64,000 nt of DNA from Cryoendolithus antarcticus (taxonomy: Eukaryota > Ascomycota > Dothideomycetes > Cladosporiales > Cladosporiaceae), in the NCBI GenBank assembly GCA_002077065.1, contig NAJO01000047.1, forward strand, positions 1 to 64,000, in the 5' to 3' direction. The notes beneath the pieces were generated by a model. The model saw nothing but the letters and a program-made list of their open reading frames with translations. It had not been told where the DNA came from and searched no databases. The position numbers were made by a program, and so were the translations under genes. Shown piece by piece: positions 1 to 64,000 of the stretch (position 1 is its first letter; each line of letters begins with the position of its first letter).

Positions 1-596
1 AAGTCACCGAACTCGTCTACCACATTACTACGATGATGCCAACACACGAGAATGACGATGATGCTACAACCATTGCCAAGAAGAAGCGTCACACAGGCAA
101 TGACCACGTCAACATTGTTTTCAACAACTCCGGTATTCCCTTTGTCTTCGACATGTTTCCATCAGCGTTCAACTACGTGTACGTCGTAATCACGCCATCA
201 GTGCGTACGACTTTCCTACAGTCACGTACGCACACGATGAAGACACCCGTCGGAGAGCGCTACTATAGGGTCGAGGTTCTCACTGCGCCCGGCTTCCCTT
301 CGCTCTCTTCGGCTGCTGAAGCGAAGCTCGTCAGTGGATCATCACTGCCTGACTATGTCAGAAACCTGGCTCTCAATGCCTGCATCTTCTCTGAGGTGTG
401 GATGAACAGGGATGATGAGAGCTATCGGAGCTCGTGGCGGCTGAGGTTGAATCAGATCAAGCAGCTCCGGGCGAGATATGGAAACGAGGTGGGCAAGGGT
501 GATGGGGCGGCGGTGAGTCACGTGGAGGAGGGAAAGGGCAAGGGAAAGGAAAAGGCGAAGGGAACGGGTTGGCTGGCGTCACTTGGGCTGAAATGA
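1..596 (+). CDS. tsc2: Tuberin-type Rap/Ran GTPase-activating protein, 3' end only
   Basis: The frame is open to the left edge (first full codon at 3) and ends with TGA at 594-596, so this is the C-terminal part of a longer gene. The sequence reads ELVYHITTMMPT, then GNDHVNIVFNNSG, then FNYVYVVITP. These are hallmarks of the RapGAP domain of tuberin (TSC2), which inactivates the small GTPase Rheb and restrains TORC1. After the domain come a segment with LALNACIFSEVW and a Lys/Gly-rich tail (about residues 165-182), which is probably disordered. The family assignment rests on these motifs; the catalytic asparagine helix lies upstream or at the edge and cannot be judged. The first ATG in the window (33) is internal and is not the gene start. 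Confidence 0.82.
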   Translation, partial: VTELVYHITTMMPTHENDDDATTIAKKKRHTGNDHVNIVFNNSGIPFVFDMFPSAFNYVYVVITPSVRTTFLQSRTHTMKTPVGERYYRVEVLTAPGFPSLSSAAEAKLVSGSSLPDYVRNLALNACIFSEVWMNRDDESYRSSWRLRLNQIKQLRARYGNEVGKGDGAAVSHVEEGKGKGKEKAKGTGWLASLGLK

Positions 597-879
597 TGAT
601 ACCCACGGGGAATGGATGTAAAGGTACGGGGACCAAAAGTTATGCATTTGTAAATGGACTTCTACCAATTGCACTATATCACTCTGCTCCATAACTTGCT
701 CCGCTTATGCCACTGTACTATCTTTGGTTCAAAACTAGTTCACCTTGTGTACTGGCGCACATCTGATACTCACTGACGTGTATATTTGAGTACAGCCTTC
801 CTCTTGCTTTGGCTGTCGCTACACTACGATCACTGCACTATGTGATTGTACATCACAGCAATCATTGAGTCGGCTGTAG
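597..879. other. Intergenic spacer between tsc2 and MSS1
   Basis: This 283 bp spacer should hold the 3' UTR of the RapGAP gene and the promoter of the MnmE gene. It is locally AT-rich. I see no clear coding frame, RNA gene or repeat. Confidence 0.5.
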
Positions 880-2694
880 ATGAAGGCGGCACAGCGATCA
901 TGCCGCTCCGTTTCTGTAGCAGCTCACTCGCGAGTGGCTAAATGTAATGTACAAGCCCGGCCTACTGCGCGTCTAGCATCATCGAGATGCATCCCTGGCC
1001 CGTCACGTCCAAGGCAATACGCCATTCAATGGCGACCCAACGCGCGACCATACTCACGCGCCATAAACAGCTCTGATGCTACAATCTACGCGGTATCTAC
1101 TGCACCCGGCCGAGCAGCTATAGCCATCATTCGGGTCTCTGGCCCAGGATGTCTGCCCATCTACCGCCAGCTGTGTCCCGAGAAAGCGGCTCCCAAGCCA
1201 CGACAGGCCACTGTGAGAACGCTGTACGAGCCCGGCAGCCCCAAGACGTCCCAGCATGTTCTGGACTCCAGCGCTCTCGTGCTCTACTTCCCTGCTCCCA
1301 AGACTGTGACCGGTGAGGATATCCTCGAACTCCACGTACACGGCGGCACAGCGGTCGTCAAAGCCGTTCTGGCAGCCATATCGCGCTGCAACGCGGCAAG
1401 TGATTCGTCCATTCGCTACGCTGAGCCTGGCGAGTTTACGCGACGTGCCTTCCTCAATGATCGCCTGGACCTGACGCAAGTCGAAGCACTAGGCGATGTG
1501 CTCAGCGCGACGACCGAGCAACAGCGTCGCTTGTCTGTTCGAGGGACGAGTGGCGCACTGGCTGAGCAGTATGAAAAATGGCGACAACAGCTTCTCTACG
1601 CTCGAGGTGAGCTTGAAGCTCTGATTGACTTCAGTGAGGACCAGCACTTTGACGAGAGCATCAGCGAGCTTCTACAGTCCGTCTCGGCGCAAGTTGACGT
1701 GCTCAAGTCAGCTTTACGTGCACATCGCGACAATGCCGTCAAGGGTGAGCTACTCAGGAACGGGATCAGTCTGGCTCTGCTCGGTGCGCCAAACGCTGGC
1801 AAGAGCTCATTGCTCAATCGCATCGTTGGACGTGAAGCAGCAATCGTGAGCGAGGAAGCTGGCACGACGCGAGATGTCGTTGAGATCAGCATCGATCTGG
1901 GGGGCTATCTCTGCCGCTTGGGCGATACTGCTGGACTTCGACGAGGACCGGCAGCCCTTACAAATCCTGGACTTGTTTCACAAGACATTGGCACTGTTGA
2001 GCGAGAGGGTATGAAGCGAGCGAAGGCGAGAGCAGAAGAGAGCGACGTCGTGATCATTGTGCTCGATTTCAAGGCTACCAACGATGGCCATACGGCCGTG
2101 TACTTCGACGACGAGGTGATGGAGACTGCTATCCGACGTATACACGCTGGCAGAAGCGTCCTCGTAGTGATCAACAAGCTTGATCTTGCTCCCAATGAAG
2201 GTGCAGCAGACATTGCGATCACTGCCACGCTGTGTGCGTTACCTGGTTTGCAGCGTAATCAGCTACATATGCTATGCTGCGTGGATGACGGACCTACTCT
2301 ACGCGCTGAGTCCGCTGCAGGCCCAACAAATCGGTATACGGTCCAATCATTCCTTCGTGGTCTCATCAGCACTTTTGAGGTCCTTACCTCAGCCACGTTT
2401 CCAGATGGCGATCGAAGTGATCCTGCAGCCTGGCAGGAGTCCCTCGGCGCCACCGAGAGGCATCGACTGTTACTCGACGAGTGTATTGAGCATTTGGATC
2501 TGTACACAGAACTGGTCAGTGAAGACGCAGGTGAACGCAATGGCGACGATGGCGGAGATGGAGATGTCGTACTCGCGGCTGAACATCTACGGGGTGCCGC
2601 AAATGCGCTTGCGAAGATCACAGGCAAAGGAGAAGCCGGCGATGTAGAGGACGTTCTGGGAGTTGTGTTCGAGAAGTTTTGCGTGGGCAAATAG
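880..2694 (+). CDS. MSS1: Mitochondrial tRNA modification GTPase MnmE/MSS1
   Basis: A single-exon protein of 604 aa. The first 65 residues are basic and Ser/Ala-rich, as in a mitochondrial presequence. Then follow the MnmE N-terminal (THF-binding) domain (APGRAAIAIIRVSG), the TGEDILELHVHGG motif, and the helical region with AEPGEFTRRAFLNDRLDLTQ. The G domain is inserted within the helical region: P-loop GAPNAGKSS, switch I EEAGTTRD, DTAGLR, and NKLD. The C-terminus ends FCVGK, the conserved FC(I/V)GK motif whose Cys is needed for modification. With Mto1, the enzyme modifies U34 of mitochondrial tRNAs (5-carboxymethylaminomethyl or taurinomethyl type). All G motifs are intact, so the gene looks functional. 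It converges on the Hda1 gene with a 76 bp gap. Confidence 0.93.
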   Translation: MKAAQRSCRSVSVAAHSRVAKCNVQARPTARLASSRCIPGPSRPRQYAIQWRPNARPYSRAINSSDATIYAVSTAPGRAAIAIIRVSGPGCLPIYRQLCPEKAAPKPRQATVRTLYEPGSPKTSQHVLDSSALVLYFPAPKTVTGEDILELHVHGGTAVVKAVLAAISRCNAASDSSIRYAEPGEFTRRAFLNDRLDLTQVEALGDVLSATTEQQRRLSVRGTSGALAEQYEKWRQQLLYARGELEALIDFSEDQHFDESISELLQSVSAQVDVLKSALRAHRDNAVKGELLRNGISLALLGAPNAGKSSLLNRIVGREAAIVSEEAGTTRDVVEISIDLGGYLCRLGDTAGLRRGPAALTNPGLVSQDIGTVEREGMKRAKARAEESDVVIIVLDFKATNDGHTAVYFDDEVMETAIRRIHAGRSVLVVINKLDLAPNEGAADIAITATLCALPGLQRNQLHMLCCVDDGPTLRAESAAGPTNRYTVQSFLRGLISTFEVLTSATFPDGDRSDPAAWQESLGATERHRLLLDECIEHLDLYTELVSEDAGERNGDDGGDGDVVLAAEHLRGAANALAKITGKGEAGDVEDVLGVVFEKFCVGK

Positions 2695-2770
2695 CCAGTC
2701 ATGCTAAGCTATGCCGTAACTCGTGCTCATGACGCCTCATCGCGCAGCTGACTCCCGTATCATCTATGTC

Positions 2771-5343
2771 TTACAATCCAGGACTCCTGGTGCGCTGTCT
2801 CGCACTGAAGCTAGCACTTGCCTTCGTCGGGCTCAGCAGTCCAGGACTGCGTACACCCGCCCCTGTTGGCGTGCTAGTTCCTCCAAGCTTCACTGGCGAT
2901 GGTGCGAAGTTCTTTACCGGTGGAAGGCCCGGCGCTGCTGGTGCGACGATCGCCCCATCATCTGCGGCGTCCTGACCAGTCATATCCTCATCGTCGATGT
3001 CGTCTCTGTTCGCAAGCCACGCCGCCGTTTCGGCCAGGAGCATCTCGAACACAGTATCCTTATGCACTTGCAGCATCTCGCTCATGCCGCTTTCCTCATT
3101 CTCCATCAGCTTGCCGAACTTCTTCTTCGGCCGCTGCGAGAACTCCAACGACCACCAATTGTGCGAGCGCGCCACGTAGACCTGTGAGTTCCTGGCATAC
3201 CACGGCGAAAGCAGGTCATTCGTGTGCGATCGGCAGGCCTGCAGGGCGACGTCGGTGATGAAGCTGACGGTCTTCGTAACATATTCTATCGCCGCATCCT
3301 CGTTCGCTTTGATCCAGAGTGTGATGGCCCAGTGGCCGATATTAGTACCCATCAGGAAGATGTGTGTTGCATCCGAGAGCATGATGTAGTTGTCCCACAG
3401 GTACTGTAGTAGCTCTGTAGCCTCGGACACGCGACTCCCAAGATTGACCTCTTCGTGCTCTCCGGTGTCTGTCCCTTCGGTGACGTGCTTGGGCATATTG
3501 ACATCGATCACCGAGAAGCCGTTCCTCACAGCGGTGGCGGTGTAAGGCTTGACGGGATCAGTCTTGAAACAGTCAGCGATGTCCGAATTGGACGACAGGC
3601 TAGGTGGACTCACTACCCACGTGTTGTGCAATTCGACCTTGCCAGTGCGCGGATCTACCGATGCCAGCATCTCAGGCGGATCGTGCAGTATTACCAGCAT
3701 CGGACGTGCTTCTGTGTAGTTCGCACTGGTATATGTCAGCTTCGTCACTTCCAAGCCATCCCAAAGTCTACTCACGTAGCGAGAACCTGATTCTCGAATG
3801 ACTTCGAAAGTGATTCCCTGTTGATGAACAGCGGCGTCATGTGATACTCGTCCCACAGGGTCGTAGCCTGCCACTTTCGAACGATGTCATGCATGCGCTG
3901 GCCATGCAGCTCTGCAACTCTGCTCGCTGGGTCCTTCGGATGTAATGAGCCCCAGAACTTGCTCTGCTGCCGCAGCACGAGCTTGACGTCGTCGATGCCT
4001 GTCGTCGATGGCGTTGTGTTGACCAGTCGATCCGGCTGCTCGCCCATCATGGTCTTTACCACTGCTGTTGCCGAACGTGCGATGGAGTCCAGATTGTAGC
4101 CTCCCTCCAGGCAAGCTGCTATCCTGCCATTTGCGAGAGACATCAACATGTGCGTCATGTGGGCGTACCCGGCTGGTGTGACTTTGCAACCACCCAACAT
4201 ATCGCCCTCTGCGGCATCGAAGCCGGCAGCGATGATGACAAGATCTGGATCAAATTCCTGTGCGATCGGCATGATCACTTGCTGAAATGCGTAGAGATAG
4301 TCGGCATCACCCATGCCCTGTGCTGTCCATGGCACGTTCACATTCATGCCTAGTCCCGCGCCTTCACCACAATGCAGATGGTCGCCGTACGCCGGTCGAT
4401 TGTCACGGTATGATGACTCTGGGTAGAAAGTGCCTTTCTTGTGGACATGCAGTGAGACGTAGAGTACGTTCGGATCGTCGTAGTTTGCTTGCTGAATGCC
4501 ATTGCCGTGATGGACGTCCCAGTCCAGAATGAAGACTTTGCGACACGAGCTCCCGAATTCACGCTGGCACACTTTAGTCGCGATGCTGACATTGTCGTAA
4601 AAGCAGAAACCTTTTGCATCCTCTCGCTCTGCATGATGGCCAGGTGGCCGAATGACGGCGAACGCGTTCTTGACCTTGCCCAGCATAATTGCTCTGCAAG
4701 CTTCGATGGCACCTCCAGCTGATAGAGCTGCTGAGTATGGCGTCGCAGGGGAGAGGTAAATGGAGTCCATCTTATTTCCAGGATGCTGCTCCTCCTCCCG
4801 CAGGTCATCTGCAGGCTTGGTGCTGAGACTTCGTACCCAATCAAAGTGCGCCTTTGTGTGGACTAGCCGCACTTCCTCCTCGGTTACTTGCCTGGCATCG
4901 ATTCGTCCCATGTAGTAGGATGGATCTAGATCAGACACACCATCTCTCCAGGCCAAGCCAGCTTCAACGAACGCCGCGAAGATGGCATAGATGCGACGTG
5001 GGTCCTCCGGATGCACATCGACTTCCTCAGGAAAGAGCTCTACGTGGAAGCGCATACGCACATCGTACACAAGTCCAGTCTGAAGACTCCCGTACGGCAG
5101 ATTCTTGAACTTCGGAGGTCGTGGCGCGTCCTTCAGTCCTGTGAGGCGTTGATCAAAAACATCCGGCTTGGGAGAGATCTCTGGCTTGCTCGAGGAACCG
5201 CTGAAAGTATCTCCATTGCCATCCGTGCCAGTCAGTCCAGTCGACGATCCCCCAAGAGTGATGGTAGGTAGACCGGCGTGTTCAGTCGAGCTCATGACTT
5301 CGGCATCATCCATAAACGCATCGCCGCTATCGTCAAGATCCAT
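2771..5343 (-). CDS. hda1: Class II histone deacetylase Hda1
   Basis: Proposed exons are complement(2771..3562, 3614..3725, 3776..5343), 823 aa. The ATG at 5343 is used because the longer frame starts with GTG. The deacetylase domain contains RPPGHHAERED, DWDVHHGNG, GFDAAEGD and ACLEGGYN, the zinc and catalytic motifs of class II enzymes. The C-terminal half is an Arb2-like domain (LVILHDPPE, HNTW, GFSVIDVNMP) found in fungal Hda1. The 50 bp intron at 3726-3775 (GTGAGT..CAG) restores FENQVLATANYTEARP. The 51 bp intron at 3563-3613 keeps the frame and is not revealed by a stop, but removing it gives HNTWVTDPVKPY, as expected of the family. The tail is Ser/Pro-rich and ends TRSPGL. It acts in the nucleus on histone H3/H2B in transcriptional silencing (family knowledge). 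Confidence 0.93.
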
Positions 5344-6511
5344 GTTGGCGAATCTGGCTGTGCAACATTTGTCGGCCACCGACCAAATGCCAGTGGCTTG
5401 TTATGCCAGCAGCTCTCAACCTACGGACAACCATAGCGTCAGCCAGGAATTTGAGGCAAGACCTAGTCCATAACACGCCTGTGGAGACCGTAATGAGCGG
5501 CGTATTGTCGACAGATCTATGGGGCTAGAGCTGTAGTGCGGAACACCTGGTGCGTAAGAGCCGGCATTGCGCTTGCGTTTGCATGTCGCGAAGTTTGGGG
5601 CTCGACTCACCTAAGAACGCGCCTTGTGTTCCTTACTTCTTACTTGCTACGTATCGCCTTTAGGACATAGCAGCCGTTGCCATATGCTAGATAGCTATTT
5701 AAGCACACAGTAATGTATACACACCCCTCGAGTGATGATTGGTGTCGCGGTCAACGTGTTAAGTAGTAGAAGTCATTAGGTATTAAGAAGAGCTAGTATT
5801 TGAGTGAACGAGGTAGCCGGTTTAGGACTTGAATATTTACGTGTTATATTGCTAGCGTGCTATTAAGTACGCATACTCTAGACATCTACATTTCTAGTCC
5901 CGATCCTATATAATAGCGCAACTTATTCTACTCTATCTATTTACTTATTCTCTATAATAGTAACTCCTACTTCTATTATATAAGATACTATTAGATTCTT
6001 ACCTATAGCCTTATTCTAGTACTCTAGACTCTCTAAGACTCTTCTACTTATCTAGATTAAGGTAAACTAATAAGAGAAAGAATTCAATCTATAAATAATA
6101 CAAGACTCTGAGATATAAATACAGGTTTATAAGACTAGATTTATTCCATCTTTTAATACTTATATACTCTCTTAACACTCTATATCATTTTGACTGGAAA
6201 GACCTACAGAACCAAACGGTAAGGTAGCTAGCGATATTTTATGTCTGCAACCTGCATTCGAAAGCCAATCTTCAATTCACGCATTGGTCTGAAATCTGAA
6301 ATCAGCCAAGCCTCACATTACCCAAAGAGTTCAGAGGTCTCTCTCAGGTGGAACTCCATGTATTGGCCTGTTGCATTCGACATTACATACTCTACGGACT
6401 GGACTGCTTCACATTGTCCCAACATGCACTTCCGTCACGGCGTCGTGCGAAGTATAGCTATGCCTTCCCCCTGTCTCGCTCTCTCGTACGACATCCACGT
6501 AGCAAACAATC
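5344..6511. other. Gene-free spacer with AT-rich RIP-like island
   Basis: No credible gene lies in this 1.17 kb. From about 5640 to 6235 base composition changes sharply: long runs of A/T with very many TA, TCT and CTA words and few CG or CA/TG steps. This is typical of a short repeat copy mutated by repeat-induced point mutation. No terminal repeats or recognisable transposase remnant can be read. The flanks (5344-5640 and 6240-6511) are of normal composition and probably hold the hda1 promoter and the 3' UTR of the acyl-CoA synthetase. Confidence 0.6.
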
Positions 6512-8686
6512 CTACAACTTCGCCTTAGGCTCCGCGCTCTCAGCCTCAACCTCAGCATACATCTCATCGATCATCTTCCTGTACATTTTCGCCGTCTGCG
6601 GGCGCTTAAGCTTGAGTCTGTGATTCAAAAGTTAGCATATACTCTGCCACAGCTCTTTTGAAGGCACAACTTACGTCGGCGTCAACAACTCGTTCTCAAT
6701 CGTAAAAGGCTCAAACAGCAACCTCACAGCCCTGACATTCTCATAGCTGTTGAACTTGCTCTTCCTCCCCACCTTCGCCAGCTCCTTCACCACCGCCCTC
6801 CGCACCGCAGGATCCTGCGCAGCGCTTTCTAACGCCTTCGAATCCGTAGCAGCGAAAGGCTTACCAGTGATCTTGGCCAAGAATGGCGCGAAAAGATCCG
6901 GCTGTATGCCAAACACAGCCACCAAGCTCGCCTGGCTCGAATCACCGTGCACGTACCCTTGACCTAACCAGGGAATGTTGCCGAGATAGACGTTCTCGAT
7001 GCGCTCGGGGGAAATATACTCGCCTTGCGCAAGCTTGAGGACATTCTTCTTGCGGTCGATGATGCTGAAGCGACCGAGCTCGTCAATGGAGACGATGTCG
7101 CCGGTGTGGAACCAGCCGTCTCCCGTGAAAGATTTGGCCGTCTCTTCGGGGTTCTTGTAGTACCCCTTCGTCACACTTGGGGAGCGGATTAGCAGCTCGC
7201 CGCGCGGGTGAGGCAGGTCGGTGGTCAGGTAGTCCATGTCCGGCACATCCAGCAAGCAGAGCTCGGTTACCACAGAGGGAGCGCCGCAATTACCTGTCGA
7301 CAGATCGCCTTCGAGTTGGGCGAGTGCAACGGCGTAGGTCTCTGTTAGGCCGTAGCCTTGGATGATGTGGTTACCGAAGACTACACGGAGGAAGTCGTGA
7401 AGACTTGGATCGAGAGGCGCAGAGCCAGAGACCATGGTGGCTGCTCGTTCGAGACCCAATGCGGCTGATACCTTCTTGCCCCAGATCCTGTCGTAGAAAC
7501 GGTGGCGGTTCGTCGGCTTGACGCCAGAGGACGGAGCAGGCCTGAGATTCGCTGACTTCGTCGCAACAGCGCGACGAGACAGAGCGCCCTTCACGCCCGC
7601 AGCCTCGATAGTCTGAGACTTGATGACGCCGCCGAAGCGATTGTACAGCCGCGGCACGGAAGTGAAGGACGTGGGACGGAGGAGCTTGAAGTCGTCTACC
7701 AGCTCGAGGACATTGCCGTGGAAGTAGCCGATCGCCGTGCCGCCCCAGAGCGCAGCATGCTCAGTCACGCGTTGGAAAATGTGGGCCAATGGAAGGTACG
7801 AGCAGATCTTATCATCGGGCGATTGGCGAGTGATGGTCAACGCGGCGGACGCGGCTGCTATGGCGTTTGCGTGGCTGAGAACGACGCCTTTGGGGTGTCC
7901 AGTCGTGCCTGAGGTGTAGTTGATCGTTGCTGTATCGTCTGGTCGAGGTGCGTTGGCTGGCCGAGGCGTGGCTTCTCCCAATGCCTCGACATCGCGGATG
8001 TAGTGGATCTGCACGCCCTTCTCTACAGCAATAGCGTTCAGCAGATCCTTCTTCGACATGCCCGGCAGCTCTGTGCCATTCGACAGTGGGTCCAGCGCGA
8101 TGATCAGCTTCAGCGTCGGACACCGATCTGCCAGCTTCAGCAGCGTAGGCACATGGCTGAGCGAAGTGCACACTGCGGGAAGCTCAGCGTGGTTGATGAT
8201 GTACTCGGTCGTGTCCGGGCCCAATGTATCGTATATTGAGACACTATACAGACTCTGCGACATGCACGCCAAATCGGTGAGCTGCCACTCTGGCCGATTC
8301 TGACACCACAACCCGATACCGTGTTGTCTGCCATGCACGCCCACGCTCTCCAGCAACCTCACCAATCCCACGCCAAAGTTCGTCTTCCGCTTGTGCACTT
8401 GCGCATAAGTCTCCCAGACGTACGGTCCATAAGCCTTCGTCAAAGGATCATATGGCCTGTAGCCAAGACACTTCTTATGCCCGTACAGTTGTGCAGACTG
8501 TTCGAAGAGCTCGTGCGCTGTCGAGATTGCCGGATCAAGCGAGTATAGGACGCCATCTCTCCGCCGCCAGTGCCGATACACCGCGCTCCTGCCCTTCTGC
8601 TGGCTGCCGGGGACGGGGTAGCTGTAGGGTGTTCCCGGTGGCGGTGCCGGCATCAGCTTCGTCGCTTCGGCGATTGCTACACTCAT
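6512..8686 (-). CDS. Long/medium-chain acyl-CoA synthetase with peroxisomal PTS1 (FAA2-like)
   Basis: Exons are complement(6512..6617, 6675..8686), 705 aa. The AMP-binding signature YTSGTTGHPKG, GYGLTE, GWFHTGD and the fatty-acyl CoA ligase motif (DRKKNVLKLAQGEYISPE) are all present. The enzyme activates fatty acids with ATP and CoA. The main frame stops right after ENELLTPT, but a 57 bp intron (6618-6674, GTAAGT, GCTAAC branch, CACAG) joins a last exon encoding LKLKRPQTAKMYRKMIDEMY and ending in AKL. That tripeptide is a PTS1-type peroxisomal signal, so a role in peroxisomal beta-oxidation, as for yeast Faa2, is inferred. ATG at 8686 is the only good start. Confidence 0.92.
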
Positions 8687-9399
8687 CTTTACGGTCTTCT
8701 AGGTAGGACAATGTCGCTATCCGGTAACGTGGGCCGGGAGGGGACAGGACAACGTGGGCGAGGTGGGACTGAGGTTGCGATCTGCTGCGGCTGACCGTGT
8801 GGTACAAGAATCGTTCCGAGCAGATAGGGCTTGTGCAACCGGGTAGTATCAATCAATGAATGGAGGGGGAGTGACTTGGTCGGGGAGACTGCATGGATGA
8901 TAGGAAACGAGAGCGTACCCCCTTCACCTGTAGTAGCACAGTGGGTGCAGCTTGGTTTTCCACTTCGCGAGCGCGAGCACTCGGCGTCTCCGGAAATGAG
9001 GTCAGACCGAGGCACGATTTTGTGCAAAGCACTAGTCGAGACCATAACACAATGCGTTACCAGCAGTGAATTGTGAGGTTATTGCATGGTATATACCATT
9101 TCATAGCATTCGTGTAGAATGTTTGGTGACCATGGATGAGGAGACAGATTGCCACGAGTGGATGGTCCTTCTTCACGGCTTTCAACACAATCTCACATGC
9201 ATTGTTCGGGGAAGCTGCATGTCTCAGATCCCACGTGCATAAAGCTTGATCTATGCTGTCGCCGAGGTGTTTTAGCCTCAGGCAACTAGATTAGAGGAAC
9301 TACCATGGCGAACGTGCGACTGCAACACAACGAGCTCACGAGTCCCGGCAACAAGAGTATTTCATCTATACAGTGCTGCCAACGCTCTAAATCTACGCA
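8687..9399. other. Intergenic spacer, no gene seen
   Basis: This 713 bp lies upstream of the acyl-CoA synthetase and downstream of the pectin lyase gene. Frames on both strands are short and unlike any protein I know. It probably holds the synthetase promoter and the lyase 3' UTR. Confidence 0.5.
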
Positions 9400-10710
9400 C
9401 TAGATCTTGCCCACACCAGCGTTCTTGACAACGCTCGCAGCCACGCCCGAAGCCGCCGAAGCGCTGGCAATATTCTTCCCCTTGAAGTTGGCGAAGAAGC
9501 TAGTCGATAAAGTCCCCGTGAAGGCTCCGGAACTCGTAAGCACGTTCGCTTGACACGCCATTCCCAACGCAGACGTGCAAGCCGAAAGCGAAGAACTCGG
9601 AGCCGTGAAGATCGATCCCTTGACACCAGTGTCGATGGGCGCTTTGACGTTGTTGAACGCATTGCCCTCCGCGATGATGTTTCCGCCAGCGTCAACCTCG
9701 AAGGCGTGTCCGCTGTTGTCGGAGAAGTAGTTGTTGACAGCGTGGAGGAGAGTATTACCGGCGACTTTGGGACTACGGCCGCTGGTGTTGTGGATGTAGT
9801 TGCCTTTGAGTGTGACCAGGTCGTTTGAGCCGGTGAAGTACATTGCCCAGTAGTGGCGACCATCGCAGGTGGCGCTCCAGGTTGAGGTGCCGTCGATCTC
9901 GTTATTGGAGATTGTGACGCGGTTGGAGGCGCCATTGCCGAGGACGATGTGCTGGCGGCCGATCTGAGAGGTCTGTATCATTCATCAGTGAGTCAGTGAG
10001 TGTAAGTTGAACGGAGTGCGAAGTCGCTGATCACCTTGACGTGATCGATCCACTGCAAGTCTGATTAGCCTTGTCCTCAATGTTGTACTACACAGAGACC
10101 ACTCACGATCAAGTCAGCACCGTCAACACTGATAGCATCACCTCCCCAGACGTAGTGCGGATTGATGTTGGTGATCTGAATGTTCTGGATGATGATGTTG
10201 CTCGCGCCGGAGACGATACGGAGTCCCTTGCCCTTGATAACACCGCTGGTCCCAATACCAAGGATCGTCTTCTTGGAGGCCACTGTGATGCCGAGAACAC
10301 CAGCCTTGTCGTATGAGACAGCAGTCGTTGGCGCGCTGGGCTCGTAATTCTGGCACCAGCCGTTCTGGTTGATCGCGACTTGGCAGCTAGATCCGGTGCC
10401 CCATCTGACTTGACGTTAGGGAAATCTGACTGAGAGTAAACTCCCCTCGACGCGCTTACGGGAGGCAGCCAGATCCCGATGCCGTTCCCTCGGTCCCGGT
10501 AAAGTCGAAGGTCTGCTGCAACACAATAACACGGGCCGAGGAGTCGCCCAAGTATGAGACCAGCTCAGCATTGGACTTGGGGTAGACAGCAGTAGCACTG
10601 CCACCGCCAGTGACGCCCTTGGCGAACCCTTCAGCAGCGCCGGACACGCCAACAGCTGCAGCATAGGCAACCAGCGCCGCTGCCACAAGGAGAGATGTTG
10701 TGTACTTCAT
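9400..10710 (-). CDS. Secreted pectin lyase, polysaccharide lyase family 1
   Basis: Exons are complement(9400..9972, 10035..10052, 10107..10404, 10460..10710), 379 aa, matching the usual length of fungal pectin lyases. The N-terminus [19 protein letters not shown] is a signal peptide. Then come [51 protein letters not shown] and [10 protein letters not shown]. These are PL1 parallel beta-helix motifs; WIDHVK carries the conserved Asp of the active-site region. WIDHVK is encoded entirely by an 18 nt microexon flanked by introns of 54 and 62 bp (GTGAGT..GCAG and GTGATC..ACAG). The enzyme cleaves esterified homogalacturonan by beta-elimination outside the cell. ATG at 10710 is chosen because it begins the signal peptide; the upstream in-frame ATG at 10794 would bury it. 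Confidence 0.92.
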
Positions 10711-11475
10711 GTTGAATAGACTGCAATGAATGACTGGAGCTGGACTGATCAGAATGTAGGAAGTCAAGAAATACTGCAGACCGTACGAAAACAACCGACG
10801 CCAGTATTATATCAATCTGTGATTCGCGAGTCGGGGTATTCTAGGGCTTCGAGGCTGGCCTCGCTTGCGATATAAGCTTGAAACATCGCCAGACAAGCGC
10901 CTAACACACCAGGGTACATGGACAGTCCCCTGGGCCGGAATAATTATGCTGTGCGGAAGAGCGCAGATAAATCTCAGAGATGCTGCCGGATGGTGAATGC
11001 GATAATAAGAGATCGCATTGCGCGTTCATCTTCCATGGACGTCTCTCAAATCTGGGCCTAGCAGGTGCGCCGTTTGGTATGAGAGTATGGCACATAGACT
11101 GCCATCCGACATCGTTCTGTGTTGGCGACGTTGTCTCACACTGTTCATGATCTTGGTGCTGAGTGGGGGAGTTCAGTGAAGTCGCTCGGTGTAGACGGAT
11201 AGGTGGAAGGTTGACAGGCTTGCTGACAGAGATAGAGCAGGAGCGGAGCAAGAATCTCCGCTTCGAACGGCTGCTTCCGAATGTGAGTAAGGGTCTGAGC
11301 AGGTGACAATATGACCAGAATACACGTCAAGACAACGCTCTGCTGGATAGCATTGACCGCTGGGTAGGTCGACAAGAGGAAAGAGTCTTAGCATGCCATC
11401 ATTATCTAAATGAGCGACGGAGTACATATAGATACTTCATTGTTCCGCAAAAGTGGCAACCACTATCATCACCAC
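10711..11475. other. Intergenic spacer, no gene seen
   Basis: This 765 bp lies between the start of the pectin lyase gene and the 3' end of the NmrA-like gene, both on the minus strand. It presumably contains the lyase promoter. Overlapping short frames on the minus strand around 11145-11430 show no recognisable motif. Confidence 0.5.
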
Positions 11476-12608
11476 TCAAAACTTGTCCTTGTCCTTCTCC
11501 ACTGCGGCCGCGTGCTTGACAAGCTTGCTCCTATCGATACCCAAATCCTGCGCATCAACAAAGTCATATTCTTTGCTATACGCACCAGCCCAGTCGCTAT
11601 TCGACCCCAAAGCCTTGAACATTAGGCCAAGCTCCTTACCATACGGCCCATAGATTTGCTCGTACTGGTCGAGGCTGACCTGCAAGATCGTCGTGCGACG
11701 GCCGGTGACATCGATGAAAGGCTGCACGTACTCCTGCAGAGTGCCATCCTCGGTCTTCACGAGTACAGCTTTGCCACGGGAGACATCGGGCTTGGCCAGA
11801 ATGGCACCGACGAAGACACCGACGTTGGTCGTGACATCGCCGCCGAAGGGGAGACGGCTGTCGGCGCTGATGGGGAATACGACAGTGTGGGAGCCGTAGC
11901 TTCCAGGCTAGATCGTGCATTAGCAGCCATTCTGGGACCAATCGGCGCCAGCATTGGTGACTCACGATTTCGAATGGCTTCATCATGGGATAAGCGGCAA
12001 AGTTCGAGGAGAACATGCCAATCCAGAGGAACGTTATCTTCCCGGCAATGTCCGGCAGGGTCTCCTTGATGATGTCTGCTGCCTTGTCCTTACTCTGTGG
12101 TTATTATCAGTACAACTTCTGGCATGCATCAATCAGAGGCGTGACTTGCGTCCAAGTGAGGACAGTAGAATCCCTCTCCTCCGAGCTTCAGGCCACCCGG
12201 AAGCGTGTGCAGAACGAGGTGCTCGACACTGGAGACCTTTGCAACGGCCTTAGCGATATTGACAATCTGATTCGTCTCTCGCTCAGCAGCCTGCTCTGGC
12301 GTGCCATCCAATAGGTATTCGAAGATGTTGGTAACACCGAACACCGCATTCGCACCCTGCGACTGTTAGCATTGCTGTCATATATTCACGACCAGAGTGC
12401 TGCTCGCCTCAAAGGCTTTAGCCAAAGACTCAACGTCATCGTAGTTTGCAGACGTGAACTCGGCACCAGCGTCGGGCAGAGCCTTCGCTGAAGCTGAGGA
12501 GACGTTCCTGGTAATGCCGCGCACCTTCCAGCCATCTTTGAGGAGCTGGCGAGCGACAGAGCCGCCGACGTTGCCAGTCGCACCCGCGACGACTGCAAGC
12601 TTGGCCAT
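11476..12608 (-). CDS. NmrA-like NAD(P)-binding regulatory/oxidoreductase protein
   Basis: Proposed exons are complement(11476..11907, 11966..12094, 12150..12356, 12408..12608), 322 aa, a normal length for the family. It starts MAKLAVVAGATGNVGGSVAR, with the GxTGxxGG dinucleotide-binding loop. Then follow FEGANAVFGVTNIFEY, VEHLVLHTLPGG, FLWIGMFSSNFA and MKPFEI. NmrA-type proteins bind NAD(P) without a full SDR catalytic set and often act as redox sensors or regulators. The introns are 51, 55 and 58 bp. The first two begin with GC rather than GT (GAG/GCGAGC and GAC/GCAAGT), and each keeps family continuity. Using a GT donor for the first would leave an improbable 33 bp intron and insert six residues in a conserved stretch. 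No partner can be named. Confidence 0.85.
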
Positions 12609-13310
12609 TGTTATTGTGTTGTGATAGCGAGGTAGATGGGATGCTGGTTGATAGCTGCAGTGACGGAAAGTTGAACCTGATGAAGTGATGGGAGTCATGG
12701 CGGCCTACGTTGCTGGCCAGCATCTTATAGCTTTCGCAGCTGTATTGTCGACTGACAGCTGCCAGCTAAGCGAACCACTTCACGTACTGAGTGCCGTGCT
12801 CGCAGCTCATGTCGACGGTAATGCCATCGCTGTCGGCTCTAGTGAACTACAAAGTCCGCGAGATTCCATTGCTAGTGACGCGATCGATACCAGTCCTCGA
12901 TTACACACCAGACAGCTAGGTGTGAGTCACCGATGAAGCTCCTCGGGCTACGCTCGGCTGGTGGCGCACTGTTGCCTGAGCTGTGGTACAGATAAGTGCT
13001 ATTGTATCAGCCCATGCAAATTGGTAGAAGTAGAACGGCGTTGTGAAGTCGCGACGCGAGCGGCCGCCGCCCGAAAGTCGGCCATTTTCGGATCCGGGAT
13101 GAGGCTGACTAAAACACGATGATTCAGCGGTACGCGTCTTAGCCAGAACACGACGTCCGCTCACTTTCACGACTAGTGTGAACTCGATCAGGTCTATGGT
13201 ACTTCTGGCAGAGGATACCGGCTCACCTGATCTTCGGGTGTTACTGCATTACGCCACTGCTGACATTGCGTTGATCGAATCGTGAAATCCATCGACCTCT
13301 GGCAGACGAG
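12609..13310. other. Intergenic spacer between divergent genes
   Basis: The spacer separates the NmrA-like gene (minus) from the small gene at 13311 (plus). No convincing frame, RNA gene or repeat was found. An in-frame TGA at 13272 precedes the 13311 ATG. Confidence 0.45.
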
Positions 13311-14014
13311 ATGTTTCAACAACACCTCTTCAGCGCTGTACCTGATCTCGAATCGCTGCCACAAGTCAGCAATGAGCAGCAAAAGCTTTCTTTCGTTCTA
13401 GCCAATATCGATGCTGAGCGCAACAGGTTCCGGTCGGTTGTAGCGCCACTTCCACCGTTGATTCATGGCTGACGCTTGATAGGGCTCGCACAATAGCAGC
13501 CTCCAAAGATGATATCGCAGCTTATCGTGCCCGGCACCGCAACGTACCCAGCAATGAGGCGTCTGTAAGTCCCGCATCGCCTGTCTCAATCGCTACCGAC
13601 TCTGCCCTGGCACGTATGCTCGCGAGTCTGAACTCGTCTACACGCTCGCCTATCCAGCAGTCTCCCGCTCAGATGACCACAAACCCACGTCCTGGTACCA
13701 ATGCGGTGCCGCAAGCTTCAACGCCGTATGAGGTGAAGATTGCACTTCGCACCATGCACGAGCTCAAACGTTACGATGATGTGTGGGCACCGCAACGAGA
13801 CGCTTTAAGGGCTAGCATTTCGGCTGCGGCAGCAACGAAAGGTGTAAAAGGGATCGGCGAGACGAATGGAGGCGCCGCTACCGACCCACCACCCGATCTG
13901 AGGAGGCAGTCGATTGGGGGAGCAGCACTTTGGAATGAAAATGCGCGGGTAACGGCTGCTGGCGTGAGTGGCGGAGGGGACATTGATCGGGATCGTGACC
14001 CTCGACGGCGATGA
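13311..14014 (+). CDS. Small protein of unknown function
   Basis: I do not recognise this gene. Proposed exons are 13311..13426 and 13483..14014, 215 aa. The 56 bp intron ends GCTGACGCTTGATAG and has a weak donor (GTTCCG). The join gives one smooth reading from MFQQHLFSAVPDLESLPQ through ANIDAERN into ARTIAASKDDIAAYRARHR. A central Ser/Pro/Gln-rich stretch is followed by a predicted helix (PYEVKIALRTMHELKRYDDVW) and a Gly-rich, Arg/Asp-rich tail. No signal peptide or membrane segment is visible. A TGA at 13272 in the same frame supports the start. It could be a subunit of a small complex, but nothing in the sequence proves this. A longer 5' exon is possible. Confidence 0.5.
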
Positions 14015-14492
14015 GGCCACCCGCTTCGTCGCTCCGATACAGATTCTGCATTGTTCTGAAGAGTTTCAGCTGCTCCAACGAAGTCTGGTCTTGCAAGCCC
14101 ACCGCCATTGAGGTCCTTCCATGACTTGATACAGCGATAATGAAATCAGAAGTATTGATGTGCTAGAAGTGAGCAATGATCTCTGCGAAATGCGATTGAT
14201 GTCAAGCTGCAAGAATTCAATCCTGCTGTGGTCACTCGCCACGCCATGTTGTTCCATGTATCGATGACTTGCTCGCGACGCGTCGCAGCATATGTAAGAG
14301 GCGCGATGTCCGAGCTTCCGAACGAAAGCCGGGCACCATGTCAAGTGTGGCAGCGTCTGAAGTCAATATCACAAGGTATGCCAGGCCCAACACGAAAAAT
14401 GCCCCATGACCATGCAAGCACAGACGCAAGTCCCTCAAGTGCTTGACTCGCCTTCTGTGTGATCACAATGCCGGCGATCATCCTCTCCAAAT
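14015..14492. other. Intergenic spacer, no gene seen
   Basis: 478 bp upstream of the Hook gene. I see no coding pattern beyond short chance frames; the promoter of the Hook gene is expected here. Confidence 0.45.
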
Positions 14493-16325
14493 ATGGACAA
14501 CCATGATCCTCTTCACGAGGCCCTCCTCCAATGGATATCGTCCTTCTCTCCGTCCGCCCCTGCTCAATCGCTAGCAGATCTGTCCACTGGTGTAGTTCTC
14601 TGGCAGATCCTTCTCGCTATCGACCCGGACTACTTCAGGAACTCGCTTCCCGAACCTGATCTTAGTGCTCGTGACGACTGGATTGGAAAGTGGCAGAACC
14701 TCAGGCACATCGAGAAGCAGCTGAGTCTTTACTATCGCGATGTTTGCAATGGCGAAGCGATCTCCGCGGCAAATTCGCCAGACCTCAAGTCAATTGCGGC
14801 GAAAGCCGATGCCAGGGAGACTGGGAAGCTGGTGATGATGATCATTAGAGCGGGCATGGCCAGTCCTGCTGCGAACCAGGCGATGGGGCGGAGACTAATG
14901 GGGCTAGGGAGAGAGAAAGCCATGATCGTTGCAGGCGAGCTGAGGGCGATGCAGGAAGCTGAGGAAGAGGAACAGCCAGACGAGAGCGAGCCGGCTAGCA
15001 GAGATGAGAGCGCGTATGCTTCGGAGACGGAGATTGCGCACGAGAAGCAAAACGGGTGGAAGAGCAGCACTGGGTTAGGCGCGTTCAGTGATCCGCTGCT
15101 TGAGAAGGAAGAGGAGCTGTTGAAAGCGCAGGCCATGATCGACCGGCTGGAGGGCAGCTATGCGGCAGCACAGAGGCAGGTCATGGAATTGCGAGCGGAG
15201 CAGGGCAAATTGCAGGAGGCTTTCGACACGTACAGGAACGAGATCGATGCGAAGGGACGAAAGGGAGGAGGTGACGAGATGGTCAAGAAGTTGCAGCGGC
15301 AGACGGAGAGCGATAAGTCATATATCGGAGACCTGGAGGTACGGTTGCAGACTTCGCAAGGTGCTGTCGAGAGGCTGGAGCGTCAGACACAGAAGCAAAA
15401 GGACGATGGTGAGGCGAATCAGACTTTGCGAGATGAGCTACAGTTACTGCGTTCGGAGAATGAGGACCTTGTGCAAAAGCTCAAAGCCAACGAGAATCTT
15501 AAGAAGAAGATACAGGCTTTGCAGGAGCAGGAGAGGCTGAATGTCACTCTACGGGAAGAAATGAAGCTGAAGGACGACAAGCTAGAAGAGCTCGATCGAC
15601 TCAAGTCTGTTCAAGCCAATCTGGAGAAGGAGATCATCGAGAAGCGTGGCTTGATCCGCAATCAGGAGTATCAAATTACGGAGCTCACGACTACTCGAAA
15701 GCACGCCGAGCATGATTCGCGGGTACTGGCACAGAAGCTGGAGGCTGCTCGCGAGCGACACGGCCAAGACCACGAAGCACTTGAAGGACTGCGACGGAAG
15801 CTGCAGGATCTCGAAGCTGGCGAAGCTGGCGCTGGCGCGAAGACAGATGTGGATCATGAGATTGCAATCATCGATGCTGCATCGAAGGACCGGTCGTCTG
15901 CAATTGCCTCAGACGAAAGCAAGCATATGATCGAGAAGCTTGCGATGCTTGAGAAACAACTCGAAGCAGCCGATGCGCGTCTGAAACAAGCTGCAGAACG
16001 CGGCGAAGCTCACGATACGGTCAACCGAGATCTCGAAGCTAGCGAAGCTGAGTGTGAGCGACTACGCACCCTCACGCAGGAGCAAGAGGTCAAGGTCACG
16101 GAGCTTCGTAAGCAGCTTGACGTTGCTGCGAAGGCGCCACCTCCTGCTGCTGCACCTGAGCTGGCCTCGTTGCAGCGTGAGAACAGGCTTATGACTTCCG
16201 CGTGGCACGATCTGTCGTCACGACTGCAGAGCAATGGCGTATCACTGGCAAGGAAGAGACAGGAGCCGAAGAGTTGGATTGGGAAGCAGAGGGCGCTGGT
16301 CGGCCCTGGTGTTGGTACCGTATGA
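14493..16325 (+). CDS. hookA: Hook-family dynein adaptor protein
   Basis: A single-exon protein of 610 aa. Residues 1-150 form the Hook domain (calponin-homology-like), with LLQWISSF, DLSTGVVLWQILLAIDPDYF and WQNLRHIEKQL. Residues about 195-580 are almost continuous heptad-rich coiled coil, full of Glu, Lys and Leu. The C-terminus reads ENRLMTSAWHDLSSRLQSN and SWIGKQRA, a block conserved in filamentous-fungal Hook proteins. Hook links early endosomes (through FTS and FHIP) to dynein-dynactin for minus-end movement on microtubules; this is established for Aspergillus HookA and Ustilago Hok1. Nothing in the sequence is broken. Confidence 0.9.
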   Translation: MDNHDPLHEALLQWISSFSPSAPAQSLADLSTGVVLWQILLAIDPDYFRNSLPEPDLSARDDWIGKWQNLRHIEKQLSLYYRDVCNGEAISAANSPDLKSIAAKADARETGKLVMMIIRAGMASPAANQAMGRRLMGLGREKAMIVAGELRAMQEAEEEEQPDESEPASRDESAYASETEIAHEKQNGWKSSTGLGAFSDPLLEKEEELLKAQAMIDRLEGSYAAAQRQVMELRAEQGKLQEAFDTYRNEIDAKGRKGGGDEMVKKLQRQTESDKSYIGDLEVRLQTSQGAVERLERQTQKQKDDGEANQTLRDELQLLRSENEDLVQKLKANENLKKKIQALQEQERLNVTLREEMKLKDDKLEELDRLKSVQANLEKEIIEKRGLIRNQEYQITELTTTRKHAEHDSRVLAQKLEAARERHGQDHEALEGLRRKLQDLEAGEAGAGAKTDVDHEIAIIDAASKDRSSAIASDESKHMIEKLAMLEKQLEAADARLKQAAERGEAHDTVNRDLEASEAECERLRTLTQEQEVKVTELRKQLDVAAKAPPPAAAPELASLQRENRLMTSAWHDLSSRLQSNGVSLARKRQEPKSWIGKQRALVGPGVGTV

Positions 16326-16900
16326 GACTCTGTTGAATTTGGAGTTGCTCTGAACTTGCGCTGACCTCTTTCTAGCAGAGATGAGCGATTTGGCCAGGAC
16401 TCTACTGCACATACCAGCGACAGCATGGCATGACTACAGCGATATACACCGTTCTGCATAGCGATGCATCTGCTGGAATCGAAAACTTCACCTACCTCCT
16501 CCCATTTATTCTGTTGCTGCCAGGTGGTACCTGTATCCAACCCCTGACTATTAAGTGAACGCGGAGAGTACTTGGTAAGTGAGGTGTGGTCCGCACCTTC
16601 CCTCACAACACCACGCTTCGCACTTGCCAAATACTAGTGAATCAATCTCCCGGTGATGGCGTGGCGCGTCGTGGCCTTCCTTCCTCAACACAGCGCCCCC
16701 GCTTGACCTCACACCGCTCCCTTTATCACTTCACCCAGCAAAATCCTCTTCCTCGACCATCTTCCACACTCCTTACTGCTTTGCACACACACCATCTACT
16801 GTCACCTGCCGGCATCTTACATCGCGCTACACTACTCAGCGCGATACGCAACATCACCTCACCCTCCTCGCCACGACGCGGATATCGACAAACGGCGGAA
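16326..16900. other. Spacer, probably long 5' leader of the PUF gene
   Basis: This 575 bp holds the Hook 3' UTR and then a C/T/A-rich stretch from about 16590 to 16900 that is open in the PUF frame from ATG 16586. Its translation is Ser/Thr/His/Pro-rich and has no family character, so I read it as an untranslated leader or promoter rather than a real N-terminus. Confidence 0.5.
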
Positions 16901-19209
16901 ATGAGTGAACCATCAAAGCAGTTGACGCGCTCCGCCAACGTGCATCAGGACTACGACCTCGGCAACATGTTCCAGGTAGGCATGCATCACTCCCTCCTCG
17001 TGCATGACGGCAGCGGGAATGGCGGCGGCAGCGGCAGCAATGGCATTGGCATCGATTACAGTTCCGTACAACTTGCGCTGACAGCGGTCGCGAAGTCGGC
17101 GATGGGGCGCCATAAGAGCGCACTCCCGGTCTCACTCACCACATCAGCGTTCACCGACCAGGCGCCACGTGGGCCCCCGAAGGTAAATCCTCCAACACGC
17201 GCTTCTAGCCACTCATTACTCACTTGCTCGCAGAAGCCCAAGATCAATGAGGATGATGTCCTCAGCGTCTTGATGGCGAAGCTCAACGAGCAGCAGTATC
17301 GCCAGCCCAGCGTCAATAAGTCAGGCGCTGGCTCCGCCGATGACGACGATGACAATTCCTCTATCATCACCAATCCGTACGCGGCGAGCACTCCGCCTGC
17401 TGATGGCACGACCGACTCTAACAGCGCGTCGGACGCCAACGAGGTCGAGCGCCTGAAGAAGCAGCTGGAGTTTGCGAATCAGCGTATGGCGCAGATGGAC
17501 ATCGAGCTCAATCAGACCCGTCTTGCGCATCACACTGTCGAGCAGGTGATTAGCTCGCCGTATCCCGCTCCTCAGAACATCCAGTACAACCCATTCGGTG
17601 GGCCGCTTCCCGCCTACAACGGAGCAGTCACCAGGCAGACCACTTCGTTCGACTATGGCGGGCCGCCTCAGTCGCTCGGACCAGCCGCTATGTCGCACAA
17701 TGGGTTGATGCCTGCGCCAGCTTTTCATCATAATGTGAAGTGAGTGAATCCCTTGAGAGATCAATGCCATGGAATTGAAGCTGACCAACTACTAGTGATT
17801 CAAGTCATGCGCGTCCAGGTCCAGGCTTCAACGGTGGTCGTGCTGGGCGTTACAATGGGTTCGCGCCGCCAATGGCACCGCCAACTATGACCCAGAGCTT
17901 CCCGCCCTACCCTCACATGCCAGTCATGCAGGCTCCCATCGGCACCAGGCTGTCTCCCACTGCATCCAGCTTCGCATCCTCGTGGAACACGACTCCAGCG
18001 CCCACCGAGACGATGAGCTACATGAGCACCGTCGAGCCACTTAACTATCGTCGCCTGCTCGAGCGCGATGCGACTTGCAACTGGCGCTTCATCGTGGACA
18101 AGATCGTATGCAGTAACGACCAGCAAGCTTCGATCTTCCTCCAGCAGAAGCTCAAGCTCGCGCCGGAGGAGCAGAAGTACGGCTTCATCCAGGCCATCAT
18201 CGACCAGGCATACGCTCTCATGATCAATCGCTTCGGCAACTTCCTTGTTCAGCGCTGCTTCGAGCACGGGACCCCTGAGCAGATCGTCGGCATCGCGAAC
18301 GCCATCCGCGGTAACACTCTTGCTCTGAGCATGGATGCCTTTGGCTGCCACGTCGTGCAAAAGGCGTTCGACTGTGTGCCTGAGGAATACAAGACGATTA
18401 TGGTACACGAGCTGCTTCGTCGCATCCCGGAGACAGTCATTCACCGCTACGCTTGCCACGTCTGGCAGAAGCTGTTCGAGCTCCGCTGGAACGGCTCACC
18501 TCCTCAGATCATGAAGTCCGTCAATGAGGCTTTGCGCGGGATGTGGCACGAGGTCGCTCTTGGCGAGACTGGCAGTCTGGTCGTCCAGAACATCTTCGAG
18601 AACTGCCTCGAGGAGGACAAGCGTCCATGCGTCAACGAGGTCCTGACTAGCATCGACGTCGTCGCGCATGGCCAGTTCGGCAACTGGTGCGTCCAACACA
18701 TCTGCGAGCACGGCTCTGTGCCTGATCGTACTCGCGCTGTCGATCACGTCATCCATTACGCCGCAGAGTACAGCATGGACCAGTTCGCCTCCAAGGTCAT
18801 CGAGAAGTGCCTTAAAATCGGTGGCACCGACTTCCTCGACCGCTACCTCAACCGAGTGTGCGAGTCTCGCGTGGATCGTCCTCGCATGCCTCTCATCGAC
18901 ATCGCCGGCGACCAATTTGGCAACTACCTCGTCCAGTACATCCTTGTCCATGGAGAGCCCATGCGTAAGGAGGTTGTCGCTGCTCACATTCGCAAGCATA
19001 TGGTTTCGCTGCGTGGCTCGAAGTACGGCTCCCGCGTGGCCATTCTCTGCTCCGATCCAGCTTACGCTACTCGTCCCGGCGTTCCTGCTGCCTTCTCTCG
19101 CGTTCCCGGCCGCCCCATGGATCCCGTCTACGACATCACCAACCGCTCTTACAATAACAATCGCGGCTACGTCGGCATGGGTCATCCTCAGTATGGCGGC
19201 TACCGTTAG
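16901..19209 (+). CDS. Pumilio/PUF-family RNA-binding protein
   Basis: Proposed exons are 16901..17182, 17234..17739 and 17796..19209, 733 aa. The C-terminal half is a Pumilio homology domain. Repeat cores are readable in order: NWRFIVDKIV, NRFGNFLVQRCFE, DAFGCHVVQKAFD, HRYACHVWQKLFE, GETGSLVVQNIFE, GQFGNWCVQHICE, DQFASKVIEKCLK and DQFGNYLVQYILV, giving about eight repeats. PUF proteins bind 3' UTR elements and repress or localise mRNAs in the cytoplasm. The N-terminal half is low-complexity with a short coiled coil (VERLKKQLEFANQRMAQMD). The 51 bp intron at 17183-17233 (GTAAAT..CGCAG) keeps the frame and is inferred from splice signals. The 56 bp intron at 17740-17795 is required. The start is uncertain: 16586 is also in frame. 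The specific paralogue (Puf1-5 type) is not resolved. Confidence 0.9.
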
Positions 19210-20003
19210 ACCATCTAGTCACTACCTTCGCTCGCTCGCTCGCTCGTATCTGAGCAACATCATCTGAGCGTCAGTTATATTCGCATGCTTGCACTTACAT
19301 CACTCGTATGCTGGTCGAAGATCTACTTGGCGCCACCAGGTAGCAGAGACCAAATCTGAAGAAGCTCAACCACTCTCTACACCACGAGCCAGCTGGAGCG
19401 CTGTCATCAAGGCAATCCTCTTGCCGATTGGATTGGATGGGATGGGCAATGCTGCTGGCAAGCTCTTACTTGACAATATGGTACAATCCCTTGGCTGCGC
19501 TTTTCTGCTGCCATCACAACATCTGCTACGTTCTTTTTGGTGCTAATTTCGTTGGAGGGAGGGAGAAGAGATTGTATGATATTGAGCAGGGGATATGAGA
19601 TGGAGATGGGGATGATCTTCGACGAGCGAGGCGGACTGGAGCGGTGGCTGTAATAGTAGGCGATACTCGAAGCATCTCATTGACCGCGTCTCAAACTTCT
19701 CATCTCGTGGTTACCATGATGGCATAGTGACCTCGATTTTATGGTCGACCATTAAGGAAACCACGTTGTCGCTGCCCACATGGCAATGCCACCTGCCCTG
19801 TCCGGCCCCTGCCGCTGCGTGTGGAACGTCACTTTCTTGCCAACACACAGCCAGCCAATCCAAACCTTCCCTCTCCCACCTCACCTCTCGCCAAACCCCT
19901 GCACCCGTCCAGCCCGCCCACGAGACCTCGAATTACGCGGGTAACGTGCGGAACGTCATTGTGTACTTTGTCTCTAGCTGTATTTGTACCCTGCGTCGAA
20001 ATC
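19210..20003. other. Intergenic spacer between PUF and SEY1 genes
   Basis: 794 bp with PUF 3' UTR and SEY1 promoter/leader. A frame runs upstream of the SEY1 start from 19821, but its translation is Pro/Ser/Thr-rich and not conserved in character, so it is treated as leader. No RNA gene was seen. Confidence 0.5.
19229..19246. repeat. (CTCG)n microsatellite in the PUF 3' UTR
   Basis: Four perfect CTCG units (19231-19246) plus a partial unit lie 20 bp after the PUF stop codon. Confidence 0.85.
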
Positions 20004-22660
20004 ATGGCCACCCTCACCCCCAACGGCACCTCCAGCCGCCTGACTAACTCCACAGCTCGCCACCCCACCGCCCCGACGATCATGACCATGAACGGGCATT
20101 TTGGCGCTGTGGGCGAGAAGCCCACGGCCGAGCACTTCGAGCATGGGATACAGATTATCGACCAGGAGAAAGTGTTTAATGAGAATTTGCCAGCGTACTT
20201 GCAGAGTCAGAAAGTGCTTCGGGCGGGGTTTAACTACCATCTCATTTCTGTGTTTGGGAGTCAGAGTACAGGGAAGAGCACGCTGCTGAATTACCTTTTT
20301 GGCACAGAGTTTGGGGTCATGAGTGAGGCGGATCGGAGGCAGACGACTAAGGGGATTTGGATGAGTCGGAATAAGAAGGAGGATGCGACTGCGCCGAAGG
20401 AGCAGAGGATGGCGGAGAATATTCTGGTTATGGATGTGGAAGGTACGGATGGGAGGGAGAGAGGGGAGGATCAGGATTTCGAGCGGAAGAGTGCGCTGTT
20501 TGCGTTGGCGACGAGCGAGGTGTTGATTGTGAATATTTGGGAGCATCAAGTCGGGTTGTACCAGGGCGCGAATATGGGGTTGCTGAAGACGGTGTTTGAG
20601 GTGAACTTGCAGGTTTTCTTGAAGGATGCGAAGAGCGTGCCGAGGACGCTGCTGTTCTTCGTCATCCGGGATCACTTGGGCACGACGCCACTGGCGAATC
20701 TGAAGGCTACGCTTTCGCAGGATCTGGCGAGGATATGGAGTACACTGAGCAAACCGCCGGGCATGGAGAAGAGCCAGATTGGGGATTACTTCGACTTTGC
20801 ATTTGTGGCACTTCCACACAAGATCTTGCAGCCGGAGAAGTTCGAGCAGGAGGTGCGGAGGCTGGGCACGAGATTCAGGGAAGGGTATAAAGATCCGAAG
20901 GGGGATGGGTTGACTGATGATCGGGATGAGGCTATTCTGCTGCCGGCTTATCATCGTCGGATTCCGGCTGATGGGTTCCCGATTTATGCGAAGGGGGTGT
21001 GGGAGACGATTGATAGCAACAAGGATTTGGATTTGCCGACGCAGCAAGAATTGCTGGCGCAGTTTCGATGCGATGAGATTGCGAAGGAGGTGCTTGTGGC
21101 ATTTGATGCTGTTGTGTTGCCTTTGGAGGAGAGGCAAGCGGAGGGTGTGGCGAGTGGGAAGCCGAGTATCCTTGCTGCGCTGGGTGTCGCGATCACTGGT
21201 GCAAGGAAAGCTGTGCTGGCGAACTTCGAGGTCGAGGCGAGCAGGTATCACAAGGGTGTCTTCAAGACGAAGCAAGCTGAGCTCGCAAGCAAAGTGGACG
21301 GCCGACTGAAGACGCTGTTCAATGGCCAACTGACGGCAGCACACAAAGCTGGCCTACACGACTTCAGCGAGGGCGTCTCGAGCGCCGTCAAAGCCGGCCA
21401 GAAGCGGTCGAACGGCTACGACTTCCATACCATTGTGCAGAACGAGAAGACGAAAGCTCTTAAGGCATACGAGACCCATGCACACACCTCACTTGTTGAG
21501 GGTGCGCCCTGGAGTAACTACCAATCGCAGTTGAACCTCTTCCGCACAGAAGTCGACGAAGCCAGCGCTCGTCTTAGGAAGGAGGAGATGCGCCGACTTG
21601 CCACAAGGTCAGAACGATGGGTAAAGGCTAAGCTGGCTGAGTCTGTGGGTCTGGAGTTCAACAAGCTGGGCTCTGGACGCGGTGGCTCTGGCGCGCCTGC
21701 AGAGGGTGAGAAACCGGCTACAGAGAAGGATCTCTGGGATAGAATATGGAATGTCTTCACCGAGACCGTCTCCCACGCCGAAACACGCTTCACCATCCGC
21801 GCCCGCAGCTTTGATGCTAGTCCCGAGGAAGTCGAAGTTGGGCTCTGGCGGTTACGGAGGAAGTCCTGGAGTGCATTGCGGGACAAGATCGAAGAGGAGA
21901 TGATGGAAGGCAACTTACTTCTGAAGCTCCGGGAGAACTTCGAAGACAAGTTCCGCTACGACGAAGATGGTGTCCCACGTCTCTGGCGGCCCACGGACGA
22001 CATCGAGAGCATGTACACCCGCGCCCGCGAATCAACGCTCGAGCTGATCCCGCTCCTCGCGCGCTTCAAGCTCAGCACGACCACCGCCCCTCCACCCCTT
22101 GACGCCTGGATCGGCGAAGCACCTGCTGGCGTAACAGCAGCTGACGAAGAGGATCTCCATCCCATCGGCGGCGTTGACGAAGACGAAGGCAAGACGTTGG
22201 AAGAGGAGATGACGGTGCTTAGTGAGGCTAAGCGAGCGGATCTGGCTACGCGGTTCAAGAAGACCGCTGATGGGGTGTATGTTGAGGCTAAGCGGAGTGC
22301 GATCGGAGGAATGACGCAAGTGCCGCTGTACTTTTATGGGTTGTTGCTTGCACTGGGGTGGAATGAGATTGTGGCTGGTATGTTTGACATGCTGCACTTG
22401 GTGAGGGGAAGGGACAATGCTAATTATGTGATGCAGTGCTCCGGAACCCGGTCTACTTCATCTTCCTCATCCTGGCCGCTGTTGGAGCTTACGTGACGTA
22501 CACGCTCAACCTCTGGGGTCCCATTCTGCGAATGACAAATGCAGCGAGCTCGCAGGGCCTGGAGATCTTCCGGGAGAAGTTGAGGGAGTTCCTCGAGAGT
22601 AGCGACACGGGACGGCAGGCTATTGGTATGTCGCAGAAGGCGGGATACAGGTATTCATGA
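20004..22660 (+). CDS. SEY1: Sey1/RHD3 (atlastin-like) ER membrane-fusion GTPase
   Basis: Exons are 20004..22377 and 22437..22660, 865 aa, as expected for fungal Sey1. The dynamin-like G domain shows P-loop GSQSTGKST, switch [22 protein letters not shown] and FVIRDH (G4). A long helical bundle follows. The C-terminus has the two-pass hairpin, split by the 59 bp intron (GTATGT..GCTAAT..GCAG): [19 protein letters not shown] joins [20 protein letters not shown]. An amphipathic tail ends AGYRYS. Sey1 tethers and fuses ER tubules using GTP. ATG at 20004 is chosen because the family begins shortly before the [18 protein letters not shown] motif. Confidence 0.95.
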
Positions 22661-23104
22661 TCGACTGCGGGTTGCATTTGGGACGATACTGATGGTCGTA
22701 CAGCATGGATACACTGCATAGCAACGGCACGACCCAAACGAACGCCACCAAGGTTGACGATGATGTTGATGAGATATGATGTTACATCGGGATGGCAGAC
22801 TTGTAGGCGAGTGTACATTTCTACAAGCCCTTGTGTACCACACCCGACCTAGTCCCTTCCTGTTCAACTTGTGCTATATGTTCAATGCAACCCAAGCGTG
22901 GGCTACACTGCTGCTTGCAGTGACTGACGATCACAGGAGTGAGCTTGCCGCGCGGAGATGCCGTGGAGATGAACTCGTGCCTTCTCAACAAGTGCTGCGC
23001 GACGCGTCTCCGCTCTTGCCCTTCGACACAACCTCAAACAAAGACCTCCGCTACGTTTTCTCACTTCCATCCCAATCGCCAACCTACACTCTCTCACCGA
23101 GGCC
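22661..23104. other. Intergenic spacer, no gene seen
   Basis: 444 bp downstream of SEY1. No coding pattern recognised. Confidence 0.4.
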
Positions 23105-24418
23105 GTGATCCATCTCTTCTCCCTTCGGGCAAATAAATTATGCGGATTGCCGGTGCCCAGCAGTTCATCTCAGGCTTCTGGCTCGATCCATCCACTCGCC
23201 AACTTGACAAGGAGGAAGCTTCCGACTTGTTACAGCGATTTCGACGAAGTCAAGGATTGGGGTGGAGTCATCAAGAACGCTCACGGACTGGCCGATCTTT
23301 GTGTCACTTCTGGAGGCATTGGAAAAGAGGTATTCGTGTGGCCCGATGCCCTAGCTAGCGATGAATTCCACTTCGCATTCGCCGCCGCGCTGTTCCAGCA
23401 GGTCCCACCTGGGGTAGTAAAGGTGAAGAGATTGTTGTTGCACGAGCTTAGTTTCGACCAGATGAGGGATGCGGACCATGGAAATGCGCTATTGGAGGCC
23501 GTGGACTTTACGGGACTAGTCAAGCTACACCTTAAAGAGTGCACATCTGATGGAGGATCTTTCCTCAAGGGCTTGACGGCAAAATTTCAGGTAGTGAGCA
23601 AGTCACCACCCGCTTTGTGCATTCACTCAAAGGATCCCATTGATCTTGACTACATGGCAAGGCTCGTGGAGTCTGGTCCTCATCTTGAGCAGCTGAAGCT
23701 GAGGCTTCACGACTGGTATTCCTTAACCGCCAAGGCCCTTGACGTACTCTCTTCGAATCTGGTCAGTCTGGACGTCTCGAACGAATACTGTGATTCCCCT
23801 ATGAGGCCGTTCAATCTCTCAGGATTTTGCAGAGTGCAGTGGCCTCTACTTGAGCGCCTTGCTCTGCGCTTTCCATACGTCGATACGAATTCGACAGAAA
23901 TACGAAGAGATACTGATTTCGGAGTGGCGATGTATGGGACCATGAGAGTGACGCCAAAGCTCCGCATGTTGCGACGATTCGATTGGCCAAACTCTAAGAC
24001 ATTTGATTTGTCTGCAATAGGGAGAGCCAGGTATGATGCACTCCAACAGAATTGGAGCCGCGGCCATGCGGCGTATACTCCCGAGCTAGATGCCTTTGCA
24101 GCCACGCTGCTACGGAGTATCGCGATCCTGCGCCATGAGCTGTGCTACGCACCACTACAGATAATCTGCTGGGCATTTCAGCACCTCTGCGACTTGAATA
24201 GCTTCGACAGTCGCGCGTCTCCTCATTCCAAGAAGGCGGTATGGCGATTGCGTGTTACGTGCCCAGCAGTGCAGAACAGACGTCCAGCGGGATCACGAGT
24301 GCCTACCAGCGTCTGCAAAGATCAGATTTCATTGCAAGGTATCAGAGGTACGACATCTTCTCCGACTTGGAGAGCAGTTGGCAGGACTGGGTCAAGTGGT
24401 GAAGAGTATAGTCTGTAG
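23105..24418 (+). pseudogene. LRR/F-box-like protein fragment with probable frameshifts
   Basis: The frame 23236-24200 is clearly coding-like, with leucine-rich-repeat-type spacing (VKRLLLHELSF, GLVKLHLKECTSDG, LEQLKLRLHDW, NLVSLDVSNEY). It has no usable ATG, since the open frame begins with GTG at 23105. The only good start, ATG 23140 (MRIAGAQQFISGFWLDPS), lies one base out of frame and would have to shift near 23236. Near 24200 the reading again looks better in the 23140 frame, giving a natural C-terminus (SAYQRLQRSDFIARYQRY .. SSWQDWVKW, stop near 24402). No intron with acceptable splice sites fixes either change. I infer a gene broken by two one-base shifts; sequencing error is the alternative. 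Function unknown. Confidence 0.45.
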
Positions 24419-24705
24419 AATGCCATAGATTTACGTCTGAGGAAAGCGATCTGATCAAGCTCTCTTCGCTGGCTGGCTGGATATCGTCCCGCCACTATCA
24501 GCGGCACCGTAGGCCGCGTTCGATAATCGCACCTTCGGTGAGAGCGGATGATTTGAACACAAGTAGCACCGCTAGATTGATGTCGTGAGATGCGGTTCGG
24601 GACGGAGATATTGCAGAGCTGCAAATGGCGAACTCTTCGGAAGTGTATGGTAGCCAGTGATTTGCTGCGGACTTCGAAAGGAGCATTCAAATCAGGCATG
24701 AATCC

Positions 24706-26376
24706 TTATGGCAGCTTTTCGCCTGGCTTCACTGCTTCGTCAAGCTCTGATAGTTGCGCATCCCACTTCGCCTCCGTGCTTGCGGGAACTTCTTTTGCGT
24801 CATTGTCTTGCACGATCGACGATACATCACTCCCCTCCTTCACCTTCCCACCCTGAGTCTTCAAGGTCAGAAACGGTACCAGTCCCAGGCTCATCACCGC
24901 GCAAGCCATTGAAAAGTAGAAAGTCGCCGCATAAGGCTGCGTTGCAAGATCGTAGTACTTAACCATCCTCGGCTTCTGCTGCACAGAGTTGAAGATCGAC
25001 GTCGTGATACCAAAGCCCACGGTCTGTGCCAGACGACTGACAGTTTGCAAGATCCCACCAGCGACGGACTGCTGTTCCCGAGGTAAGCTGCTCATGACGT
25101 ACATATTCGCGACGTTGAATTGCAGGTCTGCACCCACGACGACGAACATGAGGGCTGTGAAGCAGAAGTTCCAGTAGCTGCTGCTTGCTCTGTTGACTGC
25201 GAAGAGGAGGCAAGAGAGGACGTAGGCCGAGCAGCCGAGACCCATGAGGAGTTTGTTCGAGACTCTGTGCAGGATAAGGCCAGCGATGACGTTGACTATC
25301 ATGCCCACGATGGCCATCGGCAGGATCAAAACGGCAACTTGGAGGGCAGACTTATGCCAGATCTCCTGGAAGTAGAGGCCGATGAAGAAGCTGGCTGGCG
25401 TGAAGGCCATCATGCCTAGACAGAGGATACCGAGGGAGAGCGAGAAGTTCTTGTCCTTCCATATATCCATTGGTACGAGAGCGTGCGGGAAATAGCGTTC
25501 CCAGAAGACGAAGGCGATCATCAGGAAGAGACCAACGATGAGCAGAGCGAGTACATACCCCGTCTTCCAGCCATTGGGCTGTGCTGTATCGCCAAGACTT
25601 AGGGCGGCGGAGAACATGCCGATGCCTCCGACTGTGAGCAGCACGCCGAGAAAGTCGAAGCGTCTGATAGTCTGCCAAGTCAAGGGCTGCTTGTCGGCGT
25701 GATCGCTGGGGATTGTGAACCAGCCGATTACGGAGAATAGCACGAAAATGATTGCCAGCAAGTAGAAACTCGCACGCCAGTTGAAGATTGAAGTCGCAAC
25801 TCCGCTAAAGATCGTGCCGAAGACGAACCCGAGTGGATTGCCACCGGAGAAGCATGCAAAGGCAAGATTCTTCCGCTTCGATGGCTTGTAGATAGCTCCT
25901 AGAAGTCCAACAGCAGGCGGTACAGCCATCGCAGCGAAAAGTCCCATCACTCCACTCAGCACATCGATACCAATCGGTGTCTTCGCGAACCCAGCTGCGA
26001 GCGTGAAGACAGCAAAGAAGAACATCGACACGATAAACATGGCTTTCCTCCCAAAAAGATCCGCGACACCTCCGAAGAAGAGCAGAAATGCACCGCTAGC
26101 CAGAGAAGTCGAAGATGTAAGCCAAGTAATTTCCGCCGTCGTCATATCGAGGTCCCGTCCAACGAAACTCGAAATGACAGTGATCATGCCGGCCACGTAT
26201 GCAGGCATTGCGATGGCCATCGTACAGGTCAGCACGAAAAGCACTTCCTGGATTGTCGACTTGAAGCATGCTGGGCGAGCGTTATTGGTCTCTACAGCGT
26301 GCAGGGCCTCCGTTGCGATGTTTTTCTCGCCACTCACATTGCCGTTAGAACTCGCATCATCGATTTGGTCGTCCAT
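24706..26376 (-). CDS. MFS transporter, DHA2-like (about 14 membrane segments)
   Basis: A single-exon protein of 556 aa. A cytosolic acidic N-terminus (residues 1-40) is followed by about 14 hydrophobic segments, the first being EVLFVLTCTMAIAMPAYVAG. The MFS signature after TM2 reads GVADLFGRKAMF (motif A). RKNLAFACFSGGNPLGFVFG resembles the antiporter motif C of drug:H+ antiporters. The C-terminal tail (about 60 residues) is hydrophilic. Such DHA2-type proteins export drugs or small metabolites across the plasma membrane. The substrate cannot be inferred, and no biosynthetic cluster surrounds it. ATG 26376 precedes a natural N-terminus (MDDQIDDASSNG). Confidence 0.87.
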   Translation of the reverse strand: MDDQIDDASSNGNVSGEKNIATEALHAVETNNARPACFKSTIQEVLFVLTCTMAIAMPAYVAGMITVISSFVGRDLDMTTAEITWLTSSTSLASGAFLLFFGGVADLFGRKAMFIVSMFFFAVFTLAAGFAKTPIGIDVLSGVMGLFAAMAVPPAVGLLGAIYKPSKRKNLAFACFSGGNPLGFVFGTIFSGVATSIFNWRASFYLLAIIFVLFSVIGWFTIPSDHADKQPLTWQTIRRFDFLGVLLTVGGIGMFSAALSLGDTAQPNGWKTGYVLALLIVGLFLMIAFVFWERYFPHALVPMDIWKDKNFSLSLGILCLGMMAFTPASFFIGLYFQEIWHKSALQVAVLILPMAIVGMIVNVIAGLILHRVSNKLLMGLGCSAYVLSCLLFAVNRASSSYWNFCFTALMFVVVGADLQFNVANMYVMSSLPREQQSVAGGILQTVSRLAQTVGFGITTSIFNSVQQKPRMVKYYDLATQPYAATFYFSMACAVMSLGLVPFLTLKTQGGKVKEGSDVSSIVQDNDAKEVPASTEAKWDAQLSELDEAVKPGEKLP

Positions 26377-26671
26377 TTTAGTGCAGATACAGACGCAATG
26401 CTACGATTCGGTACGGAGAAACATTATGCCACGTAGAAGTGCTAATGCAACACGCGAGACGACGAGGAGAGAAGAAGCGTTGATATAAGCATTGACTTTG
26501 ACAGTGGAGCACGAATGTCGATATGTAAGATTGCGGAAAGCAGGCCGCGCCAATCTGCCGGGCACTGTACTCTGACTCGCGACCACGGCCAACATCGGCT
26601 GAAAGTATCTCCGGCGAGATGTGGAATGCTGGAGAGAAACAGAACGATCTGAACGAGATGTTATACATACT

Positions 26672-27832
26672 TTACAGCTTGACGACTTCCCAGCCCTTGA
26701 GATCCGCAGTCGCCAGAACTCCGCCCAGTGGACCCTGCACCTCTACGCCATTGGCCCATACCTTGGGTCCGGCCCAGTGCTTCACGAATCCTTCTGGGCC
26801 AGACACGAACAGGATCTTACGTCCATTGGTATTGGCAGCTGTCGAGAACGAGCCTCGCACGAGCTTCGTAGCGTCCCTAAGTGCGATTCGAGTGTCTTCG
26901 TCATCCACGAAGTAGTCCACTGCGACACGTCCAGCTCCCGATGCCTTGAGATCTTGCAGGTGCGTGACGATTGGACTTGGCGTTGTAGTCACTTCCGTCA
27001 CTTGTGGATTTGTAGGCGTGATGGATCCGCCAAATGGGCTCACGATGCCCAGTAGCGTAGCCATCCATGTATTTGAAGGCTGCACCGTATCGCTCACGCC
27101 ACTTTGGCAGTCCTCTCTTCTTCTGTTTGCCCATAGCACGTGTACATCGGCTTCTCCTGCGACAGCTTTCACTACTTGAAGTGCAGGTACGACGCCGGTC
27201 CCGCCAGCAAGAAAGACGACCTTGTGCACATCTTGTGGGATTGCGTACTCGACATTCGGTCCTCTGACCTCGATCTCTGTGGCTAAAGGCAGCCTATGCA
27301 AGTAATTTGACACCTCTCCACCTTCCTCTCGGCGTATGAGCAGGCGTATATCGCTTGCGCGCTGATCTGGCAGTGGAGGGAGCAAGGTATACGACCGAGC
27401 GATCTGCAGCTGAGGCTGCTTCAGCTGCACACTCGTGATAGCTCGCTGTAAGAAATCAACGTCGATGTCCAGTCCTGTGGTGCCAGCCGCTCTCAAGGTG
27501 AAGATCGAAGATGTCGAGGACACCTGCTCACGGCCGACCAGATTGTATCTGACGAAGCCAGCAGCGCTGACGGGCGTCTTCCCCCCATCTCCGGTGCCTT
27601 TCACAGCACGGTAGGCGAATGCTATCGATATGCCGATGAAGATGCCGAAGACTTTGGCGAATCGAGCAAGTCGGGGATCACTGCCTTTCGGCGGTGGCTT
27701 CGGCGGTTCGTAGCGCGGCTGCTGGCCTCTTTTGCATATTGCTTGTGAAAAGTGTCGTTGGTATATTCGAGCGGGAGTATTTCGGGCTACCAATCGTGTG
27801 CAGCTTTGTAGTGGTAGGGACGGTGGGCGCAT
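26672..27832 (-). CDS. CYC2: Mitochondrial FAD/NAD-binding reductase, CYC2-like
   Basis: A single-exon protein of 386 aa from ATG 27832; the open frame begins 30 bp upstream at a GTG. The first 35 residues are basic and hydroxylated (RLVARNTPARIYQRHFSQA), a mitochondrial targeting sequence. One membrane segment follows (FAKVFGIFIGISIAFAYRAV). The ferredoxin-reductase fold shows RSYTLLPP (FAD site), VFLAGGTGVVPALQVV (NAD site) and a C-terminal LFVSGPEGFVKHWAGPKVW. This domain order and the C-terminal block match fungal Cyc2, an inner-membrane flavoprotein that assists haem attachment to cytochrome c. Ordinary cytochrome b5 reductase is the alternative, but the GPKVW region and the long insert favour Cyc2. 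Confidence 0.8.
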   Translation of the reverse strand: MRPPSLPLQSCTRLVARNTPARIYQRHFSQAICKRGQQPRYEPPKPPPKGSDPRLARFAKVFGIFIGISIAFAYRAVKGTGDGGKTPVSAAGFVRYNLVGREQVSSTSSIFTLRAAGTTGLDIDVDFLQRAITSVQLKQPQLQIARSYTLLPPLPDQRASDIRLLIRREEGGEVSNYLHRLPLATEIEVRGPNVEYAIPQDVHKVVFLAGGTGVVPALQVVKAVAGEADVHVLWANRRREDCQSGVSDTVQPSNTWMATLLGIVSPFGGSITPTNPQVTEVTTTPSPIVTHLQDLKASGAGRVAVDYFVDDEDTRIALRDATKLVRGSFSTAANTNGRKILFVSGPEGFVKHWAGPKVWANGVEVQGPLGGVLATADLKGWEVVKL

Positions 27833-28779
27833 CGCAGCTACAATTGATGCAGTTCGCTGCACGATACGCAGATTTGCCCGTAACCATAGCGTCCTTAGTC
27901 AGCGCAACGCAGAGCTCGACTTCATTACATGCCCGGCCTGACGACAATCTTCTTTCCCTTGTGCGTCACAGATCGCGTTGACATTCAGCCTATTGACTGT
28001 GCAATGGCAGAGAGCCTCAATGCAGCATTGCTGATTGCTCTTGAAGTGATCGTTCGCATGCCCGCACGCCCGTCTCGCGCACCAGGCACGCAAACGCTCT
28101 AAATCACGACAAACGGCTTTCGTTCCTGGTGCGCAGGCTCAATCAAGTGCTGGAAATGCTATGGTCTCATCACATTGTGCGAGGGCGAGAGAGCGTTCTG
28201 TATGACGGCAGTCTTACTTGGTACAGTACTAAATGCTTACAACGGCCAACGCAGACCGTACCGGGAGTGGAAGTTCACTCATCTCGCGTGCAGATAGTGC
28301 AACGGTCACTCCGCATCAATCATTCCAGCTAGAAGCGCGCTGACAACTCAGCCGCTGAGCTTGCTATGAATGCCGTCTTGCAGGAGCGATACCGCTCCAT
28401 ACAGCTAGAACTATGCTATTTCCCAGGTCTGCCCTCGAGGCATGACCGGTACAAAGTATCATTAGCGGGGAGAGCAGGCTACGATTGGTGCGATCGTAGA
28501 TGTGAAGTGTTGGTGGCGGACAGTTGCAGAGTGAAGACATGCGTACCTTAGGGTGGGTACCCGTCGCTCTTTCCTCGTCGCCTTCACTTCTCCGGCCCCA
28601 CTTCAACAATGACATCTATCTTGTCAGTGCGGCGTTACCTCTCCGGAAACCTTCCACTACTCTTGTGCTTCTATCACCACACCCACGATCGACACTGCAC
28701 CACACATTGATCAGGAGCTTCTGACCAACAACGATACTGATCGCTCGCTGGTGGAGCTCTAGTCTCCTGAGCTCATATC
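27833..28779. other. Intergenic spacer of about 950 bp, no gene seen
   Basis: The spacer separates the divergent CYC2-like gene and the broken GTPase gene. Short frames on both strands show no family motif or coding bias that I can support. Confidence 0.45.
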
Positions 28780-31522
28780 ATGCCAGCCCCTACAGCAGAT
28801 ATGGGGCAGATGGCGACGCCCGAGAGACCCTCAAAGCGCCCGAAAACCTCCGACCCCGGGTATCTCGCGCTGCTCGAGCGAGTTGAGCGCATAGAGCTCA
28901 ACAGCAGTGCACCCTACGACCAGCAGACGGAGATGAACGAGTTCGCACATTGCGAGGAACAGCAATGCCTGCGAAAGCTTCTTCGAAGCATGCACGTATT
29001 GTTGGTGGACCCACTGCGCAAACTAAAAACTCCGGCTGTGCAGAAGCTACTTGCGAATGCACAGGAGCTTCTCACGCCGCCCCAAGAAGAGCACACATGG
29101 ATTATTACTGGTCCGATGGGGGCTGGCAAATCTTCGACCCTCAACGCAACCTTTAGCAAGGGCGTTCTCGCTTTCCTGAATGATGGAGGCAAGAGCGTCA
29201 CTCTGTTTCACAACTAGTACATGGGCAGCCTTGACCAACAGACGGACGACATTGTTTTCATGGTGTTTTTCAAAGACGAAGTCATGATCCGCAGCATGCG
29301 CGCCATGTTTGTTCGCCTCTTCTACAATTACGATCACCCATCGAGCGGGGAAGTTGAGCCCGACACAGTGGATCCACAAGAGGACCTCGACCCACGTGAC
29401 AACATCGCAACAACGCTGCATAAAGTCTTCAAGCAACATGCAGAGTGTAGAACCAAGGAGGCGACTCGCAGCTTCTCGTCTACCTCGACGTCTGTAGGCG
29501 ATCCCGCTATGCTGAAGAAGCTCACCGACTGGGCAGATATGTTCAAGCAAGCCGAGCTACTACGTATGTCGCCAGGATCGAAGTACGTAATTGTCGCTGT
29601 CCCCGAGCTCAAGGATATGCAGGCTTGCATGCGGCGATATAATAGCGATGCGACAGGCGATGACATAGCGTTGTGGCCACTGGTTTCCCATGTGCATGCT
29701 CACATCGACAACCCACTAGGGAGGGAGGGTATCACCGTTCTAAATGCGCCCGGTGACGGCGATATTCGCCTTCGTGCGCAGCACGCCCGACCGCACATCG
29801 TACAAGCTTCCCATGTTCTCGCAGTCGCAAGCGTTGCACGTGCAGAGCAGGATCATCTGCTGAACGGGGTGAGGGGTATGCGGGATAAGGGAGAGGGTAA
29901 CGTTGTTGTTGCACTCACTCGAATCGACGAGATCAGCTCCGCGACCACCCTCGATATTCCTGAGGATGCGTTGAACGAGTTGAAAGCATTGGAGAATATG
30001 AAGAAACGCTTCAAGGGTGAATTCGACGATCTCGAAGAGAGGTGTCAGCAGCTCGGGAGTGCTGAAGAGGAAGCAGGCGATGCTGCTGCGTCTAAGGAGC
30101 TGAGCGCGCTTACAAAGCAGAAGAACGCAGCTCACAAGATATTCCGGAAAGCCAGACTGGCCGAAACTCAGCTACGTGTGTTCTTGCGTCCTGAGGTAGT
30201 GGCTGCAGACTTGGTGCAACAGCTCAAGGACAATACGGGGTTCAGCGCCGCAATCCCGATCTGTGCGGTGTCCAACAAAGCCTACGAAGTCCACCGTGAG
30301 GGTTTCAAAGCAAATGTAGTCCCACCGCTCGACATCGAGCAGACTGGCATTCCGCAGCTGCATCGCCCACTATACAACCTCACCATCATACCAACAAAGC
30401 TGAGAGAGTGGAGCCACCTCGAAACGACCGGGATTCGCGGGCTGAAGGATGAGGTCAGGTTTTACGCCAATCCCGCCAATAGCGAGAGTCTGACCGTTTT
30501 TCGCGGCCTCCCCGAGGCACCTATCGAGAGCTGCCAAGGTCTTGTGCTAGCATTCGAGAACGATCTACTGCAAGAGCTGCATACTTCCCTCATCGTCAAC
30601 ATGAGCAATGAGCGAGATCCCTGGAACCAGCACGCTGAGAAGATGTGTGATACCTGGGCTAGCAACAACCAAGGCGGCCCGTTCTTGCGCATCCTGCAGC
30701 GCCACGGTCTGCGCAAGAACTAGACCGATCTCAGCACAGGGTTGCAGTCTGCCAGCATTTCGGCAATCGAAGCCATGTTCTCCGGGCTGCCGAAATTTTC
30801 GGAGAAGCTGCGCGATGCTCATGGGAGAGCTCGAGACTCTACTTCGCAATCTGGTGCAAGACGCCAGGGGTAAGCAAATGTCCATGTTATTTCCTTGTGT
30901 ACGACTGACTTAGGTGTGCAGTAACTCATATGGCAAAGAAGCTCGAACTTGCTGGCCTCTTGCGCTACATGAATGGTCGTGCACGCGACTTCGGTAGAAG
31001 CAATTCCAAGCTAGTGAATCGCTACAGGGCAAGCATGCGCAGGATTCAGAACAAGGCGATAGATGGTGGGCAAGACTCGTACGTCCACAAAGCTGTGATA
31101 TCAGTGTATGATGCTGTAGGCGGACTCAAACGTATGTCATCATCACCACTTTTCCTCTCAGATACCTGACAGGTACTGACTATCACACAGACGGCAATGG
31201 CGTCAGTCCTCCCCTGACTTTCCGCGCCAACAGCAGGCCAGGCAGGCGGCCAGATTGGGCTGCATACCGCATCGACGAGCTACGTAAAGGAATCACGGAT
31301 GCCTGCTGGGATGAAGCTGTACTGGAGATGAGCGACGATATCCAAGAGGCTGTACGTGCTGTCGGCATTGGCATTCTTTCTCATGCTCAAGGCGTGTTCC
31401 AGGATCTCCTCGATAGATTCAACGCGACGGTGGATCGGACTGCCGATCTTCCGGCCGAAGAAAAGCAGCTACAGATGACTCTCGTGGGGAATCTCGACAA
31501 GGCTTCGAAGGAGCATGCATAA
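28780..31522 (+). pseudogene. Large dynamin/SLIP-GC-like GTPase gene, apparently broken
   Basis: ATG 28780 opens a frame with a putative nuclear-localisation-like stretch (RPSKRPKTSD) and a P-loop at GPMGAGKSS. The frame is cut by TAG at 29218-29220, yet continues in the same frame to a second TAG at 30721-30723. Between them are VLNAPGDGD (G3-like) and ALTRIDE (G4-like), then a helical region. Reading continues with a frame change near 30800-30830 (MLMGELETLLRNLVQDAR). An intron of about 60 bp follows (GTAAGC..GTGTGCAG). Then come the exon from about 30923, another intron near 31132-31191 (GTATGT..CACAG), and a last exon to TAA at 31522. The layout resembles fungal SLIP-GC-type GTPases. Both stops are TAG where CAG would keep the family sense. 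I infer a recently broken gene; undetected introns are the alternative. Confidence 0.6.
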
Positions 31523-31567
31523 ATGAGAGGGCTTATTGAAAATCTAGAGAAAAAGTAGGTCGCGGGG

Positions 31568-31609
31568 ACAACGCGGCTGAGAGCGGGAACAACGCGACTG
31601 AGGGCGGGG
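31568..31609. repeat. 21 bp tandem duplication
   Basis: Two adjacent 21 bp units (31568-31588 and 31589-31609) differ at three positions. They lie just after the stop of the broken GTPase gene, in a short frame coding an acidic Asn/Ala/Glu/Gly stretch that ends at about 31698. This may be a remnant of the original C-terminus. Confidence 0.7.
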
Positions 31610-31884
31610 ATGGGGTTGACGAGGAGGACGATGCTCCGGTGGCGCATCCGACACCCAACTTCAAGGTGGAGAAGCAGGACCTCAATGCCACGATGTGAGG
31701 CACGTACGTGGCGCTATCCGAAGTTGAGCGACGCAAGCGGAATGTGGCTGAAGGAGAAGGTTCTGCGGTGACTATGCATGGTCGGCGACAAGTACCTATC
31801 GGCTCCGCCCTTCGCTACCAATAGCAGCATCGAGACTGTTACACACATTCCATCCCATTCTTCCACTCCATCATAAAGCCACGC

Positions 31885-34096
31885 TCAGAAGTTCTTCCCC
31901 GTATAAGCACTTTGCACACTCGCAAATCCCTGCGGACACTTCCTCCCCAACGCCACACTCCCACTCCTGATATAACACACCTTCGCCTCCGCACAAGCCT
32001 CACTAGTACAGTTCGGACTCTTCACACTGCTCTTCCCCTGGTAAGTATTGAACTTCGCCACAAGGCTATGATCCTCCCCCATAGCCTCCGTGACAGCGTG
32101 CCAAAACGTCGCGTTCAGTGGCGCAGAGCTCGACCAGTTTGCTGCGGGCCCGTAGGCGTCGCGCGTGGAGTATTCGAATTTGTAGGTTGGGCCTGTGGCG
32201 TTTAAAGTTGCGAAGGAGGAGACGTCGGCGTAGTAGGTGTATGCGTCGTAGATTTCGAAGTTGCCGGTGTCGACTTCGTAGAGTCTGAAGCCGCTGTTCA
32301 GGTTGGTCAATGGCGTGACGCTGGGTCCGATCCAGCCTGCTGATAGCGCTGTGTCGCGGGATTGCACGGTCCCGTTGTTAGCGTAGTAGATCATGACTTG
32401 ATCCTCGTGCGTGTGGCCCCAGAAGACGTTGGCGATGACGTGAGGACTGTAGCGTTCGACGATGGCGTAGAAGAGGTTTGAGGGGTTTGCCAGGGGGTTT
32501 GAGCCGTCCCAGCCGGACAGGACGTGGGCGAAGAGCCAGACGCGCTCGCCTGCTTTCTCGGCGGCGTCAAGCTCGGAAATTACGAAGGCGAAGGAGGTGG
32601 ACGCGTCGGGGTTGGTAGTGTTGATGTAGTTGAGGAAGTTTGCTGGGGAACATTAGAGGTGTGGTGGTTGTAAAGGGTGGAGAAACTTACATTTGTACCA
32701 GAAGTCGGAGTTGAAAGTGATCATGCGGACGCCATAGTGGTTCTTGATGGAGTAGCCGCCGTAGTGCGTCTTCGCTTCAGCCTCAGCAGCATCGTCGATC
32801 CAGCCATTCAGTCGCCACAGCGATGCTACATGGTTGTAGTTCCAGCTCATCTGTTGCCTTAGATTGCCAGGGAGCGACTGCGGTGCATCGATAGCTTCCG
32901 GATTGCTGTCATGGTTGCCAAGGACTGGGAACACTGGTCCGGTGAGATACTTCTCGAACATCGAGTACACGCTCTCCTCAGCATACTCTGTGAATGCCCT
33001 GCTAAGTTGAGACTGGGGATCGTGAGCTACGAGATCGCCCGTATAGATCGTCCATGCCAGTGGGTCGTGCTTAGAGGTGCCAGTCAGAGTCGCAACGGAC
33101 TGGAGTGCAGCGAGCCCTAGATCGTAGGGAGTATCGCACTTGTATGCTCCGAAGGGCGGGGCAGGCATTCCGATCTGGCCGACAGGCAGTGCCGTGTTGG
33201 GGTTATTGCCTCGACAGCAGAGATTGCTGCTACAATTGCCCTCTGCACCGACCTTGTAGCGTGGGTCAATGTGGAAGTCACTCATGTGCAGCACTTTGAC
33301 ACACTTGCCACTCGGCTTCCAGACCTTAGCGTTAGTAGGCTTTGGGCTCGGGAAGTAGCTAGACACGTTGAGTGGAGCAACACCAGGGTATGGGCAGAAA
33401 GTGCTGGACAGCGAATTGCAGATCCAGCGACCATCGGTCCCAGCGACGTCAGCAAAGGCGAGCACCTGGGTCCAGATCGCGCCAAAGGTGTCTGCAGCAA
33501 AGTCCTCCTCGCAGGTGGCGTTCGAGTGGAACTTGTACTTCACGCACAAGTCGACGAACATCTGCGGGACCAGCTCTGGGGCCAGCTGAGCGGCACTCTT
33601 GGCTACGGACAGTGCTGCCAGACATTGCGAGCAGTTGCTGCCGAACGAAGTACTCGAGATGACCGAGCCGACTTCTGCGACAACGCTGGCAATGATTGAC
33701 TGCTGGTCGAGGGCTGCGAGGTTCACGATCGGTACAGGAAAGTACTCTGGATCCGGGTCGTGGTCTGGGATCGTGTCCGGGTTGGTCAAGTTCAACGGGT
33801 ACGTGATGTTGAGGACTGGGTCGTATCTGGCTGGTGTGAGTGCATTGCCTGGCATGTGACACGGGCGATGCTTACAATGCAGGCTGAGGCTCCTGTCCAG
33901 ACGGCACCGGATAGTACGACGAGAATGCCGAAGTCGGGAAGCCCGTTGGAGCAACATAGCTCGATGCGCCAGGTAGTCCAGTACTGCTATGGCTATGTCC
34001 GCCATATGATGGAGGCGCACCATACGAAGACTGATGTGCTAATGTGAGCTGCGCCATAGCAATCGCCATCGCTGACGCTAAAGAGGAGACCATCAT
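31885..34096 (-). CDS. Secreted acid sphingomyelinase-like phosphodiesterase
   Basis: Exons are complement(31885..32642, 32691..33826, 33876..34096), 704 aa. The N-terminus MMVSSLASAMAIAMAQLTLA is a signal peptide, followed by a Ser/Gly/Tyr/Pro-rich stretch. A saposin-B-like Cys region follows (CSQCLAALSVAKSAAQLAP and further Cys). The calcineurin-like metallophosphoesterase core has DFHIDPRY, GDLVAHD, GNHDSNPEA and GHTHED, the metal-binding residues of acid sphingomyelinases. Many N-glycosylation sites and paired Cys fit secretion. It hydrolyses sphingomyelin-type lipids or related phosphodiesters. Introns of 48 bp (32643-32690) and 49 bp (33827-33875) restore the frame (WYKSNFLNY and QPALYDPVLN). 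The loop HVLSGWDG occupies the place of the usual His-containing loop. It is divergent from AIM32, with a 399 bp shared upstream region. Confidence 0.92.
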
Positions 34097-34495
34097 AGCT
34101 ATACTGAGCGTTTACAAAGAACGTACCAACCTTGCGACTGGGCATGCGAGGCCTACTTAAACTTCGTCAAGCATGATGTCGCTGCTTCCTTTTCCGAGAA
34201 GCTTTGTCATGATCGCATGGAAGCCGCGATGTGAATCGGTAGCTGGGCACGTTGTCATGCAGGTACGGCGATGCTTGTAAAAGAAGCCAATGATGAGGCC
34301 GATTGAAGAGCACGTTGCACACAATGGTCTAACTGCTTGTGGTGGACTAAAGTGAAGGTGAGGTCGGCCGACGGTGGAGCTGGCGCCGATATGTCCGAGG
34401 CGACTTCGATGTCAAGTACATCACTCACTATACTCTTTCGTTCTTCTTGGTTGACAAAGAGGTATTTGTCACTTACTAAGATCATCGCTTTGTCA

Positions 34496-35562
34496 ATGTC
34501 TGTCATACTCCCAGCAAGTCGCCGCTTCGCGCCCCGTGGTCTCCAGCCAGCAATTCGCCAATTCGCCTCCCGACAGTCCATAGCGATCCCATCAGCCGTC
34601 CCACCCTTCCCAGTGATCTCAACATGTCCCTCACCAACCTGCTCATGTCGCGAAATGCCCTCAGGTCTAGATATCAACCGCGACCTGCCACTAAGCGGCA
34701 CAATGCCAGCACACGCCGAGCAAATTCTACTCTCCACAGGCCGAGATGACTGGAGCAGCAAGATCGAAGACGAGCCCCAGGGGCTTGCTGTACGTGAGAT
34801 CAAGAAGTTGATGGGCAGGGGTGGAAAGATGAGTGATGTGCGTGACTTGTTTGTTGAGATAGCATGGTCACGGTAGATAGCTAATAGTTTAGACAGCCTT
34901 ATCACAATGTCATGATCACAAATTCTTCATTCGCCGCTTCGCCATCAGACTCAGGACCTGCGTCGTCTGCGTTTCTCTTCCCATCTTTCAAATACGTCTC
35001 TGAGCTGCCCACCTCGCCTGCCGAACTCGAAAGCTTTCTCCGCGGCTTCGTGCTCCCCAAGAAGCTGCACTCGGCTCACTCCGTCCTCTCGCCAGACCTG
35101 CAACATAACATGCTCCGGCAGCCAGAGCTACAGTCTCAGTTCCCTGCAGTCCGACCAGTGGATGAGATCCTCGTCCTGATCTGCGGCCATGGCTCTCGCG
35201 ACTCTCGCTGCGGCACCCTTGGTCCCCTACTTCGGGACGAGTTCTCCGACCAACTGTCCGCACAGTCCTTCTCAGTCCTCTCATCGCCACCAACCTCTTC
35301 GTCACCAGACTCCAGCATCTCGCCGTCTGCTCGCGTGGGTGTAATCAGCCACATCGGCGGCCACAAGTTTGCCGGAAACGTGATCATTTACATTCCTCCA
35401 TCGATGACAGGCCACGCCTTGGCTGGAAGGGGAATCTGGTATGGACGAGTGGGACCAGAGAACGTGGAGGGAATCGTGAGGGAGACGATCGTGGGTGGGA
35501 AGGTGATCCAAGATCTGTTCCGGGGAGGCGTTGGGAAGGGAGGGAATGTGATGAGACTGTGA
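34496..35562 (+). CDS. AIM32: AIM32-like thioredoxin-fold (sucrase/ferredoxin-like) mitochondrial protein
   Basis: Exons are 34496..34837 and 34897..35562, 335 aa. The N-terminus MSVILPASRRFAPRGLQPAIRQFASR looks like a mitochondrial presequence and favours ATG 34496 over the upstream in-frame ATG 34337. It is followed by CPSPTCSC and HAEQILLSTGRDDWSSKIED. After the 59 bp intron (GTGCGT..GCTAAT..GACAG) it reads SDPYHNVMITNSSF, then LICGHGSRDSRCG, VGVISHIGGHKFAGNVIIYI and GRGIWYGRVGPENVEGIV. These are the Cys and His motifs of the thioredoxin-like [2Fe-2S] ferredoxin domain of the Aim32 family. Yeast Aim32 is a mitochondrial redox protein; its exact role here is inferred. It converges on the cupredoxin-like gene with a 58 bp gap. 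Confidence 0.88.
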
Positions 35563-35620
35563 GAGGGACGGGACGAGGGACGTTGATGGTGAGGCACTTG
35601 TTCGCGGAGTCAGCTGCGCT

Positions 35621-36790
35621 CTATGTCGGCGATCTTCCGATCCTCGTTTCAAGCTCCTGCGGTAGTGGCTGATGAGGCGAAGAAAACGGGTGGCCGGCTC
35701 CAGGATCTGGCTCCGACATGTTCGAAAACCTGCAAGATCAATCAGCACCATGCCACCTCACAGGCCATCTTGACGACACTGACCTGTACGGCCCTCTCCC
35801 AACAAACCCACTCTCCCTCATCTCCGGACTGCCCATCCGGTTCGGCCCACCAGGCGTCCCCACAACGGAGCCCTCAACCTCATTCGTTGGCTTGTACCCG
35901 CTCTCACGATGTCCACCCCATGAAGGCGCGTACGAAGGTGGCATCATACTCGCGTGCCGGCTTTGGTTGTGCCCATCTTCCCTAGCTTGTTGTACCTGCT
36001 CTTTCAGCGTCTTGCTCCGGCCGAAGAAGTAGAAGAGACCTGCTGCCAGAGCTAAGACGACGACGCCAGCTATAGCGATACCCGCGATCGCGCCGGCAGA
36101 GAGAGCGGAGTGCGAGGACGATACTGCAGCAGTGGCGGCTGTCGTTGTTGTGGCGGCGGCAGCAGTGGTCGCGGCGGCAGAGGTGTGACTCGCAGTCACC
36201 GTCACCGTCGTAGCAGTCTGTGCCAACGCGGACAAGGATGAGAGTGCACTGTCCGGTAAAGCCTGTCCGGGAAGGAGGCTGTAGTCGGCCTCCTTCGCCA
36301 GCGCCATTTGCGTCAGCAGCGGCGTCTCTGCAACAGGGTTGATAGCGCCTAGCATCGCATGACCAACACAACTCCCGGGTGCGCCGCAGTAGAAGAATAA
36401 CGGACGCGTATCATTCACCGTCAGATTCCACGTTGGGCGATAATCCGCCGTCGCGTTCGACACGCCGCTGTAGAAGGCCCCTGAGCCATCGTGGAGATCT
36501 TCCCAAGGAATGCATGGGTAGCCGAACTGGGAGTGGATGACTGAGTGGCCGCCGGGCCAGAAGGTGAAGCTTATTATATCGCCCGGCGTGGCGGTGATGC
36601 TGTTTGGGCTAAAGCTGTAGGAGTTGTTGCCGACTGTTACTTGGTGGACAGTGACTTCGCCTTGGGCATAGGTTATGGCTGTGGAGTTGTCGATGAAGAT
36701 GTCGGGATCGGTGGTGATTTGGGCGGATGTTCTGAGGGTGTAGGACAGTAGCGCGAGGAGGGGCGTCCACGGCCAGCGCATGGAAGGCAT
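35621..36790 (-). CDS. Secreted, membrane-anchored cupredoxin-like Ser/Thr-rich protein
   Basis: Proposed exons are complement(35621..35729, 35784..36790), 371 aa. A signal peptide (LLALLSYTLRTSAQ) precedes a cupredoxin fold with GGHSVIHSQF and FYCGAPGSCVGHAMLGAIN. Together these supply His, Cys, His and Met as plausible type 1 copper ligands. A Thr/Ala/Ser-rich stalk, one membrane helix (AIAGIAIAGVVVLALAAGLFYFF) and a cytosolic tail follow. The simple frame would end in RWHGAD, but a 54 bp intron (35730-35783, GTCAGT..GCTGAT..TTGCAG) keeps frame and gives a more family-like end (YRFSNMSEPDPGAGHP .. PQELETRIG). It is probably a cell-surface protein; copper binding is inferred and redox activity is unknown. 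Confidence 0.87.
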
Positions 36791-38606
36791 TGTGGCGTGG
36801 GTAAGGCAAACGGAGCGTTGTGTTGTAATTGCTGTACCCGCTCACGTCCCTGGTATGGTCCTAGATATCTCTTACGCACTTATGATGTTGCGATCGTACA
36901 ATCCTGCCTGAATCGAGACGGTGAGTGGCAAGGAGTTCGCAGAAAGAGAGCACAGAGATGCGACCGACACAAAAGAAACACAGCGCACGACCTACCATCT
37001 CCGCCCCGACATTCTTCCCGTCAAGCCACGCCAATAGCATACGCTCAGACCAGCGATCCCAACGCCATGCAGCTTGTATCGTGCAAGGCTGTGAAGCTTA
37101 CGCCAGCGAGCGAATCCCGGTCACGGCCTCGTGAGGAGTAGACGAGGCTTATCGTTAGGTCTCCACACTCACACTGCTACGTTGCAGGGTGATCGTCAAG
37201 CTTGCCTGCTGACATAGCTGTCGTGTATCAGGCCATCGACGCTCGTGACAGCTGTGGTGTTACGGGTTCGTCTCGGGGCTGTGCTTTGTCTCGCCACGAG
37301 GTTTCGGGAAGTGCTCGTGCGACATGTTCCTGCTCGAGGTGCGTGCTCGGCACGTGGTCTAATAGCGGCGTCTGTGCAGCGAGACGGAGGATTGACTCGG
37401 TTCTGTAGCTAAATTAGTTGAATGAGGCTGAGCTAGACGACACGGGATCTCAGAGGTGAAGTCGGGTGGTGCCGCCAACGCGCCGGTATTCCCACTGTAG
37501 ACAGCCATCGTCTCGAACTGTCGAGCACTTCTGAGATGGAGGCACTGTAGGAGCGAGGGACCGTCAACCAAGCGACAGGTTAAGTCACTCGCAGCACGCT
37601 CGAAAACACAGCTCAGCATCCACTATGCCGACAATATTGTGATGGCTGCTCTACAGCGCGCATCAACTGAAGCATTCATCACAGACGATTGCCCGATTAC
37701 TTGCCTACCATGCCTTGGTACCAAACAAAATACCTCTTTCCAAGTTGAACGGTGCCGATAGATTTACGGGCACCGTGTTTCGATCCAGCCTCCCACAAAG
37801 AGTTCTCCGTGGCGCTTCACCACGTTGGGCACATCGCCCCGATGTGGATGTTGCAATGCTCGGGTTCGATGGCGGTCCTACACGACGCTGCTGCTATGGG
37901 CGGATTCGAAGGGAATTTACAGTGTGCCTGGTGTTGCTGACTGTGTATTGACACATCAGTGAATAGGCCATGCATGATGCAACACTGTGGACGATGTTCT
38001 GTTGTCGAATGTCGAGCAGTCTGTCATAATATCGCGCCTCCCTCACTGGAGTGGTCCACACTATCCTTCTCGCCATTTCACTGTGAGCAACACTTGTGGG
38101 CTCGTGCAGGAACAGCCTCAATCTCATCGCACAGCATCGATCTCCGTATCACGAGCTTTCCGCACCATCGTTGACACTGTTACGGCGTGTGGCCCTCTTG
38201 CGCGGCTTCTCCGGCCTCGACCTGGCATCACGTACTACATGCTACATCTGTCCACGACAATCCTGAGGTAATGCCTGGTCCGCACTCCCTCCAGGTGTTG
38301 AGTGTCGGCCTCGTAGGCATCGAGGCGAACTCACAATCACTCGGTATAGAACACAGAACAGTGCTTATCGCAAAAACAAGGCTGCGATTCAGCCTTGCAG
38401 TAGCGGACGCCTCTATGAGGGGTCGAAGCGGCATCGTACGTCCAGGCCCTGGAGCGCAAGGCTGATGAGTAACTTGCTGGAAACATCCAGTGCGCTGTTC
38501 GCATTTCACGTTCATCTGTCTTCTTCTGACGCATTTGGCCGTCATTGCAACTCTTACTGTCATCACTCAGACCTTCTCAAGACCTTCTCCGGAACCTCTG
38601 ATCTGC
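36791..38606. other. Gene-poor stretch of 1.8 kb
   Basis: No frame on either strand has recognisable motifs or an acceptable exon structure. Base composition is normal, unlike the AT-rich island at 5.7 kb. It may contain promoters for the flanking genes; I see no repeats or RNA genes. Confidence 0.45.
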
Positions 38607-40971
38607 ATGCCGCGTCGATATGGCGTCTACTGGGTGCCGCCCGTTACAATGACTCTCGCGCTCGTTGCTGGTTGCGTCGCGGCCATCGCCCATCACGTCT
38701 TCTACTCGGTCCTTGATGGCACCCCTGTGGGTGACCCATACCACACGAGGCTGACGAAGAGCATGCCACAGCAACAATTCAATATTGCGGTCGGTAGCAC
38801 GCTTGCCACAATTGTGAAAATGCTGCTTGCGCTTGCCGTCGGTATCGCGTGCGCGCAAATACTATGATACGCCCCGAGATCAGTTCAGAGAAGTCCAACT
38901 TTAGCAGACTTGGACTCCCTTCACTCGCTCCTTTCGGACGTGATTAGTCTGGTCCGAGTGGATGTGTGGTGGCGATACCCTGCTCTCATCGTGCTTGCCA
39001 TGATTGCTTGGTAAGTCCTCACCTTGCGTACGTTGCAACGTCTTATTGAATGGTATTTTCTACAGGTGCATCCCGATTGCTCCTTTGGTGACCCCGGCCA
39101 CCCTGTCCGTCATCAGCGTTGCAGTCAACACTACCGGTTTTGCCAGTGTTCCCAAGTTTGACTTTGTCACCTCAGCGTACTTGGAGGATATGCCACGCCT
39201 TTCTGGTTACTCCGCCTGGAACGGTCCATCTTACCCGGTCGGGAACCTAGCATCATCCATCATTTCGCAGGGCGCAATTCCTGTTCTTCCGACTCCGGCT
39301 CAAAATGCTACCTGGAATCTCAATTTCTGGGGTCCTGCCTTAGACTGCAAGTCTCTACTAGGGACGGCGCGAGATGAGATGTGGATGGACTGTTGGAATG
39401 GGCTGAATACCACTCAATCGATGTTTGGTGAGGTGGGTACTTTCACATACCTCTCGTGGTTGTCGTCGGACTGGTCCAGTGTCAACATCTCGGCAAGTCC
39501 CAGTGACTCTGATGCAGTGTCTTATTACGAATTGCTCGAGCAAAGCATGGAGATGCCTTACAACGGATCGACGAGTTCAGGGGTTCCTCTACGTATATAC
39601 GTGGCCACGCTGCCTAGAATGAACGAATTGGTTTTTTCGCGCCGATTTGTGTACAACGGATTCAATGGAACCCATGAGGCCATCGTGACCCTCGACGACC
39701 ACAATTTCACCGACCAGTACCCGGACCCGGACTCCCAGAAGCTATCAGTGTGCGACTGGAGCACAATTGAAGCCCTCACAGAAACCCTACCGTGCAGTGG
39801 AGCTCCATTAGCTGATGGGCATCGCGACCAATACATGCCCGGCACATACTTCGAAAATGGTACGCTCTTGCAATGCGACGTCCTGAACACGTCCTATTCT
39901 ATGGACTTCTCCTTTATCAATGGGCACTAAGAGATCCGCGTGAGCCGGAACACAACTGGAACTTCGCCACCAGTAGGCAGCATAAGCAAGATGTACACCG
40001 GCTCCAATGATGCTTGCCTCGAATTGGATGGGCTTGCGCAGCCCTGTGTCTTTGATGCCGCAGCCATTCGACTTTTATCGTATCAAGCCATGGTCTCGGC
40101 GTTCCATGAGCATTTTTCTGGGTACGTCCGGATGCAAGGAGACAGCCAGGAGCACGAATTTCAATACGCCCAGCGCTCGCTAGATTTCAATACCAGCGTG
40201 ATGGGAACGGTCTTAGCTGATACCAAGGAGATCATTTTTTTGCGACAGTCAGTGGCTTTGACGCCGCAAGGTCAAGAGGTCTTTGGGGACACTCTCAAGA
40301 ATCACCTCAACCAACTTTCAATGGCCACAGAACTTCCTTTCGCAAACTTTGCCAAGTCCTACAACCGCAGCACCGGGGTCAGCCTCCAAGATGCGCTTGA
40401 AGAGCTTTTCCAGAATTTTACGATCAGCCTGCTCTCGGAGCCATACCTACAGTACGTGTCGGGGCTTCACTCGCACCTTCACATCACCGCCAGCTCAGCT
40501 GACTTATATAGGCCTAATTACAGTTCCCCATACACCCCAGAACCTTCCGCCCTCGTCACCTTCTCGACCTTCCACAATGTCTACACCTATTCCTACCGCA
40601 CCCTCTGGATTGCTTACGGTCTCGCAATCGTTTTCGCAACCCTATCAGTCCTGGGTGGTGCGATTGCTCTACTACTCAACGGCGCATCCTACAGCACGAC
40701 CTTCTCCACTATCGTCCGCGTCGGCCGCACAGTACAACTCAGCGAAGAGGTTTCAGCCGCGGACGGAGAGGGCTTCGAGCCGCTACCGAAACATCTCGCT
40801 AAAGCAAAAGTGCGCTTTCCACACACAAGAAGTGGCTCCGCCGCGCCATCTTCGGAAGCCAGCCGAGAGCGCGAGAAGGAGCCAAGTGTCAATGTGAAAT
40901 CGCAGCTACTGTCTCCAGAAGAGGCAGAAAGGCGAGATGCAAGAATGGGCGCTGATCCTGCTGATCGTTGA
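38607..40971 (+). pseudogene. Fungal multi-pass membrane protein with large glycosylated domain, two in-frame stops
   Basis: Reading from ATG 38607 (MPRRYGVYWVPPVTM) gives a membrane segment and AIAHHVFYSVLDGTPV, typical of a large fungal family with N- and C-terminal membrane helices around an extracytosolic N-glycosylated domain. The reading joins at a 55 bp intron (39011-39065, GTAAGT..TACAG), giving AWCIPIAPLVTPATLSV. The frame is interrupted by TGA (38865-38867) and TAA (39928-39930) but remains coding on both sides of each, with NXS/T sites and a last helix (LWIAYGLAIVFATLSVLGGAI). A tail with Ser/Glu repeats ends at TGA 40971. The TAA follows SFINGH where Gln (CAA) would fit. I infer a pseudogene or a null allele. 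An ATG at 38490 is also in frame. Function unknown. Confidence 0.62.
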
Positions 40972-41055
40972 GCTTCTGGCCGCGCAGGGTACATACAGCT
41001 TACTCACTACCGCGGAGTCTACAGCGCTTACCGCAACCTTACAATCTACAATACA

Positions 41056-43078
41056 TCATCCCTTCCGCTTCCTCGCACTTCCCTTGTCCTCGATCGCACT
41101 GACAACCTCCGCCTTTTCCTGCGCGTTGCCCCCAGCTTTCGCCTCAGGCTGCTTGCCCGCCACCACCTCCCCAGCTTTGACTCCCTCCAACCCCTTCAAC
41201 GGCTCATCTTCCCCACCCTGCCCGAACTCATTGATCCTCGTCGGATCAACCTTGTATGCCCAAGCTTGATATAGATAGACGAAGAAGATTACATCGTCTC
41301 GCAGGGTAGCGAGGCGATGCAGGATGGGCATCTTGATCGTGAAAGCGAACAGGTCGTCGATGAAGGTGTTGAGGACTTTGTACATCATGGCGCGGGCGGG
41401 CATGTGGGCTACGCTGCGGAGGCGGTAGTTGATGTAGAGGGATGGGATCTGCGAGGGAGCGTCAGCAGGGAGGGAGAAAGCGGAGGGGAGAGGAAGGAGC
41501 TTGTACCATCATTAAGAAGCCGTAAGCATAGACTGAGCCGACGAGCGTGGTCAAGATGAATGAGTACCACGACTTGTGGCTGTCGTACATCAGACTGTAC
41601 ACCGCGTAGGCGAGCAAGAGCGGCACAGCGACAATCCCCATGTACTTGAAAGCAATCTTGTCGTACTCCTCGGTCTTCTCCTCGGTCTCGGAGAGCTTGT
41701 GCTTGTCTTCGAACACGACGACATAGGGTAAGATGCCATTGAACCTCGATTCGGGTCCAGGCTCACGCAGCCGCACATCAACAGCTTTGGTGATCTTCCA
41801 CGCCTCGATCGCAACGCCCATGCCCTGACCAAAGAGGATCATCCAAGAAGTGTTCTCATTGTTGTCAAGGAGGTAGAGGAGAATCACAGTCTGCATGAAG
41901 ATGTTCGCCAAGATCGTCCGGACTGACACGCCGACATTGTCTTTCTTCTTCCGCCAGTGCCCGACGTCTGATTTGAATGCTAGCAGCTCGAAGATCATGT
42001 GCAACACTGAGACGATGGCAGTCGTGCCGAGGAGATAGATGTTAGAGTCTAGTAAGACCTGCTTGATCATCTCCATCTCACTGCCATCGCCGCCCGTGGG
42101 CCCGACTTCGCCATGAGCAGCTTTACGAGCAGTCTCTTTCATGCCTTCGTCAACAGTAGCCATGAGGCTGAATTGCCAGTTCGAGATGCTGGAGAGCTGT
42201 ATGTTCAAGGGCAGGGTTTTGAGCGGGATGGTGGTGTTGAGCTCGACCATGTCTTTCTTCATCTGCCAGAAGGTGTTCCAGTAGATTACCGGATAGTACC
42301 AGCCGTTCTTGCCGGTGGAGTCTCGGGCTCCGCTGGGGTCTAGCGGGTAGAATTGCCGGACCGAGGGGTGCAGGGTGGTGTACTGGACGTTGCCCGTGTC
42401 TGCAATGAAGGTGAGAGTGACGTTGGAGTGGTAGTAAGAAGCGATTGAGGCGGCTTGTGGAGTTACTTCCTCGAGATCCGAGGTCTCGTTCTTGGCTGAA
42501 AGAAGATTGCGCCTCTTGAATGTCTTCTTGCGTGCAAGGTATTGTGTCAATGGCCGGAGTACGCGGTATGCCTTCGACGGATCGTAGCTGTTCGATGCGG
42601 GATCGAGTTCAGCGCCAGTCTTGCCGACGAAGATGTGTGCCCAGAGTGTGCCGTTCTCCTGCACGGTCTGCGGCACAGATATGCTCGTCGTGATCTCCCT
42701 TGAGTCCTTGCCCTTCTCCAACAAGAACCCGCGCTCATCCACGACCAGCGTCCCAGCTGGCATCGACCTGAACGGTGGCATCGCAACACTCGGCGAGACA
42801 TACACAGCAACATCTACTGAAGTGTTCGCCGGCCATAGCGGGTAGACGCCCTGAGGTATCGGACTCCACTCGCCCTCCACTGGCGCTGAACCTCCTGCGG
42901 TGTCTTGCACGACTTCAGGTGCGGCAGTCTTTGACGACATTCCCATGAACTGCTTGATCGCGAATTGCACGCCGACAAAGATGGCGATGTTCTTGCCAAC
43001 CGACCATGCCTTTTGCTCCCATGTCGAGCCTTGGTTGAGGCCGAGCGCCGTGGCGTCGCCGTTCTGTGCGGGAGGCAT
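41056..43078 (-). CDS. CLPTM1-family multi-pass membrane protein
   Basis: Exons are complement(41056..41448, 41507..43078), 654 aa. The lumenal domain begins after one N-terminal helix (GKNIAIFVGVQFAIKQFMG) and contains WPANTSVDVAVYVSPS, GTLWAHIFVGKTG and YYPVIYWNTFW. It is followed by about five membrane helices and the strongly conserved VGHWRKKKDNVGVSVRT and WKITKAVD blocks of CLPTM1/CLPTM1L. The 58 bp intron (41449-41506) restores GFLMMIPSLYINYRLRSVAHMP. The C-terminal tail is Lys/Glu/Gly-rich. Family members reside in the ER/Golgi; CLPTM1L has been reported as a lipid scramblase in animals, so a glycolipid-handling role is possible but not shown here. It borders the small-gene cluster divergently. 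Confidence 0.93.
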
Positions 43079-44016
43079 TGCAGCGGTGCGATTTGATCTG
43101 TGAAACCGACCTCTGATCGTAATGATCGAAAAGATGCGCCTTCACAACGACATTATATTGGCGATGTACGTATGGCGCAAGGCGACTCGACCCACGTGTT
43201 TTGCACATGTCGTCGGAGTTGCCGGAGTTTAGGATCTGGACGTCACTCTGCCTCCTCTGCGCAATAGACATGCACTCTCCTGCTTTCACACTTGGTCACG
43301 AATAAATATCCTGGGATAAGTCCGAAGATCGACGCTGAGACTTCCGTCTGCAGTCACTGTGCTCAGCGTGATTCACAGCACCCTGTGAACGGACAAGACA
43401 AGCACCCCTGGAAGTGAACTTCTTGTCTCCCAGCAGGGATGCAATCGCAATTTTCGCAGACGACTTACATCTACTGCCCACCTGGCAATCTCACAGGCTC
43501 AGTCGACCATGCATTGACGTTCATCGTGGCGCGCGGCTCGCTTGCCATGAAGGAGTCGGTATACTAATCAGTCACATTTTGCGGATAGATGCAGCTCAAC
43601 ACCTGCGCTCCTGGAGCGGCATTTCCAAAGCGCAGGGACTCGAAGCCTTTATATGAAGAGAGACTGATCTTGTGGCTGCCGTCTTTGTTTGAGCTGTGGT
43701 CGAAAGGCGAAGTCCCGATTGAGTAAGCAGCAAGTCCATTGTCTACATCTGGTCATTGTTAGTCAAGCGGCAGCGTCGCGGGATGGAGACATGCATCCAA
43801 CCGCGTGGGAAGGTCATGACCCTTCCGTCGGTAAGACTGGCTCGACCAAATGTTCCTTGATTCCTGCTCCCATCTTTCCTTCCTGCCCTGCCCCTGGGTT
43901 CCGTCAATCATTTGTCGTCGGTCATTCGCTCCAGCTCGACGTCACTCTAAGTCTTCAAGATGAACTCGAACGCCTTACATTCGCCACCAACACCAAAGAC
44001 CGTCAAACTGCCAGCC
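43079..44016. other. Spacer between CLPTM1 and small-gene cluster
   Basis: 938 bp separating divergent genes. Short frames (for example 43414-43656 and 43689-44057) lack any family character. An in-frame ATG at 43960 could extend gene A by 19 residues. Confidence 0.45.
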
Positions 44017-44780
44017 ATGGTTTCCGAAGTCCATCTCGATCTCACCGGCATCGGTGACCGTATCGCCTCCGAGCTAAGGGATGCACCCAACGATATGAGG
44101 CTGGATAGCAGCAACATGCTCACCGCAGACGATATCGGCAGGTCTGTCGGCAAGGCCATCAAGAAGCGTCTCAGCGAGACGAAGGCTCAAGACGGAGAGA
44201 GCCAGAAGTCCATCGGCCAGCTCAGCGCTACGAGTTTGGTGCAGACTCAAGTCTTATCCAAGCTCGTTGATGCTATCCACAAGAAGGAGGATATGGCTTT
44301 GGCCGCCGAGGATGCTGACGAGGAGTCTACTGTCTCTGAGGCCAATGACGACACTGGACTGGACGCTGCGTCTCTTCGCGAGATGTCCATCAGTAAGTTG
44401 ATAGCTGTGGTGCTGCATATCAATTATTCACAGGTTGACTCATGATAGTGCACGCAATGCACCTCTGGGACCTCACTCACGAGTAGCGGAAGCCGTCGAA
44501 GATGCGCATTGCCATTTTCGAAGTCGAGGGAGGACTCCAAGCTTCAGTGGTGTACACCGAGAACAAGATCGATCATCGCGCCTGCGTCGGCGGTCGAGCT
44601 ATTCCAACCTGCTCCCTTGATGGCTATCACTCCCACACCTACAAGATAGCCGTCAACGTCGCCTATCTGGAAGGTGCAGTCAGCAGCTCTGACTTCGCTG
44701 CGCTACTGTCGCTGTACGCTTACAGCAAGGAGAGGCTCGGAGCTGTTTCGATAGGGGAAAGCTACGTCACGACGGACTAG
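44017..44780 (+). pseudogene. Cluster gene A: small orphan protein with in-frame TAG
   Basis: Exons are 44017..44392 and 44449..44780, with one TAG at 44484-44486 inside exon 2. It begins MVSEVHLDLTGIGDRIASEL, nearly the same as gene B (VSQVHLDLTSVGDRIAAEI). It then has LTADDIGRSVGKAIKKRL (B: LTAEDIGKSVGTAIGKHL). Exon 1 ends LDAASLREMSI before a 56 bp phase-1 intron (GTAAGT..GATAG), the same place and phase as in genes B and C. Exon 2 reads MHLWDLTHE, then TAG, then continues RIAIFEVEGG and VVYTENKI, aligning with gene B, which has no stop there. CAG to TAG would explain the lesion. No signal peptide or membrane helix is visible; the product would be about 235 aa and acidic. Function unknown. 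Confidence 0.6.
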
Positions 44781-45085
44781 GTGCTCGTGGCTTGGATCAT
44801 AGCTGATGAAGGGAAAAGATAGATGGCTAGAATTCGGGTCAAGTGGCGAATCGATGTTATCAGGGTGAAAGTGCTTATTGACCTTTTGAAGCACTACCAT
44901 TTCCATATTTGAACTGTCACAGCGGTTTACGGCACTTCGAAGGTCAAACATACGAGCATAGCAACGTGAGTCAAACCTCCATCGCTTATTACACGCCGAG
45001 CTGCGATGCTTCTCGCGTGCCCAGACTACTCTACTCGACCGAGCTCAGCAAAGCATCTTACGTGCAGCGTGTTGCTTCAACTTCG

Positions 45086-45109
45086 CTTCACTTCACTTCA
45101 CTTCACTTA
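45086..45109. repeat. (CTTCA)n microsatellite upstream of gene B
   Basis: Four perfect CTTCA units at 45086-45105 are followed by CTTA. Imperfect units extend left to about 45074. It lies 150 bp before the gene B start and might be part of its leader. Confidence 0.85.
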
Positions 45110-45260
45110 CTCGCACCTTCCCCACCTTGCAAATACCAAGTCTTGGCTACGCGGCCCGCTCACCAGATCACTTTCACGAGTGACTGGAAAGATCTACTGT
45201 TGCTTATGACTTTTCGACTCCACCACTAACACTCGATTGATTTCATCAAGTACATCCATC

Positions 45261-46098
45261 ATGGTGTCCCAAGTTCATCTCGACCTTACCAGTGTGGGCG
45301 ACCGCATCGCGGCGGAGATCAAGGACGCACTGAAAGATCTGAAGATCCACAATGATAAAAGTCTCACCGAGCTGGCCGATCGACTCGCTGCAGAATTTGC
45401 ACCAGCTCTGAGCGATTTCAAAGCGGAGCAGGACAGTATCCTCACCGCGGAGGACATCGGCAAGTCGGTCGGGACTGCTATTGGAAAACATCTCATGGAG
45501 CTGGATGCCAAGATCACCAAGACTGGCAGTGTCATCGAGCATCTCGACAAGGATCTGAGAAACGAGGATGCCAGCACGGTAGTCAAGAGTCCACGAGAGC
45601 TCGAGGACGTACGCGACACGGGCATCACGCCCGTGGAGGCGTTCAGAAACGCAGTCGAGTTCGAGTACGGTCCAGATGCGTCGTCATTGCGCGAGGGAAT
45701 CTTGAGTAAGATGCCCTGACTTGAACATCATCATCAGGCTGACCTCGTACAGAGTATGCGACTTGCCTGTGGAAGCTCAAGCACAAGGGCGATGTGCCTG
45801 AATTGCGTATCGTGATGCACAATTCTGGAGACCCGTCTGAGGATCTCTCGGAGGCGCATGTGGTGTACATGGAGCACAAAATTGTGCTCCGGCCGTGTGC
45901 CGTCGGCGCTACCCTTGCCACATCGAATGCATGTCTCACCACTCCTACCACCAGATCAATCGGATCCGCATGCTGAGTAGCGACACTCAGAGGTTCGAAG
46001 ATCTCGCGCTGGAAGATTTATTTCAGAAAGCTAGGTCTGCATTCGCCGAGCAGGAGAAGCAGTCGGCAGAGCTCGATAGAATTTTGGGAAGGTATTGA
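45261..46098 (+). pseudogene. Cluster gene B: paralogue of A with a frameshift in exon 2
   Basis: Exon 1 is 45261..45705 and the 47 bp intron is 45706-45752 (GTAAGA..GTACAG). Exon 2 begins at 45753. Exon 1 ends PDASSLREGIL, and exon 2 opens with YATCLWKLKHKGDVPELRIV, parallel to gene A. From about 45893 the exon 2 frame turns into Thr/Ala/Ser-rich sequence with a stop at 45976. The neighbouring frame gives HHSYHQINRIRML and LEDLFQKARSAFAEQEKQ, which parallels gene A (GYHSHTYKIAVNVAYL) and the gene C tail, up to TGA at 46096-46098. A one-base shift near 45893-45900 is therefore inferred; sequencing error is the alternative. In exon 1 B is longer than A by a helical insert (LTELADRLAAEFAPALSDF). 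Function unknown. Confidence 0.6.
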
Positions 46099-46574
46099 AG
46101 AAGGAAGTTGGTTCTCAGTCGCGTGTGGAAAGCTACAGAAGCCGTGAGACTTTTATTGCCCTTGCCAACAGATAGGCTGTAGCTGCGCTTTGATTGGCAG
46201 ACCCGGCCACCTCGAAAGACACGGGGCATAATAACCCGACTCGAAAGCTTCAGTGATGGAACGCCGCCAGCATGTTTGGGACAGCCAAAGAGGTGCTACA
46301 GTAGCTGGTGAAGCTCTATCTGGCAGATCTTAGTTCAACCCTAAAGCAAATGTGACGGCGAACAATGTCCGTCTCACCACAATACTTCCATTTCTTGTCT
46401 TGCAGTCTCCTTCCCTCTCTTACATACACGCAGCAATCTTTCAAAATTTCGTATTGTCTCATAACGCAGGCAAGCAATTGACGGACGCGCACACCAACAT
46501 ATATCTACATGCAGGTCTTCCATGTCCTGCTGCATCTTACAGCACCTTGCTCCAAGGGCTCAGCATAGGTAATC

Positions 46575-47531
46575 ATGTCTTCCAGTGCATCATGCGATCC
46601 ACACACTATCGGTGAGCTTGTCATCAACGAGGTGCACAGCTCTACGCACTCCCCTAAGCTGGCTCCAAACAACACTATCACTCCCTTGGAGATCAGCAAG
46701 CAAATTGGCGAGAAGGTCATCGATCATCTCATCAAGCAGAAGATAGGCATCGCCCCCGATGCGAAAGTAGCCTGCTACGCAGCTGCCTGCCGCTACTTCC
46801 GTGAGCGCTTCACCATCGACAACGTCGAAGCACTTCTAGACGGAGTATTCGGACTATGTGTCCAAGTAGAGGCGGTTCTCGACCAAGAATGGGAGGGCTC
46901 TGATGGTACGCAGAATGCCGGCGAGATGCGTGGCGGGGTCTGGTATGATTATGGTGCGAGGAGGAAGGATGGCGCTTTTGCGAAGCAACTGGTGAGAATC
47001 TGACTAATCCTGCGGGACTGACGAAGGAGAAGCTGGAGGTGTTGTCGGAGCAGCTTGCTGAGCAGAAGCATCTGCATGGTGAGGAAGCAGAAAAGTGTGA
47101 TCATTCTGCACATGAGGTGAAGCAGGTGTATGACGGCCTGGATGCTGCTGCCCTTCGTGATCAGATCTTAGGTAAGTCTGAGTACTAATTATGAGCTTAT
47201 GTTACAACGAGGGAGGTGACTGACCACAGCTTTAGCCAACGTCCGCCGTCTCACACGCCTCGGCAGCGTCCATCCGACGCCAGAGATCGAGCTCATCGTC
47301 GATAAAGATGTTACGTTCTACGTTGCTTCTTTTGTCGTGCTTACGCACGTGGGCGAAGTGAGCGACGTATGCCGTATCAGAGAGACTCGCATCTGTCGCT
47401 GTGTCGCCGCACAGAGTACGCTTAAAGCGCTGCAAAGCCTGTTTGAGATCAGTATGAAGGCACTCGAGGATGCAAGGCAGCATTTGAAGGACGAAAACTG
47501 GCTTGTTGATCGCCATGTGAAGGTCGCTTGA
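46575..47531 (+). CDS. Cluster gene C: intact small orphan protein of the tandem family
   Basis: Proposed exons are 46575..46905, 46968..47171 and 47230..47531, 278 aa with no stop. The second intron (58 bp, GTAAGT..CACAG) sits after LDAAALRDQIL in phase 1, exactly as in A and B. The first (62 bp, GTACGC..GGAAG) is less certain but makes all three exons agree in frame. Exon 1 carries ITPLEISKQIGEKVIDHLIK (motif 1) and YAAACRYFRERFTIDNVEAL (motif 2, shared with D and G). Exon 2 is a charged helix (LTKEKLEVLSEQLAEQKH). Exon 3 reads EIELIVDKDVTFYVA and LQSLFEISMKALEDARQHL, resembling the end of B. No signal peptide, membrane segment or known domain. It is the best full-length representative of the family. 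Function unknown. Confidence 0.62.
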
Positions 47532-47828
47532 GGAACTGGTGGGTTTTTGGTTGGCGAGATCTGAGTGAGCGACGGTTGTGCGGCGGTCTTCGTATGGGGG
47601 GATTGCTGGTCTAAAGGCTTCCGATGTCTCGTGACATTGCGTTAGATCGCAGTGTCTACTGGCGTGTAACCAGCTGCAGTTAATGCAAGGCCACATACGC
47701 TTCCTCCAGTCATTCGCCGCATTGTCCGCATTTGTGTCGTATCTGGCTGCTTGCTAGTGACAAGCAGGGTGAGTACCTACCCATAAGTATTTCCCAACTG
47801 CAGCGTAAAATATTGACGCACGGTCATC

Positions 47829-48257
47829 ATGTCTTCCACCCATGAGGGATCCGACCAACGCACTGTTGATCTAGACGCCCTAACAACCTTCAACTCCGAC
47901 GAAATCCACACACTGCTGCAAAAAGTCGAATTTGCCCCCGAGAACATCTGGAACGCCGAAGTCATCGCCCACAGAGTCTGCATGGCTGTTGAGAAGTTCT
48001 TACATCCGGACCGAGATGGAGAGCAAGAACGGACCGCCTCTCGTGACGAGTTTCTGTCCGTATTCCGCCCTGAGCCAACTACGACGCAGCTCCGGGAATC
48101 TTACATCAAGGCTGCCAAGGCAGACTGCGACAAAACATACGGTATAGACGATTCCGAGAGGTTGCTGTGGGCCGTAGATGGGGTTTGTCGGACAGTGCAT
48201 GGCCAGGCGGCGAGACCAGAGGGCCGGGAAGCGCAAATGTTCCAGAAAGGCCCATGA
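47829..48257 (+). CDS. Cluster gene D: short paralogue of C
   Basis: A single open frame of 142 aa from ATG 47829 (MSSTHEGSDQR). It contains IWNAEVIAHRVCMAVEKFL (motif 1) and KAAKADCDKTYGIDDSERL followed by AVDGVCRTVHG (motif 2). Genes C and G have matching blocks with the same spacing of Ala-Ala, Tyr/Phe-x-Ile-Asp and Cys. It ends where C enters its first intron, so D is either a short form or lacks its later exons. Nothing resembling C exons 2-3 is found in the 400 bp downstream. The protein is acidic and predicted helical, with no signal peptide. Function unknown. Confidence 0.55.
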   Translation: MSSTHEGSDQRTVDLDALTTFNSDEIHTLLQKVEFAPENIWNAEVIAHRVCMAVEKFLHPDRDGEQERTASRDEFLSVFRPEPTTTQLRESYIKAAKADCDKTYGIDDSERLLWAVDGVCRTVHGQAARPEGREAQMFQKGP

Positions 48258-48655
48258 CTCGAGGCTATGTGCATGGACAGCCACAAAGCTGATCGTGGCA
48301 GGGAACGAGTGAGTAGGTAGCACGCTCCCTCTTGATCCTCGGCCCCGCCGCATCGATCCAAGAGTAAGCTCTAAGTCTTGCATGTAGTGTCGCCGCAGTA
48401 GCGTCAACTCCCAGATCGAGATGCATGAGGCCGTCGGCAAATCGTTTGTCGCCCATGTCTCTAGCCCAAGACTGCAGCTTGCCGGAAAAGCTGACCACTT
48501 CTCTCAAGCACCATTCCCACAAAGCCCAGCCTCTTTCACACATTCCTGAAAAGCAGCTAGCAATCAGGACCAGAGAGAGAGGTGCATACTCCAACTCCCC
48601 ATTACGCCGACCAAAAACAAACATCTCCGAACACCACCCTCCCAAAGCCTCAAGC

Positions 48656-49178
48656 ATGTCTTCCACCACTCCCATCGCCAACAACACCACCACCACCGCC
48701 ACTACCAACAACAACATCACCTACACCCCCTTCACCACAACCCCCGAATCGCTCTTCGATCTCGCCTTCACCGAAGCCCTCAAAGCGGTGCTCAACCCCA
48801 ATCACGACCCGAACGACACCGAGCAACGCAAGGAGACCGTTGCCAAAGTCCGTCAAAAAGATGCTCAATCTTCTGGCTTCAGACAGTGTACCGGCTCGCG
48901 CTAGCTCCGCTTTGACTGTGAGACAGCAGAGGTACACCGCCCCGGCGAGAGAGCGTTGTCAGGCACGCGGCCTCAAGCAGGCGAGGATGACGCTGCGTCT
49001 GGCTAGCTGGAGTCGTGCGCTGGGGATCGATATCTCGGAGAAGGAGTAGAGGGAGTATGTTGCGGAGGAACGAAGAGGAATTCGTTGGACGGCAGATGTG
49101 GAGCTGGGGAGTTTGGTTGACAGACCGGATTTGAAGGAGTTGTTGGCTTGGCAAACAAGGCTTGGATGGGCCGTCTGA
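48656..49178 (+). pseudogene. Cluster gene E: broken small orphan
   Basis: ATG 48656 opens MSSTTPIANN and an Asn/Thr repeat from an ACC-rich tract. SLFDLAFTEALKAVLNPN and a charged helix follow, and the frame ends at 48904. At the A5 run (48855-48859) a one-base shift would pass into a frame reading MLNLLASDSVPARAS and LRLASWSRALGIDISEKE up to TAG at 49047-49049. That frame continues as REYVAEERRGIRWTADVELG to TGA at 49176-49178. Position, strand and a helical layout resembling the start of G suggest a decayed member of the same family, but sequence similarity is weak. The evidence is a homopolymer shift plus one TAG where CAG would read through. Confidence 0.4.
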
Positions 49179-49591
49179 TAGGTGGATCTCGTGAGTGTAG
49201 ACGTGAGCTGAGATAGGGGGGCGGATGAGCACAGCGTACATGGTTCGAGGAGATCAGAATGACAAAGCTCACAGTCCCGTCGGTATCTCCTCGTCCGTGT
49301 GCTCTCCCATACTGTCTCTATCGGCGTGATAGCTTGGTCACCGACCACACCAGCATGTCGCAGTCTTCTGGGCCATATCAGAACGAACAGCGAGCATTAA
49401 AATCCCCGGCTTAGGTTTCGTCTTTTGCCTCAGCCCTTCGCTGCCGAGCATGCGCTTTGGGGGAGAGTAGTCCATGTTCTTCTCCGGAATCTATCCGTTT
49501 AGCGACCGCAAGCAACAAAGACGAATGGTACCATTTCATTTCAAAGTCAGCGCATAGTTATCCGAGTCTAACGATCAGCCATCCACGTACC

Positions 49592-49831
49592 ATGTCCCAG
49601 TCCGGACCTACCATAGACACCACCTCTGCCGCCCTCAGCGCCCTCATCAAGTCCTCCATTGCTCGTGCATTGCTCTCTGTTGCCCCCGATGGCGGCGAAC
49701 CTGTCACGCTCAGCACACGCCCGGTATATCAGAGAGGCTCAGCTAAGTGGAGGACGTACCATTTGAACGAGATGTTCAACATTCTTTCAATCGCTAGCTT
49801 CGACTGGCCTTTTTCGTCGATTTGCTTCTGA
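49592..49831 (+). CDS. Cluster gene F: short orphan frame
   Basis: ATG 49592 gives 79 aa: MSQSGPTIDTTSAALSALIK followed by a short helix (SSIARALLSVAPDGGE) and a C-terminal part that may be read-through of an intron. It shares with E and G the MS-rich start, a first helix beginning 10-20 residues in, and its place in the array. Shared motifs are too short to prove homology. It may be a remnant or the first exon of a spliced gene. Function unknown. Confidence 0.3.
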   Translation: MSQSGPTIDTTSAALSALIKSSIARALLSVAPDGGEPVTLSTRPVYQRGSAKWRTYHLNEMFNILSIASFDWPFSSICF

Positions 49832-49969
49832 CTCTGACCGTCCAGTGCCACCTAGGACCCTCTGTGAGCCTCGCTCAGCGCTTATGATATAAGAGGCAAG
49901 CTCATCTCGCATCTCGAGAGGGCTATTACTCACTCCACTCATCGTGAACCTAAACCACCTAGCAGCACC

Positions 49970-50338
49970 ATGTCCGCCACCCCCAGTCTTTCCGTCAACC
50001 CGGCAGGTCTACAATTTATCATCATCACGGCTGTCAGTACAGCCCTATCCGGTCTGCAGCTCCATCCCGACGACACACTCGCTGCCGACGACATAGCCAC
50101 CTCCATCGCAACCACAGTCTTGCAGCAAGTACATGACCTGAATCGCCCATCGTCCAACGCAGCCTTGGAGGAAGTCCGCGAGCTATATGGCGCATACCTG
50201 AAAGCTGCGTACGCGTATTTTCATGCTTCCTACGTTATTGACGACGAGGAGAAGCTCCAAGGTCTGGTGGGAGAGTTGGATCGGCATGTATGTGAGGTGT
50301 TTGACGATCGGGATTCGTCGGACCAGGAACAGGAGTAA
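49970..50338 (+). CDS. Cluster gene G: small paralogue of C and D
   Basis: A single open frame of 122 aa from ATG 49970 (MSATPSLSVNPAG). It contains LAADDIATSIATTVLQQV, close to motif 1 of A and B (LTAEDIGKSVGTAIGKHL), and KAAYAYFHASYVIDDEEKL with LDRHVCEVF, matching motif 2 of C and D. It therefore links the A/B and C/D branches of the array. The acidic end (DDRDSSDQEQE) stops before the position of the later exons of C. The preceding leader ends CCTAGCAGCACC before ATG. No signal peptide or membrane helix. Function unknown. Confidence 0.58.
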   Translation: MSATPSLSVNPAGLQFIIITAVSTALSGLQLHPDDTLAADDIATSIATTVLQQVHDLNRPSSNAALEEVRELYGAYLKAAYAYFHASYVIDDEEKLQGLVGELDRHVCEVFDDRDSSDQEQE

Positions 50339-50481
50339 ACGTGGAGAAGATTTGCGGGGCCCATCCCATGGATGATTGGGTCTTTGTGGTAGAGACGGTC
50401 TTGGAGCCTCAAGCGGAAGTGATCTGCCTCGGCAGCACATCAGTACTTGGCAAGGTATGATGCAACTTACAACTCCGTTGC

Positions 50482-51720
50482 TCAGTCCCTCCACGCCACC
50501 ACCTGCCCCGTCCGATTACTCTCCAACGCCATCTCAATAACCCGAATCCCCATCCTACTCTCCTCCGGCTTGATCGCTTGCGCCTTCCCATCTTTGATAG
50601 AGCTCACAACGTCCTTATAGAAATTGACATAAAAGCCCTGCTGGCTCTTATACTTCCCTCCCCAGAGCTTCGTCTTCTCGTCCTGCGTCTGCGTGTCAAC
50701 GACTTGCTTCTTCGTCCACAGCTCGCCGTGTGTGGATTCGGGCTCGATGCCGAATTTCGGGTCGTCGGCTGGCATGTCGGCGAAGAGGTGGTCGATTTGA
50801 GGGTCTTCGCCGTGCTGGGAGATGTCAGTGGACCGGATCGCCATCGGAGATTAGGGAGAAGTGTTACCTTCATGAAGGTCCCATCTCGTCCTCTGACAAG
50901 ATACTTCAGCTGCCGTTCCGTTGGCAGACTGCTCACGATCGTCGTCTTCACAGTCGTCACGAGGTTCTTCTTGTCGCCACCATACTGCAGCACGACCGTG
51001 AACGTGTCGTCGTTTGCTGTCTCGCCGCGGAGACTTCTCGTGGTTGCCCACACGCTCTTCGGCTGCCCGAACAGCAGCAGCGTCTGATCAATGCTGTGCG
51101 TGCCAAGGCCGTACAGCATGCCCTGACCCTGGATGAACTCCTTCTCGGTCCACTTGAGGGCCCACTCAGGATAGTCGACATCGTAGTGAGTTGTGAAGTC
51201 TGTGATCTCGCCGAGAGCGCCGGTGGCGATCAGCGATTTCAGGGTCAAGAAGTCGGAGTCGTAGCGGCGGTTTTGGAAAGGAGTGCAGACTTTGCCTGTC
51301 TCCTTTGCGGTCTTGATGAGGCTATCTGACTGCTCGGAGGTGATAGTGAAGGGCTTCTCGACCACGACTGCGAGCTGTCAGTACTACCACCTCGAACCAA
51401 TGGGGAATGTGGCCAAGCTCACCATGCTTTCCCGCTCTCATCGCCTGCTCTGCGAATTCCGTATGCAATCCTCCGGAACAAACAACAACGAGCTCGATCT
51501 CCTTGTCGCCGAAGAAGTCCTCCGGCGTGCGGTAGTGCTTGGCTTGCGGGTAGTCGACGGTACAGTGCTTGCCCTTCTCCACGCCAGATTTCTCTGCTGG
51601 AGCCTCGGCACGCTGCAGGAAAGCATAGACTGCCAGGTCCTCATTCGGGGTGATGAAGGGGAGATGGAAGCATTTTGTAGAGAAGCCGTAGCCGATGAGA
51701 CCGACTTTGATGGGCGCCAT
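50482..51720 (-). CDS. Gfo/Idh/MocA-family NAD(P)-dependent oxidoreductase
   Basis: Exons are complement(50482..50814, 50868..51367, 51423..51720), 376 aa. It starts MAPIKVGLIGYGFSTKCFH (Rossmann GxGxxxxxxH), and the 55 bp intron gives AGKHVVVEKPFTIT, the family's conserved EKP motif. GQGMLYGLGTHSIDQTLLLFG is the substrate-domain motif with the catalytic-region His. The 53 bp intron (50815-50867) joins GTFMK to HGEDPQIDHLF. Members oxidise or reduce sugars, inositols or related carbonyls with NAD(P); the substrate is not evident. The gene is intact and marks the right border of the small-gene array, on the opposite strand, with a 143 bp gap to gene G. Confidence 0.93.
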
Positions 51721-52143
51721 GGTGTTGTTGGACGGCTTAGTAGGCCAAAGTTCAGGTCAGGGAGCAAACTGTGTCGTTGCGAGGAATTTCTTGGCTCAAG
51801 GTGTAGGATAATAAGATGAATGTTGAGAATGATGCTGTTCGGCATACTGAATGCGTATCAGGCTAAATGTCGAGCTCTGCTGTGGAGCTTGAACATCGGA
51901 GAAGAGTATGTGCGACGACTGCCACGGCAAAGCATATGTGGACAATGTGAGAGTACGGACCAAGTGCAGACAGAGAAGTAGCCCCAGTGTTCCTGTCAGA
52001 TGCTGTGCTCTCAGCTCGCAGACCACTGCGTTGCTCAATGTCCGCCGGAATATTCGATGTGTCGGACTCAGGTGTGGACGCGCGCCATGCAGCTCGCTGC
52101 GACAGACTTGTAGGTGACTGTAGGTCCGTGATATGTGCAACAT
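51721..52143. other. Intergenic spacer, no gene seen
   Basis: 423 bp upstream of the oxidoreductase and downstream of EMC7. No coding pattern recognised. Confidence 0.4.
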
Positions 52144-52925
52144 CTATCGCTTCTTCGCGCCACCTCCAGCAGCCGCCGGAGTCGCAGCCCCAGACGAGCT
52201 CGCGCTCTTTCCTGACAAGAACCCAGCCAAATCGAAATTCTGTATCGAGTCCACAGCACTCGACGCCTGAGCTGTAGGACCACTCTTCTGCATCTCCTCG
52301 AACTCCTTCTTCGTCTCCGGATCCACTGCACAAAGTTAGCCCAATCTTCTCCCTTCGTTATGCACAACGCACGATCAAGCAGGGCCTCACTGTTCTCCAT
52401 CAAATACGGCATCCCGAAGATCATGACCACAGACACCAGGCCCATCAAGATCATGGGACTCTTGAGGAATCCGACAAGGTTGAACCCGCCGCGCTGTTGG
52501 TAAAAGTCCTTCATTCCGGTGGGTCGGATCTCGACTCGTAGATCATCTTGTCCTGAGCCTAGCAGTGGGCCTTTGTTGCTCCATTCGTTGCCTCTGTACG
52601 TCCACCAGATATTCACATCCTGCTGTGCTGAGGCGGCTGCGGCTTCCGTGATGTCCACTCTGTAGGGGGCGAAAGCGTGATCGCGGGAGTAGATTGTGAG
52701 GAGGTAGCTGTCTGCTGCTAATGAGGGGAAGACGAAGGTGTTATCGCGGCGGAGAGGGGCGGTGTGCTTGATGCCTGGGGAGCCGAGGAGGACTGCGTGG
52801 GTGGAGGAGGGGAGCGTCGCTGGGTTGGGGAGGACTGGTGGGGAGGGTGGGATCGAGATGGTGAGTTTGGCGGCAGAGATGGCTTGGGCAAAGCCCAGCG
52901 CTGCGGCCAGAAACAATAGCCTCAT
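52144..52925 (-). CDS. EMC7: ER membrane protein complex subunit 7 (EMC7/Sop4)
   Basis: Exons are complement(52144..52325, 52391..52925), 238 aa. A signal peptide (MRLLFLAAALGFAQAISA) precedes a lumenal beta-sandwich domain (FVFPSLAADSYLLTIYSRDHAFAPYRVD). GGFNLVGFLKSPMILMG follows, then one membrane helix (LVSVVMIFGMPYL). The 65 bp intron (GTGAGG..GCTAAC..GTGCAG) restores YLMENMDPETKKEFEEMQ, the hallmark end of EMC7. The cytosolic tail is Ala/Ser/Gly-rich and ends AKKR. EMC inserts tail-anchored and multi-pass proteins into the ER. ATG 52925 starts the signal peptide; the frame upstream to 53168 is leader. Confidence 0.93.
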
Positions 52926-53319
52926 AGTGGTTCCTAAAATATGCGCGTTACGACGAGACTGATATTCGAAGAGCTCGGTGATGCATATGCTCAAACATAT
53001 GTTCGTCTTATCGAACGCTGACCTAAACCCAAGTGCCAAGCCAAGCCCTGCGACTTTCACATTCACACCGGTCTGCAGCATCATTACCGTCCTCAACTTG
53101 AACACAACACTCTTGGAGATGTCCTCGCAAGTATATCGGCAGCTTCTTCTCGCGTCGCCAGTATACATTGTGCCCGGCGACTGAGGCTCGTAGCAACCCA
53201 GACAAACCTACGACCACCCACGACGATTGGGAACAATTATCTTAGCTTTCTGGAGCTTGTAGCAAGGCTCGAAAGCACACTGCTCTTTCTCCTCTCGAAC
53301 CGATAGACCAGATTCAGTC
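52926..53319. promoter_or_regulatory. Divergent promoter region of EMC7 and the 53320 gene
   Basis: 394 bp between the EMC7 start (minus) and the orphan start (plus). No specific element can be named; the role is inferred from position only. Confidence 0.4.
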
Positions 53320-54324
53320 ATGTCCTTCCGGATTCTGGCCTTCCTCCCGGATGCTGGAGCCCTGCGATGGCCACTCTTCACGGATCTTCACGCTTATACT
53401 CATGTACCACGCCTCAGCCGATCTGCATCGCAGCCGTCGGACCAGAGAGAGTCTATCTTGTTCCAACTGCCTAAGGAGCTGCGTCTCCAGATTTGGGAAC
53501 ACGCCATGCACAGCACGAACTCACCACCGCCAAGTCCGCTGTTCTCGGGTCCACGGGTCGAGCGTCAGGAAGGCAGGACGACTCACAAAGACATTGCATA
53601 CCCAACCACTTTGCTCCGAACCAGTCTCTTCGCCTTACTCAAGGTCTGTCGTCAAAGTCGAAAAGAAGTGCTGGACCTTCTTACCAACGAATGCAAGAAC
53701 GCTAGGCCGCAGGACTTGCGTCTGGACGTGATGGCCAAGGGCTTCATCTTCTATCCCACATGGACTTTGCTCCCTCCTGTGATCATCAGCCGCGTGCCCG
53801 TCAATCTTGATGTGACGCTCCGAATCTTCAGTCCAGAGTCCTTCGTCTCGAATGATTCCTGGCCCCGCCAGCCAGGCTCCGGTTTCCGGTCTCTATTGAC
53901 ACTTCTAAATCAACTCCTCCACCATGGACCAGGCTTCACATACTCTGGCCTCACATCTCGGATCGCGATCAAGACACTAACAATTAGGGTAGTGTGTCTC
54001 GAGCTCTACAACAAAGCAATGTTCGCGCCCGCCGTTCTGCAGCTCGTCCGAGTGTGCAAGTCGCTTGCGCAACGAGGCGACGCATCGGAGTACATCAGTC
54101 ATATTCGCATCATCGCGGAGGATAGTGGAGACCCTGCAATGGAGACGTTGAAACGCAGAGAGTGGGCGTACGACGTTCACTGTGTTCGAAATGAGAACGA
54201 GATCGCAAACTGGAGCGCCTCGGGTCTCTGTCTGGGCCCGCAAGTCGCTCGGTTCGCTTCAGAGGAGGGTGTGAACGAGGCGAAGAAGCCGTTCTGTGAG
54301 TTTGTGTGGTACCGTGCTGGGTGA
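53320..54324 (+). CDS. 2EXR/F-box-like fungal protein of unknown function
   Basis: A single exon, 334 aa from ATG 53320. Residues about 47-65 read ILFQLPKELRLQIWEHAM, and residues about 105-125 read LLKVCRQSRKEVLDLL. This is the pair of motifs of the widespread fungal 2EXR/F-box-like N-terminal domain, in which the second motif follows the first by 40-70 residues. The remainder has mixed alpha/beta character with no known domain. Such proteins are numerous and poorly characterised; some may be F-box-like adaptors. No signal peptide or membrane helix. The frame is intact. Confidence 0.75.
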   Translation: MSFRILAFLPDAGALRWPLFTDLHAYTHVPRLSRSASQPSDQRESILFQLPKELRLQIWEHAMHSTNSPPPSPLFSGPRVERQEGRTTHKDIAYPTTLLRTSLFALLKVCRQSRKEVLDLLTNECKNARPQDLRLDVMAKGFIFYPTWTLLPPVIISRVPVNLDVTLRIFSPESFVSNDSWPRQPGSGFRSLLTLLNQLLHHGPGFTYSGLTSRIAIKTLTIRVVCLELYNKAMFAPAVLQLVRVCKSLAQRGDASEYISHIRIIAEDSGDPAMETLKRREWAYDVHCVRNENEIANWSASGLCLGPQVARFASEEGVNEAKKPFCEFVWYRAG

Positions 54325-54492
54325 GCAAAGCACCTTACTGATATGTCGATACTAGAGTGGTATTAGCTTCCGAATTCGATCGTCATGAGCTTGCGCGACA
54401 TCCATGCAGTATTCCGTGTGCCCAGCACATATACATTCTCGCCCAGCCGCTACGGCAGCTCAAGGTCCGAGCTTAAAGCTTATCTGGCCCAG

Positions 54493-54733
54493 CTATAACT
54501 ACTTTAGTAACCTATAACTACTTTAGTTGTCCTTGAACATCAATCAGTCGACTACTATCAGGTCCTTCGAAATGCTCGGCCACTCGAGATGGAGTCCTCG
54601 ATACCGCCGAATTATTGGTACTAAACAGGTGGAGCCCTCTCAAAACGGTCTAGTGTACGTGAGCTCTACACGCCAATAAGAACTACTTGAACTACTAGTA
54701 GTTCGATCCGAACTACTAGTAATTGAAGTAGTT
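54493..54733. repeat. AACTACT direct and inverted repeats
   Basis: A 16 bp unit (CTATAACTACTTTAGT) occurs at 54493-54508 and again at 54512-54527. At 54681-54703 and 54711-54733 lies a 23 bp inverted repeat matching at 21 of 23 positions around a 7 bp spacer. Its left arm contains a perfect 16 bp palindrome (54689-54704, GAACTACTAGTAGTTC). The cluster looks like a MITE-type or transposon-end remnant, or a multi-copy regulatory element. It lies in the 531 bp spacer 54325-54855, which otherwise contains no gene. Confidence 0.7.
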
Positions 54734-54855
54734 GAATTGAGTGTAGGTGTAAGAGTACACTCCTTCCCCGTCTAATTTCCTCTTCCTTTTACTCTTTTTC
54801 ACTTGTTCTCTGCTTCTGCTCTACGATCAACATCTCTGTTACGAAGTACGATTTC

Positions 54856-55772
54856 ATGATCATTGACTATCACCCTACCTTCTACTCTAATATGAGTCCA
54901 CTCGGCGTCGCAGTTCGCAAAGGCATACCAAATAAAAACCCGAAGGTTACTATCAGGGCCGAGCGTGAGACCCTTAGGGCATCGACTTTGCAGCTCCTAA
55001 CGGATAACGATACGCTCCGAGCGTCTAAAGTCGACATGACAGCCACAGTTAAGTGTCTAAGCGAAGACAAAGACGCCCTCCGGATCGCTCTTAGCAATGC
55101 GACCACGGAAAACGAAGATCTGAGGGCGCTCATTGAGGCGCTCAATGGAAACGTTAAAGACCTGGAGACGCCTATCGAGACTTCGAACCGGGCCCTTGAA
55201 GTAGAGAAAGCGGATGCCGATAAGCTAAAGGCGTCAAACAACAATCTCTCCAAGGCCAATAAGGACCTTGAAGCACGGCTCCAGAGGGCCGGCCCGGCCG
55301 AAACAAGCGATGCAGCGTCTTTCCCAAGTCTCGCGAATGATACTATGAACCATCCAGCGGCATACATCAAAGTGCTGAACTTGGTGACAGATGAGATTGG
55401 AAAGTATACTCGCGCCCTCAGAGAGGAGCATGCTAGAACTAGAGGGCTTAAACTCTGTCTCGAAGGTATTGCAGCGGACGACGCATTCCTGATCTCCTCG
55501 GCGGACAATAACTCGCGTGACTTTGCGGTAGCTACACACGACAAAATCGTGCTCTGTGAGCAATTGGCCAAGTTGCGACGTGCCTTTGACCAGGCCAAGT
55601 CTGAAAGTGTGGTCCTCGAACGAGAGGTCGCTCTGCGTGTGCAAGAGAGAATGAAGCGTGCGCCGCAGCAGTAAGTTTCTTTGTCTGGGGTGTGGGATTC
55701 GTTTGCTGACTACACTGTAGGGCGAGTAAAGCTAGCGAATCAACTACCGAGGAAGTGGATATGGAGGACTAA
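54856..55772 (+). CDS. Orphan coiled-coil protein
   Basis: Exons are 54856..55670 and 55721..55772, 288 aa. The 50 bp intron (GTAAGT..GCTGAC..TGTAG) joins QQ to ASKASESTTEEVDMED, giving an acidic tail. Residues about 35-145 form a long heptad-rich coiled coil (LRASTLQLLTDNDTLRASKV, LRIALSNATTENEDLRALIE, LEARLQRA). A second helix lies at about 240-270. No signal peptide or membrane segment. Codon use includes several CTA/CTT Leu and ATA-rich stretches, unlike the GC-ending codons of neighbours such as GH5. This, together with the adjacent repeats, suggests a recent or lineage-specific gene. The function is unknown; an alternative start is ATG 54892. Confidence 0.6.
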
Positions 55773-55833
55773 GCGGAGGAGAACAGTGGTGCGATTCTAG
55801 TCGCTGGTGGATCAAGGGTTGACTATACTGCAC

Positions 55834-56916
55834 TTAGTACATCTTCAACGGACATCCCTTCTTCGACGCCCCCGTCTTTTCGTCCACAACCTCCTTCGTA
55901 AGTTTCATCAACCGCTCCGCAAGCTCCGGATCATTGGCCTTGTCGCTGCCTTGCTCAATGATCTTCGGCGGACAGACTACGACTTGTCAGCAAATACCCT
56001 TCACTCCGCAGCCTCGGTACCACTTACTGTACAGCCCGCTCTTCTCCGCCACAGTAGCAGCGTACATAGCACTGACACACCCCTCAAACTGATCCTTCCG
56101 AAACGCCTTCATGCCCACTGACATCCCGTACCCCAACAACGGATACGCTTCGTGAATATGCTCGTTCGTCTGCGCCGTGTCAACGATGCCCGGGTGCACT
56201 GCATTAGCCAGGATCCCTGGGTTCTCGGGCGTGAGGTGCCGGGAGAGGTATTTCGAGTAAAGCAGCGTGGCAAGCTTGGAGCGGGCGTATTGTTGCTGTG
56301 GGCCGTAGTCGCGATTCAGCTCCTCTACGCTGGCGAATTGCGTCTCCTTGGGGGTTTGCTCGTGGAGATTTGAGGCGAAGTTGACGATGCGGACGATGTT
56401 GCCTGCTATTGCGGTTTTCTTGAGGAGAGGGAGCAGGTGAGAAGTCAGTACCACATGCCCGATGTGGTTTGCGGCCATGTGCAGATCGGTGCCATTGGTC
56501 TCTGCCAGCTGGCGTGTCATGATGCCCCGGGCAGCGACATTGATCACGATGTCCAGTCTGTCAGTCTCTTTGGCGATCTCGTTCGCCACATTAGCAGTCT
56601 TCTCCCAATCACTCAGATCACACTGCTTCCATACGATCGCATCCCTGGCCTTCTTCCCCAACTCCGCCTCTACGGCGTCTAAAGCCTCATCAAGCTTTTC
56701 GGCGCGGACTGAGAGGACGAAGAGTTTGGAGATGTTGTGCGTGAGGAGCGTGTGTGTGCAGCCGAAGCCGATGCCCTCAGAGCCTCCAGTGACGAGCGCG
56801 ACTTTACCGGAAAGGTCTGGGACGTCGGTTTTGAGGTCAAAGGCATCGGAGCCGCTGGCGAGGTTGTGGGCTGGGCCGGTGAGGTTCTCGGCGAGGGTTT
56901 TCTTGATGAAGTCCAT
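55834..56916 (-). CDS. Short-chain dehydrogenase, Bli-4-like
   Basis: Exons are complement(55834..55976, 56028..56916), 343 aa. ATG 56916 is chosen because the family begins MDFIKKTLAENLTGPAHNL. The Rossmann motif is VTGGSEGIGFG, with CDLSDW and a catalytic YARSK preceded by a conserved Ser (FASN region). The 51 bp intron (GTAAGT..GCTGAC..CGTAG) gives SGLYICPPKIIEQGSDKAND and a Lys-rich end (GCPLKMY). The sequence resembles fungal Bli-4 (blue-light-inducible, mitochondrial) dehydrogenases. Substrate unknown. It is divergent from the GH5 gene. Confidence 0.88.
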
Positions 56917-57704
56917 GTTCGTGGTCGATCTCAACGGTGTACTTATGGCGATTTTGTGGGTCCGATGTTTCGTTGCAGTCCTGTTGCTCAATGGAATACT
57001 ACGGCTCGCGGCGACGGAGTTGATTCCCGACTTCTAGTTGATAGGAGGATCGAGTTATGGAAAAAAGCGATACTTACTTTCCAAAACCACGTTCTGCTAA
57101 TTCCCTTCTTACAGGGCCGTCGTTGCCATTATTGTCTCCCAATGGCGTTGGCAGGAATGAACTCATGCGGTCATCACTCGCTCATAAGTCATGCCTGACT
57201 CCAACGTTGCAGCCTTGTCGGCGTTCGGCATCAGCTGTCCACGACGACATGTCACTCGCTCGACGAGGCAAACCTTGACCTCACTACAAAGCTTTGAAGC
57301 CTGCATCTTCCCAAATATCGGTCGTGGCAGCAACACATTCTAGATAATGTTCCACGCCTCGCAATCGGTCTCTTATTCCACCCGGATCGACACCAGCTCG
57401 GCCACGGCACCCCGTCGCCAAGACACACTCGGCCGCTTTCGCCCTAGCCCTATCTCACCTCACACTCACGCCCGCAGCCAAGCTTCTTTTCATCCATTTA
57501 CGAAGGCATAACTTGCGCCGGAGTGCTGCGGAGCGAGTTCCACCACGCAGGAGTTGGCATTCACTGCCGCGCCGCTGGCGTGAGCATTTGAAGGTAGGTC
57601 GCGTGCTCTCACGATGCCCCAACACTGCTCCCTTCATCGTGCCCTGGAGGCTTGTATCACTTCGTCTTCGTATCTCGTGCTTCGCTTCATCATTCAGCAC
57701 TAGT
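56917..57704. other. Divergent upstream region of SDR and GH5 genes
   Basis: 788 bp between the two start codons. It includes leader sequence open in the GH5 frame from 57513. No specific site can be named. Confidence 0.4.
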
Positions 57705-58991
57705 ATGGCAGATTCGAAGAGAATGTACCGCTTGACGCGGATTGCGATAGTCTTCATGTTCATCATATGCATGCTTATACTCGCGTTGCAGCACGTGCCG
57801 GACGCTTTGGCTCAGTATTCTCGGATCGCCATGGAACCAATTTCGAGCAGTGTGAGTAAGGCTGAGCTGAAGTTCACGCCGCCGCTGAGGACATCTGGAC
57901 GATATATCGTCGATGCCGACGGGAAGAGACACAAACTGGCTTCAATAAACTGGTATGGCGCAAGCGACGTCAACTTCGTGGCGATGGGGCTGGACATAAG
58001 ACATCGATCCGAGATTGCACGGACGATACGAGAGATGGGCTTCAACAGCGTCAGATTTCCATACTCGGACCAGATGGTCATCGAGAACCCTGTCGTCGAC
58101 CCTCGATGGCTGCAAGCAAATCTAGACCTCCTGGACCCGTATCAGAACAGCGAAACACGAGACCAAGCGCCACTAGAAGACGCAGGTCCTCGAGCTCTGG
58201 ACGTCTTCAATGCCTGCGTCGAAGCAATGACCAATGAGGGTCTCACAGTAATCATCAACGATCACATCACCAATGCCGTGTGGTGCGATGGGATGAACCT
58301 CTGCGACTCGAGCTGGAAGAATGACCAGTACGGTCCGATCTGCAAAGTCAAGCAATCGACAGCATCTTGGATCGAGAACTGGAAGACCATCATGCGACCC
58401 TTCATCTCCAACCCGCTTGTCATCGGCGCGGACCTCCGCAACGAGCCTCGTGGCGTGTGGGGAACCATGACTTGGAATGGCTGGGCAACTGCGGCCGAGC
58501 AAGCAAGTGAAGCTCTGTTAGCTATGCAGCCGAATTGGCTCATGTTTGTCGAAGGTACGAGCTCAGCGAATGACTGCTCTGGCGCCGCCAGCCGGCCTGT
58601 AAGCCTCAGTATTCCCGATCGGGTCGTGTACAGCAGCCACGTGTACTCCTGGTCTGGTTGGGGCGCGCTGGTGCCCTACCATCGCCGTCCATACCCTTCT
58701 TTCGCAGCAGACATGGAGAGGAAGTGGGCTTACCTGCTGCGATCAGACGAGGCGCCTGTCTGGGTTGGCGAATTCGGTGCGCCGAATAAGGCCAGCGATG
58801 GCGATCGGCACTACTGGGATAACCTTATGAGATATCTACGCGAGGCTGACGCGGATTTCGGGTACTGGGCGCTGAACCCCAGGAAGCCGGAGAAGTACGA
58901 CAATGAGAGCTATGGGTTACTGAAGGATGATTGGGTCACTGTGAGGGAGGACTATCGGATGGCGGATCTAAGAACTTTGATGGGGAAGTGA
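57705..58991 (+). CDS. Membrane-anchored glycoside hydrolase family 5 (cellulase-fold) protein
   Basis: A single exon, 428 aa from ATG 57705. A short basic cytosolic segment (MADSKRMYRLTR) is followed by one hydrophobic signal-anchor (IAIVFMFIICMLILAL), predicting a type II membrane or secreted protein. The (beta/alpha)8 domain includes INWYGASDVNFV, MGFNSVRFPYSDQM, VIINDHITNAVWCD, LRNEPRG (acid/base Glu), VYSSHVYSWSGW and WVGEFGAP (nucleophile Glu). Both catalytic Glu residues are present. GH5 enzymes cleave beta-glucans, mannans or glycosphingolipids; the subfamily is not resolved. The upstream frame to 57513 is treated as leader. Confidence 0.9.
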   Translation: MADSKRMYRLTRIAIVFMFIICMLILALQHVPDALAQYSRIAMEPISSSVSKAELKFTPPLRTSGRYIVDADGKRHKLASINWYGASDVNFVAMGLDIRHRSEIARTIREMGFNSVRFPYSDQMVIENPVVDPRWLQANLDLLDPYQNSETRDQAPLEDAGPRALDVFNACVEAMTNEGLTVIINDHITNAVWCDGMNLCDSSWKNDQYGPICKVKQSTASWIENWKTIMRPFISNPLVIGADLRNEPRGVWGTMTWNGWATAAEQASEALLAMQPNWLMFVEGTSSANDCSGAASRPVSLSIPDRVVYSSHVYSWSGWGALVPYHRRPYPSFAADMERKWAYLLRSDEAPVWVGEFGAPNKASDGDRHYWDNLMRYLREADADFGYWALNPRKPEKYDNESYGLLKDDWVTVREDYRMADLRTLMGK

Positions 58992-59083
58992 TATTGTCAT
59001 GGCTGTCACGTTTCATGTATACCCATGTATAGATTACTGGCTCCACCCCTTCGTAATGCTGTTTCAGATTCTGCGCATCAGGC

Positions 59084-60824
59084 TTATTTGCCATAGTCGA
59101 ACATGACATATCTGCGATCATCGTACTCAATAGCGCTGTTATCAACCTTCACTGCAACCATAGATCGAACGCCATCATAGTCAACTTGGTCTCGCCGGAC
59201 GTAGGTCAGACTCGAGATGTCATCGATGATGTACTCACGTCCCATTGCAGCGACGTCGACGTAGCAGTTCCAGTTTGTAGTGCCGATCATTACCACACGT
59301 AGGACTTTCGTGTTAGCAGGCCTCGTGACTAGGGAATGATACAGAAAGACATTCCATGCGAACAGCCTGGTGTGTTCCCAGACCTCGTGACGCAAGAAAG
59401 CGACCGCTGCATTATCATATGGCTCGCCTGCCGGTGGTTGCGAGATATTTTCTTCCGTCTGGGGAGGGTATACAGGCCAGTGGAGGAATCTGAGAGCCGT
59501 TAAGTTCGGACAGCGTCTGGAGATTCTATCGATCACCGTACGGACGGCACGGGTGCCTGCAGCCCTGCTGTTGCCTTATGTCGTTGTCCCGAGATGAAGA
59601 GAGAGCTCTTCGAGTTCCGTCAAAGCCCGTATAACCGTAGTCAGTATGTTGGGATGAGCTTCACGCACTTCCCAGCCATGGATATCGGCTCTTTCGTACA
59701 CGGTCCATGCAAAGACTCGCAAAGTTTCGTGGTGTCTCGTTATGCTCGCTGTGTTGGGCACCATCCAATCCGCCGGCCCTTTGGTTTTGACGGTCAACTC
59801 TGTGAGACTGGTGCAAGCGGATAGGAAATCGTCCAGAGCATTGGCGTCAGTGTCATCGATAGTAGACAAATGAAGGCCTTGAAGTCTCAGGAGCTCTTCG
59901 TTCTCCTGGAGGACCGGCAGCAACTGCACCAGGAATGTCGAAGTTTTGCTCATGCTGGTTACCTCCAAGTGCTCGAGGTTGGCAAAGTTAATGGCGCGGA
60001 TCAATGTTGCAATCGATCAGCCAGAATCGAGACCTCGTAATGTGAGGTTTTCAACGCTGAGAGGCGGCTCAGTGCTAGTCGGACTCATGTAGTGAAAGAA
60101 GAGAAGCCTGACAGTGTCCCACGCACTGACTGTCGTGACAGGATTGCGAAGTTCTAACTCGGCCTCGGCTCGAGTCTCCGAAGCTTGCGTTTTGGGCCTT
60201 TGATGATTCGATTCCATACTCGAAGATCTCGCTGTTCAAGATGCCCAGAGAATGCGTTCGGTATGATGAGATCTACCAGGTCTGATCGCCAATGCCCGAC
60301 AATGTCGGACGCTAAGAAGATCTCCGAAAGCGCGCCAGCGGTCGATCCTATAACTAGCTTAGTGATCTTCCGCTGCTGTATATAGAGCACATCGAGTACG
60401 TTAGGATCAACTGCCATGTCAAGCGGGGATCTAGGCTCGAGTCAGTACGAGCTCCTAGCCTCGGATCATGTGACACCACCCCGACTTACGTGACCCTCAG
60501 CAACTGATGATTGGGTATTAGCACTAGCACCGCTCTTGCCGTACTGTTGCACTGTTCATTCGCATCCGTGGACATCAGTGGTTCTCTGGAACGATGTATT
60601 CCGCGCACATGGTTGTGGCATGGGTGATTACGTTTGAAGAAGCTGTTGTCCTTGCGCTCCTTCCTAAGATCGATGTGAACGTCAAGGTAGAGCTCAACAC
60701 GAGCAGCATGTCGAAGGTTATTGGAGGCTTGTGCTAGGCGGTTCAGGTCGCTGGACTGGGTGAGGAACTGTGCGACATGTTTTAAGACATCCCGGCCAAG
60801 TGTATCTGAATTCTGCACATCCAT
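59084..60824 (-). pseudogene. F-box/LRR-like gene with two in-frame stops and a frameshift
   Basis: ATG 60824 (MDVQNSDTLGRDVLKHVAQF) begins an F-box-like domain (LAQASNNLRHAARVELYLDV). The 59 bp intron (60431-60489, GTAAGT..CCTAG) gives RVTSPLDMAVDPNVLDVLYI. Near 60150-60190 the reading passes to another frame (LRNPVTTVSAWDTVRLLFFH). In that frame TGA at 60017-60019 and TAA at 59576-59578 interrupt an otherwise continuous LRR-like protein: INFANLEHLEVTSMS, then ALTELEELSLHL, then RRCPNLTALRFLHW. It ends at 59084. The TAA would be CAA before a C-to-T change. I infer a pseudogene; undetected introns could remove one but hardly all lesions. Confidence 0.55.
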
Positions 60825-61950
60825 ATTGTGGATCAAAAGATGGCTTGCAAGCGTTCATGTTCAGCCGAGCGGCGTTGTGCCATACTTCAAGACTCGTATC
60901 GCAGGCCCTGCGGCTTGAGGTATTATCTGCGACGCCGGATCCGGTGCAGCGACATGCGCGGATGCAGAGCATGGTGTAGAACAAAGGGACAAGCTTCCTT
61001 AACCGTCGAGAACGAGTGAAGTCGGGTCGGATGACACGCCCGCTTGGTCGGTTAGCTGGAGATGTGAGCTCGCGTGCAGGTGTAGGCAGGAGCGAAGTAG
61101 ACTGCTGGATTTGGATGTCGGGACCACATCGTGATTGTCGAGACGACAGAGCCTACGCTAGAATGGGAGAATACTATCGCTCGGTATACATGTTCAACAC
61201 CAATGCCAAGCAATACATGGACCGTAATACTTCTACGGTACCTGACAGCTTCTTATCGTCAACGACGTAGACACTCGTGACTTGCTGCATCAGCGGAAGC
61301 GGCATCGATCTTCTTGTCCCGCAGCAGCCATTCATGAGCCATAACGATGGGAGCAATTGGACGTATGCGCAAGTATCATGGTTTTCAAAGCCTCGATTGG
61401 CAAGGCAGTCGAAGGCAAGCGAACCATCAAGGCGCGATAGTTGAAGACCTGATGACTTGATCGCGCTGAAAAGGTCGGTTAAGGGGCGACGCATTGAAGG
61501 AGCTAATATACGAATGCGATGCGTTCGATAGAACAGGTCGATATGCCTACATGTCAAAGTGGAAGTGTAGACAATGTGGAGCTGAGGTCTGTGCAGGGCC
61601 ACCTGAGGCAACAACATGTGTGCCGTTCCAGGAAGGTACTACTTGATGCGTACGGAGCGATCACCACCTTGGACCTCAGTTATCTCGTCACAAGTCCCGT
61701 CAGATACACGCCAGAGTACTTTCGATTGAGGTCTACGAGGCTGACTAGCAAGGGCAAATGCGCCCCGCGTGATCAGGAGTACTGGTCCGGCGCGGCCAAT
61801 CGACGAGCGCGGGGTTCGTGCTTAGTGAAAAGGCAGTCAAGCGGACTACCAAGTGAGTGTTTGTAGTCGAAGCCTTCTCGTCTCATTTGTGCTTCTCTCT
61901 CGATCGGCAGCTCTTCGACCAGATCTCATTCGCACGACCAGAAACTCATC
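60825..61950. other. Spacer upstream of the Cys-Pro/His gene
   Basis: Apart from the possible relic at 61174-61617 (minus) no coding pattern was found. The last 100 bp should include the promoter/leader of the 61951 gene. Confidence 0.4.
61174..61617 (-). pseudogene. Possible relic of an F-box-associated gene
   Basis: The minus-strand frame reads RPLTDLFSAIKSSGLQLSRL, LWLMNGCCGT, MPLPLMQQVTSVYVVDDKKL and LSGTVEVLRSMYCLALVLNM. This is the pattern of the C-terminal region of fungal F-box/LRR-like proteins. No start codon with a credible N-terminus or flanking exon was found in 60825-61950. It lies next to the broken F-box gene and may be a relic of a related copy. Low certainty. Confidence 0.3.
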
Positions 61951-62452
61951 ATGGCTCAAGTCTGCCCAGTAGTGGGCACCACGACCACCGTCCTGTGAGA
62001 CACGCCCCGCCAACCCTCGAAACGCGGAAGCTAACCATCTCAGTCCCCCCAACCACCCCACCTACGATCACTCCGACCCCACAGCCCGCTGCCCCATTAC
62101 GAACGCAACAGTCTCCCACCACGACATCATCCACTCCCACCCCTCGGCGCAGAACATCCCCACCTCCCCCTCCTCAGCCAAGAACCTCCCGGATGCCTCG
62201 GCCTGCCCCGCCTTGAAGAACGTAAACAGTAAGGACTCCGTCACCCATGCGACCTGTCCTATCGTCGGTCCCGTGAATGCTGTGCTACCGCCGAGCCACC
62301 CGAGTCTCGAGGGACAGCAGGACGGCAGTGTGTGCCCGATCACGAACGCGAAGATGGAGCATCATGGTGGGAAGGTGCATGAGCATCCTGCTGTTGCTAA
62401 AGATGCGGAGGTCAAGGAGTGTCCGGTGGTTGGGAAGGGTGTGAGTGCGTGA
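61951..62452 (+). CDS. Small Cys-Pro/His-motif protein with internal duplication
   Basis: Exons are 61951..61994 and 62044..62452, 150 aa. The 49 bp intron has GTGAGA, GCTAAC and CTCAG. The protein has two copies of one module: CPVVGTTTTVLPPNHP .. CPITNATVSHHD .. HSHP, then CPIVGPVNAVLPPSHP .. CPITNAKMEHHGG .. HEHP. A final CPVVGKG follows. That makes five CP[VI][VT][GN] motifs plus one CPA, with clustered His. Cys-Pro dipeptides are known haem-regulatory ligands and His pairs bind metals, so haem or metal binding is a reasonable inference, not proven. No signal peptide or membrane helix. The module spacing leaves little doubt that the splice and frame are right. Confidence 0.78.
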
Positions 62453-62831
62453 GCTCCCCGATGTATCCGGCATGAACACGCTGCATGACGATGATGATGT
62501 GGGTCTTTGAATTAGGATCGCGCGTACGAAGGGAGGGGATTGGATTGGGACACGAGGCTACATCGGCCGTCCCATGGCTTTCAGTACATGTTATTAGTGC
62601 CAATTGGCACGCATCCATTCATGTCTGTTGAATGCCTTACGATCGAGAATTCATGGGGCTGTGCTGTTCTTCACTAAATGTCATCGCTTCGAGCCTTCGT
62701 TCACTCATCTGGTCTCGAAAGATGCGCTACTGCCGCTGTGGCAAGATCCAAAGGCATCGTGTTGCTGACTATAGACTCTCGCACCACCATTATACCGTCC
62801 GCCCACTCTTCTTGCCGCCACACTACCTGCT
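62453..62831. other. Convergent intergenic spacer
   Basis: 379 bp between two genes that end toward each other; no gene or repeat seen. Confidence 0.4.
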
Positions 62832-63330
62832 CTACTCAGCGCAAGGAAAGTCAACAAAGCAATCGTCGTCCGTAACGGAAACAGTCCCACTGTGGATAAC
62901 ACTCTTCTTCACCGTCCCCTCCCAATGGACCCCCTGCTTCGTCAACCCACAAGAATACCACGTCGAGCCTGCACCATTGTACGACGCACCAGTCTTGATT
63001 TCGTGCAAGCCGCCCCAGCCAGCAGTGCCAACTGTATAGCTGAAGCTGTTGTTCGGACCGTTCGGGTCTTTGGCGGCGCTGTAGTGTTTTCCGCCGCCAA
63101 CGACCTCGAGACTGAAGGCGAGATTGTCGATGGGTTCTTGGCCGGGGCCGCCGCCGCCGTAGCTGTGCGAGCCATGCCAGGTAAGGGTGCAGGTTTTGCG
63201 CTTGACTAGCTCCGCCGGAGCTGCGGAGACGCTGAGAGCCATGAGGGCTGGGAGAGCGATGGTAGTGGTGAACCCGGGATGTGTTAGCTTCGTTGGGTGA
63301 CGGATCTGGTGGAGTGTGAACGTACTGCAT
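62832..63330 (-). CDS. Small secreted protein with Kex2-like site; start exon needs an unusual splice
   Basis: The mature part is clear: FTTTIALPALMALSVSAAP (signal peptide), AELVKR (Kex2-type Lys-Arg), then KTCTLTWHG, a Gly-rich loop (SYGGGGPGQEP), beta-rich sequence and CAE at the end, with four Cys. The matching start ATG CA lies at 63326-63330. Removing 52 bp (63274-63325, GTACGT .. GCTAAC .. CCCGG) gives MQFTTTIALPALM and keeps the frame, 148 aa. The 3' end of that intron is GG, not AG; no AG acceptor gives a sensible protein. The alternative is initiation at the internal ATG 63243. The function is unknown; size and processing site resemble small secreted effector-like or antimicrobial proteins. 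Confidence 0.65.
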
Positions 63331-64000
63331 GTTGGCAATGTGAAGGTGAATTGCGATGATGTCTTTCGGTCTGGTCTTGGTAGTCGAAGTGCTTCTGTGG
63401 TGTCTTATTGTAAGAGGTTGCTGTGGGTTATGGAAAAGATTCACCATAGACAGGAAAGCAGAGACTCTTTATACGCCTGCCGTCAGTCCTCCCTTGAGAT
63501 ACCTCAGGCCGTTCGAAGGCTCTCTTTCTGCAAGCGTCGGTAGGATCAACGGCTCAAGTGACACAGTGACCATCCTTAGAGAGATGTCGTTTCATCATGC
63601 GAGTCCCGTCGTTGGTACCAACAGACGATGTCGACGATGAGAGGACGAATGCACCATGGAATCTTTGCAGTGACACTGGGTGGCGTTAGTAGTATTTGTT
63701 ACGCCTAGTCAGGTACGCAGCAACAAAGCCACGGAGGTGTTGGTATGCAAATTGTTAGGCGCAGTTAGGTACTTTAGAAGCACTTCATCTGCTGATCGCA
63801 TGCAAGTCCAAGTCTTTGTTAAAGCGGGGGATCATGGGCCATTGCTTGCATCTGGTACCAGTCTCAGACCGCGAACTCCTTGCGACTCACCGCACGTAAA
63901 CCACACGCGACCGTGGCAATGCCGGCAGTATCGCAGAAGTGTCTAGTGATCCAAGGCATGTCGAGCGCACTTCTGTTCTCCAAGGTACAAGTGAGGTATC
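63331..64000. other. Right end of window, no gene seen
   Basis: 670 bp upstream of the secreted-protein gene. Short frames only; no motif, RNA gene or repeat recognised. Confidence 0.4.

Follow-up and report, generated by a model that had tools for sequence, protein, structure and literature searches.

Seven small same-strand open reading frames (ORFs; A to G) lie between a CLPTM1 gene (41462-43078, minus strand; Pfam E-value 1.4e-159) and a Gfo/Idh/MocA gene (50482-about 51720, minus strand; Pfam) in a window of 64,000 nucleotides from Cryoendolithus antarcticus, and they raise the question of whether they form one tandem, fast-diverging family and what such a family might do. An earlier note on this DNA had described them as an undescribed family of small genes that arose by local duplication and diverged rapidly, perhaps under selection. 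The seven ORFs are present between the two neighbours as claimed, and the motifs quoted in the note were found in the sequence.

The description of seven small genes is right as a count of ORFs, but A, B, and C are spliced genes rather than single ORFs. In these long members, an N module and a linker are followed by an intron, whose place is fixed, and by a last exon, which has conserved Cys/His in A and B; the short members (D and G) retain just the N module together with a second block. All parts of the array are on the plus strand. Exon 1 of gene A (43960..44392) encodes the N module and then a linker ending in LDAASLREMSI, and the NCBI model (P0011) starts at an inner ATG (44017). This exon shares 61% amino acid identity over 145 aligned residues with its counterpart on contig C89, which carries the second copy of the segment. 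The exon 2 region of A, with the Cys/His block (44449..44780), is broken by an in-frame stop (TAG, 44484-44486), assuming the splice position of the C89 copy. In gene B, exon 1 (45261..45705) encodes an N module with an internal 26-residue repeat, and the frame of the exon 2 region (45753..46098) is broken midway relative to the C89 copy, with the first stop at 45974-45976. The internal repeat is present in four of the five slot-B proteins and demonstrates duplication of modules as well. Gene C has a first open frame (46575..47003) for the N module and second block, followed by downstream exons (47004..47531) in which LDAAALRDQIL precedes an intron, at the same site as in A and B, and the last exon. 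The stretch of C89 homologous to 46575..47003 contains a possible 75-nt GT-AG intron, at whose donor position the window gene has GC. Genes D (47829..48257; 142 aa) and G (49970..50338; 122 aa) are intact short forms in the window; D has a broken frame on C89. ORF E (48656..49047), a possible member, is frame-broken in the window relative to C89, where it is an open frame of 144 aa. ORF F (49592..49831; 79 codons) is likely a relic, of which 180 bases align to C89 with 71% identity and for which no corresponding open frame was recognized there. The array keeps the order A-B-C-D-(E,F)-G on both copies of the segment.

Profiles of seven groups were compared pairwise, with each E-value referring to a single comparison and with 40 column shuffles per pair. 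When E was omitted, 11 of the 15 pairs had E-values <= 0.001 (for example, C-D, 3e-7; C-G2, 8e-9; A-C, 3e-5; and B-G2, 3e-5), and the four weaker pairs were A-G2 (0.0013), A-G1 (0.018), B-D (0.063), and A-D (0.073). None of 40 shuffles reached the observed score in 14 of these 15 pairs, and one of 40 did for B-D. The profile comparison together with the shuffles rules out that A, B, C, D, and G resemble one another by chance, and these five belong to one family. ORF E, which the earlier note had included, was not significant in its six pairs (E-values 0.035-0.86; 0, 4, 16, 17, 33, and 40 of 40 shuffles reached the score), and 5 of 100 shuffles reached its score against a merged C/D/G profile; by these comparisons its membership appears borderline. 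Gene C bridges both halves of the family, sharing the N module and second block with D and G and the intron and last exon with A and B (last exon of C against that of A/B: E-value 1e-4, 0 of 100 shuffles). The Cys said to follow the second block in C, D, and G is conserved in C and D, whereas in the window G a Cys lies about four columns off; P0017, a protein of the other G type, has no Cys. In the tree, slots A and B split with support of 98/95 and are orthologous slots, and the slot-B trees did not place the long branches (p-AU 0.26 and 0.41 for the two groupings tested).

Two profile searches, which considered proteins 0.55 to 1.75 times the query length and applied a word filter, gave 9 and 7 hits at E <= 1. 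The 16 homologues all come from three Antarctic rock-fungus assemblies, and Rachicladosporium sp. CCFEE 5018 and Oleoguttula sp. CCFEE 5521 carry homologues whose locus tags are neighbours. Because the best relative of a flanking gene beyond the three genomes is only 45% identical, relatives of the faster-evolving family could be invisible, and taxonomic restriction is weakly supported. A six-frame search of the genome, scoring the best candidates only, placed the family at a single locus pair (the window and C89), with other hits at E 0.02 or worse. No dispersed family was seen at the sensitivity of this search; elsewhere there were only weak hits (C35, C74, C62, C59, C77, and C13; E 0.02 to 4.7), and the ORFs at the C35 hit were read as chance. 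Local duplication, as had been proposed, is supported by one family at a single locus pair with the same slot order on C89. As had also been stated, no domain was recognized: Pfam (15 protein entries) and NCBIfam gave nothing above the cut-off, and the Pfam scans contained no HET, NACHT/NB-ARC, or related incompatibility domain. There was no relative of solved structure at E <= 1, no match in a plasmid collection, and, in a literature search, no paper naming six of the family's locus tags. The claim that the array is an undescribed tandem gene family is supported. Lineage-restricted tandem orphan families are a general kind in fungi. The array resembles this kind in matching no Pfam family, in its restricted distribution, and in its local duplication and pseudogenes, but differs in that order is kept on both copies and divergence is block-wise and sharp-edged.

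The C89 copy is collinear with the window and has its neighbours on both sides, with aligned flanks 82-92% identical. Between them lies a hyperdivergent block with sharp edges (43254..50481). Bins below 65% identity made up 16 of 27 in the array and 1 of 135 in the flank (unrelated DNA, 0.40-0.44), a contrast that is favoured by the flank bins being blocks already aligned by blastn, with unaligned flank omitted (1-9292, 22828-24824, 27906-31884, 37468-41055, and 59847-64000). Two bins between CLPTM1 and A (43250 to 43749; 0.58 each) were counted on neither side. The hyperdivergence covers coding and non-coding DNA and greatly exceeds that of the flanks; inside the block, an island of ordinary identity lies at about 48.0-49.0 kb. 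Between the copies, dN was 0.19-0.93 in A, B, C, and G, whereas seven flank genes had values of 0.013-0.10 and an eighth had 0.22; nine flank genes had been chosen, and the one at 39991-40971 gave no match on C89 and is absent. For one flank gene in this comparison, Pfam gives only weak coiled-coil matches. Divergence between the copies is strong for A, B, C, and G and mild for D, and is not supported for E. The hyperdivergent block is not unique, since the window also has a GTPase-like gene whose two copies are equally divergent (33%).

Tandem duplicates are substrates of repeat-induced point mutation (RIP) in many ascomycetes. The hyperdivergence could be an artefact, either of RIP acting on the duplicates or of mis-joined contigs, the assembly being a draft from short reads and the second species having been scaffolded by synteny to the first (PMC5502844). 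However, the array has RIP indices (product 0.61, substrate 1.28) that are normal when set against those of the whole window (0.63 and 1.25), which rules out RIP as the cause of divergence. For each G type, moreover, a second species has a close relative (98% and 93%), and the neighbours on both sides are collinear on C89, which also speaks against an artefact. We consider an artefact of either sort very improbable. With so much more divergence than in the flanking genes, the block may represent either a locus for recognition or an orphan family that is fading.

The rapid divergence that had been claimed is strong at several slots, but its pattern is stepwise rather than of a steady rate. Identity of G is 98% and 84-93% inside its two types and 23-27% across them, and in slot B one lineage pair shares 97% identity and the others 37-50% (in this identity table, the C92 rows of A and B cover exon 1 and the C89 row of D covers 80 residues). 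For one lineage pair the B versus A odds ratio was 0.82, and for an independent pair it was 10.6 (z 4.0, p 6e-5), the pairs having been picked after the identities were seen; D versus A and G versus A had no such shift (z 0.96 and 0.17). Pairwise dN/dS stays under 1 throughout the segments (0.09-0.72, a rough ratio since dS is near saturation in several segments), and hence no positive selection is demonstrated; several copies also have broken frames. Sharing of types across species was seen. In a 92-residue fragment of the neighbouring 2EXR gene, Oleoguttula matches C89 at 89/92 and C92 at 83/92; this flank fragment groups as slots A and G do, so that trans-species sharing is not established. 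Trans-species polymorphism was weighed and no claim of it is made, the slots and the flank being without established conflict.

The explanation that we prefer is that the family expanded by local duplication and that its copies were gained, lost, and replaced in steps. Its proteins would be intracellular recognition factors, for self/non-self recognition or against parasitic elements, that associate via the N module; the Cys/His exon would bind metal or a partner, and replacement would be driven by selection for difference. We put forward these functional proposals tentatively. For the explanation as a whole, comprising the family array, the stepwise block, and the recognition proposal, we judge the chances evenly balanced.

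The main rival to recognition, which we regard as a serious contender though somewhat short of an even chance, is relaxed birth-and-death. Here, a lineage-specific family that is dispensable and weakly constrained would lose and replace copies, both genome copies would decay independently after doubling or hybridization, and the large differences would reflect old paralogues differently retained and loss of constraint. Frames are broken in A, B, and E in the window and in D on C89, while at least one open copy each of A, B, D, E, and G remains in the genome, as this rival expects; it is likewise favoured by dN/dS nowhere exceeding 1. The two G types are perhaps not closest relatives (joint support 68/74; p-AU 0.33 for a grouping of C with the C89-type G, which is not rejected), which is also in its favour. 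On the other hand, the first exons of A and B, as well as D and G, have remained open and share 94-98% identity between C. antarcticus C92 and one CCFEE 5018 copy, dN/dS is 0.14-0.22 in C exon 1 and D, and the intergenic stretches among A, B, and C likewise hardly align (bins 0.47-0.60), unlike most array-adjacent DNA.

Diversification of LEA- or hydrophilin-like amphipathic helices for freezing or desiccation would suit small proteins with no recognized domain, some amphipathic stretches, and a host from a cold desert (PMC5502844). Yet no LEA domain was found by Pfam or NCBIfam, GRAVY values of -0.06 to -0.60 in eight proteins fall short of strong hydrophilicity, and the helical moment clearly exceeded shuffles in only two of six proteins (5-6 of 300 reached it; 24-111 of 300 in the other four). 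Stepwise replacement is not predicted by a stress role, which has no specific support and which we regard as unlikely.

By analogy with the doc genes of Neurospora crassa, recognition is the likeliest among specific roles, though a doubtful one. The doc-1/doc-2/doc-3 locus (PMC4831770) likewise has paralogues that are linked and diverged, the divergence being limited to a block with conserved genes on both sides, with haplotypes very different across types and alike within them and with copy gain and loss. It differs in having trans-species polymorphism, a communication phenotype, and population data, whereas here there are two haplotypes in one assembly. No Neurospora protein was among the 9 and 7 length- and word-filtered profile-search hits at E <= 1, and by this indirect comparison no sequence relation to DOC proteins emerged. 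The heterokaryon incompatibility (het) genes of Aspergillus fumigatus (PMC11138114) also have high polymorphism, with balanced polymorphism limited to a short region about the coding sequence; the Antarctic family differs in matching no HET, NLR, or other known incompatibility domain. An improbable but bolder reading is that an undescribed recognition locus had its two incompatible haplotypes joined in one duplicated, perhaps hybrid, C. antarcticus genome, where the complementary breaks in the genes (A, B, and E versus D) would be the inactivation that permitted coexistence.

Antarctic rock fungi are believed to be asexual (PMC11412873, on Cryomyces antarcticus and similar fungi). Should selection for difference act on the block, it would provide a testable recognition locus in such fungi and would show the fate of such a locus once two haplotypes share one genome. 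If it is not selected, it would be a clean case of orphan-family decay in a duplicated genome, for which the second copy and the two related species would serve as controls.

The genome analysed comprises 47 Mb in 149 contigs, and the draft genome of Cryoendolithus antarcticus, given as the new name of Rachicladosporium antarcticum in PMC10739867, is described as a 47.4-Mb short-read assembly (PMC5502844); "massive gene duplication" is mentioned for Rachicladosporium (PMC7325674). A second contig of this genome (C89) is collinear with much of the window (contig C92, 1–64000) in opposite orientation, and proteins of both contigs bear C. antarcticus locus tags (B0A48_*). Aligned blocks outside the array of seven small same-strand genes or ORFs (A–G; 43960..50338) showed 82–92% nucleotide identity, and the CLPTM1 proteins flanking it (525 residues) were 96% identical.

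To compare the copies, we measured identity to C89 in 250-base bins. Identity was below 0.65 in 16 of the 27 array bins and 1 of the 135 bins in aligned flanking blocks; as a baseline, ten pairs of unrelated 2-kb pieces aligned at 0.40–0.44. The divergent block begins at ca. 43.25 kb, just outside CLPTM1 on its 5′ side, and ends at 50482, where the Gfo/Idh/MocA gene has its 3′ end. Intergenic DNA among A, B, and C fell to 0.47–0.60 identity, and RIP indices of the array were normal. The end of D together with E (48.0–49.0 kb) forms an island of ordinary identity within the array. The dS of E (stretch 48200–49050) was 0.25–0.27, below the 0.43–0.89 of eight flank genes, which possibly reflects gene conversion.

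A GTPase-like gene at 28000–31885 (ORF 29221–30723) is a second hyperdivergent slot. One other match in the genome reached E ≤ 0.001; it occupies the corresponding position on C89 and had only 33% protein identity, whereas the DNA of its neighbours is ca. 85% identical between copies. Pfam gave nothing above cut-off for this ORF; visual inspection of the adjacent frame showed a P-loop-like motif at 28.8–29.2 kb. Elsewhere in the window, a stretch of ca. 3.6 kb near the array (37467–41056; ORFs 39190–39930 and 39991–40971) corresponds to only ca. 345 bases on C89, a presence/absence difference between the copies. The segment 22827–24825 has no C89 alignment and contains an ORF (23462–24418) with no Pfam match at E ≤ 0.01. 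A coiled-coil-like ORF at 54856–55674 is 68% identical in protein between copies, with a dN/dS of 0.41, and the Oleoguttula sp. CCFEE 5521 gene model P0026 fuses its homologue with the end of the 2EXR gene, a neighbour of the array.

The long members consist of an N module, a linker, an intron, and a last exon. In A (43960–44392, second exon from 44449) and B (45261–45705, second exon from 45753), the intron follows a conserved SLRxxI-type motif and precedes an exon in which Cys and His are conserved. Both second exons are interrupted in the window, by an in-frame stop in A and a frame break in B; on C89, A and B read through for 253 and 256 residues, respectively. The protein models P0010 and P0007 of Rachicladosporium sp. 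CCFEE 5018 (hereafter 5018) omit the same stretches, which suggests, from protein models only, that the breaks were inherited and are not sequencing errors. Public models of A (43960–44780) from two species (P0010 and P0011) differ in splice sites over the interrupted exon; therefore, automatic annotation at this locus is unreliable. C (46575–47531) has the N module and second block, followed by a LDAxxLRxQIL motif, an intron at the position of that in A and B, and a last exon related to theirs (E 1e-4; 0/100 shuffles). The candidate introns of C on C89 include a well-bordered GT-AG intron of 75 nt, whose excision would take out the stop in its middle; the same donor reads GC in the window, where C is only possibly intact. 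The short forms D (142 aa) and G (122 aa), with the N module and second block, are intact in the window, but the C89 copy of D meets a stop codon after 80 residues. For E the reverse applies: its frame is broken in the window and runs open for 144 residues on C89. F has 79 codons, of which 180 bases align to C89 at 71%, and no matching open frame was recognised on C89.

The earlier note had taken A–G as one family. In hhalign comparisons of seven profile groups (A, B, C, D, E, and the window and C89 types of G), 11 of the 15 pairs without E reached E ≤ 0.001, and in 14 of the 15 none of 40 column shuffles reached the observed score. This holds for A, B, C, D, and G but not for E, none of whose six pairs was significant; 0/40 shuffles reached the C–E score, and 5/100 reached that of E against a merged C/D/G profile. 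In four of five slot-B proteins, 26 residues of the N module are repeated internally (0/200 shuffles each); the Oleoguttula protein has no such repeat (100/200).

We searched 5.8 billion proteins with two profiles; 9 of 7676 candidates in the first search and 7 of 963 in the second matched at E ≤ 1. All belong to C. antarcticus (3 and 1), 5018 (4 and 3), or Oleoguttula (2 and 3). This restriction to three genomes is weakly tested, because the best relative of the neighbouring 2EXR gene outside them is just 45% identical. In the C. antarcticus genome, members lie on C92 and C89, and other single matches were weak (E 0.02 or worse). Locus tags suggest that the array order is the same in 5018 (01450-01451-01453-01455 for A, B, D, and G; 07305-07304-07302 for A, B, and D) and Oleoguttula (012488-012489-012491 for A, B, and D; two G proteins on other short contigs). 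A search of mainly open-access literature gave no title or abstract on the family, and six of its locus tags, used as queries, gave no paper.

Between C92 and C89, identity was 61% (A), 45% (B), 75% (D), and 23% (G). It was 96%, 97%, 94%, and 98%, respectively, between C92 and the first copy of 5018, and 87%, 39%, 74% (80 residues), and 93% (second G, 85%) between C89 and Oleoguttula. The fast divergence proposed earlier is large between the two copies but not steady; it goes in steps. The odds ratio of slot B to slot A differences was 0.82 for C92–5018 and 10.6 for C89–Oleoguttula (z 4.0, p 6e-5; pairs chosen post hoc), two pairs with no branch in common. No such change was seen for D or G versus A (z 0.96 and 0.17). 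The A and B proteins each fall into a clade of their own (support 98/95), indicating that A-type copies did not overwrite slot B. Trees settle the branch order within neither slot B nor slot G. In a 92-residue 2EXR fragment, Oleoguttula groups with C89, as in slots A and G; therefore, sharing of alleles between species is at most a possible reading.

Between copies, dN was 0.24 and 0.76 in A exons 1 and 2, 0.50 in B exon 1, 0.53 in part of B exon 2, 0.19, 0.34, and 0.37 in three parts of C, 0.11–0.13 in D, 0.02–0.06 in E, and 0.93 in G; seven flank genes gave 0.013–0.10 and the eighth 0.22. dS was raised to 1.07–1.5 in B exon 1, A exon 2, two parts of C, and G and reached 2.8 in a short piece of B exon 2; the middle of C, at 0.47, showed no such rise. 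dN/dS was 0.09–0.72 in the array and 0.02–0.41 in flank genes, ratios that are rough because dS itself is elevated, and none exceeded 1 in this copy-to-copy comparison. Values below 1 and the broken frames fit relaxed birth-and-death of the family at least as well as they fit a role in recognition, and we regard such birth-and-death as conceivable, if somewhat short of probable.

As previously noted, the array proteins have no recognised domain: Pfam and NCBIfam gave nothing above cut-off, and searches of solved structures gave no match at E ≤ 1. The window type of G (P0015) has a hydrophobic N-terminal stretch, and the other type (P0017) has none. The block-wise, stepwise divergence of the array resembles that of recognition loci in other fungi, such as Neurospora doc-1/2/3 (PMC4831770), and the narrow footprints at Aspergillus het genes (PMC11138114). 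That the array is a recognition locus is, on our analysis, a tentative and rather unlikely reading. Among specific roles, we favour intracellular proteins that would associate through the N module, in which the short forms D and G may act as partners of the long forms A, B, and C, and the Cys/His exon could bind metal.
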